From positions 372,001 through 436,000 of the forward strand of contig NZ_BSQG01000005.1 in the NCBI RefSeq assembly GCF_030268225.1: a stretch of DNA of 64,000 nt. Reading direction: 5' to 3'. The notes under the pieces were generated by a model that saw nothing but the letters and a program-made list of their open reading frames with translations, made no database searches and was not told the origin of the DNA. Every line of letters begins with the position of its first letter. Within the stretch, counting starts at the first letter, position 1. This document shows, in pieces, positions 1 to 64,000 of this stretch. The DNA comes from Nocardiopsis ansamitocini. Lineage in GTDB: Bacteria; Actinomycetota; Actinomycetes; Streptosporangiales; Streptosporangiaceae. A program made the translations under genes and the position numbers.

Positions 1-840
1 GGGCTGCTCCAGGGCTATCGGCCGGTTGCGGAGAGCGCGATGCTGGTGCGCGGACGCATCCGAGAGGCCGACCAGATCCGGAAGCGGTTCGGGGCGGTTC
101 TGCCCGTGGAGATCACACACGACGAGTTCACGACCGACGTCGCCGAGAACCGGATTCTGCGGGGGGCCGTGGAGCGGCTGCTCCGGCTCACCGAGGTGCC
201 CAGCGATGTCCGGCGGCGGCTACTGCATCACCGTGCCCGGCTCGCGAAAGTCACCCCGCCGGTCCCGGGGCAGCCGATCCCCGCCTGGCAGCCGTCCAGG
301 CTCAACATCCGTTACCAGCCGGCGCTCCACCTCGCCCGTGCCGTACTGGAGGGCATGTCACCGGAGCACACGACCGGCGAGCTGCGCATCAACGGGTTCC
401 TGTTCGACATGAACCGGCTGTTCGAGGACTTCGTGACCGTCTCGCTGCGCGAGTCGCTGCGCGGAACAGGCCTCACCGGCGTGCTCCAGGACTCCCAGCA
501 CCTCGACGAGGCCGGCCTGATCCGCATGAAGCCGGACTTCGTCCTCTACGGTCCCGCAGGCGTGCCGGTGGCAGTCGCCGACGCCAAGTACAAGGCAGAG
601 AAACGGGCCGGCTACCCCGACTCCGACCTCTACCAGATGCTCGCCTACTGCACCGCCCTCGGCCTGTCCGAGGGGCACCTCGTCTATGCCAAGGGCAATG
701 GCCCCCATACGGCCCACCAGGTGCGACACACCGGCGTCGTCCTGCATCAGCACGCCCTGGAACTCGACCAGGCGCCGACCGGCCTCCTGACCGATATCGC
801 CGCCCTGGCCGATCGTATGGGAACCGGCCCGACCGCATGA
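1..840 (+). CDS. mcrC: McrC-like restriction subunit, 5' end cut off by the window
   Basis: C-terminal part of a McrBC-type 5-methylcytosine restriction subunit McrC; the family supplies the nuclease partner of the GTPase McrB. The frame is open from base 1, and the residues before the first in-window ATG (position 40), GLLQGYRPVAESA, match the usual McrC core. I therefore treat the gene as partial rather than starting at 40. The PD-(D/E)xK nuclease site is visible as RMKPDFVLY followed by VAVADAKYK near the C-terminus (the DxK of DAKYK). McrB would be expected upstream, outside the window. The next gene is pglW after a 366-bp gap, so the gene sits at the edge of a BREX locus in a defence island. 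Whether it works with BREX cannot be seen. Confidence 0.82.
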   Translation, partial: GLLQGYRPVAESAMLVRGRIREADQIRKRFGAVLPVEITHDEFTTDVAENRILRGAVERLLRLTEVPSDVRRRLLHHRARLAKVTPPVPGQPIPAWQPSRLNIRYQPALHLARAVLEGMSPEHTTGELRINGFLFDMNRLFEDFVTVSLRESLRGTGLTGVLQDSQHLDEAGLIRMKPDFVLYGPAGVPVAVADAKYKAEKRAGYPDSDLYQMLAYCTALGLSEGHLVYAKGNGPHTAHQVRHTGVVLHQHALELDQAPTGLLTDIAALADRMGTGPTA

Positions 841-1206
841 TCGGCGGCGAATCGTTCGCCGGAGGAGTCCGCCTCGCACCGAAGCAGTATCAACGGCCGA
901 GGTGTTCGGGCGTGAGCAGGACAAGAACGATCCACCCACGCACTCGCAGATTCGCTACCACCACGGCTAAACTCGTCCTTGCCGGCCTGGCCGAATCTGT
1001 TCACGGTGCCCTTGCCCCGGTCCACCTCCCTCAGCTCCGGCCCACAGGTCCACTGCCGTGGCGGATTCGACCCTCTCGTGTTGTCGGTCCCACCCTTTAG
1101 GATTCGGTCCGAGGGTTCCAGCCGGGCTTCCTGAACGCGCCAACAGGAATGTGGCAGGTAGCGGCAGGTACACACGCGCACAAGCAGCAACAAAACAGGG
1201 AGCCGC
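841..1206. other. Intergenic gap before the BREX operon
   Basis: 366 bp between the mcrC stop and the pglW start. No convincing gene, RNA or repeat is seen. The operon promoter should lie here. The last 40 bp are A-rich (CAAGCAGCAACAAAACAGG) and include a weak Shine-Dalgarno (AGGGAG) just before the ATG at 1207. Confidence 0.5.
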
Positions 1207-4200
1207 ATGCTGGAAGGCCGGTGGACGACGGTCACCGAGTCCGAACACGAGCACGAGCGTCGCGGACTCGAAGCCATCCGCGAGCGCCTGCCGGACAAGG
1301 AGCCGTGGCGCGCCTGGTCGAACTTCACGTTCACCGCGAACAGTGGCCACGTCCGTGAGGTCGACCTGCTGGTGGTAGCGCCGGCCGGGGTGTTCCTGAT
1401 CGAGCTGAAGGACTGGCACGGATCGGTACACGGCGGCGGTAGCGACTGGGTGCAGACCACGCCCGGTGGGTTCAATCGTCGGCACGGCAATCCGCTGCAC
1501 CTGTCGAACCGCAAGGCCAAGGAACTGTCGGGCCTGATCAAAGGTGTCTCCGGTCGACCGGGAGACCACCCCAAGGTCTGGGTGGGCGAGGCGGTCTGTT
1601 TCACCGACGACACGCTCCGGGTGAACCTTTCGACCGCCGACATGAACGGCGTGTTCACGGTCAAGCGACTGGTGGAGATGCTGGCCGAGCCCCCGGGAGA
1701 CGCCCGGCACCGGATCACCGCCCAGACGTCCCGCTATGTCGATACGGCGCTGAAGAAGCTCCGTATCGCGCCGATCCGCCGCCAGTACGAGGTGGGCTCC
1801 TACTCCCTGGACGCCAAAGCGTTCGACTCCGGTCCCACCTGGGCCGACTATCTGGGCCGCCACTCCCAGCTGTCCGATCTGGCGCGGGTGCGGGTCTTTC
1901 TCAGCGAACGCGGCGCCTCCGACGACGAGCGGCGCTCGGTGGAGCAGGCCGCCGCCCGCGAGGCTTCGATACTCAGCCGGTTTCGCCATCCCGGCGCGGT
2001 GCAGCTGAAGAGCTACTTGCCGTCGGGGCATCCGGCCGGGCCGGCGATCCTCTTCGAGCACCACCCGGAGACACTGCGTCTGGACGACTACCTGGTCCGG
2101 CACGGGGACCGTCTGGACCTGAGTGCGCGCCTCGCGCTGGTGCGACAGCTCGCCGAGACGGTGCGTTCCGCTCACTCCCGGCGGGTCCACCACCGCACGT
2201 TGTCGGCGCACGCGGTGCATGTGCTTCCACGCATGCGGGAGTCGGGGGAAGAGCAGCGCTGGCTACGTCCGTGGCTGCAGATCGCGGACTGGCAGATCGC
2301 CACCGGGGAGAGCGTGAGTCGCGGTCGCCCGCTGACCCTGGCTCCGACCAGGGTGTCGGGGGCCCACATCTCGGGACAGGCCGATTCGTACTTGGCTCCG
2401 GAGTTGAGGATTCCGAGAGCCGATCCGGTGCGCCTCGATGTTTATGGACTCGGCGTGCTCACGTATCTTCTGGTGACCGGGCAGGCGCCGGGGGCGAACC
2501 AGAGCGAGGTCATGGCGCGTCTGGAGGCCGGCGAGAGTCTGCGTCCGAGCGCCCTGGTCGACGGCCTCAACCCCGACATCGACGATCTGGTGGAGGCGTC
2601 CACCGCGTACGAACCGGACCGGCGCCTATCGACGGTCGACGACTTCCTGGAGATGTTGGACTACGTCGAGCAGACGTTCGCCGAGGAAGCCCCGGGCGGC
2701 GGGGGCGCAGGCGAGGGTGGGGAGGGCGGTTCGGGAACCGGAACGGGCGGGGAACAGTCCGAGCCGGAGAAGGACCCGCTGGAGGCAGTTGCCGGGGACG
2801 TGCTGGCCAGGCGCTGGGAGGTCGTACGCCGACTCGGTACGGGCTCGACCTCACGGGCCTTCCTCGCGCGGGACCTGGAGGGCGAGCCGCGGCGGAGCGG
2901 CTCCCTGCCGGTGGCGGTGCTGAAGGTCGCGCTGAGCGAGGCCAAGCACACGGTCCTGGATCGGGAGGCAGAGGTGCTGAGCCGTATCCACCGGGACTCC
3001 AGCATCATCTCGCTGTACGAGCGGGAGCCGCTCACACTGGCCGGTCGTCGGGTCCTGGTCCTGGAATACGTGGGCGACAGCCGGGAGCCCAAGGACGGGG
3101 ACGCGGCGAAGGGACCGCGTCGTCGTGAGGACACCGTGGCCCGCCAGCTGCGGGACAACGGCCGCTTGGGCATGGACCAGTTGGAGGCGTACGGAAAGTA
3201 CCTGATCGGCGCGGTGGAACACCTGGAGGCCGAGGGGATCTGGCACCGGGACCTGAAACCGGACAACATCGCGATCCGGATCCGCCCCAACGGCACCCGA
3301 CAACTGGTGTTGATCGACTTCTCCCTCGCCGGGTATCCGGCGAAGGAGATCGAGGCGGGCACCGAGGGCTACCTCGACCCGTTCGTGGGGGTCATCACGC
3401 GCGGCTCGTACGACGGGCATGCCGAGCGCTACGCGCTGGCCGTGACGCTGCACGAGATGGCGTCCAACGAGCTGCCCCGCTGGGGCGACGGCTCGGTCAC
3501 GGCCCGGCAGACGGACGCGAAGGAATGGCCGTTCCCACAACTCGCGGCCGACGCCTTCGAACCGGCCGTCCGGGACGGCCTGATGGCGTTCTTCCGCAGG
3601 GCGCTGGCCCGGAATGTGAAGGACCGTTTCCCGGACCTGAAGCCGATGGAGCGCGCGTGGCAGCGCATCTTCCTGGACGCGCAGCAGACGACGGCACCGA
3701 GCACCGGGCACGGTGCGAAGGGCGGAGCGGTCGCCGGTGCGATGCCGGAGCCACCGATCGGGCGCCAGGACGACGACCTCTCCGCCGAGGAGGTCCTCGA
3801 CCAGCAGGCCGGGCGCGCCGATCGCACAACACCGCTGTCGGTGGCCGGTCTGACGGTCTCGGCGCAGTCCCAGCTGTTCGCGATGGGGCTGAACACAGTC
3901 GGGGACGTCCTGGAGTACTCGACGAAGAAGTTTCTCACCGCACCGGGGATGGGTTCGCGCACCCGGGAGGAGATCCAGCGCCGGCAGAAGGAGTGGAACG
4001 CACGCCTGGGCAAGGCGGCACCGGCTCCGCTCAGCGCGGAGGCCCGCAAAGCGGCCGAGCAGGAGTTCACCGACCTGGAGCGGGCGGTCGCCGACTCGGT
4101 CGCCGAAGCCGACGGGGACGTCACCGACCCGCAGGTGCTGCGCGGTCTGAGTCTGGACGCGCTGGCCGCCCGCCTGGTGCCCAAGCCCTCCGGTGGCAGT

Positions 4201-5847
4201 GCCCGTCCCAACTCCAAGGAACGGGAAACGATCCGGCTGCTGCTGCGCCTGCCCGACGACGCAGGCAAGTTGCCCGGGGATCTGGCGTGGGTCCGCCAGC
4301 GCGACGTCGCCGATGCGGTGGGGCTGACCGCCGGCCGTATCCCGCAGATCGTGAAGAAGGCGCGCGAGCGCTGGTACAAGGCCCCCGCCCTGGAGTTGCT
4401 GCGGGAACAGGTGGTGGAGCTCCTCGCCGAGCGCGGCCGGGTGGCGTCGGTGGTCGAGCTCGCCGACGCGCTGATCGCCCGGCGCGGCACCCAGCAGGTG
4501 GAGCGGCGCGACCGCCGCGCACTCGCCCTTTCGCTGCTGCGCGCGGTGGTGGAGCGGGAGAGTTACGACAACGAGTCCCCGCAGCTCTTCCGCTACTTCC
4601 ACGCTCGACTGCCCAAGGGGACTGATCCGGTACTCGGATTGATCGCCCTGGACGTCCGGGAGGACGTGGACGGCCCGGACACCCCGACGCTGCCCGCCCT
4701 ACAGGACTACGCGCTGTCCCTGGGTGTGCGGGCCGACCGGCTCGCGGGGCTCGAATCCCTGCCGACGGCGAGCACGGTCCTCACCGAGCTGGGCGCGGTG
4801 CGACGTCCGCCGGGCAACCTGGGCTGGGACGAGCGGCGCACCGCCGAGATCGCGGTGGCCGCCTCCACCCGAGCCGCGCTCACCCCGCGTCTGGAGATCT
4901 ACCCGCGCGACCTGGACCTGGTGCGTGCCCTGAGGATCACCCAGGCCGGTGTGGTCGCTGTCCAGCCGGGCATTGAGGAGGAGCGGCAACCGGGTCTGAC
5001 AGTGGACGCCCTGCACAAGCGGGTCGCCACCCGCTTCCCGGACCTGGGCACCGATCCGCTGGCGCCGCGCGAGCTGCCAACGGGCAGTGCCCTGGTCCGC
5101 GATCTGAGACAGGCCGGCTTCGAACTGAAGTTGGCCACCCGTTATGACAAAGTGCTCCGGCTCGTCGCGGACCGCCCGGCCGGGGACGCCACCGCAGGGC
5201 TGACCTCCGCGAGCTGGGGTTCCTCGGCCGCGCGCCGTTCCGCCCCCTCCCAGTACGACGCGGACGCGGCCGTGGCCGCCGCTGTCAAGGCCGAGCAGCG
5301 TCTCGCGCACTCGGCTCGACAGGACGGCTTCCGGGTTCTGACCGTTCCCCAGCGACGCACCGAGGACGCGGTGCGGCGGCTGTCCGGTGAACCGTACGGG
5401 GCTCGGGCGGTGTCGCTGACCGCGCTCTTCGTGGCCGAACTGCGCGGCGTAGTCGGCGAGGCGGCCCGCCCGACCTGGGAGACCGTTCTCAAGGCGGACG
5501 CCGCCGAGCCGGGCAGCCGGGCCCACCAGCAGCTGCGCGTCCGCACCGACAAGGCGTGGGGACGCATCGAACCGCAGCTGCGGGAACGGCTGGCACAGGG
5601 GCACGGTCCGCTGCTGTTGACCGACACCTCGGTCCTGGCCCGGTACGACGCGCTCGACCTGCTCGGGCGGCTCGCGGAGGAGGCACGGCAGGGCGGCAGC
5701 CCGCTGTGGCTGCTCGTGGCCCAGTCCGATCCGGCACGGGCCCCGCGGCTGGCCGGGCAGAGCGTGCCGTACCAGGCGGGGTTCGACGAGTGGATCGTCG
5801 TTCCCGACGCCTGGGTCGTACGCAGACACCTCGCGCCGGACGCCTGA
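1207..5847 (+). CDS. pglW: PglW, NERD and Ser/Thr kinase protein of type 2 BREX
   Basis: Large (1546 aa) kinase component of the Pgl/type 2 BREX phage-defence system. Domains in order: a NERD nuclease-like domain (about residues 10-130) with D53 and the E66-x-K68 pair intact; a first kinase fold (about 210-510) that looks dead because the catalytic HRD loop reads HRTL at 329-332; an acidic Gly-rich linker (about 495-530); a second kinase with G-loop LGTGS at 543-547, K573, and HRDLKPDN from 680, but DFS at 704-706 in place of DFG; a helix-hairpin segment like the RNA polymerase alpha C-terminal domain (about 879-925); then HTH-like segments. PglW of Streptomyces autophosphorylates. First gene of the operon, followed 56 bp later by pglX. 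Confidence 0.93.
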   Translation: MLEGRWTTVTESEHEHERRGLEAIRERLPDKEPWRAWSNFTFTANSGHVREVDLLVVAPAGVFLIELKDWHGSVHGGGSDWVQTTPGGFNRRHGNPLHLSNRKAKELSGLIKGVSGRPGDHPKVWVGEAVCFTDDTLRVNLSTADMNGVFTVKRLVEMLAEPPGDARHRITAQTSRYVDTALKKLRIAPIRRQYEVGSYSLDAKAFDSGPTWADYLGRHSQLSDLARVRVFLSERGASDDERRSVEQAAAREASILSRFRHPGAVQLKSYLPSGHPAGPAILFEHHPETLRLDDYLVRHGDRLDLSARLALVRQLAETVRSAHSRRVHHRTLSAHAVHVLPRMRESGEEQRWLRPWLQIADWQIATGESVSRGRPLTLAPTRVSGAHISGQADSYLAPELRIPRADPVRLDVYGLGVLTYLLVTGQAPGANQSEVMARLEAGESLRPSALVDGLNPDIDDLVEASTAYEPDRRLSTVDDFLEMLDYVEQTFAEEAPGGGGAGEGGEGGSGTGTGGEQSEPEKDPLEAVAGDVLARRWEVVRRLGTGSTSRAFLARDLEGEPRRSGSLPVAVLKVALSEAKHTVLDREAEVLSRIHRDSSIISLYEREPLTLAGRRVLVLEYVGDSREPKDGDAAKGPRRREDTVARQLRDNGRLGMDQLEAYGKYLIGAVEHLEAEGIWHRDLKPDNIAIRIRPNGTRQLVLIDFSLAGYPAKEIEAGTEGYLDPFVGVITRGSYDGHAERYALAVTLHEMASNELPRWGDGSVTARQTDAKEWPFPQLAADAFEPAVRDGLMAFFRRALARNVKDRFPDLKPMERAWQRIFLDAQQTTAPSTGHGAKGGAVAGAMPEPPIGRQDDDLSAEEVLDQQAGRADRTTPLSVAGLTVSAQSQLFAMGLNTVGDVLEYSTKKFLTAPGMGSRTREEIQRRQKEWNARLGKAAPAPLSAEARKAAEQEFTDLERAVADSVAEADGDVTDPQVLRGLSLDALAARLVPKPSGGSARPNSKERETIRLLLRLPDDAGKLPGDLAWVRQRDVADAVGLTAGRIPQIVKKARERWYKAPALELLREQVVELLAERGRVASVVELADALIARRGTQQVERRDRRALALSLLRAVVERESYDNESPQLFRYFHARLPKGTDPVLGLIALDVREDVDGPDTPTLPALQDYALSLGVRADRLAGLESLPTASTVLTELGAVRRPPGNLGWDERRTAEIAVAASTRAALTPRLEIYPRDLDLVRALRITQAGVVAVQPGIEEERQPGLTVDALHKRVATRFPDLGTDPLAPRELPTGSALVRDLRQAGFELKLATRYDKVLRLVADRPAGDATAGLTSASWGSSAARRSAPSQYDADAAVAAAVKAEQRLAHSARQDGFRVLTVPQRRTEDAVRRLSGEPYGARAVSLTALFVAELRGVVGEAARPTWETVLKADAAEPGSRAHQQLRVRTDKAWGRIEPQLRERLAQGHGPLLLTDTSVLARYDALDLLGRLAEEARQGGSPLWLLVAQSDPARAPRLAGQSVPYQAGFDEWIVVPDAWVVRRHLAPDA

Positions 5848-5903
5848 CCTCATCTGTTTCGATTCTTCTTTTGTTTTCTCCCACTTCCCCCCAGGAGCTG
5901 TTC

Positions 5904-8900
5904 GTGATCGACCGCAAGAGCCTCCTCGCCGACTTGCAGAAGCAGGTCAAGACGGCAGAGACCGACCTTGCGCAGCAGGTCGGAGCCGTCCCCGAGGTCG
6001 GATCGCGGCTGCGCGGCGAGTACGACGAGGCCCGGAAGCTGGGCCGTACGGCAGCGACGTGGAACGCCTGGCTCGACGATCGGGTCACCCAGGTCGCGGT
6101 GGCCTGGGTGCTCGGCACGGTCTTCGTCCGCTTCAGCGAGGACAACCGGCTGATCGCCGAGCCCTACATCACCGCCCCGGACGTGGCGGGACGGGAGATC
6201 GCCCAGGCGCGGTACGAGGAGTACCTGGAGAAGGACGCCGACCCGACGTACCGGGGATGGCTGGAGACGGCGTTCGCCGAGCTGGGCGCGGGGCAGGCCG
6301 GGCGGCTGCTCTTCGACCGCGCCCACAACCCGCTGTATCAGATCCCGTTGTCGCACGACGGGGCGGGCGCGCTGCTCACGTTCTGGCGGGAGCAGCGCTC
6401 CGGCGGGGACGAGGGAGACGGTGGGGGCGGCGGCCCCGTTCTCGTGCACGACTTCAGCGATCCGCTGAGCGAGGACGGTACCGAGGGCTGGGACACCCGT
6501 TTCCTGGGCGACCTGTACCAGGACCTGAGCGAGACGGCCCGTAAGACGTACGCGCTGTTGCAGACCCCGGAGTTCGTGGAGGAGTTCATCCTCGACCGGA
6601 CGATGACCCCTGCGGTGCGGGAGTTCGGCTTCGAAGAGCTGAAGATGATCGACCCGACCTGCGGGTCCGGGCACTTCGTGCTCGGCGCGTTCGGGCGGCT
6701 GGTGCGGATGTGGGCCGAGCAACGGCCCGAGGTGGGCGCGTACGAGCGGGTGCGGGCTGCCCTCCTGTCGGTACACGGGGTGGACCTCAACCCGTTCGCG
6801 GTCGCGGTGGCCCGCTTCCGGCTCCTGGTCGCGGCGATGGCCACGAGCGGCATGCGGACCTTCGAGGAGGCGCGGCAGTACGCGTGGCCCATCCAACTGG
6901 CGGTCGGCGACTCCCTCATCCAGGACCGGCAGCTGGAGTTGCAGTTGAGGATCGGGGACGAGGAGAGGGAAGGGGGCCGTGCAGCCGGTGATCCGCTCGC
7001 CAAGTTCTCGTACGCGACGGAGGACGTGCACGAGTACCCGCAGATTTTGGCGCAGGGGCGCTACCACGTGGTGGTGGGGAATCCGCCGTACATCACGGTC
7101 AAGGACAGGAAGCTCAACGAGCTGTACCGGGGGCTGTACAAGGCATGCGCGGGAACGTACGCGCTGTCCGTCCCCTTCGCCGAACGGTTCTTCGAGCTTG
7201 CGAAGCGAGCCGAAACCGATAGCGAGGGTTACGGCATGGTCGGTCAGATCACGGCGAACTCCTTCATGAAGCGCGAGTTCGGCACGAAGCTCATCGAGGA
7301 GTACTTCGCGCACAAGGTCGAACTCACCGAGGTGATCGACACGTCGGGCGCGTACATCCCGGGACACGGGACGCCGACAGTGATCCTCGTAGGACGGCCG
7401 AGAGCGGGAGCGGAGCGGCAGGCGACGATCCGGACCGTACGAAGCGTGCAGGGAGAGCCGTCAGCACCGGAGAAAGCAGAGGAGGGATTGGTATGGCGAG
7501 CAATCGTTCAACAGATCGATGAAGCGACTACCTCCAGCCGCTGGGTTTCTGTAGACGATCTCGATCGGCACCGGTATTTTAGTAAGAAACCTTGGATTCT
7601 TACGACCGGCGGCCTTGAACTTGTACAGAATTTGTCAAACTCAAGCACGAAAAATCTCAAGTCTAAGGTCATGCGTATCGGATTCTACGGCGATACGCAC
7701 GCTGATGATGCTTTAACGCTACCAGGCCGGGCACTGAAGACGCGAAACGCAGAATCTAAATTTGTCAAGCGAATTGGCGTTGGAGATGAAGTGCGTGATT
7801 ACACACTTTCACCCGGCAACCACGCCATCCATCCTTACGATGAAAATCGTAAAATTGTCTCGCTTGACTCGATTCCAAAGATTAAAAAAATTTTATGGCC
7901 CAATCGCAGCGAACTTGGAAGCCGATCCACACCCAGCGGAAAAACTTATTTCACCGAAGGTCGGGAGTGGTGGAGCTGGCATCAACTCCCGAAAGACACA
8001 GGTTCTCATCCATGGTCGATCACTTTCGCTTTCATAGCGACTCATAATCACTTTGTTCTTGACCGGAACAAAAATTCCTTTACCCGCAGCGCTCCAATTG
8101 TCAAGCTTAACGAGACGGCAACAGAAGAGGATCATATTCGGCTTCTTGGGCTACTCAATAGCTCGACGGCCGGATTCTGGCTCAAGATGGTCAGTCACGA
8201 CAAGGGGAGCCAGGGCGTTAATGAAGGCTACAAGTCGCAGGCTTGGGAACGTTTCTACGAATTCACAGGAACTAAGCTCCAAAGGTTCCCTTTCCCTGCC
8301 GAATACCCGACCGCCCTCGCCACCGAGCTCGATTCCCTCGCCCAGCAGCTCTCCGCGACGACCCCGGCCGCCCTCGCCGCCGAGGCCGTCCCCACCTCTC
8401 CGGCTCTCCGCGACGCCCACACCCGCTACACCTCCGTCCGCGCCCGGATGATCGCCCTCCAGGAGGAACTGGACTGGCAGGTCTATTCCCTCTACGACCT
8501 GCACTCCGAGGACCTTCGCCTGCCCGACGTCTCGACCGTGCCCGAACTCGCTCTGGGCGAGCGGGCCTTCGAGATCGTGCTCGCCCGGCGGGTCGCCGCC
8601 GGAGAGGCCAGCGGCGAGTGGTTCACCCGGCACGGCTCCACGCCGATCACGGAGATCCCCGCGCACTGGCCCGACGCCTACCGCGACCTCGTCCAAAAAC
8701 GCATCGACGTCATCGAGTCGAACCGCGCCATCGGCATGGTGGAGCGCCCCGAGTACAAGCGGCGCTGGGCAACCGAGGGCTGGGACGCCATGCGACAGAA
8801 GGCGCTGAAGTCCTGGCTGCTCGACCGGGTCGAGGACCGCGCGCACTGGTTCGACGCCGACGGCGGCCCCACGGTCACCACGCTCGCCCGGCTCGCCGAC

Positions 8901-9650
8901 CGCCTGTCCGGTGACGAGGACTTCGCGGCCGTCGCCGAGCTGTACGCGCCCCGGCAGGACCTCGCGAAAACCGTACGGGAGCTGCTGTCCGAGGAGCACG
9001 TCCCGTTCGTGTCCGCGCTGCGGTACAAACCGGCCGGGCTGAAGAAGCGCGCCGACTGGGAACACGTCTGGGACCTCCAGCGCGACGAGGACGCCGCGTC
9101 CGACGAACCCGCCAAACGCAAGGTCCGCGAGCGGACGCCCGTGCCGCCGAAGTACACCTCCGCAGACTTCCTGAAACCCAGCTACTGGCGGGCGCGCGGC
9201 AAGCTCGACGTGCCCAAGGAGCGGTTCGTGTCGTACGGCACGGTCAACGCACAGACACCGGAACTGTACGGGTGGGCCGGCTGGGACCATCTGGAGCAGG
9301 CCCTCGCCCTCGCCTCCTACATCCAGCAGGCCGGGCTCGGCGACGACGACCTCGTGCCGTACCTGGCCGGTCTGCTCGAACTACAGCCGTGGTTGGAGCA
9401 GTGGTACGGCGAGTACGACCCGGATTTCTCGGCGTCGCCGGCCGCCGAGATCCTGGCGTTCAGACAGCAGAAACAGGGCGAGCTCGGGCTGACCGACGAC
9501 GCGCTGCGGGCCTGGCGCCCGGCCGCCTCCGGTGGGCGCGGCGCGAAGAAGACCGCCGCACCGAACAAGCGCGCCGGCACGAAGACCGTCGCCCCGACGT
9601 CCGCCCCGGACACCGTCACCGACGCCGCAACCGGCGCAGAGACCCGCTGA
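5904..9650 (+). CDS. pglX: PglX, BREX adenine-specific DNA methyltransferase
   Basis: Site-specific N6-adenine methyltransferase that marks host DNA in BREX. It is 1248 aa long from the GTG at 5904 (Shine-Dalgarno AGGAG just upstream). A longer open frame reaching back to 5556 would overlap pglW and is not believed. The SAM motif DPTCGSGHF starts at residue 250 and the catalytic NPPY lies at 393-396. Residues about 525-800 (bases 7480-8300) form the likely target-recognition region. There the DNA turns abruptly AT-rich and the codon use departs from the rest of the gene. The C-terminus is Ala/Lys-rich. No homopolymeric G tract longer than about 5-6 was seen, unlike the phase-variable pglX of S. 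coelicolor. Confidence 0.95.
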   Translation: MIDRKSLLADLQKQVKTAETDLAQQVGAVPEVGSRLRGEYDEARKLGRTAATWNAWLDDRVTQVAVAWVLGTVFVRFSEDNRLIAEPYITAPDVAGREIAQARYEEYLEKDADPTYRGWLETAFAELGAGQAGRLLFDRAHNPLYQIPLSHDGAGALLTFWREQRSGGDEGDGGGGGPVLVHDFSDPLSEDGTEGWDTRFLGDLYQDLSETARKTYALLQTPEFVEEFILDRTMTPAVREFGFEELKMIDPTCGSGHFVLGAFGRLVRMWAEQRPEVGAYERVRAALLSVHGVDLNPFAVAVARFRLLVAAMATSGMRTFEEARQYAWPIQLAVGDSLIQDRQLELQLRIGDEEREGGRAAGDPLAKFSYATEDVHEYPQILAQGRYHVVVGNPPYITVKDRKLNELYRGLYKACAGTYALSVPFAERFFELAKRAETDSEGYGMVGQITANSFMKREFGTKLIEEYFAHKVELTEVIDTSGAYIPGHGTPTVILVGRPRAGAERQATIRTVRSVQGEPSAPEKAEEGLVWRAIVQQIDEATTSSRWVSVDDLDRHRYFSKKPWILTTGGLELVQNLSNSSTKNLKSKVMRIGFYGDTHADDALTLPGRALKTRNAESKFVKRIGVGDEVRDYTLSPGNHAIHPYDENRKIVSLDSIPKIKKILWPNRSELGSRSTPSGKTYFTEGREWWSWHQLPKDTGSHPWSITFAFIATHNHFVLDRNKNSFTRSAPIVKLNETATEEDHIRLLGLLNSSTAGFWLKMVSHDKGSQGVNEGYKSQAWERFYEFTGTKLQRFPFPAEYPTALATELDSLAQQLSATTPAALAAEAVPTSPALRDAHTRYTSVRARMIALQEELDWQVYSLYDLHSEDLRLPDVSTVPELALGERAFEIVLARRVAAGEASGEWFTRHGSTPITEIPAHWPDAYRDLVQKRIDVIESNRAIGMVERPEYKRRWATEGWDAMRQKALKSWLLDRVEDRAHWFDADGGPTVTTLARLADRLSGDEDFAAVAELYAPRQDLAKTVRELLSEEHVPFVSALRYKPAGLKKRADWEHVWDLQRDEDAASDEPAKRKVRERTPVPPKYTSADFLKPSYWRARGKLDVPKERFVSYGTVNAQTPELYGWAGWDHLEQALALASYIQQAGLGDDDLVPYLAGLLELQPWLEQWYGEYDPDFSASPAAEILAFRQQKQGELGLTDDALRAWRPAASGGRGAKKTAAPNKRAGTKTVAPTSAPDTVTDAATGAETR
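7480..8300 (+). other. AT-rich target-recognition segment inside pglX
   Basis: Within pglX the composition shifts at about 7480 (after a codon run typical of the gene) to AT-rich DNA with codons such as aat, att, aaa, ttt and tta, and returns to GC-rich DNA near 8290. The reading frame is continuous. The encoded part sits downstream of NPPY, where PglX/BrxX proteins carry their specificity domain. This suggests a recently exchanged specificity cassette; the boundaries are by eye. Confidence 0.75.
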
Positions 9651-9673
9651 GCAGGGCGAGGAGCAAAGACACC

Positions 9674-12600
9674 ATGGCGTTCATGAGCAGGAACACCCCC
9701 CGCCCCGAGGACCGGCCGTTGCTGCGGGAGTTGATCGACATCCCGGAGTCGGTGTCCACCTCCGACTTCGTGCTGAAACTGAACGAGGCGGTCACCCTTG
9801 AGGGGGCCGAGGCGGCACTGAAGGACTACGTCGTCACCGACCGGCTGCTCGGCAACTTCGACGAGGCGCTCGACCTGATCAAATCGGCGCTCGACAGCCA
9901 CTCGTCGAAGGCGGCCTATCTGCACGGCTCGTTCGGTTCCGGTAAGTCGCACTTCATGGCGGTGCTGTACGCACTGCTGTCACGGCACAAGGCCGCGCGG
10001 GCACGCGGCGACCTCGACCCGGTGCGGGCCCGGCACTCGTGGCTGGACACCGACGACCGCACGTTCCTGCTCGTGCCGTACCACATGCTGGGCTCCAAGT
10101 CCCTGGAGCAGCGCGTGCTCGGCAAGTACGTGGAGCACGTACGCAAACTGCACCCCGACTGCCCGCTGCCGCAGGTCTACCGGACCGACGGGCTCCTGGA
10201 GGACTTCGCCGAACAGCGCCGCCGCAACGGCGACGACCGGGTGATCGAGCAGCTCGCCGACGCCGGTGACGGCCAGGCCGACGAGTGGGGCGACTCCTTC
10301 GCCTGGACCACCGAACTGTTGGACCAGGCGGTGAACGCGCCCGAGGAGCACGAGAACACCAAGAACCTCGACCTGGAGTCCCCCTCCACCCCGAGAGAGC
10401 TGCGGGCCCGCCTCGTACAGGACCTCACCCAGACCCTGTTCCCGTCGTTCTCGCGCACCGCCTCCGAGGACGCCGACGGGTTCGTCTCCCTGGACAGGGG
10501 GCTCGGCGTCATCGCCGCGCACGCCAAGTCGCTCGGCTACGACGGGCTCGTCCTCTTCATGGACGAGCTGATCCTGTGGCTGGCCTCCCGCATCCACGAC
10601 CAGCGGTTCGTCTCACGCGAAGCCGACAAGATCACGAACTTCGTGGAAGGCGGCGACGAGCGGCGCGCCATCCCGGTGGTGTCGTTCATCGCCCGCCAAC
10701 GCGACCTGCGCGAACTCGTCGGCGAGGAGATGTCGGGGGCCGCCGAGGCCGCCGTGCAGGACAGCCTGAAGCTCAGCGGCGGCCGCTTCGACAAGGTCGT
10801 CCTGGAGGACCGCAACCTCCCGCAGATCGCGCAGGCCCGCCTGCTCCGGCCCGCCACCCCCGAGGCAGAGGCGAAGGTGGACGCGGCGTTCACCGAGGCC
10901 AAGAAGCTCGGCCCGGACGTGTGGGACACCCTGCTCGGCCACGACAAGTCCACCACCGGCGCGGACGAGGACGCCTTCCGGCGGACGTACCCGTTCCCCC
11001 CTGCGTTCATGGACACCCTGGTGCACATCTCCGCCGCGCTCCAGCGCTCCCGCACCGGCCTGAAGTTGATGAGCCAGCTGCTCGTCGACCACCGCGACGA
11101 CTGGCGGCTCGGGCAGCTCGTGCCGCTCGGCGATCTGTACCCGGCGATCGCGGGCGGCGGCGACAAGGCGTTCAGCGGGGAGACCAACGTCCACTTCGAG
11201 GCCGCCGACAAGCTCTACCGGGACAAGCTCCGCCCCTACCTGTTGAAGACCAACCAGGTCACCGAGGACCAGGTCGAGGCGTACCGGCGTCGCCCCGACA
11301 CCCTCGGCGACCCGCGGCTCACCGCCCGCTGCCGCGACTTCACCGGCGACAGCCGCCTGCTGCAGACGCTGCTGCTCTGTGCTCTGGCACCCAGCGTGCC
11401 CGCACTCGCCGACCTCACCCTGGCCCGGTTGCACGCCCTCAACCACGGCTCCATCACCACCCGCATCGCGGGCACCGAGGTGGGCCGCCTCGAACAGAAA
11501 GCCAAGGAGTGGGCGGCGACCTTCCCCGAGATCAAGATCACCGGCACCGGACCGGGCGCGGTGATCCGCCTGGAACTCACCGGCGTCGACCTGGACGCCG
11601 TCCTCGCCAACGCCCAGGTCCACAACAACCAGGGCAACCGGCGCGCCAAGATGCGCGGCCTGCTCAAGGACGCGCTGGGCGTCGGCGACGGACCCGGCGG
11701 CTTCGACGCCTACGACGTGCTCAACCTGGTGTGGAAGGGCACCGAACGGCAGGTCGAGGTGGTCTTCGGCAACGTCGCCGAGATCGACTCGCTGCCCGAG
11801 ACGACCCTGCGCCCCAGCCACGAAGACGCCTGGCGGCTCGTCGTCGACCTCCCCTACGACGAGGGCGAGTTCGGGCCGATGGACGACCTGCAGCGGCTGC
11901 GCGCCCTGCGGGAGAAGCCGGGCGGTGACTCGCGCACCCTGGCCTGGCTGCCCACCCACCTGACCGATGCCTCACGCGGCGACTTCGAGCGCCTCGTCGT
12001 CATCGACAAGGCCCTCGCCGACGAGGCCCGCTTCGACTCCGACTTCGCGCGCAGCCTCAACGCCGACGACAAGGCGCGGGCCAAGGGCATGCTCCAGTCA
12101 CAGCGCGCCCTTCTCACCGAGCGGATCGGCCTGGCGCTGCGGCAGGCCTACGGTCTGGCGCAAAAGCAGGAAGGCATCGTCGACCTCAGCTTCGAGGACC
12201 ACCTGTTCGCCCAGCAGAACGTCTCCGATCTGCGGCTTCCGATCGGCGCGCCCCTGGACGTCGCCGCCCGCGACCTGGCCGGAAAACTGCTCGCCCACCA
12301 ATATCCCGCCCACCCCGAGCTGGACCCCGACAATACCGGCAAACCCATCAGGCCCGCCGAGGTCAAGACCGTCTTCGAATACGTCCGCAAGGCCGCCGAG
12401 GACCGTGACGGACAGGTCGAGGTCGATGCCAAGGACCGCAGGACCATGGCACGGATCGCGGGCGGCCTCGGGCTCGGCACCATGCGGGAGGCGTACTACC
12501 GCCAGTCCACCGCGTGGCCCGACCACTTCACCCACCAGGCCCGCCGGAGCGGCACCGCCGAGCCGACACTGGTCAAGCTCTCCGACTGGAGCGACCTTCC

Positions 12601-13573
12601 CGAACCGCGCGGACTGCCCGAGCCGCTGCGCCGGCTGCTCGCCGCCGCTTACGCGGAGACGACCGACCGGGTGTGGGTGCGCGGCGGCGTCGCCGTCGAA
12701 CCCTCACCCGCTCCGCACGAGCTGAAACGCGACCATGCCCTGCGCGAGCAGCAGCTGCCCGGGGAGAGCGACTGGGCCGAGGCGCGCACGCGGTTCGAGA
12801 CCGTGTTCGGGGACCGGGCGCCGCAACTACGACGCGGGCGGATCGTCAACCAGTTCGCCGGGGATATCAGGCAGGCCGCCGCCGCGCTCTCCCAGGACGC
12901 CGGACGGCTGGTCGGGGAACTGGAGAAGCACCGCGACTTCCTCCGGTTGACCGACGACTCGCCGCGCCTCGTCCTCGCCCGGCGTGCACAAGAACTGGTC
13001 AGGGAGGTGACGGAAAGGGGCATCGAGGCCAAGGCCGTCGTGGACCGGCTCGCCCGCTTCGACCTCGGCGACTTCAGCGCACACCGGTACGGTATGTCGT
13101 TGAAGAGCGCGGGGAAGGTCGCTGCCGCGCTCCAGAACACCAGCTGGGACCAGCTGAGCCTGGCCGACACCCTTGGTGTGGACGGCGCGGCCGTCCTGGA
13201 GCGGGTGCGCGATGCCGCCACCGGCGACCCGGGTGCCTACCCCGACCTGCCCGGGGTCCTGAGAACCGGCGGCATCGAGGTGCTGTCCCTCCTGAAGGCC
13301 CGACCGACCGCGAACGAGCGCCCTCCACAGCCCGTCGCACCGCCGCAAAGCTCCGACAGCGTGGACCTGGACGGCGGCTCCGCCCACCCGCAGGTACTGC
13401 CCGAGCCGGTGGAACAGTCGTGGCAGCGCACACCGCAGCGATCCATCGTCCGCTCCGGTGGCGGGCGGACCACCGCCGCACGGGCCGTCGCCGAACTACA
13501 GGCGGAGATGGCGGCGCTCGCGGCCGAGCACCCGAACGCCACCGTCGAGATCGTCTGGAAGGTCGTCGACTGA
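9674..13573 (+). CDS. pglY: PglY, large P-loop ATPase of type 2 BREX
   Basis: 1299-aa P-loop protein, counterpart of BrxC in type 1 BREX; ATPase whose exact role in restriction is not settled. Walker A GSFGSGKSH is at residues 85-93 and Walker B LFMDEL has D297/E298. The long remainder is helical and charged with no other obvious catalytic motif. The start at ATG 9674 has a good GAGGAG site; a second ATG lies three codons later. The stop codon overlaps the pglZ start (TGATG at 13571-13575), so the two are probably translationally coupled. pglX ends 23 bp upstream. Confidence 0.93.
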   Translation: MAFMSRNTPRPEDRPLLRELIDIPESVSTSDFVLKLNEAVTLEGAEAALKDYVVTDRLLGNFDEALDLIKSALDSHSSKAAYLHGSFGSGKSHFMAVLYALLSRHKAARARGDLDPVRARHSWLDTDDRTFLLVPYHMLGSKSLEQRVLGKYVEHVRKLHPDCPLPQVYRTDGLLEDFAEQRRRNGDDRVIEQLADAGDGQADEWGDSFAWTTELLDQAVNAPEEHENTKNLDLESPSTPRELRARLVQDLTQTLFPSFSRTASEDADGFVSLDRGLGVIAAHAKSLGYDGLVLFMDELILWLASRIHDQRFVSREADKITNFVEGGDERRAIPVVSFIARQRDLRELVGEEMSGAAEAAVQDSLKLSGGRFDKVVLEDRNLPQIAQARLLRPATPEAEAKVDAAFTEAKKLGPDVWDTLLGHDKSTTGADEDAFRRTYPFPPAFMDTLVHISAALQRSRTGLKLMSQLLVDHRDDWRLGQLVPLGDLYPAIAGGGDKAFSGETNVHFEAADKLYRDKLRPYLLKTNQVTEDQVEAYRRRPDTLGDPRLTARCRDFTGDSRLLQTLLLCALAPSVPALADLTLARLHALNHGSITTRIAGTEVGRLEQKAKEWAATFPEIKITGTGPGAVIRLELTGVDLDAVLANAQVHNNQGNRRAKMRGLLKDALGVGDGPGGFDAYDVLNLVWKGTERQVEVVFGNVAEIDSLPETTLRPSHEDAWRLVVDLPYDEGEFGPMDDLQRLRALREKPGGDSRTLAWLPTHLTDASRGDFERLVVIDKALADEARFDSDFARSLNADDKARAKGMLQSQRALLTERIGLALRQAYGLAQKQEGIVDLSFEDHLFAQQNVSDLRLPIGAPLDVAARDLAGKLLAHQYPAHPELDPDNTGKPIRPAEVKTVFEYVRKAAEDRDGQVEVDAKDRRTMARIAGGLGLGTMREAYYRQSTAWPDHFTHQARRSGTAEPTLVKLSDWSDLPEPRGLPEPLRRLLAAAYAETTDRVWVRGGVAVEPSPAPHELKRDHALREQQLPGESDWAEARTRFETVFGDRAPQLRRGRIVNQFAGDIRQAAAALSQDAGRLVGELEKHRDFLRLTDDSPRLVLARRAQELVREVTERGIEAKAVVDRLARFDLGDFSAHRYGMSLKSAGKVAAALQNTSWDQLSLADTLGVDGAAVLERVRDAATGDPGAYPDLPGVLRTGGIEVLSLLKARPTANERPPQPVAPPQSSDSVDLDGGSAHPQVLPEPVEQSWQRTPQRSIVRSGGGRTTAARAVAELQAEMAALAAEHPNATVEIVWKVVD

Positions 13574-16509
13574 TGTCCGACACGGTCACCACCGGTCCCG
13601 GGGCCGTCGGCCCCGCCCGACTGTCGGCGGGAACCGTCCGCCAGTACCTCGCCGCTCGGAGTCGGCTCGGTGACGGCACGGTCCGGGTCCTGCTGCTGCG
13701 GGCCGCTCCCGTCTGGGACGGGCCCACCGTGCAGCGAACGGCGGACGGGCTGCGGGCACGGGTGGCCGTCGCGCCCTCGGTGCTCGCCGTACACGAACAG
13801 ATCCTGGACCACCTCGACGCGACGCCCCCCGCCGATCCAAAGGTTCTGGTCGTCCTCACCGATCGCGAGGACACCGACCTCGACCCCGGACTGCTCGCCC
13901 GCGTCTATGGCGCGAGAATCCGGTCCGTCGACAACTGGGAGGTCGTCCAGGAGGCATTCGGCGCAACCGGCCTCGACAGTCGGCTGCGCAACGAGAGCTG
14001 GGCAGCCGAAGCGCTGCTCGACGCGGCGGCCACCCGTGGCTGGCCCTCTCTCGGGAAGGGGCTGCTCTCCCGCGACGAGGCCCTCACCCGGTTGGCACGA
14101 CGCCGGCTCAGGATCGGTCGCCACGACACGGACGCGCTGGACGAGCGCGCCGGCCATGACGACGGGGACCGCCTCGACGCCGTCGCACTGTTTCGGTGGA
14201 CCCTCACTCTCGGCGGCCCCGACCTCCTGCGCGCCCTGCGGGGACCGGAACGGACCGGCCTGGCCCGCTTCCTCGCCGAACCCGACCAGGGCGGATCCAC
14301 CGGCACGATCGTCACCGCACTGGTGAACGCCGGGCACGGGGGGGACGCAGCGGCGTACGCGGTCGTCTGCGCCACGCTGTGGGGTCACGCGAAGGCCGAC
14401 CACGACCTGTACCGGGCACGCGGGCGTGCGGAGCGATGGCTCGGCGAACAGCCGCCCGCACAGGGCGACGAACTCGACCGCCTCCTGGCCTCCTTCGGAC
14501 GCAGCGGCGAAGCGTACGTCCTGGGCCTCGTCGACCGGAAGGAGCACCGGCTCGCCGACCCGATCCTGGCCCGGGCCGCACAGCTCGTCGCCCAGTTCGG
14601 GGCACAGGCCGCCGCCGGCGCCAGCCCGCTCCTCCCGGCCGGACTCGACGCCCGCTTCACCGTTGCGGGCCACGCTCTGGCCGATGACGACACCGCGGCC
14701 GCCACGGCCGCCGTGACCGCACTGGCCGGGCACGCCCTGGCCTCGGACGGCGCCACCCGGGCCCGTATCGAGCGGGTGCGGATGGCCGCCCGGCTGCGGC
14801 GGTGGCTCACCGACCGTCCCGTGGGCGACATCGCCTCGGTGGCCGATGGCGTCGCCCGCCAGATCCGCGAACTCGGTTGGGTGGACCGGGCCCTGGAACA
14901 TCTTGAGGCGGGAGGCGACGCGGACGACGTACTCGCCGACGCGTACAGCCGGATCGGCGCACAGGTGCGAGCCGAACGCCGCGAACTGGACCGCGCGTTC
15001 TCCGAGCGGCTCGCGGTGTGGACGGCGGACGGCACCGCACCGGGCGCCATGCTCACGGTGGAAAGCTTCCTGGACCGGGTCGTCGCACCTGTCGTGGCCG
15101 ACCCCGGTCGACGGGTACTGCTCCTCCTCGTCGACGGAATGAGCGCGGCGATCGCCGCCGAGCTCGGCGAGGAACTGCGTGGACAATGGTCGGAATTCGA
15201 CCCGGTTACCGACGCCACCGGTACACCCGTCCGGCGTGCCGTGGCCGCGGCGCTGCCCACCCTGACCACCGTATCGCGCACCTCACTGTTCGCGGGGGCA
15301 CTGCTGAAGGGCGACCAGAGCGACGAGAAGCGGCTCTTCCCCCGCCACTCCTGCTGGAAGGGTGCCCCCGCAGCCGTGTTCCACAAGGACGACCTGCGTG
15401 GCCCCGACACCGGCTCGCCCTTCTCCACCGCTCTGGGCGAGGCGCTCATCGACGGGCGCACCCACGTCGCGGTCGTCCTCAACACCGTGGACGACCGGCT
15501 CGCCAAGGAGCAGAAACTCGGCGACGGAACATGGGAGGCCAAGGAGATCGGTGCCCTGGAGCCACTGCTGCGGGCCGCCCGCGCGAACGACATGACCGTG
15601 CTCCTCACCTCCGACCACGGCCATGTGGTCGAACGGCGCGGCAGCAAGCTCGATGTGACCGGCGGCACCGTCGGTTCGGCCCGTCACCGCACCCCCGGCG
15701 GCACCGTCGGTTCGGCCCGTCACCGCACCCCCGGCGGCCCCGTCGCACCGGCCGAGGTCGAGTTGTCCGGGCCCCGGGTGGTCTGGCCCGAACCCGGCTC
15801 GCGGATCGTCGCGCTGCGGGACCACGACACCCGGTACACCGCGCTGAAGGCGGGCTACCACGGCGGAGCGACCCTCGCGGAGTTCACCATCCCCCTGCTC
15901 GCCCTGCTGCCGTTCGGCGCCCAGCCGCCCACGGGATGGCGGGAGTTGGGCGACCCCGCCCCTGTGTGGTGGGAAGAGGCCGAGGTCGCTGTCGGAGCGG
16001 AGACCGGGGCGGCCACCGACGCCGGTCCCGCACCCGATGCCGCAGTGCGCCCACGCCGCAGACACCCCAGGAAGACCGCCTCTCCCGTGTCCGAGGGAGC
16101 GATCAGTCTCTTCGACCAGGACGAGGTGGCACACGCACCGAAGCAGCACGCCGCCTCTTCGGCGGGGCCCGGGGACGTACCCGCCGCCAAGCCGACCGAA
16201 GCGTTCGCCCCCGCACTGGTGGAACGTCTCTTGGCCACCGAGCTGTACCGGGCACAGCTGGAACTGCTCGCCCGTAGGCCACAGGGCAATGCCGTCCCGA
16301 AGGCATTGGCCGCGCTCGTCGACGCGGGCACCCTGTCGATGACCGCCCTCGCCGAACGAGCCGGCCAGCCCGCGACCCGCGCCCCCGGCTTCGCCGCGAC
16401 CCTGGTCCAGCTCCTCAACTACGACGGCGCCCAGATCCTGGAGATCCTCCCCGACAACCGCACCCTGCGCCTGCACCGGGCCAGGCTCATCGAACAGTTC
16501 GGCCTGTGA
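13573..16509 (+). CDS. pglZ: PglZ, alkaline-phosphatase-fold protein of BREX
   Basis: 978-aa hallmark protein of BREX systems. The PglZ domain of the alkaline phosphatase superfamily is visible as LLLLVDGMS (517-524, nucleophile/metal region) and LLTSDHGHV (677-685), with a later GYHGG (761-765) that also fits a metal-site histidine. Between SDHGH and GYHGG sits a perfect tandem duplication of 12 residues (GGTVGSARHRTP at 697-708 and again at 709-720). The N-terminal part (1-480) is helical and typical of the family. Coupled to pglY by an ATGA-type overlap. The C-terminal 200 residues are a separate Ala-rich helical region. The operon then pauses for 118 bp before brxD. Confidence 0.94.
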   Translation: MSDTVTTGPGAVGPARLSAGTVRQYLAARSRLGDGTVRVLLLRAAPVWDGPTVQRTADGLRARVAVAPSVLAVHEQILDHLDATPPADPKVLVVLTDREDTDLDPGLLARVYGARIRSVDNWEVVQEAFGATGLDSRLRNESWAAEALLDAAATRGWPSLGKGLLSRDEALTRLARRRLRIGRHDTDALDERAGHDDGDRLDAVALFRWTLTLGGPDLLRALRGPERTGLARFLAEPDQGGSTGTIVTALVNAGHGGDAAAYAVVCATLWGHAKADHDLYRARGRAERWLGEQPPAQGDELDRLLASFGRSGEAYVLGLVDRKEHRLADPILARAAQLVAQFGAQAAAGASPLLPAGLDARFTVAGHALADDDTAAATAAVTALAGHALASDGATRARIERVRMAARLRRWLTDRPVGDIASVADGVARQIRELGWVDRALEHLEAGGDADDVLADAYSRIGAQVRAERRELDRAFSERLAVWTADGTAPGAMLTVESFLDRVVAPVVADPGRRVLLLLVDGMSAAIAAELGEELRGQWSEFDPVTDATGTPVRRAVAAALPTLTTVSRTSLFAGALLKGDQSDEKRLFPRHSCWKGAPAAVFHKDDLRGPDTGSPFSTALGEALIDGRTHVAVVLNTVDDRLAKEQKLGDGTWEAKEIGALEPLLRAARANDMTVLLTSDHGHVVERRGSKLDVTGGTVGSARHRTPGGTVGSARHRTPGGPVAPAEVELSGPRVVWPEPGSRIVALRDHDTRYTALKAGYHGGATLAEFTIPLLALLPFGAQPPTGWRELGDPAPVWWEEAEVAVGAETGAATDAGPAPDAAVRPRRRHPRKTASPVSEGAISLFDQDEVAHAPKQHAASSAGPGDVPAAKPTEAFAPALVERLLATELYRAQLELLARRPQGNAVPKALAALVDAGTLSMTALAERAGQPATRAPGFAATLVQLLNYDGAQILEILPDNRTLRLHRARLIEQFGL
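15661..15744 (+). repeat. 36-bp in-frame tandem repeat in pglZ
   Basis: Two identical 36-bp units (15661-15696 and 15697-15732) followed by a 12-bp partial third copy with one mismatch (15733-15744). Each unit encodes GGTVGSARHRTP. The unit length is a multiple of three, so loss or gain of a copy keeps the frame but changes a loop next to the phosphatase motif SDHGH. Confidence 0.97.
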
Positions 16510-16627
16510 ACCGGCACGCTGCGGCTGCGACGAGTCGAACTGTCGCGAACCACCACCGGACCGTGTACCGGCCCGGTGTCCACCCGCGTATCCGGCCACG
16601 TAGGCGACCAGATGGGAGACTGCCCTG

Positions 16628-17977
16628 GTGAACGTATTCGGATCTTCGGTCTCCGGGGCAGCCGCCCCCGTCGGCGCAGTGCGACGGCGCGCCGTGGTGG
16701 ACGCGCTGCGGCGTGGCGCCGTCCCCGAGAGCGGCCTCGACCTGCTCGCCACCGGACTCGGCCGGTTCGAGCGGGCAGTCGACGAGGACCTCGACACCGT
16801 GGCCGCCGGCGGCTCCGTGTTCAAGGCCGTGCGCGGCGAGTACGGCTCCGGCAAGACCTTCTTCACCCGCTGGCTCGGAGAACGCGCCAAACGACGCACC
16901 TTCGCCGTGGCCGAAGTGCAGGTGTCGGAGACCGAGACGCCACTGCACAAGTTGGAGACCGTCTACCGGCGACTCACCGAACGCCTGACAACCGCGAGCT
17001 TCCCGCCCAGCGCCCTGCGCCCGATCGCCGACGCCTGGTTCTACGCCCTGGAGGAGGACGCCCTCTCCGACGGCGCCGGTGAGGATGAGCTGTCGCCGGC
17101 CGTGGACCGGCTGCTCACCGCCCGCCTGGCCGAGGTGTCCCGGCACGCACCGGCCTTCGCCACCGCACTGCGCGGATACAAGCAGTCCCTGGACGCAGGC
17201 GACGAGGCCACCGCGGCCGCGGTGATGTCCTGGCTCGGCGGCCAGCCACACGTCGCCGCAGCCGCTCGGCGCAGCGCGGGCGTTCGCGGCGACCTCGATC
17301 ATTTCGGTGCGTTCGGATTCCTTCAGGGCCTGCTCACCATGCTCCGAGACGCCGGGCACGCAGGACTGGTCCTCGTCCTGGACGAGGTGGAAACCTTGCA
17401 GCGGGTGCGCTCCGATGCCCGGGACAAGGCACTCAACGCGCTTCGACAGCTCATCGACGAGGTCCACTCCGGCCGGTTTCCCGGCCTGTACCTCGTCATC
17501 ACCGGCACCCCCGCCTTCTACGACGGGCAGCAGGGCGTCCAGCGTCTCGCGCCGCTCGCCCAGCGCCTCGCCACCGACTTCACCACCGATCCGCGCTTCG
17601 ACAACCCGCGTGCCGTACAGATCCGCCTGCCCGGCTTCACCGAGGAATCTCTCACCGTCCTGGGCGCCACCATCCGTGACCTGTACGCCGAAGGCTCACC
17701 GTCCTTCGACCGGATCAACCAACTCGCCGACGACGCCTACCTCACCGACCTGGCCCTGGCCGTTGGCGGTGCGCTCGGCGGAAAGGTCGGGGTGGCACCC
17801 CGGCTGTACCTCAAAAAGCTGGTCGGCGACGTACTCGACCGGATCGACCAGTTTCCCGACTTCGACCCGCGCACCCACTACAAACTGACGGTGGGCAGCG
17901 GCGATCTCACCGCCACCGAACGGAACTTCGCCGCCCCCGCACCGGCTTCGGCTGACGACCTCGACCTCGACCTTTGA
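16628..17977 (+). CDS. brxD: BrxD, ATP-binding protein of type 2 BREX
   Basis: 449-aa AAA/STAND-like ATPase from the GTG at 16628. Walker A GEYGSGKT is at residues 70-77 and Walker B LVLVLDEVE has D252/E253. VITGTPAFY and the Arg-rich LAPLAQRLATDF that follow look like sensor regions. BrxD is one of two genes added to pglWXYZ to define type 2 BREX. The 118-bp gap after pglZ contains no other gene but may hold a secondary promoter. The C-terminus ends in an acidic tail (DDLDLDL). brxHI follows 52 bp later. Confidence 0.9.
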   Translation: MNVFGSSVSGAAAPVGAVRRRAVVDALRRGAVPESGLDLLATGLGRFERAVDEDLDTVAAGGSVFKAVRGEYGSGKTFFTRWLGERAKRRTFAVAEVQVSETETPLHKLETVYRRLTERLTTASFPPSALRPIADAWFYALEEDALSDGAGEDELSPAVDRLLTARLAEVSRHAPAFATALRGYKQSLDAGDEATAAAVMSWLGGQPHVAAAARRSAGVRGDLDHFGAFGFLQGLLTMLRDAGHAGLVLVLDEVETLQRVRSDARDKALNALRQLIDEVHSGRFPGLYLVITGTPAFYDGQQGVQRLAPLAQRLATDFTTDPRFDNPRAVQIRLPGFTEESLTVLGATIRDLYAEGSPSFDRINQLADDAYLTDLALAVGGALGGKVGVAPRLYLKKLVGDVLDRIDQFPDFDPRTHYKLTVGSGDLTATERNFAAPAPASADDLDLDL

Positions 17978-18029
17978 CCATCTGTTGCCGGAGCCCACAA
18001 CTCTGACGACCAGCACAGGAGTCACAGAC

Positions 18030-20177
18030 GTGCAGGAGCAGCCGCGTGGCACCGACCCGGTAGGGCGTCTCGACCCGGTGGTCCTGCACCACATCGTCAA
18101 CACGCTCGAATGGTCCGATCTGCGGCCCTTGCAGAAAGCCGCCGTGCACCCGCTGATGGACGGGGAAGACGCGGTCCTTCTCGCGCCGACCGCGGGCGGA
18201 AAGACGGAGGCCGCCACCTTCCCGATGTTGTCCGCGATGCGGGAGAAGCACTGGACCGGTACTTCCGTCCTCTACCTCGCCCCGCTCAAGGCGCTTCTGA
18301 ACAACCTGGTGCATCGGGTCGACGGCTACGCCCAGTGGCTGGGACGTCGAGCCGCTCTCTGGCACGGCGACACCACCGAGTCCGCACGCAGACGCATCCG
18401 CACCGAGTCCCCCGATTTTCTGCTCACCACCCCCGAATCCCTCGAAGCAATGCTGATCAGCGTCAAGACCGACCATGCACACCTGTTGGGCCGGGTACGT
18501 GCTGTCGTCGTCGACGAGGTACACGCCTTCGCCGGAGACGACCGCGGCTGGCACCTGCTCGCCGTGCTGGAACGCCTGGAGCGATTGACCGGCCGGCGCA
18601 TCCAGCGCATCGGCCTCTCCGCCACCGTCGGAAACCCCGACCGTCTCCTCACCTGGCTCCAGGGTGCGTACCCCACCGATCGGCCGGGTCGGGTCATCGC
18701 CCCCGACGTCACCCTGCCCGCCACGCCCGGCACCGGTGCCCTCCCCCGCCCCGCAGGGGAAGTGGAGCTCGACTACGTCGGTTCCCTCGCCAACGCCGCC
18801 AAGGTGATCTCCACGCTGCACCGGGGCGAAAAACGACTCGTTTTCTGCGACTCCCGCAAACAGGTGGAAGAACTCGGCGCGGCACTACGCGCCCGAGACG
18901 TCACCGTCTTCCTCTCCCACGCCTCGCTCTCCACGGATGAACGCGCACGGTCCGAGCAGGCGTTCGCGGAAGCCCGCGACTGTGTCATCGTCTCCACATC
19001 CACACTGGAACTCGGCATCGACGTCGGCGACCTCGACCGCGTCGTCCAGATCGACTCTCCCGGCAGTGTGGCTTCCTTCCTTCAGCGGATCGGCCGAACC
19101 GGACGCCGTGCGCAAACCTCCCGCAACTGTCTGTTCCTCACCACCCGCCCCGACTTCTTGCTCCAAGCAGCAGGCCTGCTCACCCTGTGGTCGCGCAGCT
19201 GGGTCGAACCCGTCACCCCTCCTCCCTCACCACGCCACCTCGTCGCGCAGCAGCTCCTCGCCGTCACGCTGCAGGAACACCGCATCGGCGACCGGACATG
19301 GCCAGAGCATTGGAACGGCCTCGCTCCCTTCGACCGCTCGGCCGCTCCTCTTCTGGCACATCTGGTCGCCGAGGGCTTTCTCGACAACGACGACGGCATG
19401 CTGTTCATCGGCCCCCAAGCCGAGAAACACTTCGGCCGGCGGCACTTCATGGAGCTGACCGCCTCCTTCACCGCGCCTCCGGAGTTCACGGTGCTCGCCG
19501 GACGCGCCGAGATCGGCACAACCGACCCTTCCGTTCTCACCGAAGAACGTCAGGGCCCGCGCCGGCTGCTCCTGGCCGGTCGCAGCTGGCAGGTCACCTT
19601 CATCGACTGGGCGCGACGCCGCGCCTTCGTCGAACCTGTCGAGGACGGAGGCGTCGCCAAGTGGCAGGGAAGCGAGGCCCGTGGTCTGTCGTACACACTG
19701 ACCCGCGCCATGCGCGACGTTTTGCTCGGCACCGACCCCGATGTCCGGCTCACGCGCCGCGCCACAGTGACACTCGCCGGACTCCGTACGGATCGTGCGC
19801 CTCACGAAGTGCACCCGGCGGGCACCCTGCTGGTCCGCGACGCGGACGCCGCCCGTTGGTGGACCTGGGCCGGGTACCGCGCCAACGCCACCCTCGCCGC
19901 TTCCCTGGGCCATCTCGCCGACCCTGTGCAGCGTCCAACCGACACCCACGTCCGGCTGCGCCAGGACCTTTCCCCCATCGATTGGAAAGCCGCTCGCGCC
20001 GAACTCCCCGATTCCCTCACCCTGCCCACCGTCGATCCTCGCGCCGTTCGGGGTCTGAAATTCTCGGCGGCCCTACCTCCCCGCATCGCCACCGCCACGC
20101 TCGCTGAACGCCTTGCCGACCTCGATGGGGCCCTTGCCACAGCCAGCGAACCCGTGCGGATGGAATGGAGCACCTGA
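18030..20177 (+). CDS. brxHI: BrxHI, Lhr-like DEAD/DEAH helicase of type 2 BREX
   Basis: 715-aa superfamily 2 helicase. Motif I is PTAGGKTEA (53-61), motif II DEVH (162-165), motif III GLSATVG, and motif VI QRIGRTGRR (352-360). These are followed by an Lhr-type C-terminal extension with a winged-helix-like region. I start at GTG 18030, which has AGGAG nine bases upstream; an in-frame TTG at 17985 is possible. It completes the six-gene set pglW-pglX-pglY-pglZ-brxD-brxHI that is described for type 2 BREX. No terminator hairpin is obvious in the 215 bp that follow. Confidence 0.92.
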   Translation: MQEQPRGTDPVGRLDPVVLHHIVNTLEWSDLRPLQKAAVHPLMDGEDAVLLAPTAGGKTEAATFPMLSAMREKHWTGTSVLYLAPLKALLNNLVHRVDGYAQWLGRRAALWHGDTTESARRRIRTESPDFLLTTPESLEAMLISVKTDHAHLLGRVRAVVVDEVHAFAGDDRGWHLLAVLERLERLTGRRIQRIGLSATVGNPDRLLTWLQGAYPTDRPGRVIAPDVTLPATPGTGALPRPAGEVELDYVGSLANAAKVISTLHRGEKRLVFCDSRKQVEELGAALRARDVTVFLSHASLSTDERARSEQAFAEARDCVIVSTSTLELGIDVGDLDRVVQIDSPGSVASFLQRIGRTGRRAQTSRNCLFLTTRPDFLLQAAGLLTLWSRSWVEPVTPPPSPRHLVAQQLLAVTLQEHRIGDRTWPEHWNGLAPFDRSAAPLLAHLVAEGFLDNDDGMLFIGPQAEKHFGRRHFMELTASFTAPPEFTVLAGRAEIGTTDPSVLTEERQGPRRLLLAGRSWQVTFIDWARRRAFVEPVEDGGVAKWQGSEARGLSYTLTRAMRDVLLGTDPDVRLTRRATVTLAGLRTDRAPHEVHPAGTLLVRDADAARWWTWAGYRANATLAASLGHLADPVQRPTDTHVRLRQDLSPIDWKAARAELPDSLTLPTVDPRAVRGLKFSAALPPRIATATLAERLADLDGALATASEPVRMEWST

Positions 20178-20392
20178 ACGACCGAACACCGGCGCGTTGC
20201 CGCCGCTCTGCGGCAGCGGTCCTGACGTTTCGAAAAGTGTTGCGCGGTCCTGGTCGGACATAAGCCGGACCAACCCGTCTCCGTCGTCGCGAAACGGCCG
20301 CACCGGCCCGAGGTGCACGCGGGGCTGCCGGAAACCGGGCGAAGGGGCCGGGAACCGCCTCCGCCAGGAGAGGGAGGAGTCGAATCGGCTGT

Positions 20393-20731
20393 TCAGCCGA
20401 GCTGCGTCTCCAACCACCGCAGGACGTCAGGTGTGACCGGGTCGGTGATGTCCGCGAACTCGTCGTGCCGCTTGAGGAACTTGGCGACGTAGGGGCAGAC
20501 CGGGACGATCCGCATTCCGGATGCGCGCACGTCGACGAGTGCCTGCCGGACCAGCTGCGGGGCCAGCCCCTGGCCGGCGAAGTCCTCGTCGATCTCCGTG
20601 TGGAAGAAGACACGCTGCACGCCCAGGTCGCGGTAGGCGGCCAGACCGGCGCGCCGGCCGTCGACCAGGATGTCGTACCGGCTGTCGGCGTCCGCACGCT
20701 CGACGATCGTGGTGGTGGAGGACTCGCTCAT
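20393..20731 (-). CDS. Small GNAT-family N-acetyltransferase (YidJ-like)
   Basis: 112-aa single-domain acetyltransferase of the COG2388 type. The acetyl-CoA loop is seen around FAGQGLAPQLVRQAL (the Q/RxxGxG/A signature). The segment before it (VFFHTEIDEDF) is a core beta strand, and IVPVCPYVAKFLKRHDEF is typical of this short subfamily. Substrate unknown. It lies 22 bp downstream of the pirin gene on the same strand, so the two are probably cotranscribed. Confidence 0.85.
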   Translation of the reverse strand: MSESSTTTIVERADADSRYDILVDGRRAGLAAYRDLGVQRVFFHTEIDEDFAGQGLAPQLVRQALVDVRASGMRIVPVCPYVAKFLKRHDEFADITDPVTPDVLRWLETQLG

Positions 20732-20753
20732 GGTGTGCCTTTCGCAAGGGAGG

Positions 20754-21743
20754 TCAGCGGGTCGGCGGGTTCCGGCGCGGTGTGATGACGGCGTTGGGCA
20801 GGGCCGGTGCGGGAAGGCGTCCGCCGGGAGAGTCCTCGATGACGCCGAAGCGGTCGGAGGAGGCTTCCCAGTCCTCGCGGGCCTTCACGATGTCCTCGTG
20901 GCTGCGGCCGACGAAGTTCCACCACATGACGATCTCCTCCCCGAAGGGAGGCCCGCCCAGGAGGATGGCCCGCGCCGGGGCGTCGGTCTCGTTCACCATC
21001 GTCAGGGTGTCCGCGCCGCGAGGGACATAGCCGAGTTCGGCAGACCGCAGCACCGTGTCGATCAGGCGGATGTCCCCGCTGTCCACGAGGAGGCCGTGTT
21101 CGAAAGCCGCGTCGACGGCGAGGGAGAGCGCCGCACGGGGTTCGATGACGATCTCGGCGCCGAGCAGCGGCGTGAAGGTCCGGACCGGGGAGGTCCGGCC
21201 GGCGAGCGAGCCCAGGAAGACCCTGATCCGGGCTCCGTCGACCTGCGCGGGTTCGGGCACGTGATGCTGGAAGTCGCGGGCGGCGTTGCGGTGTTCCTCG
21301 GGCAGCGCGACCCACAACTGGACACCGTGGATGACCCTGGTGTTCGGCGTGGAGATCTCCGAGTGGGCGATGCCGTATCCCCCGGTCATGAGGTTCACCT
21401 CGCCGGGCCTGACCAGGGAATGGGTGCCGAGGGTGTCGCGATGCTCGACCTCTCCGCTGAACAGCCAGGTCACCGTCTGCAGTCCGGTGTGTGGATGCGG
21501 GGGCAGGTCCATGCCGCCCGACGCGGCGACCTGGTGCGGGCCGTAGTGGTCGGCGAAGCACCAGGCGCCGATGAGCGTGCGCTCCCGTTGGGGCAGCGTC
21601 CGCCGCACGCGCATCGCACGTGGACCGCCGAGAGGGACCTCACGCGCCGACAGGACATCGACCCGCGGGACTCCGGTCGGCCGGTCGTCTTCGACGAGCG
21701 CACCGCAGCGCAGGGCCTCGGCATCGGCTTCCGGGTTGCTCAC
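20754..21743 (-). CDS. Pirin family protein
   Basis: 329-aa bicupin. The N-terminal cupin carries PHPHTGL and GIAHSE, the His/His/His/Glu metal set of pirins. The second cupin has the family MWWNFVGR motif. Some pirins oxidise quercetin, others regulate metabolism or stress responses; the role here is not determined. The start is a GTG at 21743 with a strong GAGGAGG site. A palindrome (21768-21781) sits directly upstream, so control by a MarR-type repressor is likely. First gene of a pirin-GNAT operon that diverges from the LLM oxidoreductase side. Confidence 0.9.
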   Translation of the reverse strand: MSNPEADAEALRCGALVEDDRPTGVPRVDVLSAREVPLGGPRAMRVRRTLPQRERTLIGAWCFADHYGPHQVAASGGMDLPPHPHTGLQTVTWLFSGEVEHRDTLGTHSLVRPGEVNLMTGGYGIAHSEISTPNTRVIHGVQLWVALPEEHRNAARDFQHHVPEPAQVDGARIRVFLGSLAGRTSPVRTFTPLLGAEIVIEPRAALSLAVDAAFEHGLLVDSGDIRLIDTVLRSAELGYVPRGADTLTMVNETDAPARAILLGGPPFGEEIVMWWNFVGRSHEDIVKAREDWEASSDRFGVIEDSPGGRLPAPALPNAVITPRRNPPTR

Positions 21744-21767
21744 CGAGAGCGCCTCCTCAGAAATCTA

Positions 21768-21781
21768 GTTGTCTCGTCAAC
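21768..21781. promoter_or_regulatory. Operator-like palindrome A, upstream of the pirin gene
   Basis: GTTGTCTCGTCAAC matches the consensus GTTKACNNGTMAAC shared with two sites at 22151 and 22180. It is within 40 bp of the pirin start. The form is typical of MarR-family operators; the regulator itself is not in the window. Confidence 0.65.
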
Positions 21782-21934
21782 CATAGTGGCACGGAGGCAG
21801 GGCGATGACCACGCCCCCCGCACGAACGCGGGCCGCTCCGGGCATGGCCCGAAGGAGACCCCGACGCAAGCGACCAGCCCCAAAGCCCCCACTCCGCAGG
21901 ATCTTCATCGACAAGTAGAGCCCCAAGACCCCCT

Positions 21935-22162
21935 ACCCTGGCGCAGGTCTCGGAGGCGGTCCGAGCAACGGCCTCCGAGGCCGAAACCGATCCGGCGGAC
22001 GCCGCGACCCAGGCATCCGCCTACGAGGCCGCCCGACAGGCCCTCTCCGAAGACCGGATCCCGGCCGTGATCTGGACGGCGGTCACCATCGACGCGTTCA
22101 ATCGCGTGTCGATCATGAGCAAGCACCCCCTACCGCCGCACCACAATCTAGTTGACATGTAA
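21935..22162 (+). pseudogene. 3' remnant of an AhpD/carboxymuconolactone decarboxylase-like gene
   Basis: The + frame reads LAQVSEAVRATASEAET and then, after a gap, VIWTAVTIDAFNRVSIMSK before a TAA at 22160. The last part is the typical C-terminal end of AhpD-like alkylhydroperoxidase proteins (aIWtattINAFNRi). No start codon, active-site CxxC or N-terminal two thirds is present, so it is a truncated relic. Its tail runs into palindrome B. The rest of the 21744-22324 gap holds only operator sites and a hairpin. Confidence 0.6.
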
Positions 22163-22164
22163 AC
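22151..22164. promoter_or_regulatory. Operator-like palindrome B
   Basis: GTTGACATGTAAAC is a near-perfect palindrome of the GTTKACNNGTMAAC type. It overlaps the stop of the AhpD-like remnant and lies 16 bp before palindrome C. Confidence 0.65.
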
Positions 22165-22179
22165 CATAAAGATGCAATT

Positions 22180-22193
22180 GTTTACGCGTCAAC
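22180..22193. promoter_or_regulatory. Operator-like palindrome C, upstream of the LLM gene
   Basis: GTTTACGCGTCAAC, the third copy of the same palindrome. With palindrome B it forms a tandem pair with centres 29 bp apart, in front of the LLM oxidoreductase operon. Confidence 0.65.
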
Positions 22194-22215
22194 TAAATTG
22201 GCGGAGGTGGTGTGG

Positions 22216-22243
22216 GCGCGTTCCCCGCCGACGGGGAACGCGC
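22216..22243 (+). other. Perfect 12-bp hairpin in the LLM gene leader
   Basis: Arms 22216-22227 (GCGCGTTCCCCG) and 22232-22243 (CGGGGAACGCGC) around a CCGA tetraloop. It lies between the tandem operators and the likely start codon about 80 bp downstream. No U tract follows, so it is not a standard terminator; an mRNA-stability or attenuation role is possible. Confidence 0.55.
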
Positions 22244-22324
22244 GGGTCGCCCCGGGGTGCGCACTGCCCGGTCGTCACGGAGTACGCACCGCCACACCCC
22301 GACACAACGAAAGCGTTGAGCGAA

Positions 22325-23404
22325 GTGAACACGACGGATGTCGCGCAAATCGAGTTCGGTATCGACAGCTTCGGAGACCTGCCCCGAAACGACCGGGGCG
22401 TGATCGTCTCGCACGCGCAGGCGATCCGCGCCACGGTGGCCGAAGCGGTCCTCGCCGACCAGGTCGGTATCGACGTCGTCGCGTTGGGCGAGCACCACCG
22501 GCCCGAGTACGCGCTCTCCAGCCCTGAGACGGTGCTGGCGGGCATCGCGACGGCCACGAAGCGCATCCGGCTCGCCTCGGGCGTGACGGTGCTGTCCTCG
22601 GACGACCCGGTGCGGGTGTTCCAGCGGTTCGCCACGGTCGACGCGCTCTCCAACGGCCGCGCCGAGGTGATCCTCGGACGCGGTTCCTTCACCGAGTCGT
22701 TCCCCCTGTTCGGATACGACCTCAAGGACTACGAGGTGCTGTTCGAGGAGAAGATCGACCTCTTCCACCGGCTCCTGGACGAGAAGCCGGTCACCTGGGA
22801 AGGCACCACTCGTGCCGCCCTGCACGACGCGGACGTGTACCCGAAGACGGATTCGGGACGTCTCGCCACTTGGGTAGGGGTCGGCGGGACACCGCAGTCC
22901 GTGATCCGCACCGCCAAATACGGCTTCCGGCTCATGCTCGCGATCATCGGCGGCTCCCCCGACCGGTTCGCTCCCTACGTGGATCTGTACCAGCGTGCCG
23001 CCCAGGAGTTCGGTACGACCGCACAGCCGGTCGGGATGCATTCGCCCGGCTTCGTCGCGTCCACCGACGAAGAGGCCAAACAGCTCTTCTACCCCGGGTA
23101 TAAGGAGATCCGCGACCGGATCGGGGCGCAGCGCGGCTGGCCGCCGCTGCGCCGGGAGGAATTCGACTCCGAGGTGGACCGCGGATCGCTGTACGTCGGC
23201 TCGGTCGAGACCGTCGCGGCCAAGATCGCCCATGCCGTCCGGGTACTGAACGCGGGCCGGTTCGACATGATCTACTCCACCGCCGGCACCGTTTCGGCCT
23301 CCGCACGGCTGCGTTCGGTCGAGCTGTACGGCACCCAGGTCATCCCTCGGGTCCGCGAACTTCTGGCCGAGCAGCCCGCGGACCCGGCGGGAGCGACGCG
23401 ATGA
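22325..23404 (+). CDS. LLM-class flavin-dependent oxidoreductase
   Basis: About 359 aa, a luciferase-like monooxygenase fold of the type annotated as LLM class flavin-dependent oxidoreductase. FGIDSFGD, the [11 protein letters not shown] segment, the [16 protein letters not shown] strand and the [17 protein letters not shown] loop are diagnostic. The substrate is unknown. The start could be GTG 22325 or TTG 22316; the longer frame from 22172 would run through the operator and hairpin and is rejected. The stop overlaps the start of the next gene (ATGA at 23401-23404), so the two are coupled. Probably repressed through the tandem palindromes upstream. Confidence 0.85.
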
Positions 23405-24069
23405 CCGACCCTGTCACCACTATCGGGATCCTGGGAGCCGGGAAAGTCGGCACCGTCCTGGCGCGTCTGGCGGTCGCCGCCGGCTATCGCGTCCTGGTCT
23501 CCGGGTCCGGTGACCCCGCCGAGATCGCGCTGACCGCCACGATCCTCACCCCCGGAGCGACCGCCGTATGGCCGGCCCGGGCAGCGGATGCCGCCGACGT
23601 GGTGGTCCTGGCTCTCCCGCTCGGCAAACACCGCGGCCTCCCCGTCCCGGAGCTGGAGGGAAGACTGGTCGTCGACGCGATGAACCACTGGTGGGAGGTC
23701 GATGGTCCGCGCGACACGGTCCTCCCGCCCAACACCTCGTCGAGCGAAGTCGTCCAGCGGTTCCTGACGGGCGCACGTGTCGTGAAAGCCCTCAACCACA
23801 TGGGCTACCACGACCTGGAGGACGGGGCCCGTCCGGCCGGCGAGCCCGGACGCAAGGCCATCGCGATCGCCGGCGACTCGCCCGAGGATCTCGCCGTCGT
23901 GTCCGCGCTGATCGACGCTCTCGGATTCGACCCCCTCACCATCGGCGACCTCGCAGCGGGCGTCCGGCTCGAACCCGGAACCCCCGCATTCGGAGCCAAT
24001 GTCGACGCCGACCAGCTCCGCGTGCTTACCGCCGCCCCCGCTCCGACACGACTTCTTGAGCACTCGTAA
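23401..24069 (+). CDS. NAD(P)-binding reductase of the F420-dependent NADP oxidoreductase type
   Basis: 222-aa Rossmann protein with the dinucleotide motif [16 protein letters not shown] at the N-terminus, [11 protein letters not shown] in the middle and [15 protein letters not shown]. This is the COG2085 family related to NADPH:F420 oxidoreductase, which moves hydride between NADP and a flavin or deazaflavin. Coupling to an LLM-class enzyme fits a reductase/oxidase pair, but the real cofactor cannot be told from sequence. It ends 174 bp before the glutaminase gene. Confidence 0.8.
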
Positions 24070-24243
24070 CAAAAGAACAGGAGCGCTTCGGCCGAACCCC
24101 GCGTTCGGCGAAGCGTGATGACATCTCCCTGGGGCGCATCACACGATGCGGCGCCGTGCAGCGCCTCCGGGTTCCTCCTGATACCAGGGCGGACGCAACG
24201 CGGTTCTCACGGCGCGAAGATCGCAACCACACATGGAGGACGA

Positions 24244-25551
24244 ATGCGGCCGATCATTCCCGACTACCTGGCCGAGGCGCTGGGAGACGTGGAGTCGGAC
24301 AGGTCCGGAGAGCCGGCGGGATACATCCCCGAGCTCGCGGCAGCGGACCCCGAGCGCCTCGGCGTGGCCTTCGCCATGACCGACGGGGAGGTCTACGGCG
24401 CCGGTGACATCGATATGGAGTTCACGATCCAGTCGATCTCCAAGCCGTTCGTCTATGCGCTGGCCCTGTCCGATCGCGGATTCGGCCCCGTGCTCGCCAA
24501 AGTGGGTGTCGAGCCGTCCGGAGAGGCGTTCAACGAGATCTCTCTCGAAAGCGATACGGGGCGCCCTCTCAACCCCATGATCAACGCGGGCGCGATCACC
24601 GTGCACTCACTGGCCGGCGCAAAGGACCTGAATCCGACAGAGCGTGTGGAGCACGTGCTCCACGGTCTGTCGGCGTTCGCCGGTCGTCGGCTGAGGATGG
24701 ACGAGGCGGTGTGCGCGTCGGAGATGGAACACGCGCATCGCAACCTCGCCATTGCCCACATGCTCCGCAGCCACGATGTCCTCACCCAGGACCCGAGGGC
24801 CGTCGTGGACGGCTACACCCGCCAGTGTTCCGTGCTCGTCACCACGCGGGATCTGGCCATGATGGCCGCGACACTGGCCAACCGCGGGACGAACCCCCTC
24901 TCGGGCAAGCAGGTGGTGCCCGAACCGGTGGTGCGTCAGGTACTGAGCGTCATGTTCAGCTGTGGAATGTACGACGCCGCCGGCGACTGGGCGACCCAGG
25001 TCGGTATTCCGGCGAAGAGCGGGGTGGCCGGGGGCCTGATCGGCGCGCTCCCCGGACAGATCGGCATCGCCACGTTCTCGCCACGGCTGGACGTTCACGG
25101 GAACAGCGTTCGCGGGGTGTCGCTGTTCGAACGATTCTCCTCGGACATGGGTCTGCACGTGATGGAGGTCCCCGCCGCCGCGCGTGCCGTCGTGCGGTCC
25201 AACCATGTCGCCGGCAGCGGATCGAACGCGCTGCGGGTGCTGCAACTGCAAGGCGGCGTCGGCTTCGCCGGAGCCGAGAGAGTCGTCCAGGAAGCCATGG
25301 ACATCTCCGCTTCGGACGGCAGGGTCGCTTTCGACCTGACACGGGTCAATTCGATCGACGACGTGGCACGGCGCGTGCTGTTGGAGGTCGCACGCCGGCT
25401 GACGCTGGGCGGTCACGAGATCTACCTCGTCGACCCGGAATCGGTCATGCCCGATCCCGACCCCGGCGACGGCGGCCGGGTCACGGTCGTGGACAACGTG
25501 GACCAAGCCGTGGCCGCGACGCGGGACGGCTCGGCGCAGGGGCCGGCCTGA
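24244..25551 (+). CDS. glsA: Glutaminase A with C-terminal STAS domain
   Basis: 435-aa protein that hydrolyses L-glutamine to glutamate and ammonia. The beta-lactamase-like glutaminase domain (1-300) shows the catalytic SISKPF (Ser-x-x-Lys), LNPMINAGAI and the conserved Tyr region. A STAS domain follows at about 325-420 (LRVLQLQGGVGFAGAE, VAFDLTRVNSIDD), an architecture known for many bacterial GlsA proteins. The start is ATG 24244 with GGAGGAC immediately upstream; earlier in-frame ATGs have no ribosome site. It stands alone, with no transporter or regulator beside it. Confidence 0.92.
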   Translation: MRPIIPDYLAEALGDVESDRSGEPAGYIPELAAADPERLGVAFAMTDGEVYGAGDIDMEFTIQSISKPFVYALALSDRGFGPVLAKVGVEPSGEAFNEISLESDTGRPLNPMINAGAITVHSLAGAKDLNPTERVEHVLHGLSAFAGRRLRMDEAVCASEMEHAHRNLAIAHMLRSHDVLTQDPRAVVDGYTRQCSVLVTTRDLAMMAATLANRGTNPLSGKQVVPEPVVRQVLSVMFSCGMYDAAGDWATQVGIPAKSGVAGGLIGALPGQIGIATFSPRLDVHGNSVRGVSLFERFSSDMGLHVMEVPAAARAVVRSNHVAGSGSNALRVLQLQGGVGFAGAERVVQEAMDISASDGRVAFDLTRVNSIDDVARRVLLEVARRLTLGGHEIYLVDPESVMPDPDPGDGGRVTVVDNVDQAVAATRDGSAQGPA

Positions 25552-26176
25552 CGCGCAGCGGCGATTGCCCTGCCCGACGCCGGGAGCACGACGTCCTCAC
25601 GCGCAGGTCTGCGTCGGCGTTCGTCCCGTCGGCCGGAAAAGAGAAGTCATGGGGTGCACCGCCGCCGGCACGGAGAACCGCAGGCCGGCCGAACCCTGGT
25701 GAGGACCGGGGTTCAAAGCAGCCGGGCGTCCGAGGCCGACCGTTCGATGCTTCACGTCCACGGACGGCCCCGCGACCAGAACGCGCTGGCGGACGTCCAA
25801 CAGGTGACAGAGGCGGACACGGACGGAGAAACGCGGAAACCTCTGGTCGAAAGGCTCCGCGGAATCCTGTCGGCCATCCGTGGACGAGCGGTCCTGCTTC
25901 GGGCCTGTCCGCTACGTCCCCGCGTTCACCGCCCGCACAGGTGCACGGTGGACGCGGGGACCCCACTGCCGGGAGGATTCCCGCAAGCGCACCGTGCCCC
26001 TTGCGCCGCTGTGGCTCCTGCCGCCCTCGGCTCACCGGAGGGATGGGCAGGCTGCCTGACCAGCCCTCCGCCCACCTGGCGCTCCGTCAGGACGAGCGTC
26101 AAGTGGGCGTCACCGGCGTCGGGGTACCGCCCGCAACGCCCACACCGTGCACGATCTGCACGGGAAGAACCACAGT
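25552..26176. other. 625-bp convergent intergenic region
   Basis: Between the 3' ends of the glutaminase gene and the uracil methyltransferase gene. No gene with recognisable features, no RNA gene and no clear terminator was found. Long frames here are open only because of the GC bias. Confidence 0.5.
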
Positions 26177-27448
26177 TCAGGAGCGCTTCGTGGCCCGTTC
26201 GAGCACCGCGACGCACTCCACGTGGTGGGTCATCGGGAAGGCGTCGAACGCGCGGAGGTCGACGAGGCGGTACCCCAGCTCCAGGAAGGAGGCGATGTCG
26301 CGCGACAGCGTGGCGGGGTCGCAGGAGACGTAGGCGACCCGGCGCAGCCGCAGGTTCGCCAGGGACTGCACGACCTCGGGGCCCACGCCCGCGCGGGGCG
26401 GGTCCAGGACCGCGATGTCGGCGCGCAGGTCGGCCCACTCGCGCAGGCGTCCGGCGACGTCGCCGCGCTCGATCTTGGCCTGGGGAAGGTCGCGCAGGTT
26501 GTGCTGGGCGTCGCGCACCGCGTCGGCCTGGCCCTCGACACCCATGACCCGGCCCTCGGGGCCGACGACCTCGGCCAGGGCGCCGGCGAACAGCCCCGCG
26601 CCGCAGTAGAGGTCCAGGGCGGTCTCGCCCGGCTTGGGCTCCAGGGCGTCCAGGACGGCGGCGGTCAGCGTCTCGGCGGCGGCCGGGTGCACCTGCCAGA
26701 AGGCGCCCGCGCTGACCCGCCATTCGCGACCCGCGACGCGCTCGCGGATGCCGCGCTTGCCTTTGACGGGCTGGGTGCGGCCGCCCTTGAAGCGGCGCAG
26801 CACGGCGGTGGACGCCTCCGGCGTGGGCAGCAACGGCATCTTCGCGGCGCTGGGGGTCACGATGAGCGCGGTGTCGGCGGTGACGGCCGAGGTGACGGCC
26901 TCGACCTCGGCGATGCCCGGCCACTCCAGGTGGGTCACGCCCAGCCGGTTGACCTCGGGGTGGGCGATGGGGCAGTCGTCGATGAGCTGGAGTTCGTGGG
27001 AGCGGTGCTTGCGCAGCCCGGGCGAGCCCTGGGCGTCCATGGCGAAGCGCACGCGGGTGCGCCAGCCCAGGCCGTCGGGGGTGCCCGGCAGCTCCTCGAC
27101 CACTACGTCGCGCTCGATGCCGGCGATGCGGCGCAGCTGCTCGGTGACCACGCGCGCCTTGATCGCGCGCTGGGCCTCCAGCGAGGCGTGCTGCCAGTCG
27201 CAGCCGCCGCACTTGCCCGGTCCCGCCGAGGGGCAGGGCGGCTCGACGCGGTCCGCGGACGCCTCCAGCACCTCGACGGCGTCGCCGCGCAGGAAACGCT
27301 TGGTCTGCTCGGTCACCAGTACACGGACGCGCTCGCCGGGCAGGGCGTGGCGCACGAAGACGACCTGCTCGTCGTGGCGGCCCACACACCATCCCCCGTG
27401 GGCGACGCCGTCGACGCTCAGTTCGAGGTGGGTTCCGACACGGCTCAT
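26177..27448 (-). CDS. TRAM-domain class I SAM-dependent RNA (uracil-5) methyltransferase
   Basis: 423-aa protein of the RumA/RlmD-TrmA family, which makes 5-methyluridine in rRNA or tRNA. An N-terminal TRAM domain (1-60) is followed by a CPSAGPGKCGGCDW cysteine cluster for a 4Fe-4S centre. Then come the SAM motif LDLYCGAGLFAGAL, the DPPRAGVG motif, and the catalytic cysteine in YVSCDPATLSRD. The exact RNA position is not predictable. The start is ATG 27448. Monocistronic, with the potassium-regulator genes diverging from it about 286 bp away. Confidence 0.9.
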   Translation of the reverse strand: MSRVGTHLELSVDGVAHGGWCVGRHDEQVVFVRHALPGERVRVLVTEQTKRFLRGDAVEVLEASADRVEPPCPSAGPGKCGGCDWQHASLEAQRAIKARVVTEQLRRIAGIERDVVVEELPGTPDGLGWRTRVRFAMDAQGSPGLRKHRSHELQLIDDCPIAHPEVNRLGVTHLEWPGIAEVEAVTSAVTADTALIVTPSAAKMPLLPTPEASTAVLRRFKGGRTQPVKGKRGIRERVAGREWRVSAGAFWQVHPAAAETLTAAVLDALEPKPGETALDLYCGAGLFAGALAEVVGPEGRVMGVEGQADAVRDAQHNLRDLPQAKIERGDVAGRLREWADLRADIAVLDPPRAGVGPEVVQSLANLRLRRVAYVSCDPATLSRDIASFLELGYRLVDLRAFDAFPMTHHVECVAVLERATKRS

Positions 27449-27734
27449 GAAAAACGACCTCCACACAGACGGGACATTCTGGGCATCGCACGGGTGACCC
27501 CTGCTAGCCACCGCCCATCTGCGACAACTGTAGTCGAGCACGGGGGCGCAGAATCCGTGCTCCACGATCGGGGCCGTATCGGGCCCGGGAGTCGCGGGGT
27601 CCCGCGCCGCACGCATGATCCCCCTAAGCTGACCCGTTGGGCGGGCTGGCCCGTTGGGTAGACCATTGTCACCCGGGCCGCGCGCCCGAGCGGGGATTCC
27701 ACAGAGGATTCGGGTCGAGCGGAGCGGACAGCAC

Positions 27735-28418
27735 GTGCATATCGTCATATTGGGTTGCGGGCGGGTGGGTTCCACCCTCGCGCACACCCTGGAGGACTCC
27801 GGTCACACCGTCGCGGTGGTCGACCGGTCGCCCGAGGCGTTTCGGCGGTTGCGCTCGGCCACCGCGAAGACCGCGGTCACCGGCCTGGGCCACGACCGGG
27901 ACGCGCTTGTCAGGGCCGGGATCGAGCGCGCCGACGCGTTCGCCGCGGTCAGCAGCGGCGACAACTCCAACATCATCGCCGCGCGCGTGGCCCGGGAGAC
28001 GTTCGGGGTGCGCAACGTGGTGGCGCGGATCTACGACCCGCGGCGCGCGGAGGTCTACCAGCGGCTGGGGATCCCCACGGTGGGCACCGTGCACTGGACC
28101 GCCGACACCATCCTGCGCCGTCTGCTGCCCTCCGATGCCTCCCCGACCGGTGGGACGCCGTGGCACGACCCGTCGGGCGCCCTCGTGATGGCCGCGGGCA
28201 CGCCCGGGCCACAGTGGTCGGATCGCACGGTCGACGAGATCGAGACGGCGCTCGGCCTGCGCGTGGCCTACCTGGAGCGGGCCGGAGCGGCCCTGTTGCC
28301 GCGCGGGGACACCCGGGTGGTGGACGGCGACGTGGTGCACGTGCTGACGAAGACGGAAGCGGCCCGGGAACTGCTGGCCCGCCTGGGTGCGGACGAGGAC
28401 GAGGAAGGTCGGGCGTGA
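27735..28418 (+). CDS. trkA: TrkA-family potassium uptake regulator (first of two)
   Basis: 227-aa RCK protein: NAD-binding Rossmann start VHIVILGCGRVGSTLAHTLE, acidic VDRSPEAF at the end of strand 2, and a C-terminal TrkA_C (RCK_C) domain from about 135. It gates a Trk/Ktr potassium channel, not present in the window. The start is GTG 27735. It overlaps the next gene by one base (TGATG), as in the CeoB/CeoC pair of actinobacteria. The 286-bp gap upstream contains two CCCGTTGGG direct repeats near 27632-27656 and TAAGCT/TAGACC, which may be promoter elements. Confidence 0.88.
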   Translation: MHIVILGCGRVGSTLAHTLEDSGHTVAVVDRSPEAFRRLRSATAKTAVTGLGHDRDALVRAGIERADAFAAVSSGDNSNIIAARVARETFGVRNVVARIYDPRRAEVYQRLGIPTVGTVHWTADTILRRLLPSDASPTGGTPWHDPSGALVMAAGTPGPQWSDRTVDEIETALGLRVAYLERAGAALLPRGDTRVVDGDVVHVLTKTEAARELLARLGADEDEEGRA

Positions 28419-29089
28419 TGCGCATCGCCATCGCCGGAGCGGGTGGGGTCGGACGCTCCATCGCCGCCGAACTGTTGGACAACGGGCACGAGGTGCTGCT
28501 CGTCGACCGCGACTCGCGTGCGATCGACGTGCACGCGCTGGAGCGCGCGGAGTGGATGCTGGCCGACGCCTGCGAGCTCAGTTCCCTGGAACACGCCCGG
28601 CTCGACGCGTTCGACGTGGTCGTGGCCGCCACCGGCGACGACAAGGTCAACCTGGTGGTGGCGCTGCTGGCCAAGACCCAGTTCGGCACCGCCCGGGTGG
28701 TGGCCCGCATCAACGACCCCCGCAACGAGTGGCTGTTCACCGACTCCTGGGGCGTGGACGTGGCGGTGTCCCCGCCGCGGCTGATGGCGGCGCTGGTGGA
28801 GGACGAGGGCGCCGCTGCGTCCGCGGGCGACACGGTGGCGGCGGCCGGGCTGGACAGCGCCGACCTGCTGGAGATCACCCTGCCCGCGGACTCCCCGCAC
28901 GCCGGGCGCGGTGCCGGTGAGTTGGCCGCGCTGCTGCCCGAAGGGGTCGTGCTGGTGGCGGTGGTCAGCTCGGGCCGGGTGACGGCGCCCCTGCCCGGCA
29001 CGATCCTGTCGCCGGGCGACGACCTGATCCTGCTGAGCGACGGGACCACCGACGACGGTCTCGACGCGCTGCTGTCCGGCGCGGGCTGA
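28418..29089 (+). CDS. trkA: TrkA-family potassium uptake regulator (second of two)
   Basis: 223-aa paralogue of the preceding gene: MRIAIAGAGGVGRSIAAELL Rossmann motif, LLVDRDSRAID, and a C-terminal RCK_C domain (ADLLEITLPADSPHAGRG, GDDLILLSDG). Likely forms a heteromeric gating ring with its neighbour, as inferred for CeoBC. Start ATG 28418 is coupled to the upstream stop. Converges with the DUF3159 gene 26 bp away. Confidence 0.88.
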   Translation: MRIAIAGAGGVGRSIAAELLDNGHEVLLVDRDSRAIDVHALERAEWMLADACELSSLEHARLDAFDVVVAATGDDKVNLVVALLAKTQFGTARVVARINDPRNEWLFTDSWGVDVAVSPPRLMAALVEDEGAAASAGDTVAAAGLDSADLLEITLPADSPHAGRGAGELAALLPEGVVLVAVVSSGRVTAPLPGTILSPGDDLILLSDGTTDDGLDALLSGAG

Positions 29090-29115
29090 ACCACGCCGGA
29101 GCACAACGCGGACGG

Positions 29116-29907
29116 TCAGGCCGTGCGCTCCTCGGGCACCGGCTCGATGGGGGTGCGGCCTCGCGCCAGGAGCCAGACCATGGCAGCCAGGGCCGCCACC
29201 TGGAGGGGCCAGCCCATCAGGATCTTGGAGGCGCCCAACCACCCCACCATGCCCGAGGCCCACAGCGGGTACTGGACGAGGACGCGGATCACGCAGGGAA
29301 GGACGAACAGCCAGGTCAGCTGAGAACTGAGCCGGACGACGGCGGGGTTGGAGCGCCAACCCGTGGGGTCTCCGGTCACCGCGCCGATGAGCAGGCCCAT
29401 CACCGGCCAGCGGACCAGGATGCTGAAGATCAGCACGACCGCGTAGACGGCGTTGTAGATGATGCCGGGCAGGAACGCGTCCTCGGCCTGTCCGCTGCGC
29501 AGCGCGAAGACCGCGGCGATCCCGATACCGAACAGGCTGTTGGCCACGAACTGGACGGAGGAGCGCTGCACCAGCCGGATCGCGCCCAGCACCAGCGCGG
29601 CGCCCACACCGAGGCCCAGGGCGACCTGGACGTCGCTGAAGCCCACGGCATCGCCCAGGCCGTAGCGGGAGCCGATGATGTAGGTGAGGGTGAAGGCGAC
29701 CGTGGGCACCGCGGCTTCGAGCATGCCGCGCTTGCCGCCCAGGGCCTTGCCCAGCTGGCCGCGTACGACTTCCTCGACGGTCTGCTCGGAGACCTTCTCG
29801 CGCGCACCGGTCCCATCAGAGGTGGATCCGTTGGGCCCGGGCCCCTCCTTGTCGGGAGGGGCGCCCTGGCCGCCCGTGGCCTCCACACCCTGCTGTTGAT
29901 CGGTCAT
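29116..29907 (-). CDS. DUF3159 membrane protein
   Basis: 263-aa integral membrane protein of the actinobacterial DUF3159 family. A charged, disordered N-terminus (1-55, ending in KVSEQTVEEVVRGQLGKALGG) is followed by about five or six hydrophobic segments (LEAAVPTVAFTLTYIIG, VALGLGVGAALVLGAIRL, FGIGIAAVFAL, IIYNAVYAVVLIFSILV, LTWLFVLPCVIRVLV, VAALAAMVWLLA). In other actinobacteria it is a neighbour of trkA genes, as here, but the function is unknown. Start ATG 29907 with AGGAGC upstream. Confidence 0.88.
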   Translation of the reverse strand: MTDQQQGVEATGGQGAPPDKEGPGPNGSTSDGTGAREKVSEQTVEEVVRGQLGKALGGKRGMLEAAVPTVAFTLTYIIGSRYGLGDAVGFSDVQVALGLGVGAALVLGAIRLVQRSSVQFVANSLFGIGIAAVFALRSGQAEDAFLPGIIYNAVYAVVLIFSILVRWPVMGLLIGAVTGDPTGWRSNPAVVRLSSQLTWLFVLPCVIRVLVQYPLWASGMVGWLGASKILMGWPLQVAALAAMVWLLARGRTPIEPVPEERTA

Positions 29908-30012
29908 GCTGCTCCTACCGGACGGGACTCGCGAACGAACATGGGGCAACACCATCACCGTGGCATCACACCAGAGTAGTGCGACGTTCCCCAACGGAAG
30001 GTATCCGCCGCT

Positions 30013-30582
30013 CTATCGGCCCCCGCGCTCCAGCCCGAGCAGCTGTTGTTTGCGTTCCAGACCGCCGCCGTATCCGACGAGCGAACCGTTCGCGCCGATC
30101 ACCCGGTGACAGGGCACGATGATCGAGATGGGGTTGCGCCCGTTGGCCATCCCCACCGCCCGGGAGGCCGTAGGGCGTCCCAGCCGGGCGGCCAGTTGCC
30201 CGTACGATCGGGTCCGCCCGTGGGGGATGGTCGACAGCGCCTGCCACACCTGGAGCTGCCACGGAGTGCCGCGCGGGGCCATCGGCAGGGCGAAGACGTC
30301 GAGTTCCCCCGCGAAATACGCGGCCAACTGCGTACACGCCTCGGTGAAGGCGGTGTCCTCGCGCACCCAGTCGGACCCCACCTCGGGCCCCCACCGGTGC
30401 TCGGGCAGCATGTAGAGGCCGGTGAGTGCATGGCCGTCACCGGTGAGCAGCAGCTCACCGATGGGTGTGGGCGTCGTGGTGTAGCGGACCGGCCCATCAC
30501 CGGGGGCGGAGAAGTCCACCGGGTCGAGCCAGTCGCCGTCCTCGGGCAGCTCCAGGCCGAGCATCTCCTGCGCGGCGGTCAT
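30013..30582 (-). CDS. ogt: Methylated-DNA--protein-cysteine S-methyltransferase
   Basis: 189-aa suicide DNA-repair protein that removes alkyl groups from O6-alkylguanine. The active site IVPCHRVIG and the downstream Asn/Gly loop [19 protein letters not shown] are intact; the HTH is [14 protein letters not shown]. The N-terminal domain ([19 protein letters not shown]) has no Ada zinc cysteines, so this is the Ogt form. The start is ATG 30582. The serpin gene diverges 190 bp away. Confidence 0.92.
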
Positions 30583-30772
30583 GGCGCCCCTTTTCGTCGT
30601 CGATCGATGTGATGGCCTACGCATTCCATCATCGCTGCTGGACACCCGCCCGGCTGGCGGTTTTGCGACACGGCCCTCGGACTCCGACGGTCGCCGCCGA
30701 TGGAATACGAACGGCGTGTCGCCTAGGCTCGGTGGGCGAGGAGTACCCGCAGGACTACGAGGAGTGTGCCTG

Positions 30773-31873
30773 ATGCCCACCACCCCGCTGCGTCCCGACC
30801 ACGTCGCGTTCGCGCTCGGACTGAACGCGGTGCTCAGCGACGACACGACCGACACCGGAGCGATGTGGTCGCCCTATTCGGTGGCGTGCGCGCTGGGACT
30901 GGTGGCCTCGGGGGCGGCCGGGGCGACCCGCGAGGAGCTGACCGGGCTGCTGGGCCCCGACATCGACGCCGTGCTGGCCGGCCTGGACGAAGCGGTGGAG
31001 GGCGGGCCCGAACTGGCGTCGCGGACCGCGCTGTGGCTGCGCGGCGACATTCCCGTGCACGAGGACTTCGAGGCCAGGGTGCGCGCACGGCCCGACTCCG
31101 ACGTGCGCGTCGCCGACTTCCGCGGCGACCCCGAAGGGGTACGCGCCCGCATCAACGACGACGTCGCCACGACCACCCGGGGCATGATCACCGACCTGCT
31201 CACCTCCGGGAGCATCAACCCGGGCACGATTTCGGTTCTGGTCAACGCACTGTGGGTGAAGATGCGCTGGCTGACGCCGTTCACGACCGACTCCACCGTG
31301 GACCATCCCTTCCGCGCGCCGTCGGGGACCCGCGAGACCGCCACCATGAGCCGCACGGGCCAGCTCCCCTACGCCGTGTCCGGTGGCTGGCGGATGGTGA
31401 CCCTGGCCGGCCACGACGAGCTGTTCATGGATGTCCTCCTGCCGCCCGAGGACGACCCCGGGGCCGTCCTCGACGAGAAGACGCTGGGCGCGCTGTACCA
31501 GGGGACCGACGTCGTCGACGTCCGGCTGATGCTGCCGCGTTTCGACATCACCCACCACCAGGAACTCACCGAACCCCTGGTCGCGGCCGGGGTGCACACC
31601 GTCTTCGGCGACGGGGCCGACCTCAGCGGGCTCTCCCCCGTCCCCCTCAAGGTCGATCAGGTGATCCACCAGGCCAAACTGCGAGTGGACGAGAAGGGCG
31701 CGGAGGGCGCGGCCGCCACCGCGGTGGTGATGATGCGCGCGAGCATCACCCCGCCGCCTCCACCGGTGCCCTTCGTCGTGGACCGCCCCTTCCGCATCAT
31801 CCTGCGACGCCGCGGCGCGATCCTGTTCCTGGGCGAGGTCACCGAGCCGGAGGACCCCGGGCCCGCCGAGTGA
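30773..31873 (+). CDS. Serpin family protease inhibitor
   Basis: 366-aa serpin without an obvious signal peptide, so probably intracellular. Family landmarks: [20 protein letters not shown] (helix B shutter), NALWVKMRW (strand 3A), [20 protein letters not shown], the hinge EGAAATAVV and the C-terminal [20 protein letters not shown]. All hinge residues are small, which fits an inhibitory serpin. Ungapped alignment with alpha-1-antitrypsin puts P1-P1' at Ala-Ser (MMRA-SITPP), followed by a proline stretch. Thermobifida is known to encode a serpin (thermopin), so this supports a Nocardiopsaceae-type host. TAGGCT at about 30724 may be the -10 box; ATG 30773 has GAGGAG-like purines upstream. Confidence 0.9.
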
Positions 31874-31892
31874 CCCGGACCGGTGTGGCCGC

Positions 31893-32405
31893 TCAGACCC
31901 GGTCGAAGGGTTCGGGGAAGGCGAAGGTGCCGTGCAGTCCGGGGAAGTGGGCGGCGAGCGGGCGCACCTGGAAGTAGGGGCTCCATTCGGGCACCGGCGC
32001 GACGACCCCGTGCTTCTCAGCGGGGACGAAGCCGAACCGGGCGTAGTAGGCGGGATCGCCCAGCAGCCCCACGAGGGTTTCGCCGAGTGCGTCGGCCGCA
32101 CCGATCACCGAGTGCATCAGGGCCGAGCCGACGCCCGAGCGCTGGTGCTCCGGCAGCACGCTGATCGGGCCGAGGCCGAGCACGGGTGCGCCGCCGATCT
32201 TGCCTCGGGTACACACCACGTGACCCACGACCTGGTCGTCGTGGATCGCGACGTGGGAGAGCAGTGGCAGCCATGACGCATGGACGCGCAGTTCGTCCAC
32301 GAGCGGGGCCTCGCGCGGAGGTTCCTGTCCCGGCGCGGAGAACGCCTTGGTGGTCACGGAGCGGATGGCGTCGATGTCCGCGGGGGTCTCGCGTCGGATC
32401 AGCAT
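31893..32405 (-). CDS. GNAT N-acetyltransferase
   Basis: 170-aa acetyltransferase of the COG3153 type: MLIRRETPADIDAIRSVTTKAF start, ISVLPEHQRSGVGSALM acetyl-CoA motif (Q-x-x-G-x-G/A), and ALGETLVGLLGDPAYYARFGF. The start at ATG 32405 is where homology begins; the frame is open further upstream. 40 bp downstream of the DUF3710 gene on the same strand and possibly cotranscribed with dut and DUF3710. Confidence 0.87.
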   Translation of the reverse strand: MLIRRETPADIDAIRSVTTKAFSAPGQEPPREAPLVDELRVHASWLPLLSHVAIHDDQVVGHVVCTRGKIGGAPVLGLGPISVLPEHQRSGVGSALMHSVIGAADALGETLVGLLGDPAYYARFGFVPAEKHGVVAPVPEWSPYFQVRPLAAHFPGLHGTFAFPEPFDRV

Positions 32406-32445
32406 GAAGCCATGATCGGCGGTAAGACCCCCGCGGGCAACCATT

Positions 32446-33177
32446 TTACGAGGTCGCGTCCGGTGTGGCGGGGTTCGCGGCCGGTTTGGCGGCTTGGGCC
32501 TGCTGGGCCGCCATCGCCGCCTGGGTCTGCTGCGGGAGCTTGAGTTCGAGCAGTTCCCGGGGCGGGACCGGGTTGTCGCCGCGGACCACCACGATGCCGG
32601 CGAAGATCTCCTCGATGCGCGCCGCGACGTCGGGTTTGACCGCCCCTTCCCCGCGGATCACACCGCGCAGGAACCAGCGCGGACCGTCCACCCCGATGAA
32701 GCGGGCGGGCTGGCCGAGCTGGCGCCCCTCGTCGGTGGTCTTTCCCGGCATGGGCACGATCGCGCGCAGCTCGGGTCCGAAGGTTCCCTGGAAGTCTTCG
32801 CTCTTGCCGCCCGACTGGGCGATCTCCGCGCTGATCTCGGCGCGGATCTCCTCCCACAGCCCGGTGGTCTTGGGCGCGGCGAAGGGCTGCACCTGTAGCG
32901 CGGTCTGGCCGTTGAGGACCGTCACCCCGATGACCTTGTTGTTCTGCTTGGCGACGTTGACCTGGACCTCGATGTCGGACCCGATGGGGATGCGCAGGCT
33001 TCCCAGGTCGACGCGCGGCAGCTCGGGACTGTCCTCAGAGGTGTCCCACGGCCCCTGAAGACGGTGCCGGTCGTCGTCCTTGGTCGGTTCCACAACAGCG
33101 CTGTGGCCGGACGGGACGGGCGGGGCGATGTCGTTAGCGCCGCTCTTGACGTTCTTCTTGCCTCGGCGTCCGAACAC
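32446..33177 (-). CDS. DUF3710 domain protein
   Basis: 243-aa actinobacterial protein, GTG start at 33177 (VFGRRGKKN). DUF3710 core at about 45-215 (LPRVDLGSLRIPIG, GPRWFLRGVIRGEGAV, FAGIVVVRGDNPVPPRELLEL). The tail is Gln/Ala/Pro rich. Function unknown. It is next to dut in many actinobacteria, as it is here (44 bp downstream of dut), and may share its promoter. Confidence 0.9.
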   Translation of the reverse strand: MFGRRGKKNVKSGANDIAPPVPSGHSAVVEPTKDDDRHRLQGPWDTSEDSPELPRVDLGSLRIPIGSDIEVQVNVAKQNNKVIGVTVLNGQTALQVQPFAAPKTTGLWEEIRAEISAEIAQSGGKSEDFQGTFGPELRAIVPMPGKTTDEGRQLGQPARFIGVDGPRWFLRGVIRGEGAVKPDVAARIEEIFAGIVVVRGDNPVPPRELLELKLPQQTQAAMAAQQAQAAKPAANPATPDATS

Positions 33178-33221
33178 GCCTCAACACCTCTTCCTTGCGT
33201 CCCGGGGTCCCCGGGAACCGT

Positions 33222-33707
33222 TCATCTGTGGTCGGGCCGCGCGGCGTGCCCGCCAGTGGAACCGAACCCGGCTGCGCCGCGCTCGGAATCGTCGAGTTCG
33301 CGGACCTCGCGGAAGGCCGCACGTTCGACCCGTTGGACGACGAGCTGGGCGACACGGTCGCCGCGGGTCAGTTTCACCGGAGTGGTGGTGTCGGTGTTGA
33401 GCAGGGTCACCCTGATCTCCCCCCGGTACCCGGAGTCCACGGTGCCGGGAGCGTTGACCACGGTCAGTCCGCACCTGGCGGCCAGGCCCGAACGCGGGTG
33501 CACGAAGGCCGCGTAGCCCTCGGGCAGCGCGATGGCGACCCCGGTCCGCACGGTTTCCCGCTGGCCGGGGTCCAGGACCACGTCCTCGGCGGTCACCAGG
33601 TCGGCGCCGGCGTCACCCGGGTGGGCGTAGCCGGGCAGGGGGAGGTCGGGGTCGATCCGCACGATCGGGATCTCCACCGGGTCAGTGTCCAGGGAAACGT
33701 TGCTCAC
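33222..33707 (-). CDS. dut: dUTP diphosphatase
   Basis: 161-aa trimeric dUTPase that converts dUTP to dUMP and keeps uracil out of DNA. All five motifs are present: [47 protein letters not shown], and the C-terminal [11 protein letters not shown] that closes over the site. GTG start at 33707; a TAGGCT -10-like box (33716-33721) is only 8 nt upstream, so the message may be leaderless. First gene of a dut-DUF3710 unit. Confidence 0.95.
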
Positions 33708-33733
33708 ACTGGCCGAGCCTACCGCTAACGGCG

Positions 33734-33765
33734 GCGGGCGCCCCGCCATGTGGCGGGGCGCCCGC
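33734..33765 (-). terminator. Hairpin terminator after valS
   Basis: Perfect 14-bp GC stem (33734-33747 with 33752-33765) and an ATGT loop between the valS stop and the dut start. No U tract, which is common in actinomycetes. Confidence 0.75.
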
Positions 33766-33779
33766 ACGGGCGTGCGGGG

Positions 33780-36353
33780 CTACTCGACGGTTTCGGGCAG
33801 GGTGACCTCGACGTGCAGGTCGGTGTCGTCGCTGGGAACGAAGTCCAGGGCCTCGGCCCGGCCCGCGGAGGCGATGTCGGCTCCGGCGAGTCGGGCGTGG
33901 TCGGCCTGCTTGCCGCGCACGACGACGTTGGAGACCTCGGCGCGCATGGACAGCTTCGCAGCGGACTTGGACTTGCGGATGGCCCGCAGGACCTCGGCGG
34001 TGGCCGCCAGGACCTGGGGGTCGCCGTCGCCCGCCGCGGTGCGCAGCTCCGCGGCGGCCGGCCAGGCGGCGCCGTGCACGGAGCCCTCCTGCCACCACGA
34101 CCACACCTCGTCGGCGACGAACGGCACGAACGGGGCGAACAGCCGGTGCAGGGTGGAGAGCGCGATGAGCAGCGAGGCGCGCGCCGACGCGCCCGCGGGC
34201 GACTCGGTGTCGTAGGCGCGGGCCTTGACCAGCTCCAGGTAGTCGTCGCACAGGTCCCAGAAGAACCGTTCGGTGCGTTCCAGGGCCCGGGTGTGGTCGT
34301 AGTTCTCGAACGCGGCGGTGGCCTCGGCCACGACCTCGGCGAGGGCCGCCAGCATGGACCGGTCCAGCGGCTCGGTGACGGCGGAGGCGTCGACCGCGGT
34401 GTCCTGTCCGGCGACCGAGAGCGCGAACTTGCTGGCGTTGAGGATCTTGATGGCCAGGCGGCGCCCGACCTTCATCTGGCCCTCGTCCAGCGCTGTGTCG
34501 GTGCCCAGCCGTCCGCTGGCAGCCCAGTAGCGCACCGCGTCGGAGCTGTATTTTTCGAGCAGGTCGATGGGGGTGACGACGTTGCCCTTGGACTTGGACA
34601 TCTTCTTGCGGTCGGGGTCCAGGATCCACCCGGAGATCCCTGCGGTGCTCCAGGGCAGCGAGCCGTGCTCGAAGTGCGAGCGGACCACGGTGGCGAACAG
34701 CCAGGTGCGGATGATGTCCTGGCCCTGGGGGCGCAGGTCCATGGGAAAGACCCGCTGGAAGAGGTCGTTGTCGCGCTCCCAGCCACCGGCCACCTGGGGC
34801 GACAGCGAGGAGGTGGCCCAGGTGTCCATGACGTCGGGATCGCCGGTGAATCCGCCGGGCACGCCGCGCTGGTCGGCGGTGTAGCCCTCGGGCGCCTCGG
34901 AACTGGGGTCCACCGGCAGTGCGGACTCCGCAGGGGTGATGGGGGCGTCGTAGCGGGGGTTGCCCTCGTCGTCCAGCGGATACCAGACCGGGAACGGCAC
35001 GCCGAAGAAGCGCTGTCGGCTGATCAGCCAGTCGCCGTTGAGCCCGCCGACCCAGTGCTCGTAGCGGCTGCTCATGTGGCCGGGGTGCCAGGTGAGTTCG
35101 CGTCCGCGAGCCAGCAGGTCCTCACGGATCTGCTCGTCGCGCCCGCCGTTGCGGATGTACCACTGCCGGGTCGTGACGATTTCGAGGGGCTTGTCGCCCT
35201 TCTCGTAGAACTTCACCGGGTGGGTGATCTGCTTGGGCTCGCCGAGCAGGTCGCCGGACTCGCGCAGCAGCCCGATCATGCGCTCGCGCGCGGTGTGCAC
35301 GGTGGCCCCGGCCAGGGTGGCGTAGGCGACGCGACCGGCCTCGGAGTCAAGGCCCGCGGGCGGGTCGGCCACGATCCGGCCGTCCCAGCCGATGATGGGG
35401 CGGGTGGGCAGCTGTAGCTCCCGCCACCAGGTGACGTCGGTGAGGTCGCCGAAGGTGCAGATCATGGCGATGCCGGACCCCTTCTCGGGGTCGGCGAGGC
35501 GGTGCGCCACGACGGGCACCTCGACGCCGAAGACGGGCGTGCGCACGGTCGAACCGAACAGCGGCTGGTAGCGCTCGTCGTCGGGGTTGGCCACGAGCGC
35601 GACACAGGCGGCCAGCAGCTCGGGCCGGGTGGTCTCGATGAGGACCGGCTCACCGCCCTCGCGGTGGAAGGACAGCGTGTGGTAGGCGCTGGGACGGTCG
35701 CGGTCCTCCAGCTCGGCCTGGGCCACAGCGGTGCGGAACGTGACGTCCCACAGGGTGGGCGCCTCGGCCATGTAGGCCTCGCCGCGCGCCAGGTTGCGCA
35801 GGAACGCGCGCTGGGCGGTGGCGCGGGAGTTGTCGTCGATGGTGGCGTAGGTGTGGCGCCAGTCGACGCTGAGGCCCAGGGTGCGCCAGATGCGCTCGAA
35901 GACCTTCTCGTCCTCGGTGGTGAGCTTGTCGCACAGCTCGATGAAGTTGCGCCGCGAGATGGGGACCTGGCGCTTGGGGTCGGGCTTGGCCGGGGGGACG
36001 TAGTCCTCGACGTAGGGGATCGAGGGGTCGCACCGCACGCCGTAGTAGTTCTGCACCCGGCGCTCGGTGGGCAGTCCGTTATCGTCCCACCCCATCGGGT
36101 AGAAGACGGACTTGCCGTTCATCCGCTGGAAGCGGGCGACGGTGTCGGTGTGGGTGTAGGAGAAGACGTGGCCGATGTGCAGCGAACCGGAGACCGTGGG
36201 CGGCGGGGTGTCGATCGAGAAGATCTCTTCGCGGCTCTTGGTGCGGTCGAAGTGGTAGACGCCGGACTCATTCCAGACGTCCACCCATTTCGCCTCGATA
36301 CCGTCGAGCGAAGGCTTGTCGGGCACGTTGAAGGAATGAGAGCGGTTGGTCAT
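33780..36353 (-). CDS. valS: Valine--tRNA ligase
   Basis: 857-aa class I aminoacyl-tRNA synthetase charging tRNA-Val. HIGH motif in TVSGSLHIGHVFSYTHTDT, Val-specific GWDDNGLPTERRVQNYYGV, an editing domain in the middle (TTRPELLAACVALVA), and KMSKSKGN. The C-terminal coiled-coil arm typical of many ValS is short here (TLPETVE end), as in the actinobacterial ValS of this length. ATG 36353 follows a TACCAT box by about 7 nt, so translation may be leaderless. Terminated by the hairpin just downstream. Confidence 0.95.
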   Translation of the reverse strand: MTNRSHSFNVPDKPSLDGIEAKWVDVWNESGVYHFDRTKSREEIFSIDTPPPTVSGSLHIGHVFSYTHTDTVARFQRMNGKSVFYPMGWDDNGLPTERRVQNYYGVRCDPSIPYVEDYVPPAKPDPKRQVPISRRNFIELCDKLTTEDEKVFERIWRTLGLSVDWRHTYATIDDNSRATAQRAFLRNLARGEAYMAEAPTLWDVTFRTAVAQAELEDRDRPSAYHTLSFHREGGEPVLIETTRPELLAACVALVANPDDERYQPLFGSTVRTPVFGVEVPVVAHRLADPEKGSGIAMICTFGDLTDVTWWRELQLPTRPIIGWDGRIVADPPAGLDSEAGRVAYATLAGATVHTARERMIGLLRESGDLLGEPKQITHPVKFYEKGDKPLEIVTTRQWYIRNGGRDEQIREDLLARGRELTWHPGHMSSRYEHWVGGLNGDWLISRQRFFGVPFPVWYPLDDEGNPRYDAPITPAESALPVDPSSEAPEGYTADQRGVPGGFTGDPDVMDTWATSSLSPQVAGGWERDNDLFQRVFPMDLRPQGQDIIRTWLFATVVRSHFEHGSLPWSTAGISGWILDPDRKKMSKSKGNVVTPIDLLEKYSSDAVRYWAASGRLGTDTALDEGQMKVGRRLAIKILNASKFALSVAGQDTAVDASAVTEPLDRSMLAALAEVVAEATAAFENYDHTRALERTERFFWDLCDDYLELVKARAYDTESPAGASARASLLIALSTLHRLFAPFVPFVADEVWSWWQEGSVHGAAWPAAAELRTAAGDGDPQVLAATAEVLRAIRKSKSAAKLSMRAEVSNVVVRGKQADHARLAGADIASAGRAEALDFVPSDDTDLHVEVTLPETVE

Positions 36354-36525
36354 GGGGGTAATGGTATTGCTCCGGAGCCCCTGATCGCTCCTGGTTCGCC
36401 AGGCCGCTGCGCACGCGAGGCGCGGCGGGCGTCGTCCCTGCGGGGGCGGCACCGCCATGACAGTATTTCGGACAGCATTCCCCGGCTGGGCGTCCGATGA
36501 CGACAACGGAAGTGACCTATTTCAG

Positions 36526-36810
36526 ATGGCTGACAAGGATGGCGAGCTCACCGCTCGCATCGTCGGCGGTGTGGCCGCACTGGCCGCCGCCTACGTCACG
36601 CGCAAGGCCCTGACCTACGCCTGGACCAAGACGATGGGCAAGGAACCCCCCATCGACCCGGAGTCGCCCGACATCAGTCTGGGCGAGGCACTGGGCTGGG
36701 CGGTCGTGACGGGTGTGGGCATGGAGGTCGCCCGCGTGCTGGCGACGCGCACCGCCCACAAGCGGTTCGCACCCCGGCGCCACCGCGAGATCGAGGACCT
36801 CGGCGTCTGA
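36526..36810 (+). CDS. DUF4235 small membrane protein
   Basis: 94-aa protein. Two hydrophobic segments (ARIVGGVAALAAAYVTRKAL and LGWAVVTGVGMEVARVLATR) flank a short hydrophilic loop; the C-terminus is basic. It matches the actinobacterial DUF4235 family, of unknown function. I choose ATG 36526 because homology begins there; an in-frame ATG at 36457 lies closer to the valS promoter. Divergent from valS. Confidence 0.82.
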   Translation: MADKDGELTARIVGGVAALAAAYVTRKALTYAWTKTMGKEPPIDPESPDISLGEALGWAVVTGVGMEVARVLATRTAHKRFAPRRHREIEDLGV

Positions 36811-36837
36811 TCCGACGGTCCGTGCGGACACAGGGCA

Positions 36838-36864
36838 GGGGGCGGCGCGGGAAGCGCCGCCCCC
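36838..36864. terminator. Bidirectional hairpin terminator
   Basis: GGGGGCGGCGC (36838-36848) pairs with GCGCCGCCCCC (36854-36864) around GGGAA, between two convergent genes. Confidence 0.8.
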
Positions 36865-36891
36865 TCGCCCATGTCGTCTGCGGCTGCGTCG

Positions 36892-37758
36892 CTAGTCGCG
36901 CTCCACGGCCCGGCGCGAATCGAGCGGGACCACGGCGCTCTTGTCCATGGTGGGCAGGGTGAGGGAGCGCAGGTCGGAGCGGACCGCGCCGGCCATGGCG
37001 CGGGTACCGGCCCGGTTCAGGCTTCCCCCCGCGACGGCTCCGGTCAGGTAGGGGCCCAGCGTGCTCAGGTGCCGGCCCATCAACTTCATGAGGCGGTTGC
37101 GCAGCGCGGTCTTGGCCGCGGCGCCCAGCGCGACGGTGACCGACTCCGCGGCCTGCGTGGGGTCGACGCCGCGGCGCTTGGTCCAGGCCACCAGGTAGCC
37201 GGAGTTGCGTTGCAGCGCACTGCCCTGGGCCGGCGTGCCGTACACCTCGTGCAGTTCGCCGATCAGCTTGATCTCGATGGCGGCGACGACGATGGTCTCG
37301 GCCACGATCTGGGCGGGGGCGGTCAGCAGCAGGGGTGGTGCGGTGAACTGAACGGCGGCCAGCGCGCCACCGGCCGCCCCAACGGCGGTGGTTCCGTTGA
37401 CGGCGTTGCGTTCCAGCGCGTCGGCGAGGTCCTCGCCCTGGAGGCCCTTGTGGTGGCGGATCAGCGTCTCGCGGTCGCGCACCGCGATGCGCGGGGCGAT
37501 CTCCTCGCTGAAGAGGTCGGTCAGCCAACGCCCGCCGGCCATGCTCCTGACCCCCGCCGTACGGGCGCTGCGGGCGACGGCCCCCGTGAGACGCCGCAGC
37601 AGCTTGGCGCGTCCCTGCTTGTCGGTGCCGTCGTCGGCGGCCAGGAGGGTGACCAGCTCGCCCACCTCGGCGTCATGGGAACGCTCGGGCAGGTTCTGGT
37701 TCTCGCCCGGGTCCGGGGCGTCCGGGTCGTCACGATCGTGCTCAGTCTTGTCGGACAC
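36892..37758 (-). CDS. Conserved actinobacterial protein with EcsC-like features
   Basis: 288 aa from a GTG at 37758 preceded by AAGGGGGATGAG. The N-terminal 45 residues are acidic (DRDDPDAPDPGENQN). The middle has hydrophobic Ala/Gly-rich segments (VGAAGGALAAVQFTAPPLLLTAPAQIVAETIVVAAIEI) and GYLVAWTKRRGVDP; the end is helical with GTRAMAGAVRSDL. It resembles EcsC-like membrane-associated proteins by pattern only. No enzymatic motif was found and the function is unknown. Confidence 0.65.
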   Translation of the reverse strand: MSDKTEHDRDDPDAPDPGENQNLPERSHDAEVGELVTLLAADDGTDKQGRAKLLRRLTGAVARSARTAGVRSMAGGRWLTDLFSEEIAPRIAVRDRETLIRHHKGLQGEDLADALERNAVNGTTAVGAAGGALAAVQFTAPPLLLTAPAQIVAETIVVAAIEIKLIGELHEVYGTPAQGSALQRNSGYLVAWTKRRGVDPTQAAESVTVALGAAAKTALRNRLMKLMGRHLSTLGPYLTGAVAGGSLNRAGTRAMAGAVRSDLRSLTLPTMDKSAVVPLDSRRAVERD

Positions 37759-37960
37759 GGTCTCATCCCCCTTGAGGTGAAGGCGTCCAGTGCACACAAC
37801 GTAGACGAGCGGCAGGTCGCGGTCGTTCCATAAGGGGGATGAACAACCGGACGAAAAACGGATGCGCCCCGGAAGACACAGGGTCCCGGGGACGCATCAC
37901 ATAGCGCGTTTCGACCGGTGAGGCGGTGCGGAGGGAGGTAGGGGTGCCCTGCCGTAAGGC

Positions 37961-38257
37961 TTAAGCGCACTCCCTGCAGACGAGCTGTCCCTTTCGCTCC
38001 TCGGCGAGCTGGCTTCGGTGGTGAACCAGGAAGCAGCGGCCGCAGGTGAACTCGTCGGCCTGGCGCGGCAGTACCCGGACGGCGAGTTCCTCGCCGGACA
38101 GGTCCGCGCCCGGCAGTTCCAGGCCCTCGGCGACGTCGTCAGGATCGACGTCGATGGTGCTGGTTCCCTTGTCCACCCGACGCGCCTGCAGCTCTTGAAG
38201 GCTGTCCTCGTTGAGGTCCTCGTCGGTCTTGCGCGGGCTGTCGTAGTCGGTGGCCAT
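37961..38257 (-). CDS. DUF4193 zinc-ribbon-like protein
   Basis: 98-aa protein of the actinobacterial DUF4193 family: acidic N-terminus, MATDYDSPRKTDEDLNEDS start, and two CxxC pairs (FTCGRCFLVHHRSQL and LVCRECA) that probably bind zinc. Function unknown. It is near dut and cutRS in Streptomyces as well. ATG 38257 with GGGGGATGGAG upstream. Confidence 0.9.
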   Translation of the reverse strand: MATDYDSPRKTDEDLNEDSLQELQARRVDKGTSTIDVDPDDVAEGLELPGADLSGEELAVRVLPRQADEFTCGRCFLVHHRSQLAEERKGQLVCRECA

Positions 38258-38735
38258 CTTTCTTACTCCATCCCCCTCGATCTATGTGCCTCGTCGCGCG
38301 GTTGTAACGCTTGAGAGACGTTTCTTGTGCCCGATCCGGCCAGAAAGTCCCTCGGGCGTAAGTGGACTGTGACCCCTCCCGGGTGCGGTCGCACCTGAAA
38401 TGGCAGCGTTGAGTGGCCGAACAGGCGGAGCACCTGGTGCTTCGCCATCCGGCCCGCTCTCATGTGCTACCCAACGCCCAAGGGATTCTGACCTGTTTTT
38501 CCGTCTTTCCCCTAACCGGCTGGAGCGCGGTTACTCACACCAAGTCACGAGGTCAGAGCGGACATGTCACGACAGGACGTCTTCCCGCCGTACCGATGCC
38601 CGGGTGAGCATACCTACCCGTGGGACCACTCCGTACCGCGGAGGACCGTGTCATCGGCCACGTATGAATATCACGGAGTCGGGAACAACCGCAGCCGGTC
38701 CTGCGAGCTCCCCGGTCGGCCGTTTCAGCAAGACC
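38258..38735. other. 478-bp gap upstream of DUF4193
   Basis: Between the DUF4193 start and the cutS stop, both on the minus strand. It should contain the DUF4193 promoter; GCGTTACAACC about 45 bp before the start is a candidate. No gene, RNA motif or repeat was recognised. Confidence 0.45.
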
Positions 38736-40082
38736 TCAGCCGCCGCTCTCGGCGTCGAGGCGGCGGCGGAAAACGGGGAAGCGAACAGTCACCACAAGGC
38801 CACCTCCGACGCGCGGCCAAGCACTCACCGCGCCGCCGTGGGCCCGCACGACCGAGCGCACGATGGACAGTCCCAGCCCCGCGCTCTTCTTGGAGCGCAC
38901 CCGGTCGCCGGAACCCCGCCGGAAGGGCTCGAACAGCCCCTCGATCTCGTAGACGGGGATGACGGGCCCGGAGTTCTCCACCTGCATCGCCGGTGCGCCC
39001 TCGTTGATGCCCGAGCGGACCGTGATCTCCCCGCCCTCGACGTTGTAGCGCAGCGCGTTCTCCACGAGGTTGCCCACCAGGCGTTCGAGCAGGACCGGGT
39101 CGCCGGTCACGGGGGCGTCGCGCAGGTCGGTGCGGACCTTCAGCCCAGAGGACTCGATGTCGTGGCTGAGCTGGCTGAGCACGGTGGCCGAGACCTCGCC
39201 GAGGTCCACGACGGCACGGACGTTGAGTTCGCGGTCGCTCTTCGCCAGGAACAGCAGGCCGTCGATGAGGCGTTCGTGGCGGGAATTGGTCTCCAGCAGC
39301 GTGCGGGCGATGGTCCGCAGGTCCGCGGACGCCTCAGGGTCGGCGAGGGCGACCTCCAGGAGGGTCCGGTTGATCGCCAGGGGCGTGCGCAACTCGTGGG
39401 AGGCGTTGGCGACGAACCGGCGCTGACCGTCGAAGGCCCGGTCCAGGCGCTCCAGCATCGCGTCGAAGGTGTCGGAGAGTTCGCGGATCTCGTCGTCGGG
39501 GCCGCTCATGGCGATGCGTTCGTGCAGAGAGCGCTCAGAGAGACGGCGCGCGGTCCGGGTGATCTTGTGAAGCGGCGACAGCGCCCGGCCCGCCACGGCG
39601 TATCCCAGGGCCACGGCGAGGATGCCCACGAGGACCAGGGCGATGACCGAGAACCGGGTGACCTGGTTGGCGATGCCGTCGATCAGGTCGTCCTTGATCC
39701 CCTGGGCGATCATCGGGTCGAGGTTGTAGTCGCCGACCTTGACGCTGAAGTTGGGGTTGTCCAGGACGCTGACCAGGACCACGTAGTTGAGCAGGACCAA
39801 CAGCGAGCCGGCCGCGAAGAAGAGCATCCCGTAGATGAGGGTGAGGCGCATCCGCAGGCTGATGTTGTCGGCGAAGTGGCTGCCCCTGCGCACCGCACCG
39901 TCGGCGTCGATGCGCGGGTCCTGCGCCTTGGCCGGCTGGGTGAGGCGCCGCCAGGTCCCGGTCTCACCGGGAGGCGTGGGCGCGACCTCGCCGAGCGGGA
40001 CCGGAGCGGGGGCGAAGGCCGGTTCCCGTTCCCCCTTGTTCGGGGCCGTCCGTCCCGCGCCGGTCGGCTCGGTGGAACTCAA
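38736..40082 (-). CDS. cutS: CutS-like sensor histidine kinase
   Basis: 448-aa membrane kinase. Pro-rich cytoplasmic N-terminus (1-75), TM1 about 80-106, a short extracytoplasmic loop (107-144), TM2 about 145-164, HAMP, then the H-box FVANASHELRTPL with H229, N-box LVGNLVENALRYN and G-box KSAGLGLSIVRS. The start is probably TTG 40082, overlapping the cutR stop. Identified as CutS from the cutR partner, size and the neighbourhood (hemH, sepH, dut), which matches Streptomyces cutRS. In Streptomyces, CutRS is linked to secretion and disulfide stress; this protein has no cysteine at all, so the sensed signal may differ. Confidence 0.78.
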   Translation of the reverse strand: MSSTEPTGAGRTAPNKGEREPAFAPAPVPLGEVAPTPPGETGTWRRLTQPAKAQDPRIDADGAVRRGSHFADNISLRMRLTLIYGMLFFAAGSLLVLLNYVVLVSVLDNPNFSVKVGDYNLDPMIAQGIKDDLIDGIANQVTRFSVIALVLVGILAVALGYAVAGRALSPLHKITRTARRLSERSLHERIAMSGPDDEIRELSDTFDAMLERLDRAFDGQRRFVANASHELRTPLAINRTLLEVALADPEASADLRTIARTLLETNSRHERLIDGLLFLAKSDRELNVRAVVDLGEVSATVLSQLSHDIESSGLKVRTDLRDAPVTGDPVLLERLVGNLVENALRYNVEGGEITVRSGINEGAPAMQVENSGPVIPVYEIEGLFEPFRRGSGDRVRSKKSAGLGLSIVRSVVRAHGGAVSAWPRVGGGLVVTVRFPVFRRRLDAESGG

Positions 40083-40732
40083 ATCCGGTACCCCGCGCCT
40101 TGCACGGTCCGGATCACCGGGGGTTCGCCGAGTTTCTTGCGCAGGGTCATGACGGTCACCCGTACGACGTTGGTGAAGGGGTCGGCGTTCTCGTCCCAGG
40201 CTTTCTCCAGGAGCCCTTCGGCGCTGACCACGGTGCCCCCGGCGCGCATCAGGACTTCGAGGACGGCAAACTCCTTGGGGGTGAGCACGACGGGACGGCC
40301 GTCGCGCTCCACGGTGTGGTTGGCGGGGTCCAAGACGATGCCGCCGCGCTGGAGGACGGGGGGAAGCGGGGGGGTGGCGCGCCGGCCGAGGGCACGGACC
40401 CGGGCGATGAGCTCGGCGAAGGCGAAGGGCTTGGCCATGTAGTCGTCGGCGCCGATCGTGAGTCCGGCGACCTTGTCGTCGAGTTCGCCGGCGGCGGTGA
40501 GCATCAGGATCCGGCCGGTGTAGCTCTGCGAGGAAAGGATCCGGCAGACGTCGTCGCCGTGCGTTCCCGGGAGGTCGCGGTCGAGGATGACCACGTCGTA
40601 CTCGTTGACGCTGGTGCGCTCCAGGGCGCTGTCCCCGTCGTAGACGACGTCCACGGCCATCGACTCGCGCCGTAGGCCCACGGCAACCGCGTCGGCGAGG
40701 ACCTGTTCGTCTTCGACCACGAGTACGCGCAC
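40079..40732 (-). CDS. cutR: CutR-like OmpR-family response regulator
   Basis: 217 aa, the same length as Streptomyces CutR. The receiver domain holds the acidic VEDE pair (residues 6-9), phosphoacceptor D51 in VVILDRDLPG and K103-type Lys in DDYMAKPF. The OmpR winged helix includes LTPKEFAVLEVLM and VRVTVMTLRKKLG, ending VQGAGYRI. The start is GTG 40732 with GAAGGA upstream. Cotranscribed with cutS by a 4-bp overlap. Two hairpins with identical loops lie upstream. Confidence 0.85.
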   Translation of the reverse strand: MRVLVVEDEQVLADAVAVGLRRESMAVDVVYDGDSALERTSVNEYDVVILDRDLPGTHGDDVCRILSSQSYTGRILMLTAAGELDDKVAGLTIGADDYMAKPFAFAELIARVRALGRRATPPLPPVLQRGGIVLDPANHTVERDGRPVVLTPKEFAVLEVLMRAGGTVVSAEGLLEKAWDENADPFTNVVRVTVMTLRKKLGEPPVIRTVQGAGYRI

Positions 40733-40771
40733 TGTTTCCTTCGCTTCCCGGAGCGTCGGTGCAGAAAAAAG

Positions 40772-40809
40772 GCCGCTGCCGGCGCATCCCCCAACACACC
40801 GGCAGCGGC
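40772..40809 (-). terminator. Terminator-like hairpin upstream of cutR
   Basis: Perfect 11-bp stem (40772-40782 with 40799-40809), 16-nt loop containing CGCATCCCCCAAC on the + strand. On the minus strand it is followed at once by six U residues (A tract 40765-40770), the form of an intrinsic terminator, but it sits in the 5' leader 40 nt before the cutR start. Confidence 0.75.
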
Positions 40810-41063
40810 GTTCAATCCCGGCTGCGTCAACCGTTATTCCACACCCCGGATAAGGGGCGGGTAAACCGTTTTCGACGCTTCGCAACCAGGAAGACTTTGG
40901 TCTTGCTCGGTCGGGCCTGACCTGCGCAACTCAACGCTATGGCCATTGGGCGGAGAGGGCAAACTCCAGGGCACTCCAGGGCCGCACCGGCAAGCATCCC
41001 GATAATACGGCGTCCGGGGTACTCCTCAAGCCCCCGAGGAAGCCGAGGGGAGCCCCAAAGAAG

Positions 41064-41108
41064 GAGCGTTGCCGCCGGCGCATCCCCCAACCGCCGGCGG
41101 CAACGCTC
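41064..41108 (-). terminator. Second hairpin with the same loop, 5' of the cutR leader
   Basis: Perfect 16-bp stem (41064-41079 with 41093-41108) and a 13-nt loop that repeats GCATCCCCCAAC from the hairpin at 40772. On the minus strand it is followed by CCTTCTTT. It may be the terminator of the CGNR gene, or a paired leader element. Confidence 0.6.
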
Positions 41109-41524
41109 ACCCCGCACATCTCAAATCTGACACAAGATGGATAAGAAGTAAGTAAGAAGGGGGACAATCTTGACACTTGTGGGGTAAGACACATCCCGCC
41201 CAATGCTTCCGGGTTTCCTTATGGGAGATGCCCGCCCGGCCCCGATGGTTCGGGTCCGCCCGCAGATTTTTCCCCCGCCCGCCGTGTGCATGGGCGGCAC
41301 ACAGGCCACAGGACGGAAGACCGTCACGTGCGGCACCTCGGGGCTCGACCCCGTACAACCGCGCGAGTTCGACATCGACGGCCCAGCGAACCAGTCGAGG
41401 CGCGCCCCCGGCCCCGCGAGCGTCCGCCCGGCCTGCGCCCCCGGGCCGGCGGGAAGCCCACCCCCTACCGGCCGCCACGTCCCCACACGTCCGCTACCGA
41501 AAAAGCGCCCCTGCCGACGGCGCC

Positions 41525-42031
41525 CTACTCGGACCGCGGCGCCTCCCGCACCCGCGCCTGGTGCCGACGGGCCTTGAGCCGGTTCCCACAGGTCTTCATC
41601 GAGCACCACCGCGCGGCGTTGGCACGACTGCGATCCAGGAGGAAGAGGCGGCATTCGGGGTTCCCGCACGGCCGCAGGCGGCCGGGCATGCGCTCCTTGA
41701 CGTCCGCCCACGCGAGCACGAGCTCCACCGCGAGCCGTCGCTCCGACGGCACCTCCAGGCGCCACTCGACGCCCGACGTGCCGGGCCGCGGAACCTTGCG
41801 AACACCGGCGAGGATCCGGCGCAGGCGGGGTTCCGCCGGGGCGCCCGACTCCACCGCCTGGAGCGCATCCCGCGCGGTGCGCAGCCACCGGCGTTCCTCG
41901 CCGCCGCCGAGGCCCCCGTGCTCCCGCGCCCAGCCGTCCACCGCGTGGTCGTCGCGCCAGAGGTCCCGGCGTCGGCCGTCCACGACAGGGGTGCTGTTCA
42001 GCGCCTGCATCAAAGCTTGGTCGTCCAGCAC
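41525..42031 (-). CDS. CGNR zinc-finger transcriptional regulator
   Basis: 168 aa. The N-terminal ABATE (DUF1470)-like part binds a ligand in related proteins. The C-terminal CGNR zinc finger is visible as CGNPECRLFLLDRSR then RWCSMKTCGNRLKARRH. It is divergent from the hydrolase gene 106 bp away and probably controls it and itself. Confidence 0.9.
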   Translation of the reverse strand: MLDDQALMQALNSTPVVDGRRRDLWRDDHAVDGWAREHGGLGGGEERRWLRTARDALQAVESGAPAEPRLRRILAGVRKVPRPGTSGVEWRLEVPSERRLAVELVLAWADVKERMPGRLRPCGNPECRLFLLDRSRANAARWCSMKTCGNRLKARRHQARVREAPRSE

Positions 42032-42137
42032 TGCCCCACCTCTCCACCTAACTCTATCAAGCCACTTGACAGGTTACTCGACGGGCGGTCTACTGGGCAT
42101 CCGGGATAACCAGCAAAATTGATTGAAGGGGTTAGAA

Positions 42138-43013
42138 ATGGCCGAGGTTCGCCACCAGTACGCGACGGTGCGGGGACACCGTGTCTTCTACCGCGAGGCA
42201 GGGCCCCGCGAGGCACCCACGCTCGTACTCCTGCACGGCTTTCCCTCCGGTTCGCGCATGTTCCGCCACCTCATCCCGGCACTGGCCGATCGATTCCACG
42301 TCATCGCCCCCGACCACCTCGGCTTCGGCAACTCCGACACCCCGCCCGCGGACACGTTCGCCTACACCTTCGACTCCCTGACCGATGTCACCGAAGCCCT
42401 GCTGGCCCAGCTCGACGTCACCCGCTACGCCGTATACGTCCAGGACTACGGCGCGCCCATCGGCTGGCGGCTGGCCCTGCGCTCCCCCGAGGCGATCACC
42501 GCGGTGATCACGCAGAACGGCAACGCCTACGAGGACGGCTTCGTACCGGACTTCTGGGAGCCCGTATGGGCGTACGCCGAGAACCCGGGCCCCCGGACCG
42601 AACCCGCCGTCCGGGCCGCACTCTCACTCGACGCCATCCGCTGGCAGTACCTGCACGGAGTGGACCGGCCCGAGCTGGTCGACCCCGACACCTGGGCCGC
42701 CGACCACCGCGAGGTCAACCGGCCGGGCAACGACCTGGCGCAACTGGCCCTGTTTCGCGACTACGCGAGCAATCGGCCCCTCTACCCCCGGGTGCACGCC
42801 TACTTCCGGGAACACCGGGTCCCGCTCCTGGCGGTCTGGGGCGCGGGCGACGAGATCTTCGGCCCGGACGGGGCGCGCGCCTTCGCGAGGGACCTGCCGG
42901 ACGCGGAGATCCACCTGGTCCCCGGGGGTGGGCACTTCCTGCTCGAAAGCCACCTGGACACCGTGGCCGGGTACATCCGCGGATTCCTGACCACCGCCGG
43001 ATCACCGGCGTGA
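42138..43013 (+). CDS. Alpha/beta hydrolase, epoxide-hydrolase/haloalkane-dehalogenase-like
   Basis: 291 aa. LLHGFPSGSRMFRHLIPAL has the oxyanion HG; APDHLGFGNSD is typical; the nucleophile elbow YVQDYGAPIG carries Asp in place of Ser, as in epoxide hydrolases and dehalogenases. The acid is likely D in WGAGDEIFG and the base H in GGGHFLLES. ATG 42138 has GAAGGGG upstream. Probably regulated by the divergent CGNR protein. Natural substrate unknown. Confidence 0.88.
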   Translation: MAEVRHQYATVRGHRVFYREAGPREAPTLVLLHGFPSGSRMFRHLIPALADRFHVIAPDHLGFGNSDTPPADTFAYTFDSLTDVTEALLAQLDVTRYAVYVQDYGAPIGWRLALRSPEAITAVITQNGNAYEDGFVPDFWEPVWAYAENPGPRTEPAVRAALSLDAIRWQYLHGVDRPELVDPDTWAADHREVNRPGNDLAQLALFRDYASNRPLYPRVHAYFREHRVPLLAVWGAGDEIFGPDGARAFARDLPDAEIHLVPGGGHFLLESHLDTVAGYIRGFLTTAGSPA

Positions 43014-43551
43014 GGCCCGCGAGGGGTTCCCGGGGCGGGTGAACGGGCCCTTCGAGGCAAGGCGCAGTCGACTGCGCCGACCGAAGCGGGCGGCCCCGGT
43101 GGCCTCCACGGCCGTGCGGGCTCCACCGGCATGCCGAGGTTCGCAAGAAGAGGCTCCTCGACAGCGGTCTCCCAGCGACACGAATCCCTGCCTTTACGGC
43201 GTAGATTCAGAGAATCCGGACGGTCCTCGGCGGAACGTGAACGGATCGGGACGGGGAGCCTCGCGGCTCTCGTGTGGCGCGGAGCGTGGACCGGGCGAAC
43301 CGCGCCCGGTCGGCCCGCAGCCCCACCGGTACGCCCGTCCCCTCTTCGCGGAAGTGGCACCTTGCTTCGGCGGGGCGCGTCCGCACGGGGCAGGGGCAGC
43401 GGGCACCACGCTCCGGCACCCGACCATGGGCCACACGCACGCCAAGGCGTGCGGGGACGGGGTTGCTCGGACCGGCCTGGGCATACCGCCCCCCTTGCGG
43501 TTACCCGGTTGGTACGGTCGCCGGGTACCGCATCCGCGACAGGAGCATCCA
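43014..43551. other. 538-bp intergenic region
   Basis: Separates the hydrolase gene from the TPR-like gene. Frames on both strands are open because of GC bias, but none shows a family motif. No RNA or repeat was seen. The end (GACAGGAGCATCC) contains the ribosome site of the next gene. Confidence 0.45.
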
Positions 43552-44457
43552 ATGCCCGGCCATCACCCCGAACTCACAGCCGTTGCCGACAGCATCGCCC
43601 TGAACGGTCCGGGAGTCGGGGTGCTCGATCTGGCCCAGCACGCCCTCGACTTCTACACCATCCGCTACAGCGACTACCCTCCCCGGGTGCTCGCCTCGGA
43701 GGTGGCCCGCTGCCGCTCCCTGCTCATCGACCACAGCACCGTCTCCACGGACATGCGGCGCGTCGTGGGATGGCTCTCCGCCCTCCTGGGCAACCTCGCC
43801 CACCACACCGGCGACGCACCCGGCGCTTTCGTGCACCTCGGTGCCGCCTCCCGGGCCGGAGTGCGGGTGGGTGAGCCGCGTCTGACGGGGTGGGCGTTGG
43901 GCGCGCAGTCGATGGCGGCCATGGCGCAGGACCGGCCCGCTGAAGCCCTGGAGCTCGCGGAGCAGGCGGCCGAATACGCCGACACCCCGTTGCGCCGCGC
44001 CCAGACGACCGCCTGGTGCCGGCTGCGTCCGCTCGCGGCACTGGGCGACTGGGGACGACTGGACGAATCCGTCGCCGCGTCGCAGCTGCACATGGACGCC
44101 GCCGACCGGGAGGAGGGGGGTCGTTTCGGGTTCGACCGCGCCGAGTTCCACCTGCACCTCGGCGAAGCGCTGCTCGGCCGCGACCCCGCAGCGGCCGGCC
44201 GCCACGCCGAGACCTCGGCCGGGCTCAAGCGCGCCGGGTCTCCGGGATGGGCCGCGGCAACGGCGGTCCTCGCGCGCGCCCACGCCGCTGCCCGGGACTC
44301 TCGGAGCGCGACCGTTTTGGGCGTGGGCGTGCTGGAGTCGGTCCCGTCGGGGGCGTTGCGGGCAACCACCCGAGGGCGGTTGCGACAGCTGGCCACCGAT
44401 CTGCACGGGCAGCCGGGAGCGGAGGACCTGCGCGCCGCGCTTCGCGACGAGGGGTGA
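43552..44457 (+). CDS. TPR-like helical protein, no DNA-binding domain seen
   Basis: 301-aa all-helical protein. Repeated Ala/Leu-rich helices (LSALLGNLAHHTGDAPGAF, GWALGAQSMAAMAQDRPAEALELAEQAAEYA, FHLHLGEALLGRDPAAAGRHAETSAGL) look like the TPR part of XRE-type regulators of actinomycetes, but the N-terminal HTH is missing. ATG 43552 has AGGAGC upstream. It may be a stand-alone relative or a remnant of a longer regulator. It ends 14 bp before the first CRISPR repeat. Confidence 0.6.
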   Translation: MPGHHPELTAVADSIALNGPGVGVLDLAQHALDFYTIRYSDYPPRVLASEVARCRSLLIDHSTVSTDMRRVVGWLSALLGNLAHHTGDAPGAFVHLGAASRAGVRVGEPRLTGWALGAQSMAAMAQDRPAEALELAEQAAEYADTPLRRAQTTAWCRLRPLAALGDWGRLDESVAASQLHMDAADREEGGRFGFDRAEFHLHLGEALLGRDPAAAGRHAETSAGLKRAGSPGWAAATAVLARAHAAARDSRSATVLGVGVLESVPSGALRATTRGRLRQLATDLHGQPGAEDLRAALRDEG

Positions 44458-44471
44458 GCCGTTGTTCTCGG

Positions 44472-45844
44472 GGTCGATCCCCGCGTGCGCGGGGCTCACG
44501 TAGAGCCCGACCCTCGCCGGGGTGAGAGACCCGGTCCATCCCCGCGTGCGCGGGGCTCACAGACGAGCACCCCGGTCGCCAATCCGACGGGAAGGTCCAT
44601 CCCCGCGTGCGCGGGGCTCACACCATGGCCAAAGCCACCGGCGCCAACATCCGCGGTCCATCCCCGCGTGCGCGGGGCTCACTCGGCAACGTCGGCAATT
44701 TCAGCGGACCCAGCAGGTCCATCCCCGCGTGCGCGGGGCTCACTCGTCGAGGAACCGCTCGGTGAGCCGGTCCATCGGTCCATCCCCGCGTGCGCGGGGC
44801 TCACCACATCGGCCCCGGACTCACCACGGGGCACGCCGGTCCATCCCCGCGTGCGCGGGGCTCACGTCGAGGTGGTCGGCCGCCCACAGCTCGCAGAGGG
44901 TCCATCCCCGCGTGCGCGGGGCTCACCACCGACGGGTTCGCGTTCGGGGTGGTTCAGTCGGTCCATCCCCGCGTGCGCGGGGCTCACGGAACGGTCTACC
45001 GGGTCGAACCGGACGGGCCGAAGTCCATCCCCGCGTGCGCGGGGCTCACAGTAGGCGTCACGCCAACGGATGGTGCAGCGGCGGTCCATCCCCGCGTGCG
45101 CGGGGCTCACACGCACCCGACGGCGGCCAGCAGCTGGCCGACCGGTCCATCCCCGCGTGCGCGGGGCTCACCCCACGGCGCATACACCAGCGCAGACCAC
45201 AGCGCGGTCCATCCCCGCGTGCGCGGGGCTCACGACCCGGAGCTGTTTGAGGAGGGGCAACGGTACGGTCCATCCCCGCGTGCGCGGGGCTCACCAACGA
45301 GACCAAGCTGAAGCGATCGACCGCGCCGGTCCATCCCCGCGTGCGCGGGGCTCACGGCCTTATTCCGGTTAGCCACGCTTTCGAGTCCGGTCCATCCCCG
45401 CGTGCGCGGGGCTCACGAGGGCGTCACAGTCGAGGCGCGTCATGCGGGCGGTCCATCCCCGCGTGCGCGGGGCTCACAGCTATCTGGAACTTCCCGACGT
45501 GCGCCATGACGGTCCATCCCCGCGTGCGCGGGGCTCACCGGATCGGGCTACTGGCGACACAGTGCAGGGCCGGTCCATCCCCGCGTGCGCGGGGCTCACC
45601 AGACAAGGCCCGCGCTCCCCGTGGCGCGGGCCGGTCCATCCCCGCGTGCGCGGGGCTCACGGCGGCAACAACGAAGGATGGCCGGTGATGCTCGGTCCAT
45701 CCCCGCGTGCGCGGGGCTCACGTCAGCGTCCGTCGGATGCCCTCGCTGCTGTCGCGGTCCATCCCCGCGTGCGCGGGGCTCACGGACCCCCGACCAGACC
45801 CCCGGGTTCAAGCGCCGGTCCATCCCCGCGTGCGCGGGGCTCAC
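44472..45844 (-). CRISPR. CRISPR array 1, type I-E-like, 23 repeats and 22 spacers
   Basis: Twenty-three 28-nt repeats with a 61-62 nt period (spacers 33-34 nt). On the + strand each runs GGTCCAT, then CCCCGCG-TG-CGCGGGG, then CTCAC. In reverse complement the repeat starts GTGAG and ends ATGGACC, the arrangement of type I-E repeats, so transcription is on the minus strand. The leftmost repeat has a G for C at position 5, a usual sign of the leader-distal end. Repeat 10 (ending 45049) begins AGTCC. No cas gene lies in the window. Confidence 0.98.
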
Positions 45845-45905
45845 AGTTAATGACCTGGCACTTTGCGAGCCGTTACCATTATGAGATCTTCGGTGAGGCA
45901 TCCAA
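45845..45905 (-). promoter_or_regulatory. Leader end of CRISPR array 1
   Basis: AT-rich stretch right of the last repeat. It begins AGTTAATGACCTGGCACT, and TGACCTGG with a following ACT recurs at the same position beside array 2. This marks the leader side and array orientation. The remaining gap to 46148 holds nothing recognisable. Confidence 0.7.
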
Positions 45906-46148
45906 CACCCCCATTATCCACTGGCTCCCGCCCCCTGTCCGACCAACCACTCCCCCACCCCCGACCAGGCACTACGCCCACGACACGCGGCCAAGCAGGG
46001 CCCTGCGACAACATCCTGGGCCAGCAGGCCACATCCCACCGCGCGGGAAAGGCGGAAGCGATTGCGGAAGGAAACCGTCCGCGTTGCCCCTCGCGACTTG
46101 TCGATCACTTGGATTGAACAGGCACCAACACCCCACTCGCTCCTCCGC

Positions 46149-46685
46149 TCAGAGCCGGTAGGGGTGGGCTGTGTGGAAGAGGTCCTGGAAGTGGGCGAGG
46201 TAGTGGCGGGTGTCGGTGATCGGCAACGCCAGGGGGAAAGGGATCGTCTCCACGGTGGTGGCGTTGTCGGTGATGGTGAACCCACACGACCAGATCACCG
46301 GGGGGTCCTGCTTCTCGGGCAGGACACGCAGGGTGACATGTGGCAGCTCGGCCAACGCCAGGAGCAGCAGGTGTTGTTCGGTCATGGTCTCCACCCCACC
46401 GATAGGGCGGCGCAGCGCCGTCTCGGTCACCACGTAGGTGCGGGGGTGTTCGGCGTCGATCAGCAAGCGCTGACGGCGGGTACGGATCGCTACGACCTCT
46501 TCCACATGCTCAGGGCGCAGCAGTCCTGAAGCGGTCAGGACCGTGCGGGCGTAGGTCGCGGTTTGCAGGGGTGCGGGCACGACCGAGGGTGCGAAGGCGC
46601 GGATCTGGCCGTGGGGTTCATCCAACGCGAGGTTGCGTTGCTGGACGACCAGCGCGCCGGAGACGTCAACACCCATCAGGAGCAT
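46149..46685 (-). CDS. DUF5753-like regulator domain without an HTH
   Basis: 178 aa from ATG 46685. The region FAPSVVPAPLQTATYARTVL followed by VVAIRTRRQRLL and TMTEQHLLLLALAELPHVTLRVLP matches the DUF5753 ligand/effector domain of Scr1-type regulators, but no XRE HTH precedes it in this frame. The start overlaps the end of the BldC-like gene by 20 bp in another frame, so the HTH may be supplied in trans. An in-frame ATG at 46796 is possible but would only add residues that match nothing. Confidence 0.7.
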   Translation of the reverse strand: MLLMGVDVSGALVVQQRNLALDEPHGQIRAFAPSVVPAPLQTATYARTVLTASGLLRPEHVEEVVAIRTRRQRLLIDAEHPRTYVVTETALRRPIGGVETMTEQHLLLLALAELPHVTLRVLPEKQDPPVIWSCGFTITDNATTVETIPFPLALPITDTRHYLAHFQDLFHTAHPYRL

Positions 46686-46968
46686 TCCGGCCGGGAGAGT
46701 CCGCGTGGCCCAGCGGACCGGTGTGGTTGACAGAGCTAGTGTGCGGGGTTTCGCGCAGCAGGTCGTGGAACTGGGCTGCGGGGTAGCGGCGCGCACCCCC
46801 GGGGGTGGTCACGTAGGTGATGAGGCCGTGGCTTCCCCACCGGGCCACGGTGGAGGCGTCCACCCCGAACAGGGTGGCCACCTGGTGGTTCATCAACAGG
46901 GCCCCCTGGACGCTTTCCAGGGGCGTATCCGGGTCGGGGCCGGTGGGGGTGGGGTCGGTGCAAGACAT
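46666..46968 (-). CDS. BldC/MerR-like helix-turn-helix protein
   Basis: 100 aa from ATG 46968. The core MNHQVATLFGVDASTVARWG and PGGARRYPAAQFHDLL is a MerR/excisionase-type winged HTH of the kind in BldC, which binds DNA as a single-domain protein. The C-terminal 25 residues read through the start region of the DUF5753-like gene. Overlap of the two genes suggests coupled synthesis of a two-part regulator. Confidence 0.72.
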   Translation of the reverse strand: MSCTDPTPTGPDPDTPLESVQGALLMNHQVATLFGVDASTVARWGSHGLITYVTTPGGARRYPAAQFHDLLRETPHTSSVNHTGPLGHADSPGRNAPDGC

Positions 46969-47101
46969 GAGGTCAAGGGTCCGTTCGGGCAGTACCGGCA
47001 CCCGCCGCGAGAGGGCGGGCGTACACCGGGTGGTCGAGGGGTGGGAGGGGCCGCGCGTGCGGGGTGAGCGAACACGCGGCCCCCGCTTGACGTCCGGTCG
47101 G

Positions 47102-47395
47102 TCACCGGCCGGGGCGGTCCGGGGAGTCGGGGTGGTCGTCCAGGGCCCGCTGCTCGGCACCCAGCTGGGCAAGGAGGGCGTCCAGGGTGGACGCGTGCAG
47201 GTGACGCCTGCGGCCGCTGCTGTGTTCGGCCCGGGTCAACGGCGCTCGACGGTGCGCGCTCCACGCCCGCTGGGGGTCGGTGTCAGGGGTGTGGGTGATG
47301 GCCCAGGCCGGGAAATCCCACCGCACCCGCGCCAAAGCAGCCGCAACACCGTCGACACTGTCGGGGGTGCACACCGCACTCACCGGCTCTGGCAC
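47102..47395 (-). CDS. Small hypothetical protein overlapping the secreted-protein gene
   Basis: About 97 aa from GTG 47395, which overlaps the end of the upstream gene by 16 bp. It reads VPEPVSAVCTPDSVDG, then WDFPAWAITHTPDT, and ends in a Asp/Pro-rich tail. No family recognised. The coding case rests on the overlap, codon bias and position in a minus-strand gene run. Confidence 0.5.
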   Translation of the reverse strand: MPEPVSAVCTPDSVDGVAAALARVRWDFPAWAITHTPDTDPQRAWSAHRRAPLTRAEHSSGRRRHLHASTLDALLAQLGAEQRALDDHPDSPDRPGR

Positions 47396-47787
47396 TGCGT
47401 GGGGGCGTAGGCGCGTACGCGCGGTGCGGTGTAGGCCCGCAGCGGCGAGGGCGGCTCGTAGACGTGCAGGCAGTGGTCCAACAACTCCACGTCCGAGACC
47501 GCGAGCACATGGGCGGTGACGCGGTTGCGCGCGGAATAAGGCGCGGCCTCGCCGTAGCGGTAGGTCACCTCCCACAGCGCCGAATGCGACTCCGCCACCT
47601 CAGCGAAACGCGGATAGTCCGGAATACGCGGCACCACCCGCGCCTGACGCGCAGGCACAGGCTGCGGCCCAGGCACACCCGACACGGCTCCGGAGGCACC
47701 GGCGCAGTGACGGCCCGCCCGCCGAGCGGGCATCACCGCCGCCATCAACAACACACTCGCCAACGCGAGCAGAGAAAAGAAACGCAT
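47380..47787 (-). CDS. Small protein with N-terminal signal or membrane segment
   Basis: 135 aa: MRFFSLLALASVLLMAAVMPARRAG is a signal peptide or membrane anchor, followed by a Pro/Arg-rich stretch and YPRFAEVAESHSALWEVTYRYGEAAPYSARNRV. No family recognised. Divergent from the Scr1-type regulator across an AT-rich 173-bp region (47788-47960). Confidence 0.6.
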   Translation of the reverse strand: MRFFSLLALASVLLMAAVMPARRAGRHCAGASGAVSGVPGPQPVPARQARVVPRIPDYPRFAEVAESHSALWEVTYRYGEAAPYSARNRVTAHVLAVSDVELLDHCLHVYEPPSPLRAYTAPRVRAYAPTQCQSR

Positions 47788-47960
47788 GAGGGTCCCCTCC
47801 CGGGGGCGTACGGCCGCTGGATGAGGGCGACCTACCGAATGAATGCGAGACCATCATGCAATAGTCACTATGTAATTATCAAGATGCGATTAACACTTGG
47901 GCGATATGTCTGTGTCTGACTAGCTGTCCTATGATCAGGCGGGCCAGGAGGTGACAGAGG

Positions 47961-48800
47961 GTGGCCGACAGCAGGTACAGCCCAAGTGCGCGACGGCGGC
48001 GACTCTCCGCCCTGCTGAAGCGCATGCGCGAGGAGCGCAAGCTCAAGATCGACGACGTCAACAAAAACCTCGGATGGGCCTCGGGAAAGCTCAGCCGCAT
48101 GGAACGCAACGAATGGAAGCTGCCTTCACCGCGCGACATGAAGGACCTCGCAGAGGTGTACGACCTCTCCGAGGAGATGCGGGAAGCCGTCGTCTCCCTT
48201 GCCCGGGAGGCGAGACTTCGCGGCTGGTGGGTCGAATTCCGCGACGTCCTCAGAGGCGGGTTGGCCGATTTCGAGACCGGCGCGTCCCTCATCCGGACCT
48301 TCGAAGGGCTCCTCACCCCTGGGCTGCTCCAGACCCCGGACTACGCAGCAGCGGTATTGCGCGGCGGAAGAGTCCTGTCCAGCACCGACATCGACCGCAA
48401 GGTCGCCGGACGAATGCGCCGCCAAGAAGTGCTCGCCTCCGACGACCCGCCCCGACTCTGGGCGGTCATCGACGAAGCCGCACTGCGCAAGCGAGTCGGC
48501 GGCGATGACGTCATGACTGCACAGATCAGACACCTCATCGGGATGGCCGAACGCCCGAACGTCGACATCCAGGTACTGCGCGACAGCGCTGGTTCCCACG
48601 CCGCGATGGACGGATCGTTCATGATCCTGGACTTCCCCGACCCAGCCGACCTGCCACTGGTGTACATGGAGACGGCAACCGAAGACCTGTACCTGGAGAA
48701 ACCCCAGGTCATCCAGCACTACGTCAGCGTCTTCGGCCACATATGCAGCGCGGCCGAGTCCCCCGAAGCTTCGGTCGCGTTCCTGGAATCACTCATTTAG
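47961..48800 (+). CDS. XRE-DUF5753 (Scr1-type) transcriptional regulator
   Basis: 279 aa from GTG 47961. XRE HTH at 15-70 (LSALLKRMREERKLKIDDV, GWASGKLSRMERNEW), then DUF5753 from about 95 (FEGLLTPGLLQTPDYAAAVLRGG, MRRQEVLASDDPPRLWAVIDEAALR, HLIGMAERPNVDIQVL). These proteins are paired with DUF397 proteins in actinomycetes, sometimes described as toxin-antitoxin-like. The DUF397 gene follows 10 bp later. Confidence 0.92.
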   Translation: MADSRYSPSARRRRLSALLKRMREERKLKIDDVNKNLGWASGKLSRMERNEWKLPSPRDMKDLAEVYDLSEEMREAVVSLAREARLRGWWVEFRDVLRGGLADFETGASLIRTFEGLLTPGLLQTPDYAAAVLRGGRVLSSTDIDRKVAGRMRRQEVLASDDPPRLWAVIDEAALRKRVGGDDVMTAQIRHLIGMAERPNVDIQVLRDSAGSHAAMDGSFMILDFPDPADLPLVYMETATEDLYLEKPQVIQHYVSVFGHICSAAESPEASVAFLESLI

Positions 48801-48810
48801 CGAGGACACC

Positions 48811-49002
48811 TTGCATTCATCCACCCCCATGCGCTTCCGCAAGTCCTCTTACAGCGGCTCCGGCGACAACTGCGTGGAGCTCGCCGACCTGCCCAATGGT
48901 GCCGCCATCCGCGACACCCAGAACCGCGAGCTGGGCCATATCGAACTTCCGGCACGAGAAATGGCCGGCCTGCTGGGCGCGATCCGCAACAGCCAGCTCT
49001 AA
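48811..49002 (+). CDS. DUF397 protein, partner of the Scr1-type regulator
   Basis: 63 aa from TTG 48811 (GAGGA site 5 nt upstream) or 57 aa from ATG 48829. The DUF397 core is RFRKSSYSGSGDNCVELADL, IRDTQ and a C-terminal helix. A strong hairpin terminator follows. Known partners act in sporulation or antibiotic control in Streptomyces; the role here is unknown. Confidence 0.9.
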   Translation: MHSSTPMRFRKSSYSGSGDNCVELADLPNGAAIRDTQNRELGHIELPAREMAGLLGAIRNSQL

Positions 49003-49017
49003 CAGCCGCTAGACACA

Positions 49018-49049
49018 CGAAGGGCCCCGGAAAAATCCGGGGCCCTTCG
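49018..49049 (+). terminator. Hairpin terminator of the Scr1/DUF397 operon
   Basis: Perfect 13-bp stem CGAAGGGCCCCGG (49018-49030) with CCGGGGCCCTTCG (49037-49049) around AAAAAT. Confidence 0.88.
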
Positions 49050-49127
49050 AGGCATTCATCCAGGGCTGAGCATACCTGTTCGGACAGAACCAAGCGAGAA
49101 CCCCCGAAACAGAACCACCCTCAACCC

Positions 49128-49155
49128 GCCACATCCCCGCGCTCACGGGTAGCAC
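49128..49155 (-). repeat. Decayed CRISPR repeat at the distal end of array 2
   Basis: Resembles the array-2 repeat at 21 of 28 positions, keeping ATCCCCGCG and the AGCAC end, but its stem is broken and it lies only 49 bp (not 61) before the next repeat. Probably an old repeat left by deletion and drift. Confidence 0.55.
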
Positions 49156-49176
49156 TGGACCGGCATCCCCTCGCGG

Positions 49177-49632
49177 GAACCACCCCCGCGTGCGCGGGGA
49201 GCACTTCTGGATGAGCTCCCAGTTCTCGTCTTCGTCGGGTCCATCCCCGCGTGCGCGGGGAGCACTTCTGGATGAGCTCCCAGTTCTCGTCTTCGTCGGG
49301 TCCATCCCCGCGTGCGCGGGGAGCACCCGCCCCACGACATCGATGCCGAGCAGTCGGTGGGACCATCCCCGCGTGCGCGGGGAGCACGTGGAGGCCGTCC
49401 TCATCGACGCCATTGCCGAGGGACCATCCCCGCGTGCGCGGGGAGCACACTGCCCCCCACTGGATGCGTCTCGTCCGAGAGGGACCATCCCCGCGTGCGC
49501 GGGGAGCACCAAAGATCGAGACTGAGACACGGTGGTGGGATCGGGACCATCCCCGCGTGCGCGGGGAGCACGTATCGACGTACCAGGATGCGTGCGTAAT
49601 GGCGGGACCATCCCCGCGTGCGCGGGGAGCAC
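49177..49632 (-). CRISPR. CRISPR array 2, type I-E-like, 8 repeats and 7 spacers
   Basis: Repeats of 28 nt, period 61-62. On the + strand GGACCAT, then CCCCGCG-TG-CGCGGGG, then AGCAC; the reverse complement is the common actinobacterial type I-E form starting GTGCT and ending ATGGTCC. The leftmost repeat has two mismatches and repeats 2 and 3 read GGTCC, like array 1; the others are GGACC. Spacers 49205-49237 and 49266-49298 are identical, so there are six different spacers. Transcription is inferred on the minus strand. No cas genes nearby. Confidence 0.97.
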
Positions 49633-50231
49633 TCTTGTTGACCTGGGACTCTACCAGCGAGTAACCCTGATTTCATTCACTTGTCGAGAAAAGAACATTC
49701 CGCACACAAGCCCCCCTTCTTCACCCAGGGGCCGTAAGCACGCAGATCCGCCGGGGCCGAACGCCCGGGAGTGATCGCTGGCCGGCAGGACGGGCTCAGC
49801 GGACAGCACCGCACTCCCCTGGCCTGTGCCTCCCCCGCTCACCGGGCAGCCGTTCCGGCCCGCACCCATCCCTGACCGGCAACGCCCCTAACCGCCACCG
49901 TCAGCCGCGCGAACACCACGGCCCGCCAGCGTGGGGCCGGCACGGCAGGCGCGACCTCCGGCAGTCGGGGGCCTTTCCCTCGAACTCCCCTCCGCACTCA
50001 CACCCCCGTGGCGCGCGGACCGCTCGTCCCGACCGAAAACGCCTAAGGCACCCCCGCTTGCGGGATTTCCGGAGGGGTTGGCATCATGTTGGGACCTCGC
50101 GGGGGAACCGCCCGGATCTGGCACAACGTCGTGTTACCGGTTGGTGAACTTTGCCTCTGCGGGGTTCGGCACCAGCGCCGTCGTGGGTATGTTCCGCGAC
50201 CGCTGACCATGTGGGTGAGAGGGGAGTGACG
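49633..50231. other. CRISPR array 2 leader and gene-free region
   Basis: The first 60 bp (TCTTGTTGACCTGGGACT at the start) are AT-rich and share TGACCTGG with the array-1 leader. The remainder up to the 55-aa gene has no recognised gene, RNA or repeat; the last 70 bp should contain that gene's promoter and its GAGAGGGGAG ribosome site. Confidence 0.6.
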
Positions 50232-50399
50232 ATGGGCGAGTTCCTGTCTGAGATTCGGGTCCGCATCAACGAGACCTACACGTCGCTGCAAGCGGCCCAG
50301 GCCGCCGAAGACGACTTCCTTGCCGACACGCACGCGTCGGAACTTGAGGACCTGCGCCGCATCGCCGCCAGAAACGGCATCGACCCGCGCTTCGCCTAG
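50232..50399 (+). CDS. Small conserved-looking acidic helical protein
   Basis: 55 aa: MGEFLSEIRVRINETY start, then an Ala/Glu-rich helix (AAQAAEDDFLADTHASELEDLRRIAARNG) and IDPRFA end. ATG 50232 has a strong GAGAGGGGAGTGACG upstream and a terminator after it. It looks like the small unnamed proteins found beside IMPase genes in actinomycetes; function unknown. Confidence 0.7.
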   Translation: MGEFLSEIRVRINETYTSLQAAQAAEDDFLADTHASELEDLRRIAARNGIDPRFA

Positions 50400-50421
50400 A
50401 GCGCCGAGCCCACGGATCCAC

Positions 50422-50465
50422 CGAGGCCGGGCCGCGTCCCCGTGAGGGGACACGGCCCGGCCTCG
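50422..50465. terminator. Bidirectional terminator between convergent genes
   Basis: CGAGGCCGGGCCG (50422-50434) pairs with CGGCCCGGCCTCG (50453-50465); GTCCCC/GGGGAC extends the stem around GTGA. Serves the 55-aa gene and the IMPase gene. Confidence 0.85.
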
Positions 50466-50481
50466 TCGCTTCCCGCCGCCT

Positions 50482-51282
50482 TTAGGCGTCCCGGTCGGCC
50501 CCCAAGGGCTCCAGCAGGTTGTGCAGTTCCTCGAACAGTCCCGGCGCCGCCGCCAGGGTCAGGTCCCCGTTGGGGCCGAGCCCGCGGAGGCCGCCCACCC
50601 GGGCGCCCGCCTCCTGCGCGACGAGCGCGCCCGCGCCCCAGTCCCAGGGGTGCAGCCCGCGCTCGTAGTAGGCGTTGAGCTGGCCGTCGGCCACCGCGCA
50701 CAAGTCCAGGGCCGCCGCGCCCGCCCTGCGGATGTCGCGGACGCGCGGAACCACCTCGCTCAACACCGCGGCCTGGTGGACGCGGCGCTGGGCCGCGTAG
50801 CCGAAACCGGTGCCCACCAGCGCGAGTCCCAGCCCCACCCGAGGGGCCGCCGTGATGGGGCTCCCGTCCCGGGTGGCGCCCTCCCCCAGCACCGCCGTGT
50901 AGACGGTGCCGCGCGCCGGCGCGAAGACCACCCCGGCCACCACGACGCCGTCGGCCTCCGCTGCGATGGACACCGCCCAGTCGGGGCGCCCGTAGAGGTA
51001 GTTGACGGTGCCGTCGATCGGGTCGACCAGCCAGCGCACGCCGGATCGGCCCTCGGCGGCGCCGCCCTCCTCCCCCAGGATCGCGTCGCCCGGGCGCGCG
51101 CCGAGCAGCACCTCCCGGATCAGCTCCTCGGCGGCCCGGTCCATCTCGGTCACGACGTCGGTGGGCGAGGACTTCGTGTCCAGGACCGCGATTCCGGCCT
51201 GGCCGCGCGCGGCCAGCGCACCGGCGTCCTCGGCGGCGCGCAGCGCCAGTGCCAGGAGGTCGTGCGGGTCGTGGTCGGCCAT
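50482..51282 (-). CDS. Inositol monophosphatase family protein
   Basis: 266-aa metal-dependent phosphatase: EEGG (metal), WLVDPIDGTVNYLYG signature and HPWDWGAGALVAQEAG second signature. Family members dephosphorylate inositol-1-phosphate, histidinol phosphate or related compounds. In Streptomyces a homologue lies near hemH and cutRS, as here. ATG 51282. Confidence 0.92.
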   Translation of the reverse strand: MADHDPHDLLALALRAAEDAGALAARGQAGIAVLDTKSSPTDVVTEMDRAAEELIREVLLGARPGDAILGEEGGAAEGRSGVRWLVDPIDGTVNYLYGRPDWAVSIAAEADGVVVAGVVFAPARGTVYTAVLGEGATRDGSPITAAPRVGLGLALVGTGFGYAAQRRVHQAAVLSEVVPRVRDIRRAGAAALDLCAVADGQLNAYYERGLHPWDWGAGALVAQEAGARVGGLRGLGPNGDLTLAAAPGLFEELHNLLEPLGADRDA

Positions 51283-51352
51283 CAGTTGTCTCTCCTTGGT
51301 TGTTGCCGGTTGTGGGCCCGAGCCCGATCGGTGGTGCCGATGTTCGCCGGGT

Positions 51353-53377
51353 TCACAGCAGGTCGGGGCGGCGCCATTCGTTGCCGTGCACGTGGTGGTC
51401 GAGGAAGGCGAAGACGGTCTCGTACCAGACCTTGGCGTTGCCCGGGCCGAGGATCCAGTGGTTCTCGTTTGGGTAGTAGAGGAATTTGGCGTCGACCCGG
51501 TGGCTGAGCAGGTCCCACCACAGCCGCAGCCCTTCGCCGATGGGCACCCGGTAGTCCTTGTCGCCGTGGATGACCAGCATCGGCGTGCGGATGTCCGCGA
51601 CGTGCAGATGGGGTGAGTTGCGCAGGTAGCGCTCCGGCTGGGTGCGGGGCTCGCCGAACTCGCGCATCCACACCGCCGGGGAGTCGGTGGTGGCGTGGAA
51701 GCCGTCCAGCGACCACAGGGAGGCGTGGGAGACGATCGCCTTGAAACGGTCGGTGTGTCCGGCGATCCAGTTCGCCATGAAGCCGCCGAAGGAGCCGCCC
51801 ATCATCGCGGTGCGCTCGGCGTCGATGTCGGGGCGGGCCACGGCGGCGTCGGTGACGGCCATGACGTCGGCGAAGGTACGCGGCCCCCAGTCGCCCCAGC
51901 CGCGGCGCAGCATCTGCTGGCCGTACCCCGTGGACAGTGCCGGGTCGGGCAGCAGCACCGCGTAGCCCCGGGCCGCCATCAGCCAGGGGTTCCAGCGCCA
52001 GGACCAGCCGTTGAAGCTCATGTAGGGGCCGCCGTGCACCCACAGCAGCAGCGGGGCCGGTGCGGAGTCGGAGGCTCCGTCGGGCAGTACCAGCCAGGAC
52101 CTGATGACGGTGCCGTCGTCGGCGGTGGCCTCGACCTCGGTGAGGGTGCCCGGCGGGTCCAGTGCGGGGGTGGGCGAGGGGAGGCGTGCGGGGTCCTGGC
52201 CGGTGGCGCGGGTGTCGAGGCGCACGGGGGTGGGCGGCTCGTCCCAGGAGTCGCGCAGGGCGTAGAGGGACGCGCCGTCGGGGGCGGGGTTGAGCGCGCT
52301 GTAGGCGCCCTCCGCGGTGAGGCGGACCGGTGCCGCGTCGTCGAGGCCGACCCGCCAGGCGGGGCGGCGGCCGTGGTCGTCGGCGACGAAGTAGACGGCC
52401 GAGGAGTCGGGTGCCCAGGCGGTCTCGCGCGGCCACAGTTCGTGTTCGGGCAGCAGGTCGCGGCCCCGGCCGGTTGCGAGGTCGATCAGCCAGAGGGTGC
52501 TGTTGCGGGGTTCGCCGTCGTAGGTGCCCTCGTGGGAGGCCACGGTCAGGACCCAGCGCCCGTCCGGGGAGATCCGCGGGGACCCGTAGGAGTCGTGCCG
52601 GGGGTCGTCGGCGAGGGTTCTGCGGTCGCCGGTGGCGATGTCGATCGCGACCAGTTCCTCATACGGTTCGGCGGTCTCGGTGGAGGTCAGCCAGACGACC
52701 ACCGCGGTGCGGCCGTCCGGGGAGATCGCCGGGTCGGCATTGTGCAGTGCTCCCCCGGGAGCGGGGGTGAGGTCGCGCGTGGCCCCCAGGCCGGAGTCGG
52801 GGCCTTCGGGGGGCGCCGCCGCGAACAACCGGGGCTGGGCGGGGCCGAGGTCGTGGTCCCAGGAGCGGACCGGGTGGGCCTCGTGCAGGATCGCGGTCAC
52901 GCCGGCGTCCTTACGGGCCTTGCGCGCCGCCGTGTCCTCGTCCGCGTCGGTGGCCCCGGGCAGGGTCTGGGCGGTGTAGAGGACCGTCCCGGCGTCGCGC
53001 GCGACCGTGACCGCGCCGATTCCTCCCGGCCGGGCGGCCACGGGCATGGCCTCTCCCCCGCCCGCGGGCAGCAGCCACAGGGCTGCGGTGGGGTCGGTGC
53101 CGGGTGCGGCGTCGGGGTCGGGGCGCCTGGTCGAGAACAGCAGCGAGCCGTCCGGCAGGAAGGCGGGCGCGCTCTCGCCCGCGGCGGAGCGGGTGATCCT
53201 GCGGGGCGCGGTGCGGCCCTCGGGGTCGATCTCCCAGAGCGAGGTGCCAAACGATGTGCCGTCCGGGGCGAGTTCGCCGACCGGGGCGACCAGCCGTCGG
53301 CCGTCCGGGGACAGGCACAGTCCGTTGACTCGGCGCAACGCCATGTATCCGTCTAGCTCACACCACGGGTGACTCAC
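51353..53377 (-). CDS. S9 family prolyl-oligopeptidase-type peptidase
   Basis: 674 aa. The N-terminal beta-propeller is made of repeated SPDGR-type blades (SPDGRRLV, SPDGRTAVVV, SPDGRWVLTV). The C-terminal alpha/beta hydrolase has WVHGGPY (oxyanion), the catalytic Ser in GGSFGGFM, Asp in HGDKDYRVP and His in NENHWI, as in acylaminoacyl-peptidases. No signal peptide, so cytoplasmic. GTG 53377 with GGAGGG upstream. Confidence 0.93.
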   Translation of the reverse strand: MSHPWCELDGYMALRRVNGLCLSPDGRRLVAPVGELAPDGTSFGTSLWEIDPEGRTAPRRITRSAAGESAPAFLPDGSLLFSTRRPDPDAAPGTDPTAALWLLPAGGGEAMPVAARPGGIGAVTVARDAGTVLYTAQTLPGATDADEDTAARKARKDAGVTAILHEAHPVRSWDHDLGPAQPRLFAAAPPEGPDSGLGATRDLTPAPGGALHNADPAISPDGRTAVVVWLTSTETAEPYEELVAIDIATGDRRTLADDPRHDSYGSPRISPDGRWVLTVASHEGTYDGEPRNSTLWLIDLATGRGRDLLPEHELWPRETAWAPDSSAVYFVADDHGRRPAWRVGLDDAAPVRLTAEGAYSALNPAPDGASLYALRDSWDEPPTPVRLDTRATGQDPARLPSPTPALDPPGTLTEVEATADDGTVIRSWLVLPDGASDSAPAPLLLWVHGGPYMSFNGWSWRWNPWLMAARGYAVLLPDPALSTGYGQQMLRRGWGDWGPRTFADVMAVTDAAVARPDIDAERTAMMGGSFGGFMANWIAGHTDRFKAIVSHASLWSLDGFHATTDSPAVWMREFGEPRTQPERYLRNSPHLHVADIRTPMLVIHGDKDYRVPIGEGLRLWWDLLSHRVDAKFLYYPNENHWILGPGNAKVWYETVFAFLDHHVHGNEWRRPDLL

Positions 53378-53502
53378 AGAACCCTCCGCATCGTCGACAT
53401 CGGATCTCCTCGGACCCTATCCACGGGGGGATACCCGGCGTGAGGAGGGGAGGGGCCGCCTTGGACGGCGCCCGCCGCGACGCGGACGGCGGGCGCGCGG
53501 GG

Positions 53503-54534
53503 TCAGCGGATCTTGCAGCAGTCGGGCGGGCATTCGTGGCACTTGCGCACGATCCTGCTCAGACCGGCGGGCGGGCGTTCCTCGGAGCGCTCGGCGACCA
53601 GGTCGCGCACCATCGCCACGAAGGCCGGGTGGGTGCCCGGGCACAGTGCGCGCTCCAGGCGCATTCCGAGCTTGCCGGCGGTCTCCAGCGCCTCGACGTC
53701 GAGGTCGTACTTGACCTCCATGTGGTCGGAGACGAAGCCGTGCGGCACGACGACGACCGCTTCCACCCCTTCGTCCTTGAGTTCGGCGAGGCGGTCGTTG
53801 ATGTCGGGCTCCAGCCACGGCTGGCTGGGCGGACCGCTGCGGCTCTGGTAGACGAGCTCGTACCGGTGCCCGCCGCCCACGCGTTCGGTGATCAGGCGGG
53901 CGGCCTCGGCCAGCTGGGCCTCGTAGGCGCCGGTGGGCCCGTAGTCCTGGCGCGGGTCGCCCGACGCCTGGGCCATGGTCTCGGGGATCGAGTGCGCGGA
54001 GTACAGCAGCCGGGCGCCGGGGCGCAGCTCGGCGGGCAGCCGCTCCAGTGCCTTGACGGTGTTGTCCGCGAAGGACTCGATGAAGCCGGGGTGGTCGTAG
54101 TAGGGGCGGATGAGGTCGATGTGCGGGGCGTCCTCGACGGCGGCCCGGGCCCGGTCGATGTCCTCGATGTACTGGCGGTGGCTGGAGTAGCAGCTGTGGG
54201 CCGACGTGGCCAGTGCGACGACGCGGCGGACGCCGTCGCGGGCCATCTGCGCGACGGTTTCCTCCAGGTAGGGGTCCCAGTTGCGGTTGCCCCAGTAGAC
54301 GGGGAGTTCGACGCCGTTGGCGTCGAAGTCGGCACGGATCGCCTCGATCAGGTCGCGGCACTGCTGGTTGATGGGGCTGACCCCGCCGAAGAGGAAATAG
54401 TGCTCGCCCACCTGGGCCAGCCGCTCGCGCGGGATGTTGCGGCCTCGGGTGACGTTTTCGAGGAACGGGATGACATCGTCGGTCTTCTCCGGGCCGCCGA
54501 AGGAGAGGAGCAAAAACGCGTCGTAGGAGCTCAT
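53503..54534 (-). CDS. hemH: Ferrochelatase with 2Fe-2S cysteine cluster
   Basis: 343-aa iron chelatase of haem synthesis; actinobacteria use the coproporphyrin-dependent route (CpfC), so the substrate is probably coproporphyrin III. Catalytic His in TSAHSCYSS and Glu in the YQSRSGPPSQPW region are conserved. Cysteines C in AHSC plus the C-terminal CHECPPDCCKIR form the 2Fe-2S cluster known in mycobacterial ferrochelatase. ATG 54534; an in-frame ATG is three codons upstream. The divergent promoter region holds the dyad at 54591. Confidence 0.95.
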   Translation of the reverse strand: MSSYDAFLLLSFGGPEKTDDVIPFLENVTRGRNIPRERLAQVGEHYFLFGGVSPINQQCRDLIEAIRADFDANGVELPVYWGNRNWDPYLEETVAQMARDGVRRVVALATSAHSCYSSHRQYIEDIDRARAAVEDAPHIDLIRPYYDHPGFIESFADNTVKALERLPAELRPGARLLYSAHSIPETMAQASGDPRQDYGPTGAYEAQLAEAARLITERVGGGHRYELVYQSRSGPPSQPWLEPDINDRLAELKDEGVEAVVVVPHGFVSDHMEVKYDLDVEALETAGKLGMRLERALCPGTHPAFVAMVRDLVAERSEERPPAGLSRIVRKCHECPPDCCKIR

Positions 54535-54590
54535 AGGTCCCATGAAACCAGCTGTTCGGGCGTGTCCCGCCCGACCCCCGGGCAAGCGCG

Positions 54591-54628
54591 GGTAACCGTC
54601 CCGGAACAAAAGTTACCGAGCGGTTACC
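54591..54628. promoter_or_regulatory. Inverted repeat between hemH and the lactone oxidase gene
   Basis: GGTAACCG (54591-54598) and CGGTTACC (54621-54628), 22 bp apart, with an extra related half site AGTTACCG (54611-54618). It is in the 124-bp divergent promoter space, so a regulator could control both genes. Confidence 0.45.
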
Positions 54629-54658
54629 CTCTCCCGTTCGGCTGGGTAGCCTCCCCCC

Positions 54659-55960
54659 ATGAGCAATGTGACTTGGCTCACGTGGGCCGATACACACCGA
54701 GCGCGTCCGCGCCGGATGGCAACCCCCAACAGCACCGCCGAGATCGTCGCGGCGGTGCGCTCAGCCGGCGACGACGGCCTGCGGGTACGGATGGTCGGCT
54801 CGGGCCATTCCTTCACCGCCGTCGCCGTGACCGACGGCCTGATGCTCTCCCCCACCGCGCTGTCGCGCGTCCGCTCGATCGACCCCGCGGCGGGCACCGC
54901 GACGGTGGAGGCGGGCGCCCAGCTGTGCGACTTCAACACCGCCCTGGCCGAGCACGGGGTCGCCCTGACCAACATGGGCGACATCGCGGTGCAGACCGTG
55001 GCCGGGGCCACCCAGACCGGGACGCACGGCACCGGACGTTCCTCGGCCGGTCTCGCCGCGCAGGTCCGCGGCCTGGAGATCGTGCTGGCCGACGGGTCGG
55101 TGGTGACCTGCTCGGCCGACGTCGAACCGGAGCTGTTCGCGGCGGCGCGCCTGGGACTGGGCGCATTCGGCGTGGTGAGCGCGGTGACCATGGCGATCGA
55201 ACCGGCCTTCCTGCTGCACGCGCGGGAAGAACCCATGCCGTTGGCGGAGGTGCTGGAACGGTTGCCGGAACTGCGCGCCGACAACGAGCACTTCGAGTTC
55301 TACTGGTTCCCCCACACCGGGTCCACCAACACCAAGCGCAACAACCGGGTCGGGGGGCCGGCCCGGCCGCTGACGGCGTTCAAGGCGTGGCTGGACGACG
55401 AATTCCTGTCCAACACAGTGTTCGAGGCAGCGAACAGGGCGGCCCGCAGGATGCCGTCGGTCGTTCCGGCCCTCAACCAGGTGTCGGCCCGCGCGCTCTC
55501 GGCGCGCACCTATAGCGACCGCTCCCACAAGGTCTTCGCCAGCCCGCGGCGGGTGAAGTTCCTGGAGATGGAGTACGCGGTCCCCGCCGAGCACCTCGCC
55601 GACGTGCTGCGCGCGGTCAAGGAGGTCCTGGACCGGGGCAGGCACCGGATCAGTTTCCCGTTGGAGATCCGCTTCGCCCCGGCCGACGAGGTGTGGCTGT
55701 CCACGGCCTACGGCCGCGAGACCGCCTACGTGGCCGCGCACGTCTACAAGGGAACGCCGCACGAGGCGTACTTCGCGGACCTGGAGGCCATCTTCACGAG
55801 TGTGGGCGGACGGCCGCACTGGGCCAAGATGCACACCCGCGACCGCTCCTACCTGGAGACGGTGTACCCCCGGCTCGACAGCGCACTGGCCGTTCGCGAA
55901 CGGGTCGATCCCCGGCGCCGGTTCGCCAACCCCTACCTGGACACCGTCCTGGGCCCCTGA
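54659..55960 (+). CDS. D-arabinono-1,4-lactone oxidase-type FAD protein
   Basis: 433-aa sugar-lactone oxidase: PCMH-type FAD domain (RMVGSGHSFTAVAV, TGTHGTG) and C-terminal ALO domain (EFYWFPHTGSTNTKRNNR, ends RRRFANPYLDTVLG). Members oxidise D-arabinono-, L-gulono- or related lactones or alditols. TAGCCT sits 7 nt before ATG 54659, so translation is probably leaderless. Confidence 0.9.
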   Translation: MSNVTWLTWADTHRARPRRMATPNSTAEIVAAVRSAGDDGLRVRMVGSGHSFTAVAVTDGLMLSPTALSRVRSIDPAAGTATVEAGAQLCDFNTALAEHGVALTNMGDIAVQTVAGATQTGTHGTGRSSAGLAAQVRGLEIVLADGSVVTCSADVEPELFAAARLGLGAFGVVSAVTMAIEPAFLLHAREEPMPLAEVLERLPELRADNEHFEFYWFPHTGSTNTKRNNRVGGPARPLTAFKAWLDDEFLSNTVFEAANRAARRMPSVVPALNQVSARALSARTYSDRSHKVFASPRRVKFLEMEYAVPAEHLADVLRAVKEVLDRGRHRISFPLEIRFAPADEVWLSTAYGRETAYVAAHVYKGTPHEAYFADLEAIFTSVGGRPHWAKMHTRDRSYLETVYPRLDSALAVRERVDPRRRFANPYLDTVLGP

Positions 55961-55978
55961 GTCCTGGGCGGCCGAGGA

Positions 55979-56923
55979 TCAGGGCGGCGTCCCCTGCTCG
56001 CCCTGCCCGCCGGGGGCGGGTGCGGGGGCGCCGGGCTCCTGGTCGCCACCGTCCTGCCCGCCCTCGGAACCGGGCTCGGGCTGTGCGGTCGGCTCGCCTG
56101 GCTCGTCCGGGGCGGGCCCGGTCGGGTCGACGGGCCCGGTGGTGCTGTCGTCGGTGGTCCCGTCCTGCGGATCGGTCGACGGCTCGGGGGCCACCGGCTC
56201 CGGTGAGGACTCCACCGCGTCGGGCCGGGGGCCGGACTCCTGCTCACCGGGGTCGGCCGGTTCCGTCGCCGGCGCGCCGCCCAACAGCGAGGGTGCCGAT
56301 GCGCCGTCCCGGCCGCGCACGGTGTCTCCCAGTGAGCGCCCCGAGACCAGCTCGAACGTGAAGATGACGGCCATGACCACGAGGAAAACCGCGACGGCGG
56401 CCAGGATCATCGAGCGCGGGCTCTTCCACTTCGCTGCGGGGAGGGGGCCGGGACCGTCCTGGGGGTCGTCGGCGTCGGGCTCGGGGATCGCCCGTGTGGT
56501 GTCGGTGGCACCAGTGACGTCTGTGCCCAGAACGGGAAGCGCCCGGGTCCGCGTGTGGTCGTCGAGGTCGGTGGCACCGGTCTCGGTGGTCGCCGCCAGC
56601 AGGGTGTCGGCGTCGGTGACGGTCCCCGGTCCACTGACACGCAGTTCGCCGGTGGCGGTCATGGGGGCGTTGGGCCCCCCGGGCACCAGGTGGGCCCGTT
56701 CGGCCAGGACACGGGCCTGGTCCCCGCTGCGCTTGAGGTAGTGCTGGGCGACGGCCGTTCCAACCGTGCTGATGACGCTCATGACCGCGGCACCGATGAT
56801 CGTGCCGTAGACCCCCAGGTAGGAGGCCGCCGTTGCCGCAGTCAACGTGGCGAGCCCACCGCCGGCGATCTGGGACATGCTCAGATCGATCCGTTTCTTC
56901 TTCTCTTGCGCGTCCTCGCTCAT
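55979..56923 (-). CDS. Membrane protein with long Pro/Glu-rich C-terminus
   Basis: 314 aa from ATG 56923. Cytoplasmic N-terminus (SEDAQEKKKRIDLS), a hydrophobic pair around 20-60 (GGGLATLTAATAASYLG, IIGAAVMSVISTVGTAVA), a linker, TM near 170-190 (SMILAAVAVFLVVMAVIFTFEL), then an outer Pro/Glu/Asp/Gly-rich tail (low complexity). No family recognised; probably a surface-anchored actinobacterial protein. Confidence 0.7.
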   Translation of the reverse strand: MSEDAQEKKKRIDLSMSQIAGGGLATLTAATAASYLGVYGTIIGAAVMSVISTVGTAVAQHYLKRSGDQARVLAERAHLVPGGPNAPMTATGELRVSGPGTVTDADTLLAATTETGATDLDDHTRTRALPVLGTDVTGATDTTRAIPEPDADDPQDGPGPLPAAKWKSPRSMILAAVAVFLVVMAVIFTFELVSGRSLGDTVRGRDGASAPSLLGGAPATEPADPGEQESGPRPDAVESSPEPVAPEPSTDPQDGTTDDSTTGPVDPTGPAPDEPGEPTAQPEPGSEGGQDGGDQEPGAPAPAPGGQGEQGTPP

Positions 56924-57461
56924 CTTCCCCCTCTCCTGGTGGTGGACCGTGGTGGCGCGGTGGACACCGCTCATGACTCACTACGGACACTTCACTAGTC
57001 ATGCGTCCACAAGTGGACAACTTTCACCAAGGCCAACAATGTTCCTATAACTAGAAGAAATTGGATGGATCACCCTTGGATAGCGAGCGGCGTGTCGATT
57101 CGCCAAAAGTCGGTTTTATGTGCTTCACACGGAAGACGCGCCGATTGGAGGGGCTTGACCTTCCCCGCATCACCTGTGCGGATAGCATCACCGGCACGGC
57201 GTCAAGCGCGGATCGCGGCGGAGTCGAATCCGTGACCTCGGGGCCGCCCCATCGGCGTGTCAAGATGGCACGATAGGAACGCGACGCCTGAGAGCTCCCG
57301 GCATGTCCGGGCTCGGGCGCACCATTTCATCCGAACCAGCCTCGCGGGTTCGGACATGCCGGGCGCGGTACTGGCCGAAAGGGCTGAGGCCGACAAGACT
57401 GAAGACGTGGGGGATGTAGGGCATACCGACATACCCTCGACGGGACGCGAAAGGGAGGGCG
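56924..57461. other. 538-bp region upstream of sepH, with an inverted repeat
   Basis: Divergent spacer. CCCGGCATGTCCG at about 57298-57310 is matched in inverse orientation by CGGACATGCCGGG at 57351-57363, a dyad with 40 bp between the arms. The first 100 bp are AT-rich. A possible -10 is TAGGGC near 57416. No gene seen. Confidence 0.5.
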
Positions 57462-58571
57462 ATGCAGGAGCTTCGCCTGGTCGCCGTCAGCGAGGACGGA
57501 ACCTACCTGGTGCTGGCGAGCGCCGGCCGCGGAACCCGGTTCATGCTGCCCGTCGACGATCGTCTGCGCGCCGCTGTGCGCGGCCAGTTCTCTCGGCTCG
57601 GCCAGTACGAGATCGAAGTGGAGAATCCGTTGCGCCCAAAGGAAATCCAGGCCCGGATCCGCTCGGGCGAGACCGCGGAGTCCATCGCCCAGGCCGCCGG
57701 GATCCCCATCGAGCGTGTGCGCTGGTTCGAGGGCCCGGTCCTTCAAGAACGCGAGTACATCGCCCAGCAGGCCCAACGGGTCAGCGTACGCCGCCAGGGC
57801 GACTCCTCACCGGGGCCGACCCTGGGAGAGGTGGTGGCCGAGCGGATCGGCCAGCACCAGCTCGAAACCGGCGACGCACTGTGGGACTCCTGGAAGCGCG
57901 AGGACAACACCTGGCAGGTCAAGCTGACCTTCTCGCTCTCCGGCATGGAACACGTCGCGCACTGGGTCTTCGACCCCAGACGGCGCTCGGTCACGCCCTA
58001 CGACGAGGAGGCCGTGCGCTTCCTGAGCGGCGCTCCCCCCGAAGAACCGCTGGACCTCGGCCCCGGCAGCGCCAACGTCACCCCGTTCGTGCCCCGGCGG
58101 CCCAGCGTGCGTGACATCGCCCCGGCCATGGAGCAGGTGGCGCCGCCCCCCGAACCAGAGCCCGAGCCGACGCAGGCCCCGGCGCCCGCGCCACGCCCGC
58201 TCGGCGCGCAGGGACCCCGGGTCCCGATCACTCCTGATCGGGTGCGCGCCATGGAGCCCGACTCCGGTTTCGGTTCGCCCGGACGTCCGGCGGCCGAACC
58301 CCGGTACCGCCCGGAACCCGCCAGGCCCGTGCAGCCCGAGCCCCGGCCCGAGGCTCCCGCGGCGCAACAGCCCGTCTCCGAGCGGCCACCGGCCGCCCAA
58401 CCGGCGGCGGCACAGCGTCCCGCCGCGGCCCAACCACCCGCCCGCCCCGAACCGCCACTGCCCACCTCCACCTCCGGTGGGGCCCAGCCGCCTCGGCGCA
58501 AGGGACGTGGACGGCGCGCCTCGGTCCCCTCCTGGGACGAGATCATGTTCGGCTCCAAGAAGTCGGAGTAG
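57462..58571 (+). CDS. sepH: SepH, FtsZ-associated septation protein
   Basis: 369 aa. DUF3071 N-terminal domain (1-165) starts MQELRLVAVSEDGTYLVL and includes the conserved HTH (LRPKEIQARIRSGETAESIA, IPIERVRWFEGPV). The C-terminal 190 residues are Pro/Ala/Glu-rich and end in a basic RRKGRGRRASVPSWDEIMFG tail. SepH stimulates FtsZ assembly in Streptomyces and mycobacteria. ATG 57462 with GGGAGGGC upstream, strong terminator after it. The neighbourhood fits Streptomyces SCO5855. Confidence 0.94.
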   Translation: MQELRLVAVSEDGTYLVLASAGRGTRFMLPVDDRLRAAVRGQFSRLGQYEIEVENPLRPKEIQARIRSGETAESIAQAAGIPIERVRWFEGPVLQEREYIAQQAQRVSVRRQGDSSPGPTLGEVVAERIGQHQLETGDALWDSWKREDNTWQVKLTFSLSGMEHVAHWVFDPRRRSVTPYDEEAVRFLSGAPPEEPLDLGPGSANVTPFVPRRPSVRDIAPAMEQVAPPPEPEPEPTQAPAPAPRPLGAQGPRVPITPDRVRAMEPDSGFGSPGRPAAEPRYRPEPARPVQPEPRPEAPAAQQPVSERPPAAQPAAAQRPAAAQPPARPEPPLPTSTSGGAQPPRRKGRGRRASVPSWDEIMFGSKKSE

Positions 58572-58577
58572 CGCACG

Positions 58578-58633
58578 CCGCAACGACGAAGGGGGCCACC
58601 GATGAAGATCGGTGGCCCCCTTCGTCGTTGCGG
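58578..58633. terminator. Perfect 26-bp hairpin, bidirectional terminator
   Basis: Arms 58578-58603 and 58608-58633 pair without a mismatch around GAAG. It stops sepH and the convergent PH-domain operon two bp from the latter's stop. Confidence 0.95.
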
Positions 58634-58635
58634 TA

Positions 58636-60396
58636 CTACGGTCGGCCCTGATCCGGCTCGGGCTCGGCGACCAGGAACGGTCCGATCATGGCCGGGGTGA
58701 CGTCCGCGGCGAAAGCCACCGACTCGTGGAAGTCGGCGTCGACGGCGTCGTAGCTGCCGCTGCCGGCCCCAACCGCGACCTCCATGGTGGCCAGGCCCGA
58801 GCGTCGTTGGAACAGCGTCTGCGACCACGACCAGCCGATGATCGCGCCCTGCTCCACGACGGCCTGGCCGCGCTGCAACGACCCCGAGCGCACGCTGACC
58901 CGGCCGCCGTCGTAGCCGTGCCCCAGCGAGCGGTAACGGTCCAGCCCCAGTGGGACGCCCAACAGGGCGAGGACCGCCAGGCCGCCCGCCACCCAGTACC
59001 AGCCCAGCGCCCCGGCCCCGGCGGCGAGCAGGGCGAAGGGCACGATCGCCCGCACCAGGCGGCGGGTGCGGGCCGCCGGCGGGTGCGCGATGAGCGACGC
59101 GGTGAAGGGCGCCAGCGCCCGGGCGACGACGGCGTCGACGGTGACGCGCTTGCCGATGGGCAACAGGGTGGCGCGGGTGGAGCTGTCGGCGAGCCCGGTC
59201 ACGATCGCCGACAGCTTGACCAGGGAACGCGTCCGCTCCAAGGGGGTGTCGGCGAGCTCGTGCCCGCGGATACGGCGGTGCTCCAGGGTGACGCTGCGCC
59301 GGGTGAACAGCCCGCGCTCGGTCACCAACGACTCACCGCTGCGGCGCAGCGTGAAGTTCCAGTGGTTCACCGCGTAGGTGATGACCGCGAACAGCGGCAT
59401 GGCCACGGCCAGGAACAGAACCAGCCCTACTGCCAACAGGACGAGGACCAGCAGTCCGTCGCGCGCGGCGTCCACCGCGGCGATCGCACCGTCGGCCAGG
59501 TAGTCGCTGAGGGTGTCGCCGCCGAACACCTGGGAGGCGAAACCGAACAGCGCGGCGAGGGCCGCGAATGGGGTGAGCAGGTAGCCCAGGCTCAGTACCG
59601 CGTAGAAGTACCAGCGCGTGGGCATCTGGAAGTAGACGACGTCCGCCGGTGCCGCTGCGCCTGGAGCGTGCTGCTCGTGCCCGCCTTCCTCGGTCTGCGG
59701 GTCCTGGGAATCGACCTGAACGGCAGCGGCGTCCGGCTCCGGCGCGCCGGTCAGCAGCGCACGGCGGTGCAGGAGTTCGGTACGCAGCCGCTCGGCCTCG
59801 GCACGGGTGACCGCGTCGAGCTTGCCTTCCTCCGCACCGCTGCCACCGGCCGCGGCCTCGATCTTGACCACGGCGAGCCCGAAGACGCGGTGCAGAAGGG
59901 TGGAGGTGATGTCCACCCCGCGGATGCGCTCCAGCGGAATGGTGCGGCGGGACCGGGCGATGAGGCCGCTGCGGATCTCCAGACGCTCGGCTCCCACGCG
60001 GTAGCGGAAGGTCTTGTAGGTGTAGACGCCCGAAATGAGGATGCCGACCAGTGCGATGCCCGAACCGCCCAGTACCCAGGGGTTGAACTGCCCCGCGAAC
60101 AGGGCGACGGCGATGGGGATGATGAAGGACCGCAGTTGGTTGAGCGAGGCGGTGACCATCGTCTTCGGGCTGAGCCGACGGTCCTCCTCCGGTTCGGCCG
60201 CGGCCGCGGCGGGTGCACCGTCGTCACCGGTGCCCCCGACCGCCTCGGAGAGGGGGTCGGGGGCCGGGGCCGGCCCCGTGACCGGAACCCCGGCAGCGGG
60301 ATCGGCGGTGTCGGGCGCCCTCCCCGGTTCGGCCGGAGGGCCCGGGGGCCGCTCGGGCTGCCGGTCCGGTTCGGGCTGCTCGTGGGGATCGCTCAC
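58636..60396 (-). CDS. YdbT-like multi-PH-domain membrane protein
   Basis: 586 aa from GTG 60396. Disordered Pro-rich N-terminus (1-75), a TM pair (SFIIPIAVALFAGQF, GGSGIALVGILISGVY) and at least two bacterial PH-like (bPH2, DUF304) domains: FRYRVGAERLEIRSGLI, IPLERIRGVDI; and NHWNFTLRRSGESLVTERGLF with further TM segments between. Usually encoded with a YdbS partner, as here (4-bp overlap). Function unknown; related proteins affect membrane or competence. Confidence 0.87.
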   Translation of the reverse strand: MSDPHEQPEPDRQPERPPGPPAEPGRAPDTADPAAGVPVTGPAPAPDPLSEAVGGTGDDGAPAAAAAEPEEDRRLSPKTMVTASLNQLRSFIIPIAVALFAGQFNPWVLGGSGIALVGILISGVYTYKTFRYRVGAERLEIRSGLIARSRRTIPLERIRGVDITSTLLHRVFGLAVVKIEAAAGGSGAEEGKLDAVTRAEAERLRTELLHRRALLTGAPEPDAAAVQVDSQDPQTEEGGHEQHAPGAAAPADVVYFQMPTRWYFYAVLSLGYLLTPFAALAALFGFASQVFGGDTLSDYLADGAIAAVDAARDGLLVLVLLAVGLVLFLAVAMPLFAVITYAVNHWNFTLRRSGESLVTERGLFTRRSVTLEHRRIRGHELADTPLERTRSLVKLSAIVTGLADSSTRATLLPIGKRVTVDAVVARALAPFTASLIAHPPAARTRRLVRAIVPFALLAAGAGALGWYWVAGGLAVLALLGVPLGLDRYRSLGHGYDGGRVSVRSGSLQRGQAVVEQGAIIGWSWSQTLFQRRSGLATMEVAVGAGSGSYDAVDADFHESVAFAADVTPAMIGPFLVAEPEPDQGRP

Positions 60397-60914
60397 GTGG
60401 CATCGTCTCTCAGGTCGCCGGCGCGCGCCGCGAGTTCCTCGGAGATCCGCTGCGCCTCGGGCTCCTCCAGCCCTTCGATGGTGGAGGAACCGGCGTGTGA
60501 GGCGGTCTGCACCTCAAGGGTGGCCAGCCGGAACATCCGCTCCAGCCACCCCTGGGTGTGATCCACCGTCTGGATGCGGCCCACGGGGACCAGCTGCCAG
60601 GAGCGGCTGAGCCAGCCGACCCTGGTATACACGACGTCGGCGGTGACCTCCCAACGGTGCACCCGGTAGCGCCAGCGGGGCGCGATGATCGTCTTGGCCA
60701 CGCCGTAGCAGGCGTAGAGGGCCGGGAGGGCCCAGACGTGGTCGACGACCGGGGCGGGGACCCACGACCACGCGAAGAAACCGACCGCCCAGGACGCACC
60801 CCCGATCAGGGCGAGCATGAAAAGGACACCGATGGCGCTGCGGACCGTCCACATCCAGACGGCTCGTCGCGAAACACGGTTCTGCGGGGGGCGAAGGCTG
60901 GCGGCGGTGGTCAC
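60393..60914 (-). CDS. YdbS-like PH-domain membrane protein
   Basis: 173 aa from GTG 60914, which is 7 nt from a TAGACT box, so a leaderless start; ATG 60950 is an alternative. Two TM segments (TVRSAIGVLFMLALIGGASWAVGFF, VWALPALYACYG) then a bPH2 domain (RYRVHRWEVTADVVYTRVG, VPVGRIQTVDHTQGWLERMF). Partner of the YdbT-like gene and coupled by overlap. Confidence 0.85.
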   Translation of the reverse strand: MTTAASLRPPQNRVSRRAVWMWTVRSAIGVLFMLALIGGASWAVGFFAWSWVPAPVVDHVWALPALYACYGVAKTIIAPRWRYRVHRWEVTADVVYTRVGWLSRSWQLVPVGRIQTVDHTQGWLERMFRLATLEVQTASHAGSSTIEGLEEPEAQRISEELAARAGDLRDDAT

Positions 60915-61074
60915 CCGGCCAAGTCTAGGGGTTTGTGGCTTGGATCCCATGACGTCCGGATCGACCGGCGAGCGGAAAAGCACCGATTCGACGGGAACTC
61001 ACCCGACGGGCGCGGTGTTGCACCAGTGGCGGCCCCTGCCGCCCCTCAGCCGCTCGGGGGATACCTGTCAGCTT

Positions 61075-61095
61075 CTTGTCAGTGGCATCGACAAG
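61075..61095. promoter_or_regulatory. TetR-type operator-like dyad before the ABC exporter
   Basis: CTTGTC-N9-GACAAG, 37 bp upstream of the ATPase start. The regulator is not next to it. Confidence 0.5.
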
Positions 61096-61131
61096 ACTGA
61101 CCGGCGTGAACACGACTTACACGGAGGACCG

Positions 61132-62112
61132 ATGACCAACGCCATCCGCGCCGAGGGCCTCGTCAAGCGCTTCAAGGGCAAGGCCGCCCTGGCCGGAGTG
61201 GACCTGGTCGCCCGCGCCGGGGCCGTACTCGGCGTGCTCGGTCCCAACGGATCGGGCAAGACCACCACGGTGCGCATCCTGTCCACTCTGCTGCGTCCCG
61301 ACGAGGGACACGCGCTGGTGGGCGGCTTCGACGTGGTGCGCCAGCCCCATCAGGTGCGCCGCCTGATCGGCCTGACCGGCCAGTACGCGGCGGTGGACCA
61401 GGAGCTGACCGGTGTGCAGAACCTGATGCTGATCGCGCGCCTGCTCGGCTACTCCCGCCCGGACGCCCGGCTGCGCACCGCCGAACTGCTGGAACGCTTC
61501 GCGCTCACCGATGCCGGCGACCGCACCGCGAAGACCTACTCCGGGGGCATGCGCCGGCGCCTCGACCTCGCGGCGAGCCTGGTGGGCCGGCCCAGCGTTC
61601 TCTACCTGGACGAACCCACCACCGGACTCGACCCGCACAGCCGCAACGAACTGTGGGACGTGGTGCGCGGGCTGGTGGACGAAGGCGTGACCGTCCTGCT
61701 GACCACCCAGTACCTGGAGGAGGCCGACCAACTGGCCGACGACATCATGGTGCTCGACCATGGCAAGGTCATCGCCACGGGCACCCCCGAGGAGCTCAAG
61801 GGCCGTGCCGGCCACCAGGTCCTGCAACTACAGACGGTGCGCCCGGAACAGGCACAGACGGCGGCGGCCATCGTGGCAGAGGTGACCGGGGCCGAGGCCC
61901 GCCTCACCGAACACGGCGTGGGCGCCTCGGTCACCGACCCCGGCACGATGCCCGAGGTCGTGCGGCGCCTGGACGCCGCACAGATCGGGGTGGCCGAGCT
62001 CTCCCTGCGCAAACCCAGCCTGGACGAGGTGTTCCTGGCCATCACCGGCCGGACGGCCGCGCCGGAGCGCGCCGACGCCCCCATCGATTCCCCCGAGAGG
62101 ACCGCCGTATGA
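61132..62112 (+). CDS. DrrA-type ABC transporter ATPase
   Basis: 326 aa. Walker A GPNGSGKTT, Q-loop TGQYAAVDQELTG, signature YSGGMRRRLDLA, Walker B VLYLDEPTTGLD and a C-terminal domain with the DrrA-type GVAELSLRKPSLDEVFLAITG end. Members export daunorubicin-like drugs. ATG 61132 with GGAGGA. Stop overlaps the permease start. Confidence 0.92.
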   Translation: MTNAIRAEGLVKRFKGKAALAGVDLVARAGAVLGVLGPNGSGKTTTVRILSTLLRPDEGHALVGGFDVVRQPHQVRRLIGLTGQYAAVDQELTGVQNLMLIARLLGYSRPDARLRTAELLERFALTDAGDRTAKTYSGGMRRRLDLAASLVGRPSVLYLDEPTTGLDPHSRNELWDVVRGLVDEGVTVLLTTQYLEEADQLADDIMVLDHGKVIATGTPEELKGRAGHQVLQLQTVRPEQAQTAAAIVAEVTGAEARLTEHGVGASVTDPGTMPEVVRRLDAAQIGVAELSLRKPSLDEVFLAITGRTAAPERADAPIDSPERTAV

Positions 62113-62963
62113 GCGCCGTGACCGACAACCCCTCGGTGCGGGGCTCCGCACCGACGGCGCCGGAACCAGCGGCCCGCATCTCCCCCGCCACCGCGGTGCA
62201 ACACGGCCTGCTGCTGACCTGGCGCAGCCTGCTGCGAATCAAGAGCAACCCCGAAGAGGTCCTGGGCCTGACCTTCATGCCCATCATGTTCGTGGCGCTG
62301 TTCGTGTTCGTGTTCGGGCAGGCCATGATGGGCGACTGGCAGACCTACCGGGACTTCATCATCCCCGGTATCACCGCGCAGTCGGTGGTGTTCGCCACCA
62401 TCGGCACCGGTGTCGCGCTCAACACCGACATCGAGAAGGGCATCTTCGACCGGTTCCGCTCCCTCCCGGTGGCCCGCTCGGCCCCGTTGATCGGGGCGAT
62501 CCTCGGCGACCTCGTGCGCTACCTCCTGACCGTGGTGATGGTCCTCGTGGTGGCCTTGGTCATCGGGTTCCGCCCCAGCGGCGGGGCGGCCGGGGTCCTG
62601 GGGGCAGTCGCGGTGCTGATGGTCTTCGCGTTCTCGCTGTGCTGGTTGTCGGCGTTCATGGGGCTGCTGCTGCGCACCCCGATGGCGGTCAACATCTTCG
62701 GTTCGATCTGGATGTTCCCGCTGACCTTCGCGAGTTCCACGTTCGTGCCCACGGAGAACATGCCGGGCTGGTTGCAGGTGTTCGCCGACGCCAACCCGGT
62801 CACCCACGTCACCAACGCGATGCGGTCGCTGATGCTGGGACCGGACGACCCCTCGGTGACCGTGCCGCTGGCCGAGTCCCTGCTGTGGAGCGGGGTGTGG
62901 ACGGTGCTGCTGACGGCCGTGTTCTTCCCGCTGGCCACCCGCGCCTACCGCCGCCGCTCCTGA
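62109..62963 (+). CDS. DrrB-type ABC-2 permease
   Basis: 284 aa, six predicted membrane segments (ending LLWSGVWTVLLTAVFFPLATRAY). FDRFRSLPVARSAPLIGAILGDLVRYL is the ABC-2 family motif. Works with the preceding ATPase; substrate unknown. ATG 62109, coupled by ATGA overlap. Confidence 0.92.
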   Translation: MSAVTDNPSVRGSAPTAPEPAARISPATAVQHGLLLTWRSLLRIKSNPEEVLGLTFMPIMFVALFVFVFGQAMMGDWQTYRDFIIPGITAQSVVFATIGTGVALNTDIEKGIFDRFRSLPVARSAPLIGAILGDLVRYLLTVVMVLVVALVIGFRPSGGAAGVLGAVAVLMVFAFSLCWLSAFMGLLLRTPMAVNIFGSIWMFPLTFASSTFVPTENMPGWLQVFADANPVTHVTNAMRSLMLGPDDPSVTVPLAESLLWSGVWTVLLTAVFFPLATRAYRRRS

Positions 62964-62976
62964 CCCCGCCCTGCTG

Positions 62977-63001
62977 CCCCGGACGGTTCACCTGTCCGGG
63001 G
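62977..63001. terminator. Hairpin terminator after the exporter operon
   Basis: CCCCGGAC (62977-62984) with GTCCGGGG (62994-63001). It overlaps the 3' end of the SARP pseudogene. Confidence 0.7.
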
Positions 63002-63819
63002 CGGCGTTCCACCCCGCGATCCACGTGCCGATCCCGGCCACCGTCGCGGCGGTGTCAAACGCGTGTCCTTCGCCGTAGTCGCGAGTGAACCTCTCCTCCC
63101 CCAGCTCCGACAGCAGCCGGACCCGCATGGCCACCGCGTCGGGGGTGACCGTGTCGGTGATGCCGCGGACCCGGTCGGTGACCCCCAGCAGGCCGGCCGC
63201 GCGCCCCTGCTCACCGGTGTCGGCGGCCAGCCGGCGGCATCCCGTCGAGCCCGCGGCCCACCCGCACGACGCGGCCCACTGTGCCCTCGGTGATCGCGAA
63301 ACCGGGTTGGACGGCTCGCGCCCGTTCGACGAACAGCCGGACCGAGGCGTGTCCCGTGGCCCGTTCGGCATCGCCCCCCTCGGGGGAAGGTCCAACGACG
63401 CCACCTGGAGTAGACGCTCCCCCGCCACGCCCAGCTGCTCACGGCTGATGGCGAGGGCGCGGGCGTTGGGGCAGGCGGCGAGGAACCGCGCGGCGACCAC
63501 GGTCCACGAGGTCCTGGAACGCCCACGGATCGACGTCGGCGGGTTCGACGGCCAGTCGGTAGCCGGCCGGCTCAGCGCTGGACGCTGCCCCCTCGCCGAG
63601 GATCCGGCGCAGCTTGGACACCAGGGCCTGCAACATGTTGTCGGCCCTGGCCGGGGGTACACCGTCCCAGATCTCGTCGATGAGTCGTTGGGCACCCACG
63701 GTGTGGCCGGGTTCCGCGAGCAGGAGTCCGAGCAGGGTGCGCGGTCAGGCTCCGCCGCCCCGCACGGACCTCCCCCGATCGTCGCGAACACTCAAAGGAC
63801 CCAGGATCGAGAACTTCAC
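62988..63819 (-). pseudogene. Broken SARP/AfsR-type (BTAD) transcriptional regulator
   Basis: Translation from GTG 63819 gives VKFSILGPLSVRDDRGRSV, then an in-frame TGA near 63744, then a winged-helix/BTAD part (LIDEIWDGVPPARADNMLQALVSKLRRIL, GYRLAVEPADVDPWAFQDLV). It shifts frame near 63520; NB-ARC-like ACPNARALAISREQLGVAGERLLQVASLDLP and a C-terminal piece follow. About 800 bp survive of a gene normally several times longer. At least one nonsense and one frameshift, plus deletions, make it inactive. Confidence 0.8.
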
Positions 63820-64000
63820 CCCACTATGGTGGCCGATCCCAGCTCCTTGCCGTCATCAAGGCGTCGTGACCTGCCGGACACACGCGTTCTCTGGGGCGAG
63901 CGACCCGCCGACGGCAGTATGGTTCGTTGGAGCCCGCCGGGGATGCGCCGCTGCCGTGGTCCCGCCGGGGACCGCCGCGCGCCGGCCCGGCCGAAGCGCC
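63820..64000. other. Right window edge, no recognisable gene
   Basis: A + frame from ATG 63825 is open to the edge but shows no family motif and no ribosome site; it is not called. Confidence 0.4.

What the first reader, a model, noticed from the sequence alone, without database searches (positions are those of the whole stretch)
7480..8300. Specificity region of PglX looks recently exchanged
About 800 bp in the middle of pglX is markedly AT-rich while both flanks are typical high-GC. The switch is abrupt at both sides, the frame is kept, and the encoded residues (about 525-800) sit where BREX methyltransferases recognise DNA. This is what cassette swapping of a target-recognition domain would look like and implies a rapidly changing methylation motif.
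Basis: partly seen in the sequence, partly recalled or inferred. Interest (0 to 1): 0.68.

Follow-up and report, generated by a model that had tools for sequence, protein, structure and literature searches.

The report
Swappable DNA-recognition core of PglX
The AT-rich middle of this anti-phage methyltransferase gene is the part that reads DNA; it has been swapped between otherwise separate lineages of the gene, apparently as two independent pieces, but nearly every relative has the same AT-rich patch, so the patch alone does not show a recent swap.

Summary
Codons 512-800 of pglX (window 7437-8303) have GC3 0.50 against 0.91 and 0.92 in the flanks, far beyond chance. The gene belongs to a BREX type 2 (Pgl) locus, and the tract is the target-recognition domain (TRD).

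The interpretation needs correcting. Exchange itself is strongly supported by other evidence. The two flanks share one history (identity correlation 0.95), while the main TRD module is random with respect to the flank tree (58 changes; shuffled 58.3). Synonymous identity decays gradually on both sides of the TRD, pointing to homologous recombination with scattered crossovers rather than a fixed cassette.

New here: the TRD contains two independently assorting pieces, T1 (about residues 571-735) and a small loop module, T2 (about 758-792), with discrete ancient alleles. By analogy with the methyltransferase CamA, T1 should read the outer bases and T2 the bases beside the methylated adenine. Recency, donor and motif remain undetermined.

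The parts
5904..7436 (+). pglX left flank, residues 1-511: N-terminal helical region and N6-adenine methyltransferase core (start codon tentative)
   Evidence: GC3 0.91; identity co-varies with the right flank, r = 0.95; Eco57I/MmeI methylase Pfam matches
6651..6671 (+). methyltransferase motif I, DPTCGSG (SAM binding), residues 250-256
   Evidence: read from the translation; columns D, P, C, G, S, G invariant in 58 homologues
7080..7091 (+). methyltransferase motif IV, NPPY (adenine methylation), residues 393-396
   Evidence: read from the translation; invariant in 58 homologues
7437..8303 (+). low-GC3 tract, residues 512-800: target-recognition domain with its edges
   Evidence: GC3 change points, gain 110 against a shuffled maximum of 11; synonymous breakpoints against sister L017 at residues 509-796
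7614..8108 (+). module T1, residues 571-735: main part of the target-recognition domain
   Evidence: assorts at random on the flank tree (58 changes, shuffled mean 58.3); nearest relatives L007/L010/L011 differ from the nearest flank relatives; aligns with the CamA TRD
8154..8180 (+). conserved anchor LNSSTAGFW (residues 751-759) between T1 and T2, a possible crossover site
   Evidence: invariant N, S, S, W columns; 86% pairwise identity in residues 751-760 among close-flank pairs
8175..8279 (+). module T2, residues 758-792: loop module with discrete alleles (here SHDKGSQGVNEGYKSQAWERFYEFTGTK)
   Evidence: identity correlation with T1 -0.04 and with flanks 0.07; model pLDDT below 50 at residues 770-776; CamA base contacts S514, I517, Y521 fall here by extrapolation
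8304..9650 (+). pglX right flank, residues 801-1248 and stop: spacer helices and DUF7008
   Evidence: GC3 0.92; DUF7008, 534 bits; long helices in the model
1207..5847 (+). pglW, protein kinase with NERD nuclease-like domain
   Evidence: PADLOC PglW 1418 bits; Pkinase and NERD
9728..13573 (+). pglY, BREX-2 ATPase
   Evidence: NCBIfam PglY 1876 bits, cut-off 1700
13570..16509 (+). pglZ, BREX-2 phosphatase (start tentative)
   Evidence: NCBIfam PglZ_2 845 bits, cut-off 200
16628..17977 (+). brxD, ATPase
   Evidence: PADLOC BrxD 664 bits
17985..20177 (+). brxHI, helicase
   Evidence: PADLOC BrxHI 1058 bits

Best explanation
The AT-rich tract is the target-recognition domain of a BREX type 2 PglX adenine methyltransferase. 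It has been replaced relative to the gene's nearest flank relatives by homologous recombination between pglX genes, with crossovers in the conserved catalytic domain on the left and in the spacer region on the right. This happens throughout the family, so TRD and flanks have unrelated histories. Inside the TRD two modules assort separately: T1 (residues about 571-735) and a loop module T2 (about 758-792). Inferred: T1 reads the outer bases of a roughly 6-bp motif and T2 reads the base or bases next to the flipped adenine, so exchange of either resets part of the methylation and exclusion motif. Shown: composition, mosaicism, decay of linkage; supported by prediction: fold. Not shown: motif, donor, date, and the cause of the low GC3, which is a standing property of exchangeable recognition domains in high-GC hosts.
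For: Flank-flank identity correlation 0.95, flank-TRD 0.41 and 0.40; closest-flank homologues L005, L017 and L004 have only 38-41% core identity, while the closest core (L007, 67%) has flanks of 78% and 71%. T1 clusters on the flank tree need 58 changes against 58.3 shuffled; control N-flank clusters on the C-flank tree need 11 against 43.7. AU tests reject joining the window with its T1 relatives on the flank tree (p 2e-34) and with its flank relatives on the T1 tree (p 2e-76). Composition-corrected synonymous identity among close-flank pairs falls from about 0.4-0.5 at the ends to 0.03 in T1, on both sides. Synonymous breakpoints against L017 (509-796) coincide with the GC3 steps (512-800). 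T2 is independent of T1 and flanks. Fold and profile matches to DNA-bound CamA, M.BseCI, PglX/BrxX and MmeI.
Against: No donor found: the best core match anywhere is 67-68% identical. Low GC3 is family-wide and cannot by itself date or prove exchange. T2 alleles have near-saturated synonymous sites, so sharing of T2 is ancient, not recent, and common descent plus constraint could explain part of it. Groups for the AU tests and module borders were chosen after seeing the data. T2 shows weak residual association with the flank tree (59 changes against 71 shuffled).
Confidence: 0.82

Rival explanations
1. Recent import of one AT-rich cassette (residues 525-800 as a unit) from a low-GC donor; the low GC is the donor's signature.
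For: Sharp GC3 steps that coincide with synonymous breakpoints against L017. The dip is the sixth largest of 112 and the tract is narrower than most.
Against: 110 of 112 homologues and proteobacterial PglX carry the same dip. No low-GC donor found; core relatives all lie in pglX frames of the same class. Residues 751-800 match flank-clade genes L012 and L014 at 94-96%, while 545-728 match another group, so the tract is not one unit.
Confidence: 0.2
2. No exchange: the TRD diverged in place by fast, positively selected point mutation, and the low GC3 follows from relaxed codon usage.
For: TRDs are expected to evolve fast; T1 identity is low nearly everywhere.
Against: Synonymous sites are close to saturation also in the conserved catalytic residues 481-570 among relatives with conserved distal flanks. 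GC3 is as low at columns conserved above 90% as at variable ones. T1 clusters recur across the flank tree at the random rate.
Confidence: 0.06
3. Programmed switching by a recombinase or inverted repeats with silent TRD cassettes, as in some phase-variable specificity genes.
For: pglX phase variation is known in S. coelicolor, but through a G tract (PMC4365076).
Against: The core has no second copy in the window's genome at E up to 10. No long exact repeat or strong inverted repeat flanks the tract. The family's diversity profile is a gradient, not a step.
Confidence: 0.03
4. AT-rich codons in the TRD are selected for their own sake (translation, mRNA structure or avoiding self-recognition), independent of exchange.
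For: The dip recurs across phyla and also in TRDs of type I specificity subunits beside high-GC3 neighbours.
Against: L056 has an intact TRD of the same family with GC3 0.95. The dip extends as a gradient into conserved catalytic codons and tracks loss of linkage, rho 0.91.
Confidence: 0.08

Closest known systems
BREX type 2 / Pgl PglX (NF033451), e.g. the Pgl system of Streptomyces coelicolor
   Same: Same gene family and gene set: pglW, pglX, pglY, pglZ, brxD, brxHI
   Different: The published accounts read here describe phase variation by a G tract (PMC4365076) and divergent TRDs (PMC12839542); TRD exchange or two sub-modules were not described in the papers found
BREX type 1 BrxX/PglX of E. 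coli and Salmonella (structures 9EWZ, 8C45)
   Same: MTase-TRD-spacer architecture; TRD is the most variable part; a residue near the TRD end (N823 / S838) sets the base before the methylated adenine (PMC11842806, PMC11341690)
   Different: Only the motif I region of the methyltransferase domain aligns by sequence profile; NCBIfam BREX-1 score 49.5, far below the cut-off of 500
CamA, orphan adenine methyltransferase of Clostridioides difficile (7LNI, 7RFM)
   Same: Best fold match (target TM 0.81) and best profile match including the TRD (E 1e-15)
   Different: Much shorter (577 aa): lacks the BREX N-terminal region and C-terminal half; its TRD is fixed and reads CAAAAA (PMC8187626)
MmeI, Type IIL restriction-modification enzyme (5HR4)
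   Same: Shared MTase and TRD fold (E 5e-12); specificity known to be changeable residue by residue (PMC4833311, cited in PMC11341690)
   Different: Carries a nuclease; fold match weaker than CamA
TRD exchange and domain movement in Type I S genes of Helicobacter pylori
   Same: TRDs form homology groups exchanged by allelic homologous recombination between conserved flanks (PMC3983042)
   Different: There two whole TRDs in one S subunit each read a half-site; here one TRD appears split into a large module and a loop module in a single-chain MTase

Membership tests
BREX type 2 PglX | NCBIfam BREX-2 PglX model above curated cut-off | tested here: met
   NF033451, 1746.9 bits, cut-off 400, residues 7-1208
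BREX type 2 PglX | Operon with PglW, PglY, PglZ, BrxD and BrxHI | tested here: met
   All five in order on the same strand
BREX type 2 PglX | Amino-methyltransferase motifs I and IV (NPPY) | tested here: met
   DPTCGSG and NPPY present and (but for one residue of motif I) invariant
BREX type 2 PglX | Site-specific N6-adenine methylation and phage exclusion | not testable with these tools
   Needs methylome and phage assays
Gamma-class MTase TRD (CamA/MmeI/BrxX kind) | Core tract folds as a TRD attached to the MTase domain | tested here: met
   Model pLDDT 84.9; CamA TM 0.81, M.BseCI 0.72, PglX and MmeI also match; residues 549-758 align with CamA 308-511
TRD exchange by homologous recombination | Conserved flanks with a core of discordant ancestry | tested here: met
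   Identity correlations, AU tests and label shuffles
TRD exchange by homologous recombination | Diversity at silent sites decays with distance from the exchanged segment | tested here: met
   Symmetric decay after correction for composition
TRD exchange by homologous recombination | Enzymes sharing a TRD share a motif; enzymes differing in TRD differ in motif | not testable with these tools
   No methylome data or REBASE access
TRD exchange, recent in this genome | Near-identical donor, or close strain with another TRD | tested here: inconclusive
   No congener held; best core relative 67-68%
Invertible or silent-cassette specificity locus | Silent TRD copies, or inverted repeats at the borders | tested here: not met
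   No second core copy in the genome; no long repeats at the borders

The most novel reading that the evidence does not exclude
BREX type 2 PglX is a two-slot combinatorial DNA reader. A large TRD module (T1) and a 20-35-residue loop module (T2) are drawn independently from two ancient allele pools; T2 sets the base or bases beside the methylated adenine and T1 sets the rest. The exchanged DNA keeps its own AT-rich composition against the host's high GC, with a gradient of lost linkage around it, which would make it a natural test of what keeps bacterial genomes GC-rich.
Probability: 0.4. Interest if true: 0.72.

Novelty: new variant of a known kind. Interest (0 to 1): 0.5.

Why it matters
If T1 and T2 are independent readers, the motif of a type 2 BREX system could be predicted from two short allele tables, and its specificity studied by module grafting instead of residue guessing, which so far gave relaxed motifs in type 1 BrxX (PMC11842806). 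It would also explain how phages meet new BREX motifs without new BREX operons. The tight link between lost silent-site linkage and low GC3 (rho 0.91) is a natural experiment on GC content. Under biased gene conversion (PMC4450053) recombining DNA should be GC-richer, yet the conserved flanks nearest the exchanged segment are GC-poorer.

Tried and rejected
Single-sequence search of the PDB found no hit; only the profile of 58 homologues reached CamA, M.BseCI and BrxX. The search for a donor TRD in 395 genomes of the class found only TRDs inside pglX frames or their fragments, at most 54% identical. A second TRD copy in the genome was not found. Inverted or direct repeats bordering the tract: only chance-level short repeats. 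Amino-acid composition as cause of the low GC: rejected, GC3 falls for every amino acid. Fast evolution of variable codons as the cause: rejected, columns conserved above 90% are equally low. One uniform AT-rich donor pool: not clearly supported, because core GC3 weakly follows host GC (slope 0.98, p 0.04). T2 sharing as evidence of recent exchange: rejected, silent sites are near saturation. The G tract known from S. coelicolor: here only GGGGG, too short to claim phase variation. The first family-wide genome search failed for technical reasons and was repeated.

Full report
What the gene is. The window holds a complete BREX type 2 (Pgl) operon on the + strand: pglW 1207-5847, pglX 5904-9650, pglY 9728-13573, pglZ about 13570-16509, brxD 16628-17977, brxHI 17985-20177. 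PglX passes the NCBIfam BREX-2 PglX model at 1747 bits (cut-off 400). A PADLOC type IIG model also matches strongly (1070 bits), but the gene set settles the assignment. The host is a high-GC actinomycete; a genome of the same family group carries the pglX of Actinocorallia sp. API 0066. No congener is held. Residues below are counted from window 5904.

The observation. GC in 400-base windows drops to 0.477 at 7601-8200. GC3 is 0.91 up to codon 511, 0.50 for codons 512-800 and 0.92 after. The change points lie at window 7437 and 8303, with a log-likelihood gain of 110 against at most 11 in shuffles. No other BREX gene in the window has such a trough, and no 800-base window from 20000 to 64000 falls below 0.63 GC.

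I collected 117 full-length or nearly full-length PglX sequences (window included), 112 after removal of duplicates. Of these 112, 110 have a GC3 dip above 0.1 over residues 540-795, median dip 0.27; the window's dip ranks sixth. PglX from Azospirillum, Polaromonas and Thiodictyon plasmids show a clear dip at 511-800 and Sphaerotilus a weaker one. Type I specificity subunits in genomes of the window's family behave alike: median TRD GC3 0.69, neighbouring frame 0.86, TRD lower in 21 of 29 cases. Neighbouring frames were taken mechanically and not all are hsdM, so this comparison is rough. AT-richness is thus a standing property of exchangeable recognition domains in high-GC hosts, not a timestamp.

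Exchange is nevertheless real, on evidence independent of composition. (a) Identity of N- and C-terminal flanks correlates at 0.95 over all pairs, but only 0.41 and 0.40 with the core; extreme pairs have flanks of 94% and 92% with a 39% core (L113/L049). (b) For the window, the nearest flanks are L017, L002, L004 and L005 (85-90%) with cores of 38-50%; the nearest cores are L007, L010 and L011 (63-67%) with flanks of 70-78%. The segment in which core relatives beat flank relatives is residues 545-728, score 50 against a shuffled maximum of 9. (c) Trees disagree: forcing the window with its core relatives on the flank alignment costs 655 lnL (p 2e-34), and forcing it with its flank relatives on the T1 alignment costs 280 lnL (p 2e-76). 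The groups were picked after seeing the data, so the p-values are nominal. The eight-row flank group itself is also rejected as a clade on the flank tree (p 0.00015), because other near relatives belong with it. (d) T1 clusters on the flank tree need 58 changes, against a shuffled mean of 58.3; N-flank clusters on the C-flank tree need 11 against 43.7.

How it is exchanged. Among pairs with flank identity above 84%, silent-site identity corrected for composition falls smoothly from 0.58 at the N-terminus through 0.23 at residues 361-390 and 0.06 at 481-510 to 0.03 in T1, and rises again to 0.49 at the C-terminus. Residues 461-500 are still 84% identical in protein in such pairs, so this is not protein divergence. 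The natural reading is recombination tracts of varying length with crossovers scattered through the catalytic domain and the spacer. Individual GC3 tracts also vary in length (5-95% range: start 276-552, end 706-975). A fixed cassette border or an invertible element would give a step, and no border repeats or second copy were found. In this particular gene the silent-site breakpoints against L017 (residues 509-796) coincide with the GC3 steps (512-800), which fits one pair of junctions. Other flank relatives give silent-site breakpoints scattered between residues 410 and 886, as expected if they too have exchanged.

Two modules. In 30-residue bins, residues 571-720 correlate with each other (0.52-0.60) but less with the flanks (0.09-0.34). 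Residues 751-780 correlate with neither (-0.09 and 0.00), although flank bins of the same size correlate at about 0.5-0.9 with the rest of the flanks. Over residues 758-792 the sequences fall into discrete loop alleles with characteristic insertions, e.g. NKGSTVDSKGARQSTIPFEDFYEFTGTK, YPKGGDPVGDEGARVSVHPWSDRYEFTGTK, DKGNRGGERGTGRYAWESFYEFTGTK, shared by proteins with flanks as little as 44% identical. T1-T2 correlation is -0.04; of 99 pairs with similar T1, 92 have different T2. The window's T2 is that of L003, L012, L014 and L023, its T1 that of L007, L010 and L011. Silent sites in shared T2 alleles are near saturation (0.50, against 0.64 in the N flank), so these alleles are old and kept by selection; their reshuffling is deep rather than recent. 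T2 keeps a weak association with the flank tree (59 changes, shuffled 71) and almost none with the T1 tree (66, shuffled 71).

Structure and likely mechanism. A model of residues 200-1206 (pLDDT 84.9) matches DNA-bound CamA best (target TM 0.81), then M.BseCI, PglX/BrxX, TaqI and MmeI. The profile aligns residues 549-758 with CamA 308-511 (profile positions converted to residues by counting, so borders are good to a few residues). In CamA, base contacts Q346, I349, R425, Q438, W439, Y455 and S472/A473 lie in the T1-equivalent part. S514, I517 and Y521, which touch the pair next to the flipped adenine and A4, lie 3-10 residues past the alignment end, which extrapolates to the T2 loop at about residues 768-775 (PMC8187626). 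That loop is the low-confidence segment of the model (residues 770-776). In type 1 BREX a residue near the TRD end (N823 / S838) sets the base before the methylated adenine (PMC11842806, PMC11341690). I infer that T1 reads the outer bases and T2 the inner ones. This is inference by homology and was not tested.

Why AT-rich. GC3 is equally low at columns conserved above 90% (0.57-0.59 over 511-740) and falls with loss of silent-site linkage (rho 0.91 across 30-residue bins). One intact homologue, L056, has TRD GC3 0.95, so function does not require AT-rich codons. Core GC3 follows host GC weakly. Import from lower-GC sources, incomplete amelioration of frequently moved DNA, and weaker action of whatever raises GC in such DNA remain open. 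Simple biased gene conversion (PMC4450053) would predict higher GC where recombination is frequent, the opposite of what is seen.

Novelty. TRD exchange by homologous recombination is known for Type I and other systems (PMC3983042) and TRD divergence is noted for BREX (PMC11842806, PMC12839542). In the papers searched I found no account of TRD exchange in BREX type 2 PglX, of two independently assorting TRD pieces, or of the family-wide composition trough; the library lacks most subscription journals. I rate it a new variant of a known kind.

Limits. One genome per species, so no strain-level dating; module borders, cluster cut-offs and test groups were chosen from the data; recognition motifs are unknown.

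Noticed in passing
L056:2708-6328 (Streptomyces sp. ODS25): The one PglX homologue whose TRD has host-like GC3 (0.95) throughout, showing that AT-rich codons are not needed for an intact frame.
   Followed up: partly
window 6420-6435: Glycine-rich stretch of pglX (about residues 172-177) with a five-G run. In S. coelicolor a G tract in pglX causes phase variation; here the run is probably too short, and whether it is the same site was not checked.
   Followed up: partly
L060:1-1870 and L068:1-1785: A second, about 41% identical PglX lies at the upstream end of these Streptomyces loci. Several genomes in the family search carry two or three full-length pglX genes, possible partners for exchange within one genome.
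   Followed up: no
window 40-840: McrBC-type 5-methylcytosine restriction component (161 bits) directly upstream of pglW, beside an adenine-methylating BREX system.
   Followed up: no
L142:6001-10160 (Thiodictyon plasmid pTs417): pglX is split into two annotated genes near residues 829-838, just right of the TRD, with a small extra gene between them.
   Followed up: no
window 15659-15730: Perfect tandem duplication of 36 bases inside pglZ (two copies, a multiple of three).
   Followed up: no
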